Shown here piece after piece: positions 1 to 43,366 of a DNA stretch of 43,366 bases. This DNA comes from Algibacter sp. GTDB lineage: Bacteria > Bacteroidota > Bacteroidia > Flavobacteriales > Flavobacteriaceae. How positions within the stretch are numbered: position 1 is the stretch's first letter; every line of letters begins with the position of its first letter. A program made the position numbers and the translations under genes. The stretch is from the NCBI RefSeq assembly GCF_029245835.1, contig NZ_JAQWOO010000039.1, positions 1 to 43,366 on the forward strand, given 5' to 3'. Under the pieces are notes generated by a model, which searched no databases, was not told the origin of the DNA, and saw only the letters and a program-made list of their open reading frames with translations.

Positions 1-171
1 AGCAAGAGGGTAACCCGCGTTGCGAGGTTACATATTTGCTTTAATCAGTAATCAACTTAAAATCAGTTGATTAAAAAGTTTTAAAAAAATACGGATATGG
101 ATTTTGATGGGGTTTTTAGAGTAAAAATGCGTTCAGCCCAATAAAACCAATAGATTTTTAGAGTAAAAATG
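1..171. other. Repeat-rich leader of the mobilisation genes, candidate oriT
   Basis: This non-coding stretch is packed with symmetry. GTAACC (10-15) pairs with GGTTAC (26-31), and inside it CGC (16-18) pairs with GCG (22-24), giving a G+C-rich hairpin with a 3-nt loop and one bulged base. AGCAA (1-5) and TTGCT (36-40) could extend the stem across an internal loop. A second, perfect 9-bp inverted repeat follows: TAATCAACT (49-57) and AGTTGATTA (65-73). A 17-bp direct repeat TTTTTAGAGTAAAAATG lies at 113-129 and 155-171. Origins of transfer commonly sit just upstream of relaxase genes and contain such repeats, so an oriT is a reasonable inference. No nic site can be named from sequence alone. 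Confidence 0.45.
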
Positions 172-543
172 GATAAAGGATATGAAAAAGAGCAATTTAC
201 AACCATCAGTTTTAAATGTTCGACGGCAAAAAAATTTAGGTCTTTCACTAAAAAAATGGGAGCATCCAATTCGATGACTTTGTTATTGATGATAGAATTT
301 TTTGAAAGTAATGGCATCTCCCCAAAGGAATCCATCGGACCACAAATGCAAACGCTAGAAAGCCTCATCAAAAAAAGGATCAATGGCGTGATTGCCATCA
401 TGAAAGATATTGAGAAAAACCAAACTAAGCCTACGGTTGCCATGATGCAATCCTTATTTCAAGAAGCAGAACCAAAAAAGAAACTACTGCTTTTGGAAAA
501 AGAACACAAAAAAGAAAAGAAACCACGCTTTAAGGCGAAATAA
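169..543 (+). CDS. BfmA/BtgA-like mobilisation protein
   Basis: A small basic protein of 124 residues resembling the BfmA/BtgA accessory mobilisation proteins of Bacteroidota elements, which are thought to bind DNA at oriT and assist the relaxase. The N-terminal half (about residues 8-50) reads like a ribbon-helix-helix or helical DNA-binding segment: a strand-like TTISFKCS, then FRSFTKKMGASNSMTLLLMIEFF. The C-terminus is very lysine-rich with a probable helical tail. The start is the ATG inside the second copy of a 17-bp direct repeat; the first copy would initiate only a 5-codon peptide. It is followed after 32 nt by the relaxase gene and is probably cotranscribed with it. The family call rests on recalled similarity and context. 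Confidence 0.7.
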   Translation: MDKGYEKEQFTTISFKCSTAKKFRSFTKKMGASNSMTLLLMIEFFESNGISPKESIGPQMQTLESLIKKRINGVIAIMKDIEKNQTKPTVAMMQSLFQEAEPKKKLLLLEKEHKKEKKPRFKAK

Positions 544-575
544 CAAGAGCCATTCTATGGTCAAAATTTAAGATT

Positions 576-1604
576 ATGTACATCAGCATTTCAGCCCAAA
601 CATTAGGCAACAATTTTTCACAAAGTGTTGGGGACTTTGTGCAGTATTTGGAAAAGGAAAATGAGGGTGTAATAATCGAAGAACAAGAACATTTTTTTAA
701 TCAGTATGGCGATGAGTATTCCGCTAAAGAGGTCATAAAGGATATTGACAATAACACCGCAAAACTCAAAAAGCATGAGCCTAAGTTTTATAGCATTACC
801 GTAAGTCCGAGCCAACGGGAATTAAAACAATTACAGAACAGTAGCAATGATTTAAAGCATTACACCCGTGAATTGATGAAAGACTATGTCACCGCTTTTA
901 ATCGTGAAATCAATGGCAAACCTATTACCATTAGCGATATTAAATATTATGCCAAAATAGAACATACAAGATCCTTTAAAGGCACTGATACACAGGTCAA
1001 AGAAAACCAACCGTATGCCACCCAAATTTTAAAGCTAAAACAAGACATAAGAAAAATAGAGAGTGGCACACTAGAAGGTAATATCAAAAAGAACAGGCAA
1101 ACAATAAAGAAACTGGAGCGCACAGCACCCCATCAGCAAAACGGAAAACGCATTGTCCAGGGCATGCAAAAAGATGGTAATCAAAGCCATATCCACATTA
1201 TTGTCAGTCGCAAGGATGCTTCTAATTCTGTAAGCTTATCTCCAGGAAGCAAATATAAAGCCTCTGATGTGGCTATTAACGGCAAGCTCGTTAAACGAGG
1301 TTTTGATAGGGACAGCTTTTTTGCCAAAGCAGAACAAACTTTTGATAGAACCTTTGCCTACAAACGTAATTATGCGGAATCCTATCAAGCCAGAAAGGGG
1401 TTTATTAAAAACCCTAAACTCTACTTTTCAAGCTTATTGGGATTACCGACCCATGAACGTGCCATTGCCTTTAAAATACTTGGTAAAGCTGGAGTTCCGC
1501 TAGCCTGTATTCCAACAAACCAAGTGCAGCTCGCCTTAAAAACCATCAAAACATTAAAACATGGCATTGATATCGCCATAAAATCAGGATCCATCGGAAT
1601 CTAA
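576..1604 (+). CDS. mobB: MobB-like relaxase (DUF5712 type)
   Basis: A 342-residue protein resembling the DUF5712/MobB relaxases of Bacteroidota mobile elements, which nick oriT and pilot the strand during conjugative transfer. The clearest motif is SHIHIIVSRKD at about residues 204-214: the HxH array of relaxase motif III that binds the catalytic metal. A candidate catalytic tyrosine lies in the N-terminal part (FVQYLEKEN, about residues 22-30). The middle (about 145-190) is charged and probably coiled-coil, and the C-terminus is more hydrophobic. It sits between the BfmA/BtgA-like gene and the coupling-protein gene, the usual relaxosome order. The length appears intact and no frameshift is seen. 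Confidence 0.75.
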   Translation: MYISISAQTLGNNFSQSVGDFVQYLEKENEGVIIEEQEHFFNQYGDEYSAKEVIKDIDNNTAKLKKHEPKFYSITVSPSQRELKQLQNSSNDLKHYTRELMKDYVTAFNREINGKPITISDIKYYAKIEHTRSFKGTDTQVKENQPYATQILKLKQDIRKIESGTLEGNIKKNRQTIKKLERTAPHQQNGKRIVQGMQKDGNQSHIHIIVSRKDASNSVSLSPGSKYKASDVAINGKLVKRGFDRDSFFAKAEQTFDRTFAYKRNYAESYQARKGFIKNPKLYFSSLLGLPTHERAIAFKILGKAGVPLACIPTNQVQLALKTIKTLKHGIDIAIKSGSIGI

Positions 1605-1637
1605 AAAAATTAATAAATCATATAAAACATATCAATT

Positions 1638-3230
1638 ATGCTACCATTAAATCTTACAACTATCCTAAGCATCCTAATCGGGTCATCAATCCTCTTCTAT
1701 ATTCTATATAGGCTCTCCAGATATGCGTTTATTTTTAACCTACTGCTCCTATTAAGTTTTTTTGCAATACTGTTATTGATTGATAAAAGTGTCCTTGATA
1801 TTAGCAAAGCAGTATTAGCCATTGGATGCCCTTTACTTTTTATTAATGTTGTGATGTATGTATTTCTTCATAACAAAGAGGGTTCTATTAATGCCAAAAA
1901 GATGTACAAAGTACATTTCAAACTAAAGCATGGGAAGCTTTTTATTCAAAATATTAAACGTGGCGCATCCATTATTGGTTCGGCAGGAAGTGGTAAAACA
2001 GAAAGTGTGGTTTATAATTTCATGCAACATTTCAGTAGGTATGGCTTTTCTGGCGTCATTCATGACTATAAGGATTTTGAGATTACAGAAATGGCATATC
2101 CACTTTTTAAAGCACGGAACATTCCTTTTTATATTGTTTCCTTTGATACCATATACGATCGGGTAAATCCCATTGCACCCAAGTATATGGAGAATGAGGA
2201 AAGTGTCAATGAAGTCTCCAGAGTGCTTATGGAGAACTTATTGGAACAAAAAGAGTCAGGAACAAATAGTTCCAGTAAGTTTTTTACCGATGCTGCTGAG
2301 GGGTTGATTGGAGGTTTGATATGGAAACTCAAAACGGCCTATCCAGAATATTGTACCCTACCACATTTGATTGCCATCTATCAATATTTGGATACCGATA
2401 GTCTCATCGCTTTTTTAGAAAGCAATAAAACGTCCAGAGCTATGGCTAGTGCTTTTATTAGTGGCAAGGATTCAGACCGGCAGACCGCAGGGGTTAAAAG
2501 CACTCTGGCCAATGCCTTAAAAAAGATATGCACCAAGCATATTTTTATGGTATTATCTGCTGATGATGTGCCACTGGCAATTAACCATTCAGAGACTCTT
2601 GGCGTGATTTCAGTGGTGAACAATCCGAAATTTGAAACCGCCTATGCACCATTAATAGCGACCATTGTGCATACCATTACCAAACAGATGAGCGTGCGAC
2701 ACCGAAAACCTTCTTTTCTACTCATGGAAGAAGCATCGACCATTCGGCTCTTGAACATGCAACGTATTCCTGCTACCTTGCGAAGCTATAACATTGCGAC
2801 CATTTATGTGATGCAGGATAAAGTGCAAAATGATATCATGTATGGAGATAAAGTTAGTAGAGCAATATTAAGTAATCTATCTTATCAATTTTTTGGAAAA
2901 GTGAATGATCCAGACACCGCAAAATACTATGAGCGCTTTTTTGAACTTATTAAAATGAAAACGACCAGCATCAATAAAGGACATAATCTGAATTTTGATA
3001 CTAGAGTCACCAAAGGGGAAAAGGAAGTCTCAAAAGTAAGAGCTGATATTTTCTTTAAACTAAAATCTGGAGAATTTATAAGTTTTGCTGATGGCAATGA
3101 CAAAAGGGTGCAATTCAAACTACAAGGCATTAAAAAGAAACTACCAAAAGCAAAAAAATATTCAAAGAAAGACCTTAAAAGGAATTTTAAACGGATTCAT
3201 CGAGAGGCACAGTCGCTATTTATTAATTAG
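1638..3230 (+). CDS. traG: TraG/VirD4-family type IV coupling protein
   Basis: A 530-residue membrane-anchored ATPase of the TraG/VirD4 (T4CP) family, which delivers the relaxase-DNA complex to a type IV secretion channel. Residues 1-80 carry two to three hydrophobic membrane segments. A Walker A motif, GSAGSGKTES, lies near residues 113-122, and a Walker B-like stretch, PSFLLMEEAS, lies near residues 358-367. The sequence TIYVMQDK after it suits the conserved sensor region of the family, and the C-terminus is lysine-rich. It is the last gene of the mobilisation block, 33 nt after the relaxase. No other type IV secretion genes occur in the window, so the element is either mobilised in trans or continues to the left. 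Confidence 0.85.
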   Translation: MLPLNLTTILSILIGSSILFYILYRLSRYAFIFNLLLLLSFFAILLLIDKSVLDISKAVLAIGCPLLFINVVMYVFLHNKEGSINAKKMYKVHFKLKHGKLFIQNIKRGASIIGSAGSGKTESVVYNFMQHFSRYGFSGVIHDYKDFEITEMAYPLFKARNIPFYIVSFDTIYDRVNPIAPKYMENEESVNEVSRVLMENLLEQKESGTNSSSKFFTDAAEGLIGGLIWKLKTAYPEYCTLPHLIAIYQYLDTDSLIAFLESNKTSRAMASAFISGKDSDRQTAGVKSTLANALKKICTKHIFMVLSADDVPLAINHSETLGVISVVNNPKFETAYAPLIATIVHTITKQMSVRHRKPSFLLMEEASTIRLLNMQRIPATLRSYNIATIYVMQDKVQNDIMYGDKVSRAILSNLSYQFFGKVNDPDTAKYYERFFELIKMKTTSINKGHNLNFDTRVTKGEKEVSKVRADIFFKLKSGEFISFADGNDKRVQFKLQGIKKKLPKAKKYSKKDLKRNFKRIHREAQSLFIN

Positions 3231-3647
3231 CTAGAAAAAATTAATTTAGTAGTAATATTATTAATTTTCCAATTGAACAAAAGGAGAGAAAAAAATGTCA
3301 ATGAGGCAATAGAGTGTTTTTTATATGAGGAACTAGCTAGTATATATTAAGTTAGCTGATTAAAAACATCAGAAAGGGCAATTTAAATTAAAAATAGCCC
3401 TAAATAAAAAGCAAAACTCGCTAAAATTTATTAAGAAAATGATTTATGTCTATTTAAAGGATACGGCAATTATTAAGACCTTATTTAAAAAATAGATGTA
3501 AGTTCATTACCGTAATTATTTTATAACATTTATGTTATTTTGAAATCTAATTTTTTTTGGAAAACCAACAATCTATTCTTAAAACAGAAGTCCAGATAAT
3601 TGATTCTTAATGGAATATTAAATAATAGATATGCTTATTAAATATTT
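3231..3647. other. AT-rich convergent intergenic region
   Basis: This 417-bp gap lies between the converging coupling-protein and esterase genes. No open frame of note, RNA gene or T-tailed perfect hairpin was found. A weak AGGGC/GCCCT pairing around 3375-3401 is the only symmetry seen. If the mobilisation genes and the carbohydrate genes have separate origins, the junction would lie here, but no attachment repeat is recognisable. Confidence 0.5.
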
Positions 3648-4532
3648 TTATTTATTTTTGATTAAACATGGTTTGGTGTTAATTATATCAAAATACATCT
3701 TGGCATAACGATTCCCGATTTCTTGTTGTGAAGCTGTATCGTAATGCATATTATCACCTATATCTACACCAAAATCTTTAGTATGAACACAACGGTAGTT
3801 GTCAATAGCATTATTTGCATTTAGAAGGATTTTATTAATACTTTTGTATTGAGGATAATCTTGTGAAATATTTTCCATGAAAGCACCAATTGTGGCTGAA
3901 ATAAATGGTAAATTAGGTAGACTTAAATCTAGTCTAATATTTTCTACAATTTTTTTGAGTTTAGCTTCATACATTTTGTAGCGATTGCCTTTTGAATCAG
4001 ATTCTCCCTGAAGCCAAAGCGCAGCAATTACATTTACTTTTATGTTTTTTGGAAAATCTACTAAAGCTTTTGTAGTGCGTCTAAGGGCCTCCTTATATAA
4101 ATCTGCTCCTGGCATCCAGAGGTCTATCCAAGACCCTCCTTTCGCACAAGGAATTAGTGCTATTAAGGCTGTACTATCTTTTTCTAGTAATGCTTCTGCA
4201 AAATCTAATCCCGGTCCAACACCTGCATTACTACTTCCATCAATTAAATCAGGTATGCCATTTGTGTGCAATGGGTGTATAGCTGGATACCATTTATCAT
4301 TTGTCATATTCATTGAAATTATTTGCGGATTTTCAATTTGCTTTTCAGGTATCTTACCTCGCCCTTTCATATTAGATTGGCCCATTAGTAAAACTATGCT
4401 TACATGTGAGACATTAGAAGGTAAGTAATTATTACAGTTTTGAGACATAATATCGTTTGAAAACAATATACAAATAAGATAAATTTGAAACTTGTTTTTA
4501 GTAATGATGTTATTTATGAATATAAATTTCAT
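3648..4532 (-). CDS. Secreted SGNH acetylesterase (SASA/CE6-like)
   Basis: A 294-residue exported esterase that probably removes O-acetyl groups from a glycan. The N-terminus carries a hydrophobic stretch (about residues 15-30) that fits a signal peptide. The SGNH/SASA fold is marked by LLMGQSNMKGRG (nucleophile Ser53 within GQSNM), by WLQGESDS (block with a conserved QGE) and by a C-terminal DNMH in which Asp and His would complete the catalytic site. The length is normal for a single-domain CE6/SASA enzyme. It is the last gene of the minus-strand operon led by the GH78 gene, next to a second, larger esterase. The acetylated substrate is inferred from context; assignment to CE6 rather than another SASA branch is uncertain. 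Confidence 0.75.
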   Translation of the reverse strand: MKFIFINNIITKNKFQIYLICILFSNDIMSQNCNNYLPSNVSHVSIVLLMGQSNMKGRGKIPEKQIENPQIISMNMTNDKWYPAIHPLHTNGIPDLIDGSSNAGVGPGLDFAEALLEKDSTALIALIPCAKGGSWIDLWMPGADLYKEALRRTTKALVDFPKNIKVNVIAALWLQGESDSKGNRYKMYEAKLKKIVENIRLDLSLPNLPFISATIGAFMENISQDYPQYKSINKILLNANNAIDNYRCVHTKDFGVDIGDNMHYDTASQQEIGNRYAKMYFDIINTKPCLIKNK

Positions 4533-4607
4533 GATTTATAGTTAGTTATAATAATTTTAATTTTGTTTCTTCATTTAAGAATATTTATAATTAACTAAGT
4601 TGTATTC

Positions 4608-6149
4608 TTAATTTTCAATTTTTGTGGCATCACCCCATTCGTCAGTTCTAAATGATGACACTGGTAAAAGGTTTGTTCCAAAAAGGGTTCCCATTACCCA
4701 ATTACGCCAAGCATATCTTACAGCTACAGGATTAAGCACCTTGTCACTAATAACAAATACGTCCTTGCCATTTTTTATTTTTGCCTTAGCTTGATAAAAC
4801 ACTTTATCTTCTCCAGCTATTTCAAAACCACTTAAATTTTCACAGGAGTACAAACCCATTTCCGCATTTTTAAACTTCAAAAGGATACCCCCATTTTCTT
4901 CCTCCAGTGAATTATAAACGGGAGAATTACAATCTATAGTTTCATAACCATAGGTTTTATTAAGAGCATTAAACAATAACCTGTCAGCTACTTGTTTCTT
5001 TTTGGGAGGATGAATGGAATATTTGTCACCAATATCCATGGTTATGGTAATCCCTGAGTTTGGAATTAAATCTAAACATTGCAATTGCGTTTCGCGGATA
5101 AAAGCACTATTGTCAACTGTTTGAAAGGCATTATTATTCCCATATGGAAAGGGCGCAATTTGTACGTAATAAAACGGGAAATCTCCAATTCCCCAACGCG
5201 ATCGCCAATCTTTTACCATCGCTGGGAAAAGTTTTTTGTAATTCTCAGGCTCTTTACGGTTAGCTTCACCTTGATACCATAATACGCCTTTTATTGAATA
5301 GGGAATTAAAGGGTATATCATGGCATTAAACAATACTGTAGGAATTTTCTGTGTTTGTTTTGTAATATTTTCATTGTCAAGGTTAACAGGTTGAAGAGAA
5401 CTCAATACCTCATTGCTTATCCATGCCTGGACTGAACTTGCGCCCCAAGATGAATGTATCATCCCCACAGGACAATCTAAAATTTCCTGAAGTTGCTGAC
5501 CAAAGAAATAAGCAACTGCACTAAAGTTTGAAACAATTTTTGGAGAGGCCTGCTGCCAGCCTGTATACTTTTCAACATCTTTTAATGGCGTTTTTGAACC
5601 AACATTATCAACAGTAAAAAAGCGTAGATTTGAATTATTAGAACATGCAGTCGCCATGACTGAACCAAATATTGGTTGCCCATTATTGCCTTTTATAGGC
5701 ATATGCATATTAGATTGGCCAGAACATAACCACACCTCTCCAAATAAGATATTTTCTAATGTAATATTTGAAGTTTCATCATTTATTGTAATGGTTTGGG
5801 GTTCTTTACTGTTGGTTGTTTTCACAGCAACACGCCAGTTACCATCTTTGCCTGCTTGAATACTAATGGGCTTACTTAACCAAGAAGTATTAATAGCAAT
5901 TTTCTCATCGACATCAGCCCAACCCCAAAGCATAATAGTTGTATTGCGCTGTAAAACCATATTGGAGGAAACAATAGATGGAAGTTTAACCTCTGCATTG
6001 ATTGTTTGTACAAAAAGTATTATAAACACTGTTATTAATGAAATAAATGGTATCCTTCTAATTTTACATATGTGACTTTTAGAAGTTATATAAGTATTCA
6101 TCAGAACTACAAGTGCAAATATTATTACAAGTTTGGTTTTCGCTATCAT
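4608..6149 (-). CDS. Sialate O-acetylesterase-like enzyme (CE20-type)
   Basis: A 513-residue exported esterase of the SASA group. After a leader come a beta-rich region (VKLPSIVSSNMVLQR, about residues 54-68) typical of the bacterial sialate O-acetylesterase family, the nucleophile motif CSGQSNM (Ser146), GVLWYQGEANR, and a late DKYSIHPPKK motif that supplies the catalytic His. Marine members of this type act as carbohydrate acetylesterases, so sialic acid need not be the substrate. The leader is odd: two hydrophobic stretches (residues 7-16 and 34-50). Initiation at Met17 (6101) would leave one conventional signal peptide and is equally possible. The gene lies 76 nt upstream of the smaller esterase in the same operon. 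Confidence 0.82.
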   Translation of the reverse strand: MIAKTKLVIIFALVVLMNTYITSKSHICKIRRIPFISLITVFIILFVQTINAEVKLPSIVSSNMVLQRNTTIMLWGWADVDEKIAINTSWLSKPISIQAGKDGNWRVAVKTTNSKEPQTITINDETSNITLENILFGEVWLCSGQSNMHMPIKGNNGQPIFGSVMATACSNNSNLRFFTVDNVGSKTPLKDVEKYTGWQQASPKIVSNFSAVAYFFGQQLQEILDCPVGMIHSSWGASSVQAWISNEVLSSLQPVNLDNENITKQTQKIPTVLFNAMIYPLIPYSIKGVLWYQGEANRKEPENYKKLFPAMVKDWRSRWGIGDFPFYYVQIAPFPYGNNNAFQTVDNSAFIRETQLQCLDLIPNSGITITMDIGDKYSIHPPKKKQVADRLLFNALNKTYGYETIDCNSPVYNSLEEENGGILLKFKNAEMGLYSCENLSGFEIAGEDKVFYQAKAKIKNGKDVFVISDKVLNPVAVRYAWRNWVMGTLFGTNLLPVSSFRTDEWGDATKIEN

Positions 6150-6185
6150 ACGTGTTTTATTTTTATAATTAAATAATATAAATTT

Positions 6186-6390
6186 TTATTTTCCTTCTTT
6201 AGCCCATTTCTTCATAACCGCAATGTTTTGTTTTAGCATTTCTACATCTTCCATTTTCTTGCTTCTTATTAAATCATTCCTTCTCCATTAGCCACAACTT
6301 TGACTGTAATCTTCCTAGGGGGACATTATAAAATTGTATTTGAGGAGTTGATCTTTTTTTTCTGCTATTTCTGACTACAATGTTGTCTTT
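6186..6390 (-). pseudogene. Remnant of the 3' end of an unidentified gene
   Basis: The 271-bp gap between the sulfatase and CE20 genes is not empty. On the minus strand one frame is open from 6390 to about 6285 and ends in LQSKLWLMEKE before a stop. A +1 shift there opens a second frame, starting near RRNDLIRSKKMEDV and ending KKWAKEGK with a TAA at 6188-6186. Together they read as about 65 codons of a charged, helical C-terminus with one frameshift and no start. I do not recognise the parent family. It fits the debris of a deleted gene that once sat in this operon. It could also be chance, as the region is short. Confidence 0.4.
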
Positions 6391-6420
6391 TTATAAAGAG
6401 GTTCTGGTTTTTTTACTAAA

Positions 6421-7830
6421 TTATTTACTAATATTTGTGTATTTTTTTACATAATTTTCACATTCTACTCTTAATTCATCAAGAATCGATTTGTATTCTG
6501 GATTATTAGCCAAATTAATTAATTCATCAGGATCTGTTATTAAATCATGCAAATACTCATATGGAGGATTTTGCTCAAAATAAACCGCATATTTATAGCG
6601 TTCATTTCTTACACCTTCCCATTTCGGAATTATTTTATCAGGATATAAATGTTCACAAAAAAAACTTGTTCTCCAGTTTGTCACGGTATCCTTTTCTAAA
6701 AATTGTTTTAAACTTATACCCTGGTAAGATTTAGGAACAGTAACTCCAGCATATTCTAAAAAAGTAGATGGTAAATCTAAATTCAACACCATATTATCCA
6801 CTACTTTTCCTCGTTTTTCTTTAGTTACCCTTGGATCAAAAATTATCATTGGTATTCTTAATGATTGTTCATAATGAGACCATTTTCCAGCAAAACCTCT
6901 ATCACCCATATAATAGCCATTATCAGCAGCATAAACAATAATAGTATTATCTGCTAAACCTAATTTTTCTAATTCTTTGGTTATCCGACCAATAGTATAA
7001 TCTATACCACTTATTAATCTATAATAAGCTTTCATATTAGTTTGATATTTTTCAGGTGTATCCCATCTCCAGAAATAACGAATTCTATTTAATGATTCTT
7101 TCATAAATTTTGGATGTGCATTGTAAATAGTACTATCGTTTAATCTTGGTTCTGGTATTCGTATATCTTCATACATACCATCTACTTCTTTAATCCAAGG
7201 ATAATGACCAAAACCGGGTCTTAAATCGCTATCTTCTGCGTGTGCAGCATTAAAACTTACAGATAAACAAAAAGGTTGTGTTTTGTCTTGTTGGTTTAAA
7301 AACTCAATAGCATAATCACCATCTAATTCTGTTTCATGTTTATTACTTCCGTCAGGCATTTCATTCCAATATCGCTTTGTTGGTTTAAAGTAATCAAACC
7401 AATTTTGAGGCTCTTTCTTACCCATAATACTAAAACCAAATTTTCCAATAAACCCAGTTTTGTACCCTTCTTTTTTTAATAGTTTTGGGTAAACTTCCTT
7501 TGAAAGTAAAGTGTCTAGGGGGATTTGCATATTACTAACACCATTACTCCTAGATGTCATACCTGTCAGGATAGTTGCTCTACTAGCCATACATATTGAA
7601 GTTGTAACAAAAGCATTAGAGAAACGGACACCTTCCTCTGCTAGTTTATCTATATTAGGGGATTTAATAATTTCATGACCATAACATCCCAGTGCATCAT
7701 TTCTTTGATCGTCAACAAGGATAAAAATGATATTTGGCTTTTTAGCTATTAGTTTTTCTTCTTTATTTATGCATGAGGTTAAAGTAAAACTTAATATTAT
7801 AAAAGTTATACATAATTTTATTTTTTCCAT
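6421..7830 (-). CDS. Formylglycine-dependent sulfatase lipoprotein (S1 family)
   Basis: A 469-residue S1-family sulfatase that would hydrolyse sulfate esters on an algal-type polysaccharide or its oligosaccharides. The N-terminus is a lipoprotein signal ending in LTSC (lipid-modified Cys20). KPNIIFILVDDQRND supplies the metal-binding aspartates (Asp40, Asp41). ICMASRATILTG carries the Cys80 that is converted to formylglycine, in the CxASR rather than the commoner CxPSR form. Downstream, IIVYAADNGYYMGDRG and FAGKWSHYEQSLRIPMI contribute further metal and active-site residues. The length is full. It sits in the GH78 operon between the beta-helix and esterase genes. No maturase (anSME or FGE) is in the window, so activation needs a gene elsewhere. 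The S1 subfamily is not assigned. Confidence 0.9.
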   Translation of the reverse strand: MEKIKLCITFIILSFTLTSCINKEEKLIAKKPNIIFILVDDQRNDALGCYGHEIIKSPNIDKLAEEGVRFSNAFVTTSICMASRATILTGMTSRSNGVSNMQIPLDTLLSKEVYPKLLKKEGYKTGFIGKFGFSIMGKKEPQNWFDYFKPTKRYWNEMPDGSNKHETELDGDYAIEFLNQQDKTQPFCLSVSFNAAHAEDSDLRPGFGHYPWIKEVDGMYEDIRIPEPRLNDSTIYNAHPKFMKESLNRIRYFWRWDTPEKYQTNMKAYYRLISGIDYTIGRITKELEKLGLADNTIIVYAADNGYYMGDRGFAGKWSHYEQSLRIPMIIFDPRVTKEKRGKVVDNMVLNLDLPSTFLEYAGVTVPKSYQGISLKQFLEKDTVTNWRTSFFCEHLYPDKIIPKWEGVRNERYKYAVYFEQNPPYEYLHDLITDPDELINLANNPEYKSILDELRVECENYVKKYTNISK

Positions 7831-7863
7831 CTTAATAATTATTAATATTTATTTGTGAATAGT

Positions 7864-9738
7864 TTAATTTAGTTTAAATGGGTTTTTTGCCATTTTAAAC
7901 TCATCAAAATCATTAATTCCATTGTTGTTAGAATCTTTATCTAATTTATTCTCAATATTGTCACCATCTGCATCTCCAGGAATTTCTAAAACGTCCGCAA
8001 GACCATCATAATCACTATCCCAAAGAAACCATCCCTTTTGAAAAATATTGTGAGAATTATTTGTTATTTCTGTATTTGAAAATTGAAAAATACTGTTATC
8101 AGGTTTAATTTCAACATAACTAAATTTGTTACGGCTTAAAAACACCCCATTTGAATTTTTTATATTTAATGCAGAGACACCATTTGGAAGGTTGAAAATG
8201 CTATTTTTTATTATTAATTGAGGGCTGCCCAATTGGTTATATTCTTTTGAAGGACATTCTATAAATATACCTGCTTTAGTTAAATTAACAAATGCGGCAT
8301 TGTCAACTATTAGGCGTTGTGTTGGAGGTCCTTCAATTCCACTTGTTGATAATGCCATATTTATTCCTTGGCCATTATCGAGAATAGCACAATTTTTAAT
8401 TGTTGTGGGTTGATGTGTTAATATAGCTCGTTGCAATTGCGTTCCAAACTGACAATTTTGGATAACTGCTTCAGTATCGGATTGAAGATATAGGATATGA
8501 CCTACCTTGATATCAGGAACGACTTGATTTAAAGTAACCCATCCACTTTTGTGATCAATGTATTCAAAAGTTAGGATTTTGGCTGTAGCTAGTTCCTTCT
8601 TGTTTATTGGGTCATAAACCATGACTCTTTTTCCAATACCTAGATTCGTGTTATCACGAGTGTCCATATGCCGAATTTTAATTTTTTGGGATGAAACTAT
8701 TTTTTCTATTTCATCCCCAGATATCTTGATATGGATGCCATCATCTAAAGTCCCTTCTATGTAACAATTTTCAATAAGGGGTTGAATTTCATTCCCTTTA
8801 ATGTGAATCCCATCACTACAACTTGCAATTGTGCGTCCAGGTTTACGAGTTATAATAAGTCTTCGAACCACCAAATTGGTACAACTTCTTGCATTTAATG
8901 TCATTTTAGGCGAGGCATAGGAAATAATATTTTCTACAGTAATATTATTAGAATGATTTACTTGTATGTTGGCATAATTACTAATATAATTTTCGCCAAA
9001 CTCAGAAGACTTTTGGCTTGAACTATAAACCCGGTCCATTTCTGGTAGCCATACTTTCATTGCAAAATAATCACCAACCTTAGCTTCATATTGGCGATGC
9101 ATACGGTAATTAACAGCATACCTGCAACCTTCAATATTTTTGATACTAGAGATTCTGGAATGCCCTTGATAAAATTTTAGGCTTTCACCATTTAACGTTG
9201 CGCAATCTGAAACTCTACCATCAACATAGTATTCTTCATTTCTAACATATGGCTGAGGATAACCATCATCTACTTTAAATTCTAGATAACCTTTTGAATT
9301 ATTGATTTTTGTTATTCTGCCTTGTGTAAAGGGCAACGGTGAGTAATCGATTTGAAAGTTTCTTAGCGTGATGTCTTTCGACCTATATAGTTCAAATGCC
9401 CTACGATTAGGATTAATTAGTAATAAAGCATTATTACCCTCGATTATTAAATCATCGGCACGATCAAGAAACATAGTTCCTGCAAGATGGTTTTCTTCTT
9501 TACCCAGATAGTATATTTTATTTTTTTCAAAAATAATTTTAGCAGGAACATTGATTGAAGATACCATTTTAAAAAGTTTTCTAAGCGCAGGACCGTCATC
9601 AGTTTTACCATCTCCAATAGCGCCATAATCACTTACATTTAGTATTAATCGGTCATTTTTGTCTGCTTTTTTTAGTTGACCAAATGAGCAAAAACTCAAA
9701 GTTATTAATACAAAAAAAATTAATATTCCCTTATTCAT
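7864..9738 (-). CDS. Secreted right-handed beta-helix protein (pectate lyase superfamily)
   Basis: A 624-residue exported protein with a right-handed parallel beta-helix. NVSDYGAIGDGKTDDGPALRK (about residues 35-55) is the hallmark entry of the Pectate_lyase_3 group, followed by many short N/G/I-rich coils. Near the middle it has SDGIHIKG and GTLDDGIHIK, an Asp-rich pair reminiscent of the active-site coils of beta-helix glycosidases such as GH110; this resemblance is from memory and untested. The C-terminal ~50 residues are Asp/Asn-rich calcium-type repeats (DADGDNIENK, DSNNNGIND), like thrombospondin type 3 repeats. The frame opens at 9816, but the Met at 9738 gives a clean signal peptide (NKGILIFFVLITLSFCSFGQ), so it is preferred. 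It is probably a polysaccharide lyase or glycosidase. Confidence 0.72.
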   Translation of the reverse strand: MNKGILIFFVLITLSFCSFGQLKKADKNDRLILNVSDYGAIGDGKTDDGPALRKLFKMVSSINVPAKIIFEKNKIYYLGKEENHLAGTMFLDRADDLIIEGNNALLLINPNRRAFELYRSKDITLRNFQIDYSPLPFTQGRITKINNSKGYLEFKVDDGYPQPYVRNEEYYVDGRVSDCATLNGESLKFYQGHSRISSIKNIEGCRYAVNYRMHRQYEAKVGDYFAMKVWLPEMDRVYSSSQKSSEFGENYISNYANIQVNHSNNITVENIISYASPKMTLNARSCTNLVVRRLIITRKPGRTIASCSDGIHIKGNEIQPLIENCYIEGTLDDGIHIKISGDEIEKIVSSQKIKIRHMDTRDNTNLGIGKRVMVYDPINKKELATAKILTFEYIDHKSGWVTLNQVVPDIKVGHILYLQSDTEAVIQNCQFGTQLQRAILTHQPTTIKNCAILDNGQGINMALSTSGIEGPPTQRLIVDNAAFVNLTKAGIFIECPSKEYNQLGSPQLIIKNSIFNLPNGVSALNIKNSNGVFLSRNKFSYVEIKPDNSIFQFSNTEITNNSHNIFQKGWFLWDSDYDGLADVLEIPGDADGDNIENKLDKDSNNNGINDFDEFKMAKNPFKLN

Positions 9739-9847
9739 TCTAATCGTTTTTATGTACTCCTGTTTTCTGTGATGTTCATAATTATTGGGTATTAAATCTG
9801 ATAATTTTTTTTCCAACTTTAATTAGTATTAAGTTAAATACTCATAT

Positions 9848-12127
9848 TCATCTAGCAGTAATTTTATACTCACCTCCTTTAATCTGATATAAAGTATAAT
9901 TGCCATCTTTTTCATTTGATGTAACTTTTTTGTTGCCAATTTGTACTTCTTTGTTTTTATTAGGTATATAAATTACGGCTTCACTACCATAAGGGACTAT
10001 TACTTCCATGTCTATCCTACCATTAATCTTAGCCACTTTAACTCCTACTTTACCCGCAACAGTTTCATTATACGCTTCTGCATATTCAAGACCACCTAAT
10101 TGAGGTTTAATTCTAAATTTTGTCCATGCTGGCTCAATGGGTTCTAAACCACATACATATTGAGAAAGAATTGTTAAACCACCGCCACTCCATGCGTGGT
10201 TGGTGGAACCACCACCAAAGCCATCTTTACCAATACCCCAGCCTTCAAAAAGAGTCGTATGGTTATTGTCGTCCACCATAGGTTGAAAACGTTTTTTCAA
10301 TCGCTCCAATCCGTATTCTGATTCCCCCATGAGGAACAAAGCCTCACATACATATTTTTCCATGTAAGGGCTGGCATACTCTTGTGTTTGTAACACTTTA
10401 TATATGGCTTTAAACTTATCAGCATCTGCCAATCCCGCAACCACAGCCAATGCTTGACCACGATCGTCTATATCATCTTGGTAGTGGTACGAACGGTATT
10501 GGTCTCCTTTCCAAAAGGTATCGTTAAAAGCTTTTTTGAAATTGACCATAAGATCTGCTGCCCATTTGGCTTCTTCATCTTCTCCCAAAAGCTCCGACAT
10601 GTTTTTGTAACCTTTTAATGCCAGATAAAACCACTCATTCATCAATAAATCTTTATCAACATTGGTGCCCCAGTCTCCCCAATACCAGACTTTGCTATTA
10701 TTACTCGTCAATCTTTTTACCAACACACCGTTTTCATCTAATTGCCATACATCCAAATAACGTTTTACTCCATCGTATACCTTGGCAATAGTTTCTTTAT
10801 CTCCCGTATTCCAATAGTAGTTCCAGAAGCCATAGTAACCGACGCTAGCCAGCATTTGTCCGGGTAGCTCTCTTTCCCAATTCCCGGCGGGTATAGGTGA
10901 AAAAATAGTTCCGTCTTCCCGTTGCCAGTTGATGAGCTCCAATATTCCTTTCTGCGTTAAAAATCTACTTTTGGGGTCGAGTGCATAAAACGCTTCGCCA
11001 CTTTCGTTTACCATATCGCCCCACCATTGTGAACGTTCTCTGTCTGGACAATCCATATAGGTATCACGCATTGTTACATAAAGGGTACGCTCTGCCTTTT
11101 TCCATAGCCTGTTAAAAAAATCATCACTACTTTTAAAACTTCCCGTAAACTCAGTATTGTAACCTGTTTCCCTATATTTTAGATCTAAAACCTTAACACC
11201 TTTTGGTATAACATAATAAACCTTCTGTCCATTCATCCAGCCTAGATTTTCATATTCTTGTATCCCATTTTTTGTGATATATTCTCCACGTACATTAAGT
11301 GGACCTCCACCTTCATAATGGTCAGTAAGTAAGGTTATCTCTTCTCCTTCCTTAGCTTCAATTTTAAAGAATGGAGTGATTTGAGCATTGTATGGAAGAC
11401 GACCTACAATAGTATCTCCCTTACTTATAAATGGGAATTCAAAATTATTTTCATACCGCTTCATCCCAAAATCTTTCCATTGAGGAATTGGACGCTTTAC
11501 CAGCCTGTTCCATGGTTTTGACTCAGGTGCTCCTTCTAGTTTTGCAGCACGAAATCCTACCAAATTGGTATTTGGTTCTATCCAATTGAAATTTCCTTTC
11601 CTAGCATCAAAAAGTATATTCGATTCAGGTAGACGAAAATTGGGTAGAGGCAATCCTGTATTGGAGAAACCCGGATCTAAAAGAGCCTGCCATGTATTAT
11701 CACTATAGAGACTAATATCTGGACAGTCAAATGCCAATGCTGCCAAACCACTGCTATTATGCGAAAAACCATCTTTTCCAAAATACCATAACAAAATCGC
11801 AATGGTATTTTTTCCTTTTTTTAAATAAGGTGCCATATCAACTTTATCATAATACGTATCATTAGGATTTGGCCCCCGTTTTAATTGACCTTCAAAAACA
11901 ACTAACTCCCCATTTATCCACAACCAGTATTTTGAATCGCAGGCTATTTTAGCAATAACTTGATCTGGTACAGATTCTAGTACAATATCTTTCCTAAAGT
12001 TTATCCATGTATTAGTAGCATTTTGATTTTCCCAACAGGTAATTCTCTCAGCTTGCCAGTTTTCATTTTGGGCAAAAGCTGTCATACTCAGGTAGCTGAT
12101 TAAAAGGATGATGGTTAATTTTTTCAT
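9848..12127 (-). CDS. GH78 alpha-L-rhamnosidase
   Basis: A 759-residue secreted enzyme (signal peptide ending TAFA-Q) that releases terminal alpha-L-rhamnose by inversion. An N-terminal beta-sandwich lectin-like region (about residues 25-330) carries WLWINGELVVFEGQL. The (alpha/alpha)6 barrel follows, with the GH78 signature MDCPDRERSQWWGDMVNE holding the general-acid Glu. Later come LFEGWGIG, whose Glu is a likely general base, and TNHAWSGG. The C-terminus is a small beta-domain ending about residue 759. It is the first gene of the minus-strand operon, 94 nt downstream of a TAnnTTTG promoter with two AGTCA half-sites, so it is probably induced together with rhamnose catabolism. The family call is secure; the natural linkage is unknown. 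Confidence 0.93.
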   Translation of the reverse strand: MKKLTIILLISYLSMTAFAQNENWQAERITCWENQNATNTWINFRKDIVLESVPDQVIAKIACDSKYWLWINGELVVFEGQLKRGPNPNDTYYDKVDMAPYLKKGKNTIAILLWYFGKDGFSHNSSGLAALAFDCPDISLYSDNTWQALLDPGFSNTGLPLPNFRLPESNILFDARKGNFNWIEPNTNLVGFRAAKLEGAPESKPWNRLVKRPIPQWKDFGMKRYENNFEFPFISKGDTIVGRLPYNAQITPFFKIEAKEGEEITLLTDHYEGGGPLNVRGEYITKNGIQEYENLGWMNGQKVYYVIPKGVKVLDLKYRETGYNTEFTGSFKSSDDFFNRLWKKAERTLYVTMRDTYMDCPDRERSQWWGDMVNESGEAFYALDPKSRFLTQKGILELINWQREDGTIFSPIPAGNWERELPGQMLASVGYYGFWNYYWNTGDKETIAKVYDGVKRYLDVWQLDENGVLVKRLTSNNSKVWYWGDWGTNVDKDLLMNEWFYLALKGYKNMSELLGEDEEAKWAADLMVNFKKAFNDTFWKGDQYRSYHYQDDIDDRGQALAVVAGLADADKFKAIYKVLQTQEYASPYMEKYVCEALFLMGESEYGLERLKKRFQPMVDDNNHTTLFEGWGIGKDGFGGGSTNHAWSGGGLTILSQYVCGLEPIEPAWTKFRIKPQLGGLEYAEAYNETVAGKVGVKVAKINGRIDMEVIVPYGSEAVIYIPNKNKEVQIGNKKVTSNEKDGNYTLYQIKGGEYKITAR

Positions 12128-12220
12128 TTTTTAGTTTATAAATATTGAATTATATTTCATGCAATGCTTAATGCCATAGTTTTATATTGGACTTGTTATT
12201 TTTTTGCTAAATTTTTATGA

Positions 12221-12306
12221 CAAAGCTATAAAAGATGGTTGTTTATAGTTTTAAAGAATTGACTAAAAAGCAGGGGCAAAATGACTTAAATCCAACATTT
12301 TCGGAT
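12221..12306 (-). promoter_or_regulatory. Shared promoter/operator, GH78-operon copy
   Basis: Read on the minus strand from 12306, this block matches 33463-33548 at 75 of 86 positions without a gap, by hand alignment. It contains two direct half-sites, TTTAAGTCATTT (AGTCA at 12286-12282) and TTTTAGTCAATT (AGTCA at 12264-12260), 22 bp apart. A Bacteroidota -7 box TAGCTTTG follows at 12228-12221. No good -33 TTG is seen, which suits an activator-dependent promoter. Two tandem half-sites two helical turns apart are typical of AraC-family dimers, and the nearby HTCS ends in such a domain. Binding by that HTCS is an inference. Confidence 0.8.
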
Positions 12307-12314
12307 AAAAATTA
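12307..12314. repeat. Probable target-site duplication, left copy
   Basis: AAAAATTA lies directly outside the left end of the IS1595-type element and is repeated exactly at 13305-13312. Eight bp is the duplication size expected for this family. The low complexity of the sequence keeps confidence moderate. Confidence 0.55.
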
Positions 12315-13304
12315 TTTGATTAAACGCTTTTACACCAGTATTGATGTGTCACTGCTATTACCAACCTATCAAATAGCCTGTTACCAAAATATCGGCGATT
12401 GAGTTTATAGCAAAACTCGTCAAGATAATTTTGCAAATATTTGCCGTCAATTTTGTGGTAAATCCCCAAGAGCGTTCTTTTTGCATTGCTTATTGCAATA
12501 TGAACCCATTTTAAGGTAGTCTTGGTTGTTTCCTTATCCGATTTTACGCTTACGTACATTTCGACATAATCCGAAATATTCACATAGCTTGTGCTCTTGT
12601 CACTGAAAACTATGCACTTATCATCAAGATTGCCCGATACAACCTCGTTGACTCTTCTTTTTTATGTGTCTGCAATACTTTCATTTTAAAATAACGGCAA
12701 TGGCTATCTTTTTTTCCAGTTTCCAGGTCTTCAAGTTTTGTTGACTCCGCCATAACGGCAACGTTGGACTGTCTTTGACTGCCCCTGCCACGTTTAAGTT
12801 TTTTTCTATCCTTTTCTTTTGTCGCCTTCTCGAAATATCCCTCGTCGAATTCAATCATCCCCTCCAGACCGTAAGTATCATCACGCTTTCCCATTGCAGA
12901 GCGAATTTTGTGCATCAAGGACCACACCGTATTATAGCGGGAATGCCCAAGCTGACGCTGTAACTCGACCTCAGAGATCCCTTTTTTGGTGAAGGTCATA
13001 AAAGCCATCGCAAGATACCAGGTTCGCACGGGCAAGTTTGAATTCTCCATAACAGTGCCACTGCGCAGGGAGGTTCTGAAACTACAGTCGGCACACTGCC
13101 AAGCCCATTTTGCCTTGAGCCAATAATGTTTTTTTCCTTTACATTTTTTACATATAACACCTTCTCGCTCACGGGCACTTCTCATATCTTCGCGACAGGA
13201 GTTTTCATCTGGAAATTGATTAATAAATTCTAAAATATTCATACATTTATCTTTTACTTAAAGATAATAAATATTAATTACTGGTGCAATTCCGACTAAT
13301 CAAT
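12315..13304 (-). mobile_element. IS1595-family insertion sequence (about 990 bp)
   Basis: The element is bounded by imperfect inverted ends: TTTGATTAAACGCTTTTACA at 12315 and, read inward from 13304 on the other strand, ATTGATTAGTCGGAATTGCA; both continue into CCAGTA. The bases immediately outside, AAAAATTA at 12307-12314 and 13305-13312, form an 8-bp direct repeat, the target duplication length usual for IS1595. The flanks are AT-rich and the similarity runs a little further, so exact ends carry some doubt. The element lies between the HTCS gene and the GH78 operator, abutting the conserved operator block. Confidence 0.75.
12320..13242 (-). pseudogene. Frameshifted IS1595-family transposase
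   Basis: An ISXO2-like transposase broken in two frames. The first part (13242-12610) has a zinc-ribbon N-terminus (CKKCKGKKHYW and CADCSFRTS), a helical region, and the first catalytic Asp in GMIEFDEGYFE. Near 12651-12656 the frame changes: after THKKEE the true continuation VNEVVSGNLDDKCIVFSDKS lies in another frame, as though one base were lost. The remainder (to 12320) carries WVHIAISNAKRTLLGIYHKI and NYLDEFCYKLNRRYF, the C-terminal DDE-type core. Rejoined, it is about 305 residues, normal for the family. The last codons overlap the inverted repeat. It is probably inactive unless another copy supplies transposase. Confidence 0.85.
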
Positions 13305-13312
13305 AAAAATTA
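13305..13312. repeat. Probable target-site duplication, right copy
   Basis: This is an exact copy of AAAAATTA at 12307-12314, directly outside the right end of the IS1595-type element. Confidence 0.55.
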
Positions 13313-13371
13313 TTTAATTAACGGTAAGATATTCTATTTAAAATATTTAAAAATTTACTGTAAGAAAATAA

Positions 13372-16300
13372 TTATTCAAATTCTTTAATAAATTGACTAG
13401 GTGTTTTATTGAACTGTTTTTTAAATTCTTTACTAAAGTAGTTTACATCTGAAAAGCCAATTTCATATGCGACTTGAGCAACATTTAAGTTTGTTGTTTT
13501 AAATAACTTTGCCGCTTGTTTAAACTTAATGGTTCTTACAAATTGATTAGGACTCATGTCTGTTATACCCTTAATTTTATTATAGCAAACCGTTTTACTG
13601 ATGCCTAAATAATCATACAAATCTTGAAGAATAAAATTAGGCTCAGATAATTTTTGGATTATAAAATCATGTATAGATTCAATAAGTTCCTGATCTTCCT
13701 TGTTTTTTGCAAAAGTTCTCGATTCAAAATTTAAATCTTCACTAAATTTTTGTTTGAGTACAATTCTTTGTTTTAATAAATTATTAATTCTTGAAATTAA
13801 TAATTCATATTCAAATGGTTTTGTTAAATATGCATCAGCACCAACATCATATCCTTCGATTTTATCCTCAGATGCAGCCTTTGCAGTAAGCATGATTATT
13901 GGTATATGAGATGTTTCAAAAGAGTTTTTTAGTTTTTTTGTAAGCTCTGAGCCATTCATTTCTGGCATTAATAAATCTGTGATAATTATATCTGGAGTAA
14001 AATTTTTAAGACTTTCAAGGGCCTCAACTCCATTTCTTGCAGTTTTTATATTGTAGTAGTCCATCAGTTTTTGACTCAAAAGTGCTAAAAGTTCGTGGTT
14101 GTCCTCAACCAATAAAATATTGTTCTCAAATTCTTTGTCCAAAATGTCTGGAATTAGAATTGTATTAATATTTTGTAATTGAGAAGATAATACCCCTACC
14201 TCCCATGAACTTTTATTTGATGTTTCAAATTCTCTATAGGCCTGCTTTTTACCTGGGATTATAACTGTAATTGTAGTTCCCTGCCCTAATTTGCTATCGA
14301 CTTTAATTTCTCCTTTATGAAGTGATACAAATTCTTGTACTATCGATAATCCAATACCATAACCTTTGGCAAAAAAGCTTCTGGTAAGGTCTTCTTCTTT
14401 GTAAAACCTATTAAAAATTTTATCATTTTGCTCAAAATTAAATCCTTTTCCAGAATCTTTTACAGTTATCATAATACTTGAAAAATCTGCGTTCAAATCT
14501 ACTGTTATATATCCGTTAGGAGGAGTAAATTTGAAAGCGTTAGTTAACAAATTCGTAACCACTTTTTCCAGTTTCTCTTGGTCAAACCAATAATTTACTT
14601 TGGCATTTTTTATATTTGTACTAAATTTTATATCTTTTTGTTGTGAGACATAGTTGAAATTATTCGTTATTTTATTAAAAAATTTTATTATGTCTGTTTT
14701 TGTTACTTCTAATTGAATATTCTTAGTCTGTAATTTCCTAAAATCAAGGATTTCATTTACCAATTTCAAAAGATTATAGGAATTTTGATGTGCAATATTT
14801 ATTAACTTTTCACCTCTAGTATTTTCTAATATCTTACCATTAATTATTTCTCTAATAGGATTAATAATTAATGTCAAAGGCGTTCTTAATTCGTGAGATA
14901 TGTTAGTAAAAAATTTCAACTTAAAATCAGTTATACTTTTTTCTAATTTTAAGGAATTTTGAAGCCTAACAATTTTTCTAATTATCGTAAAAATTAAATA
15001 AGATATCGATATAAGAAATACGACGTAGAAAAAATAGGCTAAACTGCTTCTCCATATTGAAGGAGCAATGTTAATTTTTAATTTCTTAACACTACCTTCG
15101 ATATCTTTTAATCTTATATTTAAGTCATAATTTCCCGAAGGTATATTGGTATATGTTACAAGGTTATTGGTATTATTTAACCAATTCTTATCAAAACCTT
15201 CAAGCTTGTATTCAATATTTTTTGAGGTATTTAATTGATAATCGTCTGTGGAAAATGTAATACTAAAATTATTTTCATTGTACTTTAAATTTATTTTTTC
15301 AATGGAATTAATGTCTTCAGTTAAAATACCTTTTTGATCTACTTCTTTTAATTGATTAGAAACGTGTAATGCTGTCAATAGGATGTTGGGGACTGAATTT
15401 GAATCCTTTTTTAAATTTTTAGGGTTTAAATAGACAATGCCTTTTGTGGTTCCAAAATATAGAATTCCATTGTCATTAAATGATTTGCTTTCAGTAAATT
15501 CATTTGAAGGTAACCCATCTTCGTAGGTGAAATTATTAAATTTATCAGAATTGTAATTAAATTTAGTTAAACCATTTTTGGTACTTATCCAAAGGCTAGC
15601 ATTATCATCTTCAATAATTGAGCAAACCATATTATTAGACAATCCATCATTTATGCTGTAGTTTATGAAATTGTTAGATTTTTGTTGATATAAATATAGA
15701 CCTCCACCATTAGTACCTATCCAAACTCTATTACTTTTATCTTGAAACAAACACCCAATATCATTATAATTTAAAGAATTTGGATTGTGAATATTCTTGT
15801 AATAAGCCACTACATTTTTTGGTAATAAATCATTTTTATTCACTCTAAAACTACAAAGACCATTTAAACCACCAAACCATATATTGTTTTCATTATCTAC
15901 AAGTAAGCATCTTCCAAAATTAATAGAGAACGGAAGATGATTTTTAAGATACTTATTATAATCTAAAAAGTTTAGTTCATCGCTATTTTCTTCAAGTAAA
16001 AATAGGCCATTACCATACGAAGCTAACCAAATTCGTCCATTTCTATCCTCTACCATGTCGTATATTTCGTTGCAATCAAAAAAATACTTACTGCTATTGT
16101 TGAATAAATGAATCATGTTAGCCTGAGACAAGTTGTCTCTATATTTTTTTAGATTTAACATATACAATCCATTACCCTTTGTTCCTATCCACATACGGCC
16201 TTTTGAATCCTCTAAAAATGAAGTTATTAGAACCTCTGAGAAATCGGCTTTTAATTTGTTTTTAAAACTAAATTTGAAATTTTTATCCTTATCATAAACA

Positions 16301-17721
16301 TAAATTTGTCCTAAAGTAGAACCAAACCACTTATTTCCATAAGAGTCATTATAAATGGCGTCAAACTTATTAGTCAATGGATGTTCTATCTCTTCTACTG
16401 GTGTAATATTTTGTATAGGTTTAGGGCGTATATTTGTTTTTGATATCCCATATTGAGTCCCAATCCAAATATTGGCATTTTTGTCCTCGAAAATACTTAG
16501 TATTCCATTAGCCACAAGGCTTTTTGAATTATTATGAATATTCTTAATTTGAGAAATTTGATTGGTTTTGTAGTCAAAATAAACGAGACCTTGCTTTTTT
16601 GTACCAATCCAAATATTGCCATAACTGTCTGATTCAAATGAACTGATAAAATTCTGCTTAGTTAAACCATCGTGTTTAAAAGAAAGTGGGTAAAATTGGA
16701 GTTCTTGAATGGATAAATCGAGTTTAAATAGACCTTCATGGTTTTGAGATTCAAACCAGGCAAATTTGTTTTTTTCAACATATATATTACTGACCTCTCC
16801 AAATGATTTATTCTGAAATGTGTTTTTTTGGGTAACCAATTGTCCAAACTCATTTACAACTACTATTCCCTCACTTAATGTAGTAAGTATTATAAAGTCA
16901 TTGCAGTTTTTTATTGAGGTAATATCACTAAGATTAATACCTTCAATTTCATTAAAAGTGGAATGCTCATTAGTTTGTAAGTTATATTTAATTAACCCGT
17001 ACTCTTCAGAGGACAGATATGAATAGTCACCTCTTATAAGATGTTTTACATCTATATTGTTTTTTGATTTGTTAGCTATAAGATATTCAAACTTGCCTTC
17101 ATTGTTTTTGGGATTTATTTTTAAATTTAATAACCCATAATTTGAGTTCAAGTAAATATTGTTTCTATTTTTTGCAAAAACACTTGATATTCTAAAGTCT
17201 TTATCTAAAATTTCACTATCAAACAAATATTTGCCTAAAAGATTTTGACCATGTTCCATATCTAATAGAAAAACCCCAAAATTTTTATATATTAAAACAG
17301 CTATTTTTTCATCTACAAAAATCAAATGATTATTCAAACTTGGATAATCAATTCCAAGTTCGGAAGAAAGATTTTTTAATGTGTGTTTTTTCTTGTTATA
17401 AACTAAATGGCTTCCATCAAAAATATCAAGCCATAAATTTCCAAAATTATCTTCTAAAATTTTATTTATTCTATTGTTATATGTTTTTACATGTTTTTCA
17501 TTGGCAATTACGTTAATCAATTCTTTACCATCAAAACGATTTAAGCCACTCATTGTACCAATCCAAATAAAACCTTCTTTATCTTGAATTATGTCTATTG
17601 CTTGATTATCAGACAATCCTTCATTTATGGTAATACTTTGAAAACTACTATGGAATTGAGCATATAACGATGTTGAAAATATACTAAAACATAAAAGTAT
17701 TATGTGACGAAGTCCTAACAT
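13372..17721 (-). CDS. Hybrid two-component system sensor/response regulator (HTCS)
   Basis: A 1449-residue one-protein signalling system. After a signal peptide (HIILLCFSIFSTSLYA) comes a periplasmic sensor of about 14 beta-propeller (Reg_prop) repeats with recurring GxxWIGTxxGL motifs (to about residue 770), then a Y_Y_Y domain (to about 880). One membrane helix lies near 890-912. The cytoplasmic part has HisKA with NISHELRTPLTLI (His near 940), HATPase_c with KDSGKGF and GYGIGLSIV, a receiver with LLVEDNHE and TDLLMPEMNG (phospho-acceptor Asp near 1248), and a C-terminal AraC-type helix-turn-helix (VAYEIGFSDVNYFSKEFKKQF). Such proteins sense glycan fragments in the periplasm and activate their PUL. 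It lies between the two gene sets that share an AGTCA-type operator and is the obvious candidate activator. Confidence 0.95.
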   Translation of the reverse strand: MLGLRHIILLCFSIFSTSLYAQFHSSFQSITINEGLSDNQAIDIIQDKEGFIWIGTMSGLNRFDGKELINVIANEKHVKTYNNRINKILEDNFGNLWLDIFDGSHLVYNKKKHTLKNLSSELGIDYPSLNNHLIFVDEKIAVLIYKNFGVFLLDMEHGQNLLGKYLFDSEILDKDFRISSVFAKNRNNIYLNSNYGLLNLKINPKNNEGKFEYLIANKSKNNIDVKHLIRGDYSYLSSEEYGLIKYNLQTNEHSTFNEIEGINLSDITSIKNCNDFIILTTLSEGIVVVNEFGQLVTQKNTFQNKSFGEVSNIYVEKNKFAWFESQNHEGLFKLDLSIQELQFYPLSFKHDGLTKQNFISSFESDSYGNIWIGTKKQGLVYFDYKTNQISQIKNIHNNSKSLVANGILSIFEDKNANIWIGTQYGISKTNIRPKPIQNITPVEEIEHPLTNKFDAIYNDSYGNKWFGSTLGQIYVYDKDKNFKFSFKNKLKADFSEVLITSFLEDSKGRMWIGTKGNGLYMLNLKKYRDNLSQANMIHLFNNSSKYFFDCNEIYDMVEDRNGRIWLASYGNGLFLLEENSDELNFLDYNKYLKNHLPFSINFGRCLLVDNENNIWFGGLNGLCSFRVNKNDLLPKNVVAYYKNIHNPNSLNYNDIGCLFQDKSNRVWIGTNGGGLYLYQQKSNNFINYSINDGLSNNMVCSIIEDDNASLWISTKNGLTKFNYNSDKFNNFTYEDGLPSNEFTESKSFNDNGILYFGTTKGIVYLNPKNLKKDSNSVPNILLTALHVSNQLKEVDQKGILTEDINSIEKINLKYNENNFSITFSTDDYQLNTSKNIEYKLEGFDKNWLNNTNNLVTYTNIPSGNYDLNIRLKDIEGSVKKLKINIAPSIWRSSLAYFFYVVFLISISYLIFTIIRKIVRLQNSLKLEKSITDFKLKFFTNISHELRTPLTLIINPIREIINGKILENTRGEKLINIAHQNSYNLLKLVNEILDFRKLQTKNIQLEVTKTDIIKFFNKITNNFNYVSQQKDIKFSTNIKNAKVNYWFDQEKLEKVVTNLLTNAFKFTPPNGYITVDLNADFSSIMITVKDSGKGFNFEQNDKIFNRFYKEEDLTRSFFAKGYGIGLSIVQEFVSLHKGEIKVDSKLGQGTTITVIIPGKKQAYREFETSNKSSWEVGVLSSQLQNINTILIPDILDKEFENNILLVEDNHELLALLSQKLMDYYNIKTARNGVEALESLKNFTPDIIITDLLMPEMNGSELTKKLKNSFETSHIPIIMLTAKAASEDKIEGYDVGADAYLTKPFEYELLISRINNLLKQRIVLKQKFSEDLNFESRTFAKNKEDQELIESIHDFIIQKLSEPNFILQDLYDYLGISKTVCYNKIKGITDMSPNQFVRTIKFKQAAKLFKTTNLNVAQVAYEIGFSDVNYFSKEFKKQFNKTPSQFIKEFE

Positions 17722-18112
17722 TGGTGATATTTAATTAAACTAAATAAATGCATTTTTTTAAAAGCTTCTAACTAACACCAGTTGACTGGAGCAAAAAGGA
17801 TTTTCTTACTAAATTATTTTAAGAATTTCTGCAAGTAAATAATCAGAAAAATCAATTCTTAAAATTTAAACTGTCTTGATAAATATTACATTAAGCCAAA
17901 ATTACATTATTACAATAAATAAAAAATAATTAAGGTGAAAAATCACTTCATCATAGAAGTAATTATCTGTTTACCATGTAAAATAAGTCAAATTTTCATC
18001 TTTAATAGAAAACCTTCTTCGTAAAATTGGTGATGAAAAATAACAACCCTTTAAGATGTGCTAAATAAAAAATAATTTTTCAAATAATACAATCTAAACT
18101 AAAAAAACTATT
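17722..18112. promoter_or_regulatory. Divergent promoter region, HTCS and repeat-protein genes
   Basis: This 391-bp AT-rich gap separates two divergent genes and must hold both promoters. Visible elements are CCAGT/ACTGG arms at about 17779-17790 (TG centre, with AGTCA on the minus strand about 60 bp before the HTCS start), a single AAGTCA at 17985-17990 about 120 bp before the plus-strand gene, and TTTTCATC (17993-18000) inverted at 18032-18039. No copy as good as the 86-bp operator is present, and no clear TAnnTTTG box was found. Confidence 0.45.
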
Positions 18113-21100
18113 ATGGATACTTTTTCAACCACTAAAAATTTCTTTTTAATAATTTGTGTTTGCATTGCAGCAATGTTTACTCAGTCTTCCGAAGCACAAT
18201 CGCATGCTCAAAGTTTTTATGAATACAGTGGAGAGCAAGGTAAAAATAATTGGTATTATGGTTATTATGTAGAAGATGCAAATTATGAAACTGCTGATTT
18301 TCAAACATTTTCAAATTTTGACGTAAATCTACAAAGATGGCTCTCTCCAAGTCTTGGTTTTGGAAATGGCTTTTTTGTTGATAACGAAAAACAACATCCA
18401 ATTATAAATAATGGTACTAAATATCTTTCAGGAAGAAGGTGGGTTAGTGATACGGATAGAGATATTTCAATTAAAGTTAAACTAGATAGATTTACAAATG
18501 CTGGTGATGGAGTAATTTTCTATTGTTACAAGGATGGTTCTTTAGTAGAGGAAATAAATCTTGAACCCACAGAATTTATTGAAAAAACCATTATTCTGGA
18601 CTCAGTTTCTATAGGAGAAAACATAGATTTTTTAATTTTTCCAAAAACAACACAATCTTATGATGCAACATCAATTGAAATTGAAATTAATAAAATATTC
18701 CCCTCAGGTTTTAAAGGTGGATTATCTGAAAATTTTTCGGATACTCAAAAAAAAGCTGGCTGGAGTTATGGATACTACATAGAAGATGCAAGTTATGATG
18801 CATACAATGATTTTATCGTTTTTAATGATTTTGGTGATGATTCCTGGAGTGACAATTCGGTTGGTATTATTCCATATATTAATAGCAATAAAGCTCATCC
18901 TAGTTATATAAATAATACAAACTATATAACTGTTATGAGATGGGAATCAGATAATATTGGCGATTTTAAACTTGTTGGTGATTATTCCATGATTCAAAAC
19001 GCAGGAAATGGTGTAAAATTATTTATCTATAAAAATGGGATTCATGAATTTGAAAAAACTATCAATTCAGGAGGAACAGGTAATTTTGATTTTGTAGTTA
19101 GAAATACTGAAAAAGGAGATTTTATAGATGTTTTGATTTCTTCGAATGATAATAGTTCTTACGATGGTGTAAATTTTGACTATGATATCTATACTACAAG
19201 TGCAGGAGAAGATATTATTGGTAATTCATCTTATCATTATAGCAGTACTCAAGGCCAAAATAATTGGTATTATGGTTATAGCATAGGAAATACGACATAC
19301 TCAACTAATGATTTTATCGAATTTACAAATTTCAATTCTTCAGATAATTGGGTCGATAACTCTATAGGTAATACATTTTATACAAGCGCTTCTCGTTTAC
19401 ATCCTTATATTTTAAATAATGAAGAATATAAAGTTATAAACCGATGGATAAGTGATACCAGGAGAAATATTCAAATTAACTGGAGTTTAGATCGATTTAA
19501 TTCGGCAGGAAATGGAATAAAATATATTATTTACAAAAACGGGATTGAAGTGATCTCTGGAGCGTTAAATGCTGGTACAAGTACTCAAATTAACGAACTC
19601 ATTCAAAATAATAACAAAAATGATATTTATGATTTTGTAGTAGCCTCAAATGGTAATTCTTCGTATGACGCAACTGATTTTAATATTTCAATTTCCGAAA
19701 TTTATGGAGAAAATTTAATCACTAGCTCAATTCGCGATTTCAACAAATCTCAATTGTACAATGGATGGCTATATGGCTGTTATATTGATGATGGGAATTA
19801 TGATTTAAATGAAGATTTTATCTTATTTAATAGTAATAAGGATTTTGTAAAGTCACAATGGGAATCAAAGTTGACAGATGGTGTATTTTATATTGGCAAA
19901 GAGCGATTACACCCCAATTCAGAATTCGTTCCTGTAAAAAGATGGGAAAGTTATTATACAGGCAATGCAGAAATATTAACGCAAGTAGACAGGTATAATG
20001 TAGCAGGAAATGGCGTCAATTTATTAATTTACTTAAATGGTCATTTATTGAAGAAAAATCTAGTTGAATCTGGTAGTTTTGAAACCGATACACTTAAAAT
20101 AAATTATTTAAAAGCTGGAGATGTAATAGATTTTATGGTAGATTCAAACGGAAGCAGCTCTTATGATGGTACTGATTTATCAATTGATATAATGAAATTA
20201 CCAGATAATAACTATAAAATCTTAACTAATTACTCAGATGATTTTAGTCAAATTCAAGAAAGTAATGGTTGGGAATACGGCTATTATGCTAAAGATAACC
20301 TATATGATCCTCTTAATGATTTTATGAACTTTCCAAACTTCGTTAATAATGAGTGGCGTGACAATACAATTGGAACCATACCTTTAATTGGTAAGTCCAC
20401 AGTGCATCCTTACAAAAATTCTAATGACCACATATATACTGTTAATAGGTGGAAAAGTACTATTAACGGAGATATAAATCTTTTCGGATATTTGGATAGA
20501 TTTAATGAATCCGGAGATGGAGTAGAATTTCTTGTTTACAAATCTGGTCAATTAATACACTCGGAAATACTCTCAGCTGGAGAACAAAAAACATTTGACA
20601 TAAATATCAGTGGAGTTTCATTAGGTGATGAAATTGATTTAATGATTGGCGCAAATGGTAATTCATCATTTGATAGCACAAGAATATATTGTGTTATCGG
20701 TGGAATTTCAGCATCCAATGGACCAGATTATCTTGCTAATTCTATAAATGATTTTTCAAGCGCACAAGGTAATAATGGATGGTACTATGGAAGCTATGAC
20801 AAGAAAAATTATTATCTCCCATCAGAATTTGAAATGTCTAATAATTATGAGGAAGGAGAATGGATTTCAACTACTAATTCTAAAATAACAAATTTGAGTC
20901 TAACCCCATCTAATGATTCGAATGCAGTTTTACGCTGGACAAGTGATAACACATATAGCGAATTAGAAGTTAGTCTTAATATGAATCGCTACAGTGAATA
21001 TGGCGATAAGGTTAATTTAATACTCTTACAAGATGGAGCTAAGTTATATGATTATGAATTAAATCCAGGTAACTCAGTAAATACAAATATAATTTTGAGA

Positions 21101-24100
21101 GATCTACAATTAAATTCTACAATCGATTTAATACTTGATCCCTCGACCAATAATTTCAAAGACGAGACGGAAATTGAAGTAAATATTGCAACTAGTTCAA
21201 CAGGTGCCAATAGTTTTTTAGCAAGTTCAGTTTTAGGTTTTTCAAGTATTCAAGGAACCAATCAATGGAATTATGGTTCTTGGGTTTCAGATGAAATTTA
21301 TGATGCAGATACAGAATTTGTTAATTCAAGTTATGCTAATGGAGAGTGGTCTTCAAATAACACAATGATTGATGATTATACACAAATTCCTGGGTTTTCA
21401 AATAGTACTCCGATAGCTTCAATTCGTAGATGGACATCAAACATATCTGGAGATTTAGAAATATCTGGCAATTATTTTTTAGATATAAATAGCGATGACG
21501 GCGTGGTGTTGAAAATGTTCAAAAATGGAGATGAAATAAATAATAACTTTATAAGTCCTGATTCATTTGGTGATATTAGTGTTATTCTTCCGAATACGAA
21601 TTTAGGTGATAAGATAGATATAATGATTTTACCAAGAGAAGATGATTTTGGTGATGATTTAAAAATTCAATTATTAATTAAAGAATCTCCTATAACTATT
21701 TATAATGGTAATATAATACATGTTGAAGATTTTGGAGCCCTTGGAGATGGGGTTACTAATGATCTTGTGGCAGTCAAAGCAGCTGTTGAAGCTTTAAAAA
21801 AATTAGAAGGAGGAACTTTATTGTTTGAAGCTAACCATTCTTACTATTTGTCCAATGGAGATAATAAATACTCTAATGATTGGGATTATGTTTTAGATTT
21901 CGAAAACGACAGCAATTTAACCGTAGACGGGAATGGTAGTAATTTCATTTGTAAGCTTCCAGTAATACCAATTAATATTTTTGAATCTGAAAATATCAAT
22001 ATCTCAAACTTAGATATATTTTATACACCTCTTCCAGTTGCCTATGGAACTGTTAGTAATATAAATCCTTCCTCTAGCATTTTCGATTTAACAATTGACC
22101 AGGGATATTCAATTCCTGAGCTAGATCCCATAACAGCAAAAGATTTATCAAATAAATGGAGTTTTGGAAAACCAGTTGGAGGAAATACCAATATTCCTTT
22201 GATATATATAAAAAAAGTAGAAGCACTTGATATTGGCCAAAGGAAAGTAAGGGTATATAGTTCAGATAACCAGTCAAATAAATTAACCTTATGGCAAAAC
22301 AATAGTCAGGTAAATAAATTCTTGTTACCAAATGGGTATTATGCTCATCGAGGGAACTATGCCATTAAAATAATTGAATCTGATAATATAAATTTTGATA
22401 ATATAAATGTAAACGCAGTGCCTCAGTATGTTACTCTAATAGAATCAAATGTAGGGCCTATAACATTTAATAATGTAGAGTTAAAATCAGAGAATCCAAA
22501 TAGGCCATTTGTGGCTTGGCGGGACGGATTTCATTGTAAAAATAATAAATCCCCACTAGTTTGGGATAATTGTTATGTTTCAAATACATATGATGATTCA
22601 TTTAATCTATCTACTTTTATGTCTGAGGTTAAAGAACTGAAAAGTAATAGAAGTTTAATAGTTTCTTTTACTGGAAATGGGATATTTTCAAGATCTGCTT
22701 TTTTATTAGGTGATTCAGTTTCTTTTATGAATAAAGACACATATGCGATTGAGGCAGATGCAAATATTTCTCAAGCATCAATCTCAGGGAAAAATGCAAA
22801 TATTTTATTAGATAGAGATATAACATTAGATCTTCAAAACAGTGATTATCTTATGATCTCCAATAATCAATTAAATTCTGGGAGTATCATAAAAAATAGC
22901 GATATTTTGACACAGACTACATTTAAATCACCTGATTTTTTGATTGAAAATTGCACAATTCAAGCATATATGCCCTTTGAAAGCGAACGCAATCGCGAAG
23001 GTATTCCTTCCAATGGCGTTACCTTAAAAAATAACCTGTTTTTACCTATCGGAAATGGTTTTAATTATTCATTAGTAACATATTTACAAAGCCCGAAAAC
23101 AACAACACAAAGAAGACACAGAAATATACTATTTGAAGGTAATACTTTTGTTGATAAAATTAAGTTAGAGTATTCAGAAGACATAAAATTTTATAATAAT
23201 AATTTTTTAAGTGATGCCAAAATAAAATTAATAGAAGCGGGACCTATTTGGCTTAAGGGAAATAAAATTAATGGTGTATTAATTACAGATATTAATGATT
23301 TGGTAGATTTAACAGATTCATCAGCATTTGATTCTGATATAATTAATTATGCAGATTTATCTAACCCACAAGCGGACTGCTTTTTTACATCATCAGGAAT
23401 TCAACCCTCAGAATTGTGTCAAAATTTTGAGTTTGGAGACTATCAATTCACCTCAAAAGCTAACCAGTTAAATTTTTCATCTAATGGCACTAATATAACT
23501 ATGGAGCAAGGAAATTCTAATGATAACCAAATATGGACTTTAGTTAATTACGGGGATAACACATTTTTTATATCTAATAAGGATACTGGAGATTATTTAA
23601 CATTGGTTGATAATAGTACACTAGCTCTTGAAGAATTTGACGCAAGTGAGAGGCAACTTTTTAGATTTGAAATACTTGCTGATAGTAGTTATGTAATATG
23701 TTCTTCCTTTAGACGCGAACAAGTGCTTACTTCAAACTCAACAAATGGGTATGCCAACAAACGTTTAAATACAACTGCCCAAGCTTATACAGCTACCAAA
23801 ATAAGTGCATCATCATCTAAATCTTCAAATATTAAAGATGTTGTTTTTTTAGAAAATGATAAACTTTTGTTATACCCAAATCCAATCAAAAAAGGTAATA
23901 ATCTCACTATACAAGTTAAGCAACAAGATGAGATTAATGAAATTGAAATATTCTCTTTAAATGGATCAAGAGTTTATGAAAACTCAAATAAAAGTTCTAA
24001 GTATAATAGTCAGATAACTTTACCTTCAAATCTGAGATCAGGTATTTACTTGGTCAGAATACAAACGACTGGAGGAGTAGCTACTAAAAAATTATTATTA

Positions 24101-24109
24101 ACAAATTAA
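18113..24109 (+). CDS. Giant T9SS-secreted protein: seven tandem repeats, beta-helix, ricin-like region
   Basis: A 1998-residue exported protein. A signal peptide (residues 1-28, FFLIICVCIAAMFTQSSEA) is followed by seven tandem repeats of about 160-170 residues (about 34-1195). These share F-S-x-x-Q-G-x-N-x-W-x-Y-G-Y, an HP, RW-x-S, DR-x(4)-G-x-GV, YKNG, and D-x-ID with NGNSSYD-x-T. I recognise no named family for the repeat; a lectin-like beta-sandwich is my guess. Next is a right-handed beta-helix (about 1202-1760) opening with VEDFGALGDGVTNDLVAVKA, with RDGFHCKNN and NTYDDSFNLS in the central coils. A ricin-like region (about 1772-1890, NQIWTLVNYGDNTFFISN) and a type A T9SS sorting tail (about 1915-1998, LLYPNPIKKGN to the end) complete it. 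It is likely a multivalent cell-surface or released glycan-active enzyme. It is divergent from the HTCS gene. Confidence 0.85.
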   Translation: MDTFSTTKNFFLIICVCIAAMFTQSSEAQSHAQSFYEYSGEQGKNNWYYGYYVEDANYETADFQTFSNFDVNLQRWLSPSLGFGNGFFVDNEKQHPIINNGTKYLSGRRWVSDTDRDISIKVKLDRFTNAGDGVIFYCYKDGSLVEEINLEPTEFIEKTIILDSVSIGENIDFLIFPKTTQSYDATSIEIEINKIFPSGFKGGLSENFSDTQKKAGWSYGYYIEDASYDAYNDFIVFNDFGDDSWSDNSVGIIPYINSNKAHPSYINNTNYITVMRWESDNIGDFKLVGDYSMIQNAGNGVKLFIYKNGIHEFEKTINSGGTGNFDFVVRNTEKGDFIDVLISSNDNSSYDGVNFDYDIYTTSAGEDIIGNSSYHYSSTQGQNNWYYGYSIGNTTYSTNDFIEFTNFNSSDNWVDNSIGNTFYTSASRLHPYILNNEEYKVINRWISDTRRNIQINWSLDRFNSAGNGIKYIIYKNGIEVISGALNAGTSTQINELIQNNNKNDIYDFVVASNGNSSYDATDFNISISEIYGENLITSSIRDFNKSQLYNGWLYGCYIDDGNYDLNEDFILFNSNKDFVKSQWESKLTDGVFYIGKERLHPNSEFVPVKRWESYYTGNAEILTQVDRYNVAGNGVNLLIYLNGHLLKKNLVESGSFETDTLKINYLKAGDVIDFMVDSNGSSSYDGTDLSIDIMKLPDNNYKILTNYSDDFSQIQESNGWEYGYYAKDNLYDPLNDFMNFPNFVNNEWRDNTIGTIPLIGKSTVHPYKNSNDHIYTVNRWKSTINGDINLFGYLDRFNESGDGVEFLVYKSGQLIHSEILSAGEQKTFDINISGVSLGDEIDLMIGANGNSSFDSTRIYCVIGGISASNGPDYLANSINDFSSAQGNNGWYYGSYDKKNYYLPSEFEMSNNYEEGEWISTTNSKITNLSLTPSNDSNAVLRWTSDNTYSELEVSLNMNRYSEYGDKVNLILLQDGAKLYDYELNPGNSVNTNIILRDLQLNSTIDLILDPSTNNFKDETEIEVNIATSSTGANSFLASSVLGFSSIQGTNQWNYGSWVSDEIYDADTEFVNSSYANGEWSSNNTMIDDYTQIPGFSNSTPIASIRRWTSNISGDLEISGNYFLDINSDDGVVLKMFKNGDEINNNFISPDSFGDISVILPNTNLGDKIDIMILPREDDFGDDLKIQLLIKESPITIYNGNIIHVEDFGALGDGVTNDLVAVKAAVEALKKLEGGTLLFEANHSYYLSNGDNKYSNDWDYVLDFENDSNLTVDGNGSNFICKLPVIPINIFESENINISNLDIFYTPLPVAYGTVSNINPSSSIFDLTIDQGYSIPELDPITAKDLSNKWSFGKPVGGNTNIPLIYIKKVEALDIGQRKVRVYSSDNQSNKLTLWQNNSQVNKFLLPNGYYAHRGNYAIKIIESDNINFDNINVNAVPQYVTLIESNVGPITFNNVELKSENPNRPFVAWRDGFHCKNNKSPLVWDNCYVSNTYDDSFNLSTFMSEVKELKSNRSLIVSFTGNGIFSRSAFLLGDSVSFMNKDTYAIEADANISQASISGKNANILLDRDITLDLQNSDYLMISNNQLNSGSIIKNSDILTQTTFKSPDFLIENCTIQAYMPFESERNREGIPSNGVTLKNNLFLPIGNGFNYSLVTYLQSPKTTTQRRHRNILFEGNTFVDKIKLEYSEDIKFYNNNFLSDAKIKLIEAGPIWLKGNKINGVLITDINDLVDLTDSSAFDSDIINYADLSNPQADCFFTSSGIQPSELCQNFEFGDYQFTSKANQLNFSSNGTNITMEQGNSNDNQIWTLVNYGDNTFFISNKDTGDYLTLVDNSTLALEEFDASERQLFRFEILADSSYVICSSFRREQVLTSNSTNGYANKRLNTTAQAYTATKISASSSKSSNIKDVVFLENDKLLLYPNPIKKGNNLTIQVKQQDEINEIEIFSLNGSRVYENSNKSSKYNSQITLPSNLRSGIYLVRIQTTGGVATKKLLLTN
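18211..21700 (+). repeat. Seven tandem coding repeats, about 490-510 bp each
   Basis: Units begin near 18211, 18718, 19220, 19720, 20220, 20732 and 21221. They are clear at protein level (WYYGYY, WSYGYY, WYYGYS, WLYGCY, WEYGYY, WYYGSY, WNYGSW) but not as near-identical DNA, so they are old duplications. Repeats 6 and 7 have lost the HP and NGNSSYD positions kept by repeats 2-5. Confidence 0.85.
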
Positions 24110-24533
24110 ATTACATGTACCCTATTACTAGTGTTATATTATTTGATTATTGTGAGAAATATTCTTTGTGAAATAATTCTGCTTCAAAATCTTATTAAAT
24201 ATTCTAAATGATTTTCTGTAATAAAAAAACAAATTAATTAAAATATTGATAATCAAATTTTTTAATAATTTTTTTATCCAAATAAACTTTAATAAAAGCC
24301 AAATGAACTGCTTTTTAAATCAATTTGTTATGTATCAAATAACTGATTACAGCGATTTTTGTAGAGTATATATTAACTAAACCAAATATATGTCCAAAAC
24401 GAATATTATGAAAAAAAAATTAATAATCCTTAATTCTAGTTGTTCTTGAGAAAAATAGAAAGTTAAGGTAATCTTATATGAAAGTTAAATATTTAATCTG
24501 ATTTTAAAAAAATCAATGACACACAAATGAAAT
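24110..24533. other. AT-rich intergenic region upstream of the GH36 gene
   Basis: This 424-bp gap lies between two codirectional genes. No coding remnant, RNA gene or T-tailed hairpin was recognised, and no AGTCA half-site pair is present. The only symmetry noted is a weak CCTTAA/TTAAGG pairing around 24428-24470. Because of its length the GH36 gene probably has its own promoter here. Confidence 0.45.
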
Positions 24534-26657
24534 ATGTTAATAAAAAATAAATTAGACCATATACAATTGAATAAAAATTTTAAAATCATAATTATTTTAT
24601 TTTTTTTAGCGATTTTTAATATTTCGGAATCATTTGCAAATGAAAAAACAGTAAAAACAAAACAAGATGCTGAAGAAGTTATTGCTAAAACCATTTTAAA
24701 TAACGAAAGCACTTTTTTAAGTTTTGAAATAGAAAATAAAGCAAATGAGCATTTTTTTAATTTAGGTAAGATTCAAGGATTCCAAAGATACTCTGCGACA
24801 TACCGAAATAAATCGTGCTGGATGATTCCATCCATTGGATATAAAATTTCTGATTTACCAGCTGAAACTCAATTTTTATTATTGGATAGAGGAAATTCTA
24901 ATTATTTAATGATGATACCATTGGTGGACGAAAAATCAAGATGCAGTATTGGTGGTCTTAATTCTGGTGAATTAGAATTAATAGCTGAAACGGGAGATAC
25001 TTTGACAAACGTTAGTAAATTTTTAGGAATTTATATTTTGTCTGGTAATAACCCTTATAAAATGATTAAAAAAGCAGCCATTGAAATACAATCAAAACTA
25101 AAAACCTTCAAGCTTCGCGAACAAAAAAAAACGCCTTGGCTGGTAGATTATTTTGGTTGGTGCACTTGGAACGCCCTCGGCACCGATGTTAGCCAAGATA
25201 CGCTAACTTATGCGATGAAACATTTTTATGAAAACAACATACCTGTTAAGTATATGATAGTAGATAATGGTTGGCAAGATAACAAAGATGGGAAACTTAA
25301 TTCTTATGGTGCTGATTTAAAAAAATTCCCAAATGGACTCGCCCCTATGATAACAAACTTTAAAAATAATTATGGGTTAGAAAAAATTATAATGTGGCAG
25401 GCTTTATGGGGCACATTTGCAGGTTTAAATGAATCTAGCTTTCCGCGTTTAGAGATAAAAACTAAAACGTTTCCAGTTGAACGATTAGTTATGAAACATG
25501 CCAAAATAGAAGAGTATGAAAACATTAATAAAGTAGCTACCATGGGAGAAATTTTTTATCCAGGAAAGGAATCAAAAGAAATTATAATACCAGATTTTAT
25601 TCCTTACTATAACGAATATTTTGATTACTTAAGAAAACAAGGAGCTGATGGTGTTAAAATAGATGCCATGACTTGGGTAGAATCTGTAGGACAAAATAGA
25701 GGAGGCCGTGTAGCAAGCATGAAGTATATGATGCAAGGATTACAAAGTGCAGTAAATGTGCATTTTAATAATGAAATGATTAATTGCTCTTCTCTTTCAA
25801 ATGACTATATTTTTAATACATTAACTTCAAATCTTACAAGATCTTCTGGTGATTTTTTTCCTGAAAAACCAGAATCACATGGAGCACATATATATACCAA
25901 CGCCCATAATAGTTTTTGGTTGGGGGAATTTATATTGCCCGATTGGGATATGTTTCAATCTGGGCATACGGCTGGTGCTTTTCATGCTGCGGCTAGGGCT
26001 ATTTCTGGTGGACCTGTTTATACTACCGAAGAAATAGGTGCTGAAAATAAAGATGTGTTAAATAAATTAATGACATCAAAAGGTAAATTGTTGCGTTGTA
26101 AGGATGTCGGAAGAGTTTGTACCTCTTCATTGTTTACAAATCCGCTTGCAAATGAAAAGGCAGTAAAAATTTACAATACAAATCTGGTAGGCGGAATTGT
26201 GGGTGCATTCAATTGTTCTTATAATCCTGAAAATTCAGTAAGCGTTTCAGAAGAAATAAAGGCCACAGATATTGAAAATATAGAAGGAGAAAAATTTGCT
26301 GTTTACAGTTTCTCAAATGATGAATTGATCGTAACATCAAAAAAGTACGCCATACCCGTAAAACTGAAAGAACTGGATTTTGACCTTTTTACTTATGTAC
26401 CTATTCAGGATGGATTCGCACCAATTGGAGTCATTACAAAATACAACCCTGGAGGAATGATTTCAGAATTTAACCGATTATCCGAGGATATTATCTCGCT
26501 GAAGTTGTTGGAAGGTGGTAATTTTTTATCTTGGTCAGAAAAGAAACCAAGGGAAGTATTTGCCAATTCAAAACCGGTAAAATTCTCCTACATTTCGAAC
26601 AATTTAGTGGTTGAAGTACCTCAAATTGAGGATGTGATTGTGACGATAACGTTTTAA
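24534..26657 (+). CDS. GH36 raffinose synthase/SIP1-like alpha-galactosidase
   Basis: A 707-residue exported protein (signal peptide about residues 15-35) of the raffinose synthase/SIP1 branch of GH36. The TIM barrel shows WLVDYFGWCTWNALG, the substrate-site motif MIVDNGWQD, the nucleophile segment GVKIDAMTW (Asp377), and FILPDWDMFQSGH with AAARAISGGPVY. The usual SDDF acid/base region reads RSSGDFFP: Gly439 replaces the first Asp and Asp440 remains. The C-terminal part (GGIVGAFNCSYNP onward) is the family beta-domain. The expected activity is retaining alpha-galactosidase, or transfer, on galactosides. That would feed the galM-galK-galT genes downstream. It starts at the ATG at 24534; an ATG 7 nt upstream in another frame stops at once. 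The reaction is uncertain. Confidence 0.82.
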   Translation: MLIKNKLDHIQLNKNFKIIIILFFLAIFNISESFANEKTVKTKQDAEEVIAKTILNNESTFLSFEIENKANEHFFNLGKIQGFQRYSATYRNKSCWMIPSIGYKISDLPAETQFLLLDRGNSNYLMMIPLVDEKSRCSIGGLNSGELELIAETGDTLTNVSKFLGIYILSGNNPYKMIKKAAIEIQSKLKTFKLREQKKTPWLVDYFGWCTWNALGTDVSQDTLTYAMKHFYENNIPVKYMIVDNGWQDNKDGKLNSYGADLKKFPNGLAPMITNFKNNYGLEKIIMWQALWGTFAGLNESSFPRLEIKTKTFPVERLVMKHAKIEEYENINKVATMGEIFYPGKESKEIIIPDFIPYYNEYFDYLRKQGADGVKIDAMTWVESVGQNRGGRVASMKYMMQGLQSAVNVHFNNEMINCSSLSNDYIFNTLTSNLTRSSGDFFPEKPESHGAHIYTNAHNSFWLGEFILPDWDMFQSGHTAGAFHAAARAISGGPVYTTEEIGAENKDVLNKLMTSKGKLLRCKDVGRVCTSSLFTNPLANEKAVKIYNTNLVGGIVGAFNCSYNPENSVSVSEEIKATDIENIEGEKFAVYSFSNDELIVTSKKYAIPVKLKELDFDLFTYVPIQDGFAPIGVITKYNPGGMISEFNRLSEDIISLKLLEGGNFLSWSEKKPREVFANSKPVKFSYISNNLVVEVPQIEDVIVTITF

Positions 26658-26669
26658 AAACGAATTAAA

Positions 26670-28031
26670 CTACATTGTAGTATAAAACCCCTCAAATGCG
26701 GGCTAAAAAAGATTCAAAAAACCAATTACATTTTTTAGCTCCAACACTAAAAGATCAACTCAACCCCAAGCATGAACTTTATTTATTATCTCATTAAATA
26801 GATTGGGATTTTTTTGAGGCTGAATTCAAAAAACTCAATTCCCATAAAGGGCGTTCAGCACACAGCTTACGTCTTATGATCCTCAAGGCTATTTACATTT
26901 ATCTAATTAAAAGTTAGTAGAAGAGCATTGGGAGATGAATGCCTATTTTCAATATTTTACAGGCAAACAAGTACAACAATGGGGACAGCCCTGTGTATCA
27001 AGTGATCTATTGCATTTTTGTCAACGCGAAATCGAATCAGTTGTAAAGAAAATATTAAAACACTCCATAGACAAGCATAGCAAGGATGGAAAAGACAAAC
27101 ATGTTAGCATCGATAGTACTGCAAAGGAAAAGAATGTTCCCTATCCAACGGATGCAAAACAGCACAAAAAGATTATTGACAAATATGTCAAACAAGCCAA
27201 TAAATTAGACATTACCTTACGCAGAAGCTACAAACGAATAAGTATACAATCGGTCAAGGATACTTATAATGGTAAACATCCAAAACGCAGAAAGAGATCC
27301 AATTGCTAAGAACCATTGCAGGACGCTTGATTAGGGAATAAGAACGCAAATTATCAGAAGATATTTACAATAGCGATTTAGAACTCTATAAAAAGGTGCT
27401 AGCACAAGAGAAAAACAGTAAGCATAAAATTTATAGCCTACACGAGCCTGAGGTTTATTGCATGAGTAAGGGGAAAGCACATAAGAAATATGAATATGAT
27501 TGCAAATCATCTGTGGTGCTCACCCAAAAGAAAGGCAATATTTTTAGTAGCAATGACTTTTACATCCAATCTTTATGATGGGCATAATCTAGAAGATGTA
27601 TTAGAACAGAACAAAAACCTTACAGGAAAACAACAAAAACAGAACGGTAGATAGAGGTCATAGTAGATAGAGGTCATAAAGGTTAGCAAATGATTGCCAA
27701 TACTCAAATCAATATCCCAAAACCTCCAGTAAATAAAAACAATGAGTATCAAAAACGAAAAAAAGAAAACACTTCAGACGACGTGCAACTATTGAACCAA
27801 TTATAAGGCACCTTAAATCTGACCATAGAGTGATTTGAAATTTCCTTAAAGCACAAACAGAAAATACGATCAACTTTGTTAAGACTCCAACTGGGTTTAA
27901 TTATAGAAAATTAATGAAAAACCTCAACGAAAATGTGCTTTGGCTTTATTTTCAAATCAGAATCACAAGAAATAGAGATGATTATAATAAATGGCAAATA
28001 CTCTTTTTTAAGGCTCGACTAAATAATGTAG
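26670..28031 (+). mobile_element. Decayed IS5-family insertion sequence
   Basis: A transposase-bearing remnant of about 1.36 kb. CTACATT at 26670-26676 and AATGTAG at 28025-28031 are inverted and may be the surviving tips of the terminal repeats. The similarity fades inward and no target duplication is convincing. The element separates the GH36 gene from the SusD/SusC pair, and the base composition changes across it. Confidence 0.6.
26696..28020 (+). pseudogene. Multiply disrupted IS5-type transposase
   Basis: Homology runs through the whole element but is broken many times. It starts at 26696 (MRAKKDSKNQLHFLAP), hits a stop after YLLSH, shifts frame before LVEEHWEMNAYFQYFTGKQ, and continues through VSIDSTAKEKNVPYPTDAKQ (first catalytic Asp) and GKHPKRRKRSN. 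A further shift and an in-frame stop precede YKKVLAQEKNSKHKIYSLHE. Later pieces include VDRGH (second Asp) and RRRATIEPIIRHLKSDHR (catalytic Glu), ending around NYRKLMKNLNENVLWLYFQI. A perfect 16-bp tandem duplication, GTAGATAGAGGTCATA at 27647-27662 and 27663-27678, falls exactly on the VDRGH codons. The longer open pieces at 26935-27309 and 27396-27578 are fragments, not genes. Confidence 0.85.
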
Positions 28032-28160
28032 GATGAAATTTAATATTTTAAAAAAAGAGCTCCATGTTTGTGCTATTAGTTTATTCTCTTTTTTGCTTAC
28101 ATGAGAAGATTAGAAAAGCCCTTACTATCACATATAGAAATAGCATATAATGTTTAAACT

Positions 28161-28193
28161 AAAAAGCTGAGTCGATTAACGACTCAGCTTTTT
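28161..28193. terminator. Perfect 14-bp bidirectional terminator
   Basis: AAAAAGCTGAGTCG (28161-28174), a 5-nt loop, then CGACTCAGCTTTTT (28180-28193) form a perfect stem flanked by A and T runs, so it can act on either strand. It ends 19 bp from the SusD stop codon and most likely ends the minus-strand susC-susD transcript. Confidence 0.92.
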
Positions 28194-28211
28194 GTTGGGA
28201 ATGAATGTTTA

Positions 28212-29993
28212 TCAATACCCGGGATTCTGTCCTGCTACACGACCATTAGGCTGCGTAGGGTCTTCAGGCCATGCTGGGTTTCGCTCTAACCATTCTATAT
28301 AAATGGGCATCAAATAATAAGTGTCACTAGACCAAATGGATCCATGAACATTGAATGTTTCGTACTGGTTTGATACATTTCTTCGCACCCCTAAAACAGG
28401 TCCATTGAGCATATCTCCCGCTTTACGATTCCTGATAATATCCCAATAGGATTTCAACTCAAACGCAAGCTCAACAGCCCTTTCGTCAAAAATGATATCT
28501 TCTAATTGTTGTTGTGAAAAAGTCAATGGACTAACACCGTTGGCAAACTCTAGGGTTGGTATTCCCCCTCTGGCACGCACCTGATCGATAGCATCTATAG
28601 CCATTTGGTCTGCATTACCAGATTTGATCTTGGCTTCTGCGTACATCAATAGAACTTCTGCATATCTAAAGAACATGAAGTTTACAGCATCGGAGCTTAC
28701 ATCGGGCCCTCTCAAACTTTCATTAATTCCTTTTTTTCTCGCATATCCTGTACTTTGCCTATTATTAATTGGCGGATTAAGTGCTTCAGCAGCGCCAGAA
28801 CCTTCAAGGGTCCAGTCTGCTCCGGCCCAATTGGCCCCATCATACAGTATACTTTGATAAAAACGAGGCTCTCTATTATCATATGGGTTTAACGGATCAT
28901 AGAGCGGTGATTCTGAAATTGGCAATCCATCGCTCATCTTGTATTTATCAACCAGTTGCTGTGTTGGTATTCCAATGCCACTAACCCCAGTATTATTCCA
29001 ACTCGAAAATGGAGCAAATCGAGAAGACCTGCCGGAATTCCTGGTCTCTGCAATATGCTGGTACGCGAATATCGATTCTATACTGTTATTGTTAGCTTCT
29101 GTAAAAACGGCCTCATAATTGGGTAATAGACCATAAATCCCTAGATCCATGATATCCTGACATGCCTGCGCTGCGGCATTGTAAGCAGCAGTAGCATAAG
29201 CAATGTCAGGCGCTCCTATTGCAGATGGTCTGGGATCTCTTGCTATATCACCCATAAAAAGATCTATGTAGGCCTTTAATGCAAGCGCAGCACCCTGAGT
29301 GGCATGTCCCTCTCCAACCTCATTTGGCAAGCTTGCTGATGCTTCAGCCAACTCTCCTGACATGAACTCATATACTTCTCGAATACTTGAGGATTCCACA
29401 AAAATATCATCACCCATCTCGTTTTGATTCAATACTTCGGTAACTAAAGGAACACCCCCATAAGCCCTCCATATAAGCATATATAAATATGCTCTGACGA
29501 ATTTAGCCTCAGCTCTTCGCGTTTCGAAGAAAGTATTTGAATAATTAGATTGATTCTCTGTAAGCGTCTCTATGAAGAAATTGCAATCCCTAATCCTTTG
29601 TCGAATAACATCATACCGAAAATCTACCGAAGGGAAATTATTATTGTAAATTCCTGTAGGACCACTAAACGACGATGGAGTAAAAGCTCTATCTTTCGAC
29701 CTCCTTACTGTAGTGGCAAATGGAATTCGACTTATATAAAAGGAAGAAAAGTATTCCCAATTATCCCATGCAATTCCATGAGTTTGTGTGCGATCGTTTC
29801 CAAAATTTCCTTCATAATCGGGTAGCCTTACATAAAGATCATTTAGGAACAAATCTGCACCTGCTTCGCTTGAAAATGCAGAATCTGCGGATAATTCGTT
29901 TAATGGTTCTACCTCAAGAAAACTCTCACATCCGAAAAATATGAGCAAACCAAAAATTGAGAAAATTACTGTTTTTAAATTGTTATATTTCAT
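28212..29993 (-). CDS. susD: SusD/RagB-family glycan-binding lipoprotein
   Basis: A 593-residue outer-membrane lipoprotein that captures oligosaccharides and lids the SusC transporter. The signal peptide ends in IFFGC (lipidated Cys), followed by the typical FLEVEPLNELS. The middle holds the helical TPR-like core (RAEAKFVRAYLYMLIWRAYGGVPL), and the late part has VNFMFFRYAEVLLMYAEAKI and DERAVELAFELKSYWDIIRN, all hallmarks of the family. The frame is open to 30059, but that start would overlap susC and put 22 residues before the signal peptide, so the Met at 29993, 12 nt after the susC stop, is chosen. It is followed by a strong terminator. Confidence 0.95.
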   Translation of the reverse strand: MKYNNLKTVIFSIFGLLIFFGCESFLEVEPLNELSADSAFSSEAGADLFLNDLYVRLPDYEGNFGNDRTQTHGIAWDNWEYFSSFYISRIPFATTVRRSKDRAFTPSSFSGPTGIYNNNFPSVDFRYDVIRQRIRDCNFFIETLTENQSNYSNTFFETRRAEAKFVRAYLYMLIWRAYGGVPLVTEVLNQNEMGDDIFVESSSIREVYEFMSGELAEASASLPNEVGEGHATQGAALALKAYIDLFMGDIARDPRPSAIGAPDIAYATAAYNAAAQACQDIMDLGIYGLLPNYEAVFTEANNNSIESIFAYQHIAETRNSGRSSRFAPFSSWNNTGVSGIGIPTQQLVDKYKMSDGLPISESPLYDPLNPYDNREPRFYQSILYDGANWAGADWTLEGSGAAEALNPPINNRQSTGYARKKGINESLRGPDVSSDAVNFMFFRYAEVLLMYAEAKIKSGNADQMAIDAIDQVRARGGIPTLEFANGVSPLTFSQQQLEDIIFDERAVELAFELKSYWDIIRNRKAGDMLNGPVLGVRRNVSNQYETFNVHGSIWSSDTYYLMPIYIEWLERNPAWPEDPTQPNGRVAGQNPGY

Positions 29994-30004
29994 AATATTA
30001 ATTT

Positions 30005-33000
30005 TTAAAATGTCATGTTTAATCCAATAGAAATTGTTTTGTTCTGAGGCTGATACCAACCCCTTGCCGTACTGTTACCAACCGAACTCGACTGGTCTAC
30101 TTCAGGATCGAATAAATCTCTCGTTTTTGACCAGGTAATTAGGTTAGTACCGGACACATAAACATTCAACCGTTCTACTCCTATGCGTTGCGAAAGATTA
30201 GTAGGTATTGTGTACCCTAATTGTAAAAATTTCAATCTCAGATAAGAAGTATCAATCAGCCAGAATGATGAAGCAGCTGAGTCGTTTGTTATTGTTCCGT
30301 TGGCGCTTAGTCTTGGATAAATGGCATCCTGGTTTTCAGGGGTCCAGCTATTCTCTGCCATGTCAACAGTAAGATTACTACCCGTAGTGAAGGCTGTAAG
30401 GAATGTTCCTTCCAGTAACATGTTAGAATTTCCAGTTCCTTGGAATAAATAATTTAAATCAAACCCCTTCCACTTAAAACCTCCATTAATTCCATATATG
30501 ATTTCTGGAAAAGGTGAAAAACCAATTTTCTTCTCATCAGTCAAATCAATGACACCATCACCATTGACGTCAGCGTATCGAATATTGCCAGGACGAATTA
30601 TCCCTCCAAGGTTTTGTACAGGAAACCCATCATCAGAGTTAATCACACCATCATTATTAATATCATCCGCTTCGGTGAATAATCCGATGGCTTCTAATCC
30701 AAAAATAGAGTTGAGTGGATTTCTCGTTCTTGATCTGTTCGGATCATCTCTGGTGGCTTCATTTTCAAAAGTTTCCAGCAGTTCATTTCTTGTATAAGTA
30801 AATGTCACGTTCAAGTTAGCTTCTAAACCATTGGAAAAAGATTTAGTTGAACCAAGAGATAGCTCGATCCCTCTGTTCTGCATTCTACCTGCATTTACTT
30901 GACCTAATCCAATACCATATTCTACAGGTACACTCGCACCTGGATTTACCAACATATTGTCTCTTTTTTCATAGAAATAGTCCACTTGTCCATCGATCAG
31001 TCCATCAAAAAAACTAAAGTCAAGGCCAACATCGTACTTAGTTGCTCTTTCCCATGTAATATCTGGATTAGCTTCACTTGAGGCGTATAGTCCTTGAGTT
31101 GCTTGTCCACCTATTGGATAAGAATCTCCATACAATATTAATGCGCTACTGAACTGATTAGGCCCCCCGGCCAATGCGCCTGACTCACCTACAGATGCTC
31201 TAAGCTTTAAGTTATCTATGAAACTAACTGATGATAAAAAAGGCTCCTTTGAGATTCTCCACCCTATAGCCATAGAAGGGAAAAAACCCCACCGATTTCC
31301 AGGTGCAAAATAATAGTGTCCATCGTATCGAGCAGAACCTTCTAGCAAGTACTTACTTTGATAGCTGTATGCTAACCGATATGCAAAACCTACCTGTGAA
31401 GCCTCATTACTTGAGCCAAAATTTGACTGTTGTTCTTTGTCGGGAGTTCCCAAATTAAGGATTGGGATTGGCAACTCGAATTGGTCTCTGCTGGCCCCAA
31501 AAGTTTCCGACTCTACATATAATGATTCTGCTAATCCTGTAAAGGATATACTATGGTCACCCAATACCTTGTCATAATTGATCAGGCCTTGAAAACTGTA
31601 CCGATTTGATTCGAAGTATTGCTCACTTAGACTCCAAGTACCGGGGTTTTCAATTTCATCAAATGTGTATGGATCGTCATTTTGATTAATCTGATAATAA
31701 ATTGACCCAGGTTCATTCCAATTTTTGTTTCTTCTGGCAGTATGGTCATAACTAACCCTTCCCTCAATAGACAGTGATGGAAGTATGTTATGCTTTAAAC
31801 GTAGCTGTGTTAATAAATTGTTTGTTTTTCTTTGATGGTCTCCTTTGTTGACCCTGTCTGGGAGTACAAGACCAGTAGAACTAGCAGCCAATAATCCATT
31901 GGTATAATTTATTGGTTCTGTAGGCAACCAGGCCTGAATACTGTTGAAAATACCGTCGGCGCTACTTGTTGGTTTGTCAAAATTTTCATTCCACCCATTT
32001 ATAGAGAGGTTCAATTTCGTTTTGGACCCCAGATCAATACCAAACTTGGTCGAAAGCCCTAGTCTCTTAAGGTTTGTTGCTGAATATAATCCCCCCTGAT
32101 CTAGATAATTCATCCCAATATAATAATTACTTTTGTCAGTGCCTCCAGAGACATCCAAGTGATGATTAGAAATTGGGGCATTGTCTCGCAGAATAAAATC
32201 TGCCGCATTCGCATTCGCATAAATATTTTGATCGATACCTGCTATATTACCATTCACAAGGTTGCGATAGGTTTCTAAGTCATCAGCTGAATAGGTTCTG
32301 CTTGCAATATCAATTCCATCGTTTATCTCTGCCTGATTTACTGCTGAAGCAAGTTGATAGGAATTTGCATACTTGGTAAGTTGAGTTGGGTTCTGCCATC
32401 CCGTCCACGCATTATAGTTGATTTTTGCTTTTCCACTTTTTCCACTTTTTGTGGTGATAAGGATTACACCATTCGCACCAGCAATCCCAAACATTGATAC
32501 TGCTGCAGCATCTTTTAAGACAGAATAGGATTCAACATTATTCATGTCGAGTTCATTCAGGTTATTTCTTTGAACCCCATCAATAACAATAAGCGGACTA
32601 CTGTTGCCCGTAGTACTTATACCTCGAATTCTTATTGATGTTTGGTCACTACCAACGGCCCCACTAGTCTGGGCGGTAATCAAACCAGGTACTCTTCCTG
32701 AAAGCGCATTGGACGCATTTGGAACCGCCATTGAGCTTACTTCATCTGACTTGATAGACGAAACGGAGGAGGTGAGAAAAGCCTTTTTGGTTGTGCCATA
32801 GCCAACAACAACAACTTCATCCAAGGTTGTTTGATCTACATCCAATAAAATGTTGATTAGACTGTTTTGACCAACAATTATTTCTTTAGTTGAGTAGCCT
32901 AAATAACTAAAAACCAAAATAGACTCATTATCTTCTATTTTCATTGAATAGTTTCCATCGAAATCTGTCGTAGTTCCTATATTGGTGCCTTTTATGATAA

Positions 33001-33142
33001 TTGAAACACCAGGCAATGGCATATTATCATTTGCAGACTTAACCGCTCCGTTGACCGTTTTACTTTGAGAAAAACCAATGGTGATTGAAAAAAAACATAC
33101 TGAAAATAATAAGACAATTCTTTGTAATTCATTTTGTTTCAT
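30005..33142 (-). CDS. susC: SusC/RagA-family TonB-linked outer-membrane transporter
   Basis: A 1045-residue TonB-dependent transporter that imports oligosaccharides across the outer membrane. The signal peptide (to about residue 25) is followed by a carboxypeptidase-regulatory-like domain (VNGAVKSANDNMPLPGVSII, to about 105). Then comes the TonB-box-like TLDEVVVVGYGTTKK and the plug (NALSGRVPGLITAQ, SIRIRGISTTGNSSPLIVID, SVLKDAAAVSMFGIAGANGV, to about 235), then a beta-barrel that ends in Phe (GLNMTF), as outer-membrane proteins do. It heads a two-gene minus-strand unit with susD. Its G+C content is visibly higher than that of the HTCS and repeat-protein genes. The substrate is unknown; context suggests rhamnose- and/or galactose-containing oligosaccharides. 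Confidence 0.96.
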   Translation of the reverse strand: MKQNELQRIVLLFSVCFFSITIGFSQSKTVNGAVKSANDNMPLPGVSIIIKGTNIGTTTDFDGNYSMKIEDNESILVFSYLGYSTKEIIVGQNSLINILLDVDQTTLDEVVVVGYGTTKKAFLTSSVSSIKSDEVSSMAVPNASNALSGRVPGLITAQTSGAVGSDQTSIRIRGISTTGNSSPLIVIDGVQRNNLNELDMNNVESYSVLKDAAAVSMFGIAGANGVILITTKSGKSGKAKINYNAWTGWQNPTQLTKYANSYQLASAVNQAEINDGIDIASRTYSADDLETYRNLVNGNIAGIDQNIYANANAADFILRDNAPISNHHLDVSGGTDKSNYYIGMNYLDQGGLYSATNLKRLGLSTKFGIDLGSKTKLNLSINGWNENFDKPTSSADGIFNSIQAWLPTEPINYTNGLLAASSTGLVLPDRVNKGDHQRKTNNLLTQLRLKHNILPSLSIEGRVSYDHTARRNKNWNEPGSIYYQINQNDDPYTFDEIENPGTWSLSEQYFESNRYSFQGLINYDKVLGDHSISFTGLAESLYVESETFGASRDQFELPIPILNLGTPDKEQQSNFGSSNEASQVGFAYRLAYSYQSKYLLEGSARYDGHYYFAPGNRWGFFPSMAIGWRISKEPFLSSVSFIDNLKLRASVGESGALAGGPNQFSSALILYGDSYPIGGQATQGLYASSEANPDITWERATKYDVGLDFSFFDGLIDGQVDYFYEKRDNMLVNPGASVPVEYGIGLGQVNAGRMQNRGIELSLGSTKSFSNGLEANLNVTFTYTRNELLETFENEATRDDPNRSRTRNPLNSIFGLEAIGLFTEADDINNDGVINSDDGFPVQNLGGIIRPGNIRYADVNGDGVIDLTDEKKIGFSPFPEIIYGINGGFKWKGFDLNYLFQGTGNSNMLLEGTFLTAFTTGSNLTVDMAENSWTPENQDAIYPRLSANGTITNDSAASSFWLIDTSYLRLKFLQLGYTIPTNLSQRIGVERLNVYVSGTNLITWSKTRDLFDPEVDQSSSVGNSTARGWYQPQNKTISIGLNMTF

Positions 33143-33591
33143 AATTGTTAATGTTTAAATATTTAGTTTTATAGATTGTAAAATTGATCAATTAGTTTCA
33201 CTCAAATAGGTTATATATTGACATATAATACATGACATTTAGTTAATTGATATATAAATATTAAATTGTTTAAAAAATCGTCATTGACTTTATTGATTTA
33301 CCGAACTAGTAAATTGTCATCTATCTAGTAACCAATATTTTTTTCGTTATTGTACCATTATTAGTATGTAATCTAAAATATATATTCCTGGGAATAAATT
33401 TTCAGATAAGGGTATTTACTAGTAATTTTCTTGGAATTCTAAACTCTGATTATATACTTTGGATCCGAAAATGTGGGATTTAAGTCATTTTGTCACTGCT
33501 TTTTAGTCAATTCTTTACCAATATAAGAAATCATCTTTTATACATTTGATAATAAATTTAAACCTAAAATTAATAAATTCAATATTAAATT
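33143..33591. promoter_or_regulatory. Divergent control region, susC and rhamnose operon
   Basis: This 449-bp AT-rich region holds the promoters of both divergent units. The rhamnose-operon promoter at 33463-33548 is described separately. On the susC side a single AAGTCAATGA reads on the minus strand near 33288, without a partner at 22 bp. No clear TAnnTTTG box for susC was found. Confidence 0.6.
33463..33548 (+). promoter_or_regulatory. Shared promoter/operator, rhamnose-operon copy
   Basis: This is the plus-strand counterpart of 12306-12221. AGTCA half-sites lie at 33483-33487 and 33505-33509, 22 bp apart, each in a TTTWAGTCAWTT context. The -7 box TACATTTG lies at 33541-33548, at the same distance as in the other copy. 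Differences cluster between the half-sites and in the spacer before the -7 box, so the half-sites themselves are the conserved part. The ATG follows 43 nt after the box, giving a short leader. Confidence 0.82.
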
Positions 33592-35697
33592 ATGATTGTA
33601 TTAGAAAAAGAATTTAAATATGTAGATTACCTATGGGATGATGAGAAAGCAGATGCTTTAGGGGATGACCAAGTTTCATTATTTTTATACCGATCGAACA
33701 TTTTAGGAGCAGATTTAAGAATTACCAATTACGGAGGAGGCAACACGAGTTGTAGAACCACAGAAAAAGACCCACTTACAAACGAAGAAGTTGAAGTGAT
33801 GTGGATTAAAGGTTCAGGAGGCGATATAGGTACTTTAAATAGATCAGGCATTGCAGGAATCTACACTGATAGATTGCGTGATTTAAAAAATGTTTATGGC
33901 GGATTAGAAGATGAAGATCGTATGGTAGGCTTGTTCAATCACTGTATTTACGATTTAGATAGTAAAGCACCTTCAATAGATACACCACTTCACGGTTTGT
34001 TACCATTTGCACATATAGATCACTTACATCCAGATGCTTTAATTGCAGTTGCTGCGGCAAAAGATAGTGAGCAAGTAACTAAAGAAATTTGGGGAGACAC
34101 TATGGGTTGGGTACCTTGGCAACGTCCAGGATTCGATTTAGGTCTTCAAATAGAAAAGTGCTTAGAAGATAATCCAGGAATAAGAGGAATTGTATTAGGT
34201 TCTCATGGTTTATTCACATGGGGAGATACATCTTATGAATGTTATGTAAACAGTTTAGAAGTTATAGAAATGGCTTCTCAATTCATTGAAGATAAAATCA
34301 AAGAAAAAGGTAGCGTATTTGGTGGACAAAAACTAGAAAGCGTACCAAAGGCAGATCGTTTAGAAAAAGCAGCTCAAATTATGCCTTTATTAAGAGGTTT
34401 ATGTTCTTCTGAAAATAGAATGATTGGGCATTTTTCTGATACGGATGTGGTGATGGAATACATTAATAGTCATGATTTAGAAAGATTAGCGCCTATGGGA
34501 ACGTCTTGTCCAGATCATTTTTTAAGAACAAAAATTCAGCCGTTAGTATTAACATTAGATAAAAATGAAGATGTATCAGATGCTGATGCGATTTTAAAGA
34601 AATTAGAACCAGCATTTGCAGCTTATAGAAAAGAATATGCTGATTACTACAACACCTGTAAAAAGGCTAATAGTCCAGCCATGCGTGATGCCAATCCAGT
34701 AATCATCATCTATCCTGGAGTTGGTATGTTTAGTTTTGCGAAAAACAAACAAACTACGCGTGTAGCTAATGAATTTTATATTAATGCTATCAATGTTATG
34801 CGTGGTGCTGAGGCCATTACATCATATACCTCATTACCAAGACAAGAAGCTTTTGATATCGAATATTGGCTACTCGAAGAGGCTAAATTGCAGCGTATGC
34901 CTAAAGAACAACCCTTATCACGTAAAGTAGCATTTGTTACAGGAGCAGGTGGAGGAATAGGTAAAGCCATTGCTGATAAGTTAGCTGCTGAAGGAGCGAA
35001 TGTAGTGCTTACTGATATTAATGAAGAGAGTTTAATTACAGCTAACGCTACTTATAAAAGAGATGTTTCAACTTATGCTATTTGTGATGTAACCAATACA
35101 GAATCAATTGCAAGCGCATACAAGAAAGCTGTTGTTGAGTTTGGTGGTGTAGACATTATTGTACACAGTGCTGGATTAGCAATTTCTAAACCTTTAGAAG
35201 AGACTACCGATAAAGATTGGAACATTCTACAAAGTATTTTAGTAAAAGGTCAGTTCGATTTAGCAAAACAATTTACTGCTATTGTACGCAAACAAGGCCT
35301 TGGAGGCGATTACATTGCAATTGCAAGTAAAAATGGTTTAGTAGCTGGACCAAATAACGTGGCTTACGGAACTGCTAAAGCAGCACAACAACATATGGTA
35401 AGGTTATTAGCCGCAGAATTGGCTAAAGATAAAGTAAGAGTAAATACAGTTAACCCAGATGGTGTAATTGTAGGAAGTAAAATATGGGAAGGTGCTTGGG
35501 CAGCAGGAAGAGCAAAGGCTAATGGAATTACTGTTGAAGAGCTACCAGCATTTTATGCAAAAAGAAATTTATTAAATGAAATCATTACTCCAGAAGATAT
35601 TGCTAATGGCGTATTTTCCTTTGTAGGAGTTTTAGATAAGTCAACAGGAAATATAATAAATGTTGACGGTGGTATGGCTAATGCTTTTGTAAGATAA
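33592..35697 (+). CDS. rhaEW: Bifunctional rhamnulose-1-phosphate aldolase / L-lactaldehyde dehydrogenase
   Basis: A 701-residue cytoplasmic fusion of two steps of phosphorylating L-rhamnose catabolism. The N-terminal half (about 1-430) is a class II aldolase with TPLHGLLPFAHIDHLHPDA, in which His141 and His144 are probable metal ligands. It would split L-rhamnulose-1-phosphate into dihydroxyacetone phosphate and L-lactaldehyde. The C-terminal half (about 443-701) is a short-chain dehydrogenase with VTGAGGGIG (about 449-457) and the YxxxK pair Tyr592/Lys596, expected to oxidise lactaldehyde to lactate. The domain order and length match the known fusion enzyme (RhaEW/YuxG type). It is the first gene after the AGTCA operator. 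A terminator-like hairpin follows before the next gene. Confidence 0.93.
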   Translation: MIVLEKEFKYVDYLWDDEKADALGDDQVSLFLYRSNILGADLRITNYGGGNTSCRTTEKDPLTNEEVEVMWIKGSGGDIGTLNRSGIAGIYTDRLRDLKNVYGGLEDEDRMVGLFNHCIYDLDSKAPSIDTPLHGLLPFAHIDHLHPDALIAVAAAKDSEQVTKEIWGDTMGWVPWQRPGFDLGLQIEKCLEDNPGIRGIVLGSHGLFTWGDTSYECYVNSLEVIEMASQFIEDKIKEKGSVFGGQKLESVPKADRLEKAAQIMPLLRGLCSSENRMIGHFSDTDVVMEYINSHDLERLAPMGTSCPDHFLRTKIQPLVLTLDKNEDVSDADAILKKLEPAFAAYRKEYADYYNTCKKANSPAMRDANPVIIIYPGVGMFSFAKNKQTTRVANEFYINAINVMRGAEAITSYTSLPRQEAFDIEYWLLEEAKLQRMPKEQPLSRKVAFVTGAGGGIGKAIADKLAAEGANVVLTDINEESLITANATYKRDVSTYAICDVTNTESIASAYKKAVVEFGGVDIIVHSAGLAISKPLEETTDKDWNILQSILVKGQFDLAKQFTAIVRKQGLGGDYIAIASKNGLVAGPNNVAYGTAKAAQQHMVRLLAAELAKDKVRVNTVNPDGVIVGSKIWEGAWAAGRAKANGITVEELPAFYAKRNLLNEIITPEDIANGVFSFVGVLDKSTGNIINVDGGMANAFVR

Positions 35698-35731
35698 TTA
35701 ATTGTTTAGTAGTTTGAGTTAGTTTAGTTGT

Positions 35732-35775
35732 AAACTTCTACAAGTTTCAATCATAAATTTGTAGAAGTTTTTTTT
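35732..35775 (+). terminator. Intra-operon intrinsic terminator or attenuator
   Basis: AAACTTCTACAA (35732-35743) pairs perfectly with TTGTAGAAGTTT (35759-35770) across a 15-nt loop and runs into a T tract to 35775. It lies between the aldolase gene and the isomerase gene of one pathway, so partial termination or read-through is more likely than a true operon end. Alternatively it could stabilise the upstream mRNA. Confidence 0.75.
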
Positions 35776-35789
35776 AAAATCAAGAACAG

Positions 35790-37070
35790 GTGAGAATAGA
35801 TAAAGAGCATATTTTAAATTATAATAAGTCAGCTATAGAAAACCACAATGAAAGTTTTGATTTTTTATCAAGTAAGCTAAGTAAACAAGGCCATGATGTT
35901 AATGATATAATATCTAGACTAGCAGAATTTCAAATTGCAATACCAAGTTGGGCTTTGGGCGCTGGCGGAACTCGTTTCGGGCGCTTTTCTTTTTTTGGGG
36001 AACCCTCAAGCTTAGAACAAAAAATAGAAGATGTTGGTGTTTTGCATAGTCTAACACAAACTGCTGGCGCAGTATCGCTCCATATTCCTTGGGATATCCC
36101 TTCAGATTATAATGCTATAAAAGAACAAGCTGATAGTTTAAATATAAAATTTGATTCCGTAAATTCTAATACCTTTCAGGATCAAAAAGACGCCAAAGAA
36201 AGTTATAAATATGGGTCTTTAAGCAATGTAAATCAATCTATTAGGGATCAAGCTATACAACATAACTTAGATGTTATCAATATAGGAAACAAATTAGGTT
36301 CTAAAAGCTTAACCGTTTGGTTGGCAGATGGGGCTTGTTTTCCAGGGCAAAATAACTTCCAAACGGCTTTTCAAAACACAGAAGATAGCCTTAAAGCTAT
36401 ATATAAAGGCTTACCAGATGATTGGAAATTGTTAATCGAGTACAAACCATATGAACCAAACTTTTATAGCACCGTTATCCAAGATTGGGGTGCTTCATTA
36501 ATGCTAGCAAACGCATGTGGTAAAAAAGCATACACCTTAGTAGATTTAGGACACCACCTTCCAAATTCTAACATAGAACAAATTGTTTCTATTTTACAAT
36601 TGAAAGGAAAATTAGGAGGCTTCCACTTTAATGATAGTAAATATGGTGATGATGATTTAACCGTAGGAAGTATTAAACCCTATGCCTTATTCTTAATTTT
36701 TAATGAGTTGGTGTACGGTATGGCAAATAACCCTCAGAATCCAGATTTAGCGTGGATGATAGATGCAAGTCATAACGTCAAAGATCCTTTAGAGGATTTA
36801 ATTCAATCTTTAGAGGCGATACAAGAGGCTTATGCCAAAGCAATGCTTATTGATCAAGCTGCACTAAAAGCTGCTCAATCTAATAATGATGTGGTTAAAT
36901 GCCAAGAAATTTTACAAGGTGCTTATAGAACAGACGTAAGACCTTTACTCGAAAAAGCACGTCTAAATAGTGGCGGTGTTTTAAGTCCAATTAACGCCTA
37001 TAGAGCTTTAGATGTTAGAGGCGGACTTATAAAAGAAAGAGGTAAAAATACTGTAGCTACAGGACTTTAA
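35790..37070 (+). CDS. rhaI: L-rhamnose isomerase (RhaI type)
   Basis: A 426-residue cytoplasmic TIM-barrel isomerase converting L-rhamnose to L-rhamnulose, of the Pseudomonas-type RhaI lineage rather than E. coli RhaA. The expected metal ligands are present: Glu217 (LLIEYKP), Asp252 (TLVDLGHH), His279 (GGFHFND) and Asp325 (WMIDASHN), with His98 in SLHIPWD. Their spacing agrees with the known RhaI active site as I recall it. The start is GTG at 35790, since the frame closes upstream (TAA at 35775-35777) and no earlier ATG exists. The GTG lies 15 nt after a terminator hairpin, so its expression may be tuned separately from the aldolase gene. Confidence 0.92.
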   Translation: MRIDKEHILNYNKSAIENHNESFDFLSSKLSKQGHDVNDIISRLAEFQIAIPSWALGAGGTRFGRFSFFGEPSSLEQKIEDVGVLHSLTQTAGAVSLHIPWDIPSDYNAIKEQADSLNIKFDSVNSNTFQDQKDAKESYKYGSLSNVNQSIRDQAIQHNLDVINIGNKLGSKSLTVWLADGACFPGQNNFQTAFQNTEDSLKAIYKGLPDDWKLLIEYKPYEPNFYSTVIQDWGASLMLANACGKKAYTLVDLGHHLPNSNIEQIVSILQLKGKLGGFHFNDSKYGDDDLTVGSIKPYALFLIFNELVYGMANNPQNPDLAWMIDASHNVKDPLEDLIQSLEAIQEAYAKAMLIDQAALKAAQSNNDVVKCQEILQGAYRTDVRPLLEKARLNSGGVLSPINAYRALDVRGGLIKERGKNTVATGL

Positions 37071-37080
37071 TGGTTATAGT

Positions 37081-38454
37081 ATGAAAAAAAAAGTAACTGC
37101 TGTTTTCGATATTGGTAAAACCAATAAAAAGTTTTTCTTATTTGACACTAATTTTAAAGAAGTACATAAAGAATACACGTCTTTTGAAGAGATAGAAGAT
37201 GAAGACGGGCATCCAACAGAAAATCTTCCTGCATTACAAAAATGGTTAAAAGACGTTTTTAATCGCATTCTTGAGGCTAAGGTGTTTGAAGTTAAAGCGA
37301 TAAATTTTTCAACCTATGGAGCAAGTTTTGTACATATTGATGCACATGGTAATCGATTAACACCACTTTACAATTATACAAAGCCACTGCCTGAAAACAT
37401 AGTCACTGAATTTTTTGAGGAATATGGCCCTAGAGAAGAATTTCTTAGAGACACAGGTTGTGCAGATTTAAGTATGTTAAACTCTGGATTACAGTTGTAT
37501 TGGTTGAAAAAATCTAAGCCAAAGGTTTATAGTAAGATAAAATATGCATTACACTTACCACAGTATCTCAGTTATATTTTTACGGGTATTCCTTTAAGTG
37601 AATACACCAGTATTGGTTGCCACACAGCATTATGGGATTATAGTAAAAAAGATTACCATACTTGGGTGTATAGAGAAGGGATTGATAAAATTTTACCACC
37701 AATAGTTTCAACCGAAACAAGTATAAATATGAACTACAATGGTAGCCGTATCAAAATTGGTGTTGGTATTCATGATAGTTCAGCAGCTTTACTTCCTTAC
37801 GTAAGAAGTATCAAGAAAAAATTTGTTTTAGTATCTACAGGAACATGGAGTATTGTTTTTAATCCATTTACAGAAAAACCAATTTCTGAAGAGACTGATA
37901 ATAAAGATGCTATTAATTATATGCGTATTAATGGAAAGCCTGTTAAAGCAACGCGCATGTTTTTAGGAAATGAATACAAAGTTCAGGTTAATAAACTTGA
38001 TAAACATTTTGGTGTTAACGATGATTACCACCGGAGTGTTAAGTTTGATTATGATACTTGTTTTGAAATCATTCAAGACTTTAAACATTGTTACAGATGG
38101 GAGAGTATTACAGATGTTGATATGCCTGAGAAAACTCATATCTCTTACCATAAATACGAACACGCCTACCATCAGTTAATGACAGAACTAGTAATGCTTC
38201 AAATTAAATCCATCAAAGAAGCTTTAGGCAACAACAGTATTGCTCGAATTTATGTGGATGGTGGTTTTAGCAATAATGATATTTATATAAAGTTGCTATC
38301 TCATCACTTTAAAGATAAAAAATTAAGTACTACAGATGCATCTTTAGGTTCTGCTTTAGGTGCTGCCATTTCAATTTCAGATAATAAACTGAATTCAAAA
38401 TTTTTAAAACAGAATTATGCACTTAAAAAACATGTGCCTTTTATTTTAAAATAA
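37081..38454 (+). CDS. FGGY-family carbohydrate kinase, probable rhamnulokinase
   Basis: A 457-residue cytoplasmic kinase of the FGGY family, expected to phosphorylate L-rhamnulose at O-1 using ATP. The N-terminal phosphate loop is FDIGKTNKKFFLFD, FSTYGASFVHID follows, the ATP-side motif is VLVSTGTWSIVFNP, and the C-terminal adenosine motif is YVDGGFSNNDIYIKLL, followed by SLGSALGAAISI. The specific substrate is inferred from position: it starts 11 nt after the isomerase stop and ends 6 nt before the lactate dehydrogenase, with the aldolase upstream. It diverges in appearance from E. coli RhaB, so a gene symbol is withheld. Confidence 0.85.
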   Translation: MKKKVTAVFDIGKTNKKFFLFDTNFKEVHKEYTSFEEIEDEDGHPTENLPALQKWLKDVFNRILEAKVFEVKAINFSTYGASFVHIDAHGNRLTPLYNYTKPLPENIVTEFFEEYGPREEFLRDTGCADLSMLNSGLQLYWLKKSKPKVYSKIKYALHLPQYLSYIFTGIPLSEYTSIGCHTALWDYSKKDYHTWVYREGIDKILPPIVSTETSINMNYNGSRIKIGVGIHDSSAALLPYVRSIKKKFVLVSTGTWSIVFNPFTEKPISEETDNKDAINYMRINGKPVKATRMFLGNEYKVQVNKLDKHFGVNDDYHRSVKFDYDTCFEIIQDFKHCYRWESITDVDMPEKTHISYHKYEHAYHQLMTELVMLQIKSIKEALGNNSIARIYVDGGFSNNDIYIKLLSHHFKDKKLSTTDASLGSALGAAISISDNKLNSKFLKQNYALKKHVPFILK

Positions 38455-38460
38455 CTAATT

Positions 38461-39609
38461 ATGGACTTAACATTTGATACTCGATATCCATCTATAGATG
38501 ACTTAAGAACCAAAGCTCAAAAGAAAATACCAAAGTTTGCCTTTGAATATTTAGATGGGGGTTGTAATGAAGATGTTAATTTAATTAGAAATACCTCAGA
38601 ACTGAGAGATGTGCAGCTTAAACCAAACTATTTAAGAACGCATCACGGCTCGTCTTTAAAAACAAAACTATTTGGTATTGAGTATGATGCGCCTTTTGGA
38701 ATAGCTCCTGTAGGATTGCAAGGTCTTATGTGGCCTAATTCACCAGAAATTTTAGCCAAAGCAGCTTTTAAGCATAATATCCCCTTTATTCTTAGTACAG
38801 TTACCACAACAAGTATCGAACGTGCAAGTGAATTAACCGAAGGGAAAGCATGGTTTCAATTATACCATCCAGCAGAGGATCGATTACGAGATGATATTAT
38901 TAAACGAGCAGAAGTTGCTGAATGTCCAGTTTTGGTTATTCTATGTGATGTGCCTAGTTTTGGATTTAGACCACGAGATATTAGAAATGGTTTGGCAATG
39001 CCACCTAAAATGAATTTAACTAATATTTTACAAGCATTTGGAAGACCGCATTGGAGCTTACAAACTCTAAAACATGGCATACCAACTTTCGAAGTTTTAA
39101 AACCTTATATGCCAAAAGGTTTAGATTTAAAACAACTTGGGAAATTTATGGATCAAACATTTAGTGGCCGATTAAATGCTGAAAAAATAAAACCAATACG
39201 TGATATGTGGAAAGGGAAATTGGTACTTAAAGGCGTAGCATCAGAATATGATACAGAAGAGGCTATCAGACTAGGGATTGATGGTATTATTGTGTCCAAT
39301 CATGGAGGTCGACAATTAGATGCTGGACAATCTACAATTAAACCACTAACGACGATAGCTGAAAAATACGGAGATCAAATAGAGGTTATGATGGATAGCG
39401 GAATTAGATCAGGGCCTGATGTGGCCAGAGCTATGGCTTCTGGGGCTAAATTCACTTTTATGGGACGTTCATTTATGTATGGCGTTTCGGCATTAGGAAA
39501 TAAAGGCGGAAATCACACCATATCTTTATTAAAAACAGAATTACAGCAAGTTATGGAGCAACTGTGCTGCGAAAAGACATCAGATTTCCCATATCACTTA
39601 ATCAACTAA
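38461..39609 (+). CDS. lldD: FMN-dependent L-lactate dehydrogenase (alpha-hydroxy-acid oxidising)
   Basis: A 382-residue flavoprotein of the alpha-hydroxy-acid oxidase family. Recognisable parts are KIPKFAFEYLDGGCNED near the N-terminus, FGIAPVGLQGLMWPN, FILSTVTTTSIE, WFQLYHPAEDR, LVLKGVAS, the catalytic IIVSNHGGRQLD (His), and the FMN phosphate-binding MDSGIRSGPDV and FMGRSFMYGVSALG. It would oxidise the L-lactate made from rhamnose-derived lactaldehyde to pyruvate, completing the pathway. The gene follows the kinase by 6 nt, so cotranscription and coupled translation are likely. Other 2-hydroxy acids cannot be excluded by sequence. Confidence 0.93.
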   Translation: MDLTFDTRYPSIDDLRTKAQKKIPKFAFEYLDGGCNEDVNLIRNTSELRDVQLKPNYLRTHHGSSLKTKLFGIEYDAPFGIAPVGLQGLMWPNSPEILAKAAFKHNIPFILSTVTTTSIERASELTEGKAWFQLYHPAEDRLRDDIIKRAEVAECPVLVILCDVPSFGFRPRDIRNGLAMPPKMNLTNILQAFGRPHWSLQTLKHGIPTFEVLKPYMPKGLDLKQLGKFMDQTFSGRLNAEKIKPIRDMWKGKLVLKGVASEYDTEEAIRLGIDGIIVSNHGGRQLDAGQSTIKPLTTIAEKYGDQIEVMMDSGIRSGPDVARAMASGAKFTFMGRSFMYGVSALGNKGGNHTISLLKTELQQVMEQLCCEKTSDFPYHLIN

Positions 39610-39649
39610 TTTATTATAGAATACCAACACTAAATAAAACTAAATAATT

Positions 39650-41059
39650 ATGAGCCAAGTAAGCATTGAAGAAGATATGATTGAAGAGATAGCAGGAGGA
39701 GAATTTGAAAGAACTCCCGTGCCTCAATCAAAATTAAAAGGTTGGAAAAGTTTTATAGGTATGTATGCTGGTGAGCACGCCGCAGGCACTGAATTTATGA
39801 TTGGTCCCTTATTTTTGACTGCTGGAGTAAGTGCTTTTGATTTGATTGTTGGATTATTAATAGGAAATCTATTAGCTGTTTTAAGTTGGCGTTTTTTAAC
39901 TGCTGAAATTGCCGTTAAAAATAGATTGACATTATATTTTCAATTAGAAAAAATCTGTGGTAAAAAACTAGTAACAGGTTACAATCTAGCCAATGGTATT
40001 TTATTTTGTTTTTTAGCAGGTTCAATGATAACTGTTTCAGCTACTGCGGTGGGTATTCCATTTGATATGCCGATGCCAAAGTTAACCGACACCATACCTA
40101 ATGGTGCAACTTGGGTTATTATTGTTATCCTCATAGGGGCAGTAATTTCTATTATTGCAGCTCGTGGTTATGATACAGTAACTAAAGCCGCCAACTGGAT
40201 GTCACCAATAATCGTAGTAGCTTTTATTGCTTGTGGGATAGTTGCATTAAATCAATTAGGCGTAAGTAGTTTTTCTGATTTTTGGAATATTTGGGGAGAA
40301 GGAGCTGAGCCTTTTCCAGGACAAATAAAATTCACATTTTGGCATGTTGTTATTTGGTCATGGTTTGCTAATGGAGCTATGCATATAGGCATGTCTGATT
40401 TATCAGTGTTTAGATTTGCTAAGAAAGCAAAAGCAGGTTGGACAACCGCAGCAGGTATGTATGTTGGCCATTATATGGCGTGGATAGCAGCAGCTCTATT
40501 ATATGCGGTATATTTAAAATCTCCTGAAGCACAAGCTTTTTTAAGTGTAGGCGATGCACCTCCAGTGGCTCCTGGACCTCTAGCTAATAATGCGAGTGGT
40601 GTTTTTGGAATTATTGCTGTGGTATTAGCTGGTTGGACAACTGCAAACCCAACCATTTATAGAGCAGGTTTAGCGTTTCAAGCTATTTTACCTAAGCTTT
40701 CAACTGGAAAAGTTACTATACTTGCCGGAGCAATAGCAACAATTGCAGGTTTATTTCCAGCGTTTGCAATGAAGTTATTAGGTTTTGTAGCCCTTTATGG
40801 GTTTATTTTAGCACCTTTTGGAGCGATTATAGTGTTTGAACACTTCTTCCATAAAAAAGCTGGTATTGTGAAAAATTATGCAGAAGTAGCTAACCTCTCA
40901 TTCAATAAATCTGTGTTTTTGGCTTGGGCTATTAGCTTTGGAATATTCTACTTTATATCAGTTCAGTTTGATGTATTTCTATCATTTGTTACACTTCCTG
41001 CTTGGTTATTATGTGGTTTATTGTTTCTCATATTTAGCAAATACTCTCAAAGAAAATGA
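39650..41059 (+). CDS. NCS1/purine-cytosine permease-like transporter
   Basis: A 469-residue inner-membrane protein with about 12 hydrophobic helices, resembling the nucleobase:cation symporter-1 (purine-cytosine permease) family. Conserved-looking stretches are MYAGEHAAGTEFMIGPLFLTAG in helix 1, FWHVVIWSWFANGAMHIGMSDLSVFRFAKKA, and VVLAGWTTANPTIYRAGLAFQ. It has a soluble acidic N-terminus (about 1-25). It lies 40 nt after the lactate dehydrogenase, as the last gene of the rhamnose operon, and no other inner-membrane sugar permease is in the window. A role in rhamnose (or lactate) uptake is therefore plausible despite the family name. Substrate is an inference from context only. Confidence 0.82.
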   Translation: MSQVSIEEDMIEEIAGGEFERTPVPQSKLKGWKSFIGMYAGEHAAGTEFMIGPLFLTAGVSAFDLIVGLLIGNLLAVLSWRFLTAEIAVKNRLTLYFQLEKICGKKLVTGYNLANGILFCFLAGSMITVSATAVGIPFDMPMPKLTDTIPNGATWVIIVILIGAVISIIAARGYDTVTKAANWMSPIIVVAFIACGIVALNQLGVSSFSDFWNIWGEGAEPFPGQIKFTFWHVVIWSWFANGAMHIGMSDLSVFRFAKKAKAGWTTAAGMYVGHYMAWIAAALLYAVYLKSPEAQAFLSVGDAPPVAPGPLANNASGVFGIIAVVLAGWTTANPTIYRAGLAFQAILPKLSTGKVTILAGAIATIAGLFPAFAMKLLGFVALYGFILAPFGAIIVFEHFFHKKAGIVKNYAEVANLSFNKSVFLAWAISFGIFYFISVQFDVFLSFVTLPAWLLCGLLFLIFSKYSQRK

Positions 41060-41097
41060 AATAAAAAGGATTTATTCATTGTATAATGTGTCTGTCT

Positions 41098-41136
41098 ATT
41101 AGCATTTTATCATATAAAAAGTATAAAACAGCTAAT
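41098..41136 (+). other. Imperfect hairpin between the permease gene and galM
   Basis: ATTAGC (41098-41103) and TTTTAT (41105-41110) pair with ATAAAA (41123-41128) and GCTAAT (41131-41136). There is no strong T tract after it, so it could be a weak terminator of the rhamnose operon or a leader structure for the gal genes. The 163-bp gap is long enough to contain a gal promoter. Confidence 0.35.
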
Positions 41137-41222
41137 TTATTTCCAGACTACGAGTTAGTCACTATTGATTTTCAGGTGCAACAAAAAAAATTAAAATTTG
41201 AAACGATCCTAAATTTAAATAT

Positions 41223-42119
41223 ATGTGCAATATCAAACATATCAAAGACTCAACAATAAATCTTGATTATATAGAGATAGAGGATTCTGAAAAAATATGC
41301 TATGCCAAAATTCATTTGAATTTAGGGGCAAGCCTGCAAGAATTGCTACTTAATAAACACCATATCATAAAAGATTTAAGTCCTTTAACCTATGATAGCA
41401 CTTATGCCTCTTCAATTTTGTTTCCTTTTGCAAATCGTATTGAGGATGGAGTTTACAAGTTTGGAGGAAAGGACTATTTATTAGATATAAATCAAGCCCA
41501 AGAAAATAATGCTTTACATGGCTTTGTTTATAATAAAACATTTGAATTAGTTGAAAAAAAAGCCACAAAAGAAGTAGCTTCAGTTTTACTACAATACGAA
41601 GAAAAAGAGCATACTCAAGGATTTCCTTATACCTATAAAATTGATTTAAAATACACTTTAACTAAGCAAAGTCTAGATTTATCAGTCTCAGTCAAAAACA
41701 CAGACACTAATAAATTCCCTTTTACTTTAGGCTGGCATCCTTATTTTAATACTTCAGATTTATATAACAGTATCGTTCGATTTAAAAGCCATAAACAGGT
41801 TTATTTTGATGAAAGAAATATTACTCAAGGATTAAGAGATTTTGAAATAAATGATGAATTTAAGGTTGAAAATAAGTCTTTAGATGATTGTTTTGTACTA
41901 GACTCAAATAAAATTTTATTTGAAACGCCGGATTATAGTTTTGAGTTGACCTCTTCTGAAAAAGATTGTTTTTTACAATTATACACACCGCCAAAATCGA
42001 ATACCATAGCTATAGAGCCAACTACCGGAGTTTCAAATAGTTTTAGTAATAAGATAGGTTTAAAAACCTTAAAACCAAACGGCAGTTATTATATTAATTG
42101 GAAGCTTAAACTAAATTAG
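41223..42119 (+). CDS. galM: Aldose 1-epimerase (galactose mutarotase)
   Basis: A 298-residue cytoplasmic epimerase interconverting the alpha and beta anomers of galactose (or other aldoses). Family positions visible are NALHGFVYNKTFE (His near residue 100), TLGWHPYF with its catalytic-site His, and the C-terminal AIEPTTGVSNSF with the conserved Glu. It lies 3 nt before galK, and galT follows, so it belongs to a Leloir operon. A gene of this group could also serve rhamnose anomers, but the neighbours favour galactose. Confidence 0.88.
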   Translation: MCNIKHIKDSTINLDYIEIEDSEKICYAKIHLNLGASLQELLLNKHHIIKDLSPLTYDSTYASSILFPFANRIEDGVYKFGGKDYLLDINQAQENNALHGFVYNKTFELVEKKATKEVASVLLQYEEKEHTQGFPYTYKIDLKYTLTKQSLDLSVSVKNTDTNKFPFTLGWHPYFNTSDLYNSIVRFKSHKQVYFDERNITQGLRDFEINDEFKVENKSLDDCFVLDSNKILFETPDYSFELTSSEKDCFLQLYTPPKSNTIAIEPTTGVSNSFSNKIGLKTLKPNGSYYINWKLKLN

Positions 42120-42121
42120 AA

Positions 42122-43285
42122 ATGAATACTTTATTAATAAAAAGCATTAAAAGCACTTATAAAAATAAATTCGGAACAGAACCACTAATGATTTTCTCAT
42201 CAGGAAGAATAAACATTATAGGAGAACACACCGACTATAACGATGGTTTTGTATTTCCAGCGGCAGTAGACAAAGGCATTGTTGCTGCTATTGGTAAGAG
42301 TGACTCTAATGCGTCCATAGCCTTTGCAGCCGATAAAGAAGAAATCTTAGAATTTAATTTAAATCTCATAAAACCATTACAGCAAGGAAGCTGGCAAAAT
42401 TATATTCTTGGTGTTGTTGCAGAAATTCAAAATAGAAGTAAAACTATAGGCAATTTCAATATTGTATTTGGGGGCGATATTCCAGGAGGTGCGGGCATGT
42501 CCTCTTCAGCAGCTTTAGAAAACAGTGTAGTTTTTGGACTTAACACCCTTTTTAGTTTAGGGTTATCAAAAGATGATATGATTTTAATTTCACAAAAAGC
42601 TGAACACAACTATGTGGGTGTAAAATGTGGGATTATGGACCAGTATGCTAGTATGTTTGGTATAGAAAACCATGCCTTATTGTTAGATTGTAGAACTGTA
42701 AAATCCAAACCTTTCAAGATAGATTTTAAAGATTATGAACTCATTTTAATTAATACCAATGTAAAACACAGTTTATCTGATAGCGCCTATAACGACAGAC
42801 GTTCTGTATGTGAAACTATTGCAGAAATGCTGAAGGTAAAAGCACTTCGGGATGCTACAGCGTTTGATTTGGAAACCATTAAAGATCAGGTTACGCCAGA
42901 GAATTATCAAAAAGCATTGTATGTCATTCAAGAAAACGAACGGGTAGTTAAAGCTTCAAAAGCCATGCAAGATGGAGATTTAAAAACCTTAGGAGAACTG
43001 ATTTACGCTTCTCACAACGGATTGCAAAATCAATATAAAGTAAGCTGTGAAGAATTAGATTTTTTAGTTGAACAAGCAAAAATAAATCCTAATATTTTAG
43101 GAGCGAGAATGATGGGTGGTGGTTTTGGTGGCTGTACCATTAATCTAATTTTGAAAACAGAAACGTCTTCTTTTAAAACCTTTATTTCAGAAGTATACAA
43201 GAAAAAATTCAACAAGGCATGTTCTATATATTCAGTTAAACTTTCTAATGGAACACATCTTATAACTAACTCAATTGAAGTATAG
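42122..43285 (+). CDS. galK: Galactokinase
   Basis: A 387-residue GHMP kinase that phosphorylates alpha-D-galactose at O-1. The galactokinase signature GRINIIGEHTDYNDGFVFPA lies near residues 28-47, the ATP-binding GGDIPGGAGMSSSAALE near residues 119-135, the catalytic-base region CGIMDQYASMFG near residues 169-180, and the C-terminal GARMMGGGFGGCTINL near 323-338. The length is normal. It is separated by 2 nt from galM and by 3 nt from the next gene, so translation is probably coupled. Confidence 0.96.
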   Translation: MNTLLIKSIKSTYKNKFGTEPLMIFSSGRINIIGEHTDYNDGFVFPAAVDKGIVAAIGKSDSNASIAFAADKEEILEFNLNLIKPLQQGSWQNYILGVVAEIQNRSKTIGNFNIVFGGDIPGGAGMSSSAALENSVVFGLNTLFSLGLSKDDMILISQKAEHNYVGVKCGIMDQYASMFGIENHALLLDCRTVKSKPFKIDFKDYELILINTNVKHSLSDSAYNDRRSVCETIAEMLKVKALRDATAFDLETIKDQVTPENYQKALYVIQENERVVKASKAMQDGDLKTLGELIYASHNGLQNQYKVSCEELDFLVEQAKINPNILGARMMGGGFGGCTINLILKTETSSFKTFISEVYKKKFNKACSIYSVKLSNGTHLITNSIEV

Positions 43286-43288
43286 AAA

Positions 43289-43366
43289 ATGAATCCAGAT
43301 TTACAAGACTATTCACATAAGCGCTTAAATATACTTACTAATGAATGGGTGTTGGTATCACCACAT
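43289..43366 (+). CDS. galT: UDP-glucose-hexose-1-phosphate uridylyltransferase, 5' end only
   Basis: The first 26 codons of a gene cut by the window edge, starting 3 nt after galK. The peptide has DYSHKRLNILTNEWVLVSPH, the usual N-terminus of GalT, which transfers UMP from UDP-glucose to galactose-1-phosphate. Position directly after galK supports the call. Nothing can be said about the rest of the protein. Confidence 0.85.
   Translation, partial: MNPDLQDYSHKRLNILTNEWVLVSPH

Follow-up and report, generated by a model that had tools for sequence, protein, structure and literature searches.

A direct-repeat promoter shared by a GH78 gene cluster and a rhamnose catabolic operon in Algibacter sp.

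The window, the whole stretch of 43,366 nucleotides that was analyzed from Algibacter sp., contains two copies of one promoter tract. One copy precedes a GH78 alpha-L-rhamnosidase gene, and the other precedes an operon for rhamnose breakdown. The two tracts are best explained as copies by descent of a single activator-dependent promoter and its 5' leader. The sequence comparisons give good support to an operator of AraC type, a direct repeat through which GH78 and rhamnose catabolism are joined, and both promoters are probably controlled by the HTCS encoded in the same cluster.

The copied promoter

The features of the two copies are as follows.

12221 to 12306, minus strand: promoter copy A, before GH78, operator and -7 box (75/86 identical to copy B)
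12278 to 12290, minus strand: upstream half-site of copy A, TTTAAGTCATTTT
12257 to 12269, minus strand: downstream half-site of copy A, TTTTTAGTCAATT
12221 to 12228, minus strand: -7 box of copy A, TAGCTTTG, TAnnTTTG type (consensus from PMC9723704)
12178 to 12220, minus strand: 5' leader of copy A, homologous to the rhaD leader by shuffle tests
33463 to 33548, plus strand: promoter copy B, before the rhamnose operon (75/86 match)
33479 to 33491, plus strand: upstream half-site of copy B, TTTAAGTCATTTT
33500 to 33512, plus strand: downstream half-site of copy B, TTTTTAGTCAATT
33541 to 33548, plus strand: -7 box of copy B, TACATTTG
33549 to 33591, plus strand: 5' leader of copy B, homologous to the GH78 leader by shuffle tests
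33463 to 33479, plus strand (12306 to 12290 in copy A): conserved element with ATCC and GGAT ends (ATCC-N9-GGAT), ATCCGAAAATGTGGGAT / ATCCGAAAATGTKGGAT

Direct comparison of 12306 to 12221 (minus strand) with 33463 to 33548 (plus strand) gave 75 identical positions of 86 without gaps, as a preliminary description of this DNA had counted. The next-best place for the block within the window matched at 43/86. The genome searched contained 3.36 Mb in 100 contigs and was 97% complete. It returned the second copy at E = 3.6e-24 and the next match at E = 0.011, and the full 86-bp block was present in these two places only.

Conservation is uneven along the tract. Positions 1 to 55, which hold the upstream element and both half-sites, are identical at 52/55 between the copies, and positions 56 to 86 are identical at 23/31. 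Weaker similarity persists along the 5' leader, up to roughly the rhaD ATG (33/52), a level equaled by 1 in 20,000 pair-shuffles; in a leader extension test, 3 of 1,000 shuffles equaled the observed similarity. Because the similarity extends through the leader, the tract appears to be a copied promoter-leader, more than an 86-bp operator. The gradient from operator (52/55) to leader (33/52) suggests the same, with the operator held by selection. A gapped alignment of the two tracts spans about 33449 to 33624. Past the rhaD ATG there is no significant similarity (188 of 1,000 shuffles equal it), and homology there was rejected as a clue to the direction of copying. For the stretch 5' of the block, 58 of 1,000 shuffles equaled the similarity; the segment tests support homology for the block and leader only.

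Both copies contain AGTCA half-sites that start 22 bp apart in the context TTTWAGTCAWTT and are followed by a TAnnTTTG box, again as had been described. For a flavobacterium, PMC9723704 gives this box as the -7 consensus of sigma-A. The direct repeat GTCAWTT ends 28 bp 5' of it, and by eye the copied promoter lacks a good -33 element. The ATCC-N9-GGAT element lies directly 5' of the first half-site and is identical at 16/17 positions between the promoters. It is possibly the site of a second factor.

The bare core AGTCA-N17-AGTCA would be expected about seven times by chance at the size and composition of this genome, so the specificity lies in the extended context. The extended two-half-site pattern had eight matches in the genome at up to three mismatches. 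Two had none, six had three, and no match had one or two. A reversed control pattern also had eight matches, so the six weaker ones look like chance. The preliminary description had asked whether its pattern occurs randomly; the bare core would be expected to, and the extended pattern is confined to two places at up to two mismatches.

A BLAST search of 397 family genomes with the 86-bp block returned 14 weak matches in 13 other genomes (L091 to L104), which were taken as chance. Twelve lie inside open frames, L102 lies at a frame edge, and L103 lies between frames. None has two AGTCA half-sites nearby, and they were rejected as operator copies. Plasmid records searched with the block and leader gave one weak and unrelated match.

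Genes around the two promoters

The genes of interest in the window are as follows.

3648 to 4532, minus strand: SASA-family esterase (PF03629)
4608 to 6149, minus strand: SASA-family esterase, separated from the sulfatase gene by 271 bp and doubtful as an operon member (PF03629)
6421 to 7830, minus strand: sulfatase (PF00884)
7864 to 9816, minus strand: GH28-like protein (PF00295, 3.2e-5, weak, barely over cut-off)
9848 to 12127, minus strand: GH78 alpha-L-rhamnosidase (PF17389, 5e-31)
13372 to 17721, minus strand: HTCS with Reg_prop/Y_Y_Y sensor, HisKA, HATPase, receiver, and AraC-type HTH_18 domain; proposed regulator
28212 to 33142, minus strand: susD and susC, divergent from the rhamnose operon, without an operator copy
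33592 to 35697, plus strand: RhaD, rhamnulose-1-phosphate aldolase/short-chain dehydrogenase (TIGR02632, over cut-off)
35790 to 37070, plus strand: L-rhamnose isomerase (TIGR02629, 3e-149, below the curated cut-off)
37081 to 38454, plus strand: FGGY sugar kinase, probably rhamnulokinase (TIGR02627, 1.5e-19, below cut-off; PF00370)
38461 to 39609, plus strand: L-lactate dehydrogenase-like enzyme (NF008398, 9e-85, below cut-off)
39650 to 41059, plus strand: probable permease, weak NCS1-type (TIGR00800, 1e-11, below cut-off; no Pfam match)
41223 to 42119, plus strand: aldose-1-epimerase-like protein (NF011719, 9e-24, below cut-off)
42122 to 43285, plus strand: galactokinase (TIGR00131, over cut-off)

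The GH78, GH28-like, and sulfatase genes are about 30 bp apart, and the two esterase genes follow only after a gap of 271 bp. The first three genes alone likely form a single transcription unit. For the esterases, membership in the GH78 operon proposed in the preliminary description is unsure. Relatives of the window GH78 were found in four of the nine other genomes of the genus, at only 38 to 39% identity.

The operator does not recur across the cluster. No copy lies before susC or before the gene at 18113, beside the HTCS, and the genome has no further match at up to two mismatches. The only other intergenic 22-bp GTCAWTT pairs in the window are at 12423 (plus strand) and 3298 (minus strand). 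Both have two mismatches, and by reading neither is oriented toward the next gene. Before susC, CTAGTAA is repeated 19 bp apart at 33306 to 33331 (TTACTAG on the susC strand), possibly a different susCD operator. The region upstream of the GH36 gene contains a 9/9 direct repeat with a 22-bp period (GAAAGTTAA). It was judged within chance because such matches are common in that region.

An IS1595-type transposase gene lies at 12610 to 13242, between the HTCS and GH78. A short remnant that reads as transposase-like lies at 26935 to 27309, between the GH36-like gene and susD; its only Pfam match is to LEF-4. The transposase gene and the remnant both lie between the cluster's modules. The window starts with genes for DUF5712 and TraG-type conjugation proteins (576 to 3230) next to the cluster, which suggests an integrative or conjugative element.

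Usual control of rhaD in the family

Relatives of rhaD (E of 1e-100 or better) were retrieved from 62 of 249 family genomes at 64 places. We examined 63 upstream regions, the window's included. One match at a contig end (G207) was left out, and one region (L049) was shortened by a contig end. The AGTCA repeat was present upstream of rhaD in the window only.

The commonest words shared by these regions belong to ACAGTACAGTACAGGATA. The exact 8-base word TACAGGAT or ATCCTGTA occurs in 36/63 regions, 34 of them with the word 50 to 80 bp before rhaD. Three further regions contain a variant, and 24/63, the window's included, contain neither form. A C-terminal string characteristic of a single GntR-type regulator was found in an upstream frame within the nearest 1,500 bp at 41/62 rhaD loci (L049 excluded). 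The G125 member of that regulator (L031) has GntR matches that are all below cut-offs. In this family rhaD mostly adjoins a GntR regulator, often with ACAGTACAGTACAGGAT about 60 bp before its start. The literature available in part to us on the GntR rhamnose operator in Flavobacteriia contained no report of a ACAGTACAGTACAGGAT operator.

The genome has a second rhaD, on contig C37, whose product is 89% identical to the window RhaD. It has a GntR-type site with no mismatches. Five more sites on C37, with two or three mismatches, precede a sulfatase gene (by Pfam) and four genes named by reading: susC, a second sulfatase, a small rhamnose-mutarotase-like protein, and one that was left unnamed. 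The GntR gene of this contig is 73% identical to that of G125. Positions 52000 to 102102 of C37 (L059, L260, and L261) thus hold a rhamnose cluster, six ACAGTACAGTACAGGAT-type sites with zero to three mismatches, and the GntR gene. Genome-wide there are eight ACAGTACAGTACAGGAT-type sites against seven for the control, a count that alone carries no signal; the signal is the clustering of 6/8 on C37. The C37 cluster is an apparent GntR regulon that would join polymer and monosaccharide breakdown.

The window rhamnose operon lacks this operator. No ACAGTACAGTACAGGAT-type site is present on the window's contig (C17) at up to three mismatches, and the best match in the rhaD intergenic region has 8/17 mismatches. 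No GntR gene lies beside the window rhaD, whose neighbor is susC.

Origin of the window rhamnose operon

In a RhaD tree of 63 rows, the window copy is sister to G125 (99/95) and then to G152 (100/96), both from other genera. The C37 copy belongs to a clade with eight members (100/98), among them G044, from the genome's own genus; some forks within that clade are open. Because the window RhaD groups apart from the C37 copy, the tree establishes the window operon as a xenolog and not as an in-genome duplicate. By reading, G125 and G152, its nearest relatives, contain close variants of the GntR site. The promoter exchange was therefore probably later than the split from them. We infer the act of promoter exchange, and the direction of copying, from these sequence comparisons.

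The HTCS as candidate reader

The HTCS was the sole regulator among the scanned window open reading frames of at least 100 amino acids. All expected domains, from sensor and kinase to receiver and AraC-type domain, are over the Pfam cut-offs, and it is encoded in the same cluster as the operators. By eye it contains the SHIP motif (as in PMC11253607) and the phospho-acceptor His and Asp. Of the nine AraC-type domains that the genome encodes, two belong to HTCSs. The 22-bp distance in both copies agrees with a direct repeat about 21 bp apart, as expected of an HTCS operator. A site before susC would also be expected of an HTCS regulon, and none precedes the cluster's susC.

The HTCS has no close orthologue in the searched collections. 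Its best relative in the species collection is 32% identical over nearly its whole length, and no best segment exceeds 35%. No relative at E 1e-250 was found in 249 family genomes besides its own, and no close orthologue was found in the species genomes or plasmids. Its own site is for this reason beyond orthologue footprinting.

The extended pattern was searched in 397 genomes at up to one mismatch. It matched five places outside the genome itself, against two for the reversed control. One place, in G100, of another genus, carries the 22-bp AGTCA repeat in the intergenic DNA of a divergent HTCS-susC pair. Two of the others, L203 and L204, resemble plasmid iterons or replication regions, and L202 and L205 are inside coding sequence; these four were rejected. 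Six genomes of the G100 genus were searched. Five had any match, and four had the HTCS-susC intergenic region. The AGTCA repeat is kept in 4/4 such regions, which represent four species, one of them with AGTCG as first half; the regions vary in the spacer and in some of the flanking sequence.

Identity of the DNA-binding domain (DBD) alone failed as a guide to operators. Twenty loci chosen from the top of the DBD list (37 to 45% identity) lack an AGTCA pair spaced 22 bp, with up to one mismatch, upstream of a gene; two of them have a pair at 21 bp. When 129 loci surrounding HTCS or DBD matches were scanned with position weights, the best score was 20, against 33 to 46 for the known sites, and the second HTCS of the genome, on contig C4, showed no site.

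The HTCS had been named as the regulator in the preliminary description. It is now the best candidate on the HTCS-susC repeat of the G100 genus, which the proposed search of relatives recovered, and on the recognition residues described below. That search gave no further match in the genome itself at up to two mismatches, and the spacing that had been offered as support does not by itself tell an HTCS from RhaR.

Recognition residues and the half-site

Between the HTCSs of G100 and the window, the domains are only 30% identical. Both proteins have Thr at the first of two diagnostic positions and Val or Ile at the second, which is Val in the window HTCS. We take these positions to be the equivalents of MarA Trp42 (Thr) and Gln91 (Val/Ile), which are MarA contacts. 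In a first set of 87 distinct domains, Val or Ile at the second position was present only in the window and G100 HTCSs (2/84 scorable). The two positions were picked after this HTCS pair had been seen. Among the genome's nine AraC-type domains, only the window HTCS has Thr with Val or Ile.

The set was enlarged with relatives of G100 and 60 further loci taken by DBD rank. Thr with Val or Ile was then found in 7/153: the window, three of the G100 genus, L284, L319, and L322. The last three have no exact AGTCA pair at 22 bp. At L319 and L322, related 22-bp repeats with only a looser half-site adjoin the HTCS. On the minus strand of L319, at about 8840 to 8790, the three tandem half-sites GGGCAT, GGTCGA, and GGTCAA recur every 22 bp ahead of a GH2-like gene that neighbors an HTCS.

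GTCAWTT pairs were counted in the intergenic DNA of 134 loci, with the window excluded. At 22 bp and up to one mismatch, they were present at 6/11 loci with Thr and Val, Ile, or Leu and at 2/123 others; one of the latter two, L151, is a repeat array. At each of the spacings 20, 21, 23, and 24 bp, 0/11 of the same loci had a pair. With two mismatches the 22-bp counts were 9/11 against 24/123 others, and the other spacings gave 1 to 4 of 11. Four of the six positive loci are from the genus that was found by the pattern, so that part is circular. A fairer test compares the new Thr and Val/Ile loci (2/3) with the others (2/123; Fisher p 0.002), the two positive loci being related clusters. The GTCAWTT half-site was set after L319 and L322 had been seen, which weakens the association. 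The pair is absent from L284 (Thr and Ile) and from four loci with Thr and Leu. The HTCS literature, as far as it was available to us, gives motifs by regulon and contained no residue-to-site code.

Alternative explanations

A soluble, RhaR-like activator of the AraC family could instead bind the repeat, sense free rhamnose, and activate both operons. The AraC gene on contig C26 would be an example. It adjoins a RhaT-like gene (8e-72, below cut-off) and has a RhaS match of 1e-16, also below cut-off. RhaR motifs in Bacteroides are likewise direct repeats with a 21-bp period (PMC3870299), which the 22-bp repeat fits without discriminating between the regulators. We consider this reading a genuine but unlikely rival. 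The extended operator is found nowhere else in the genome at up to two mismatches. No convincing operator lies near the C26 gene; the surrounding 19 kb hold just two AGTCA pairs with one mismatch (at 21 and 22 bp), each where a coding frame ends. The C26 domain has Asn and Phe at the two diagnostic positions. Its gene is on another contig, beside genes that read as an apparent non-phosphorylating 6-deoxysugar pathway. No soluble AraC-family gene accompanies the rhamnose operon, the only HTH_18 match on contig C17 is the HTCS, and no other regulator was found among the scanned window frames. The C26 locus itself (L258, G000:C26:12249-17602) encodes an enolase-type dehydratase, an aldehyde dehydrogenase, an HpcH-type aldolase, and a RhaT-like permease beside the AraC regulator and sulfatases. 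These genes resemble a non-phosphorylating 6-deoxysugar pathway; the names are by reading, and RhaT is from a below-cut-off match.

Control by the HTCS was also weighed against three readings of the tract itself. A promoter duplicated by chance rearrangement could have been kept only as a basal promoter, with a repeat that no specific regulator reads any more. This would suit the presence of two copies only, a homology that takes in the leader, and the transposase gene and transposase-like remnant between parts of the cluster. It is rather improbable, because the operator is far better kept (52/55) than the leader (33/52) and because an equal repeat with equal spacing is kept in the HTCS-susC regions of the G100 genus. 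Two regulators might share the block, an activator at the repeat and another factor at ATCC-N9-GGAT. The 17-bp element agrees with this in being 16/17 identical while lying almost wholly outside the half-sites. Yet it does not stand beside the repeat in the G100 genus, and its first 12 bases occur in the window only at these two places (the genome beyond was covered by the 86-bp BLAST alone), so we give this version little probability. A transcribed leader element, such as a riboswitch or attenuator in place of a DNA operator, is extremely improbable and was rejected. The GH78 copy with its leader does fold better than most shuffles (z -2.8; 3 of 200 equal it), but the fold of the rhaD copy is unremarkable (z 0.5), so no fold is consistent between them. 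No Rfam match was found in the window, and the block ends in a -7 box and should precede the start of transcription.

Proposed mechanism and significance

In the periplasm, the HTCS would most likely sense an oligosaccharide from the substrate of the cluster. It would phosphorylate its own receiver. Two AraC domains would occupy the two half-sites, 22 bp being two turns of the helix, and would recruit RNA polymerase. The GH78, GH28-like, and sulfatase genes and the rhamnose-galactose catabolic operon would be switched on simultaneously. The binding, the activation, and the ligand of the HTCS are predictions.

The rhamnose operon comes from a different lineage than the C37 copy. With the copied promoter standing in place of the family's usual GntR operator, its catabolism would be driven by a polymer sensor and not by the GntR regulator. 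The genome still has a GntR regulator with its other rhamnose cluster. Rhamnose breakdown in the window appears to have moved from its usual regulator to a polymer sensor. The combined reading is tentative. It holds that a rhamnose-galactose operon acquired by lateral transfer was captured by a portable HTCS promoter cassette, which shifted central sugar catabolism from GntR to a polysaccharide sensor, and also that the choice of the GTCAWTT half-site can be read from two AraC-domain residues (Thr in the first recognition helix and Val or Ile in the second) across HTCSs that are about 30% alike. We regard the two together as possible.

A single genome contains two rhamnose clusters whose wiring apparently differs and whose enzymes are close relatives (RhaD 89% identical). 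They offer a natural experiment in the takeover of central catabolism by polysaccharide clusters. The HTCSs and operators found here also form a small, testable set that could reveal the DNA-binding code of HTCS AraC domains.

Comparison with known systems

We found no report of this arrangement in the literature on HTCS motifs, rhamnose regulons, HTCS operators of Flavobacteria, and cluster rewiring that was available in part to us, with few subscription papers covered. The nearest systems differ as follows.

The GntR/ACAGTACAGTACAGGAT system beside rhaD resembles the window in that it appears, on C37, to join rhamnose catabolism with a polysaccharide cluster. It has another class of regulator and another operator, and it is absent from the window operon.

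RhaR, of the AraC family, binds rhamnose sites that are direct repeats with a 21-bp period (Rodionova et al. 2013, PMC3870299). These regulons resemble the window in a direct repeat of about that period before a rhamnose operon. They differ in that the window operon has no adjoining soluble AraC gene, its best candidate regulator is an HTCS, and it uses a bifunctional RhaD; the canonical RhaD enzyme is given for Bacteroidales in the same paper.

For 16/36 HTCSs of Bacteroides thetaiotaomicron, direct repeats spaced 21 bp apart on average were predicted (Ravcheev et al. 2013, PMC3878776). The readable HTCS site of the preliminary description is therefore not the first of its kind. Those regulons resemble the window in the direct-repeat motif and in an HTCS with an AraC-type domain in the cluster; the comparison concerns the form of the repeat. 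In the window, the putative targets include a monosaccharide catabolic operon, and susCD is without a site. HTCS direct-repeat operators had already been predicted, and what appears to be new here is an HTCS-type promoter on a rhamnose operon.
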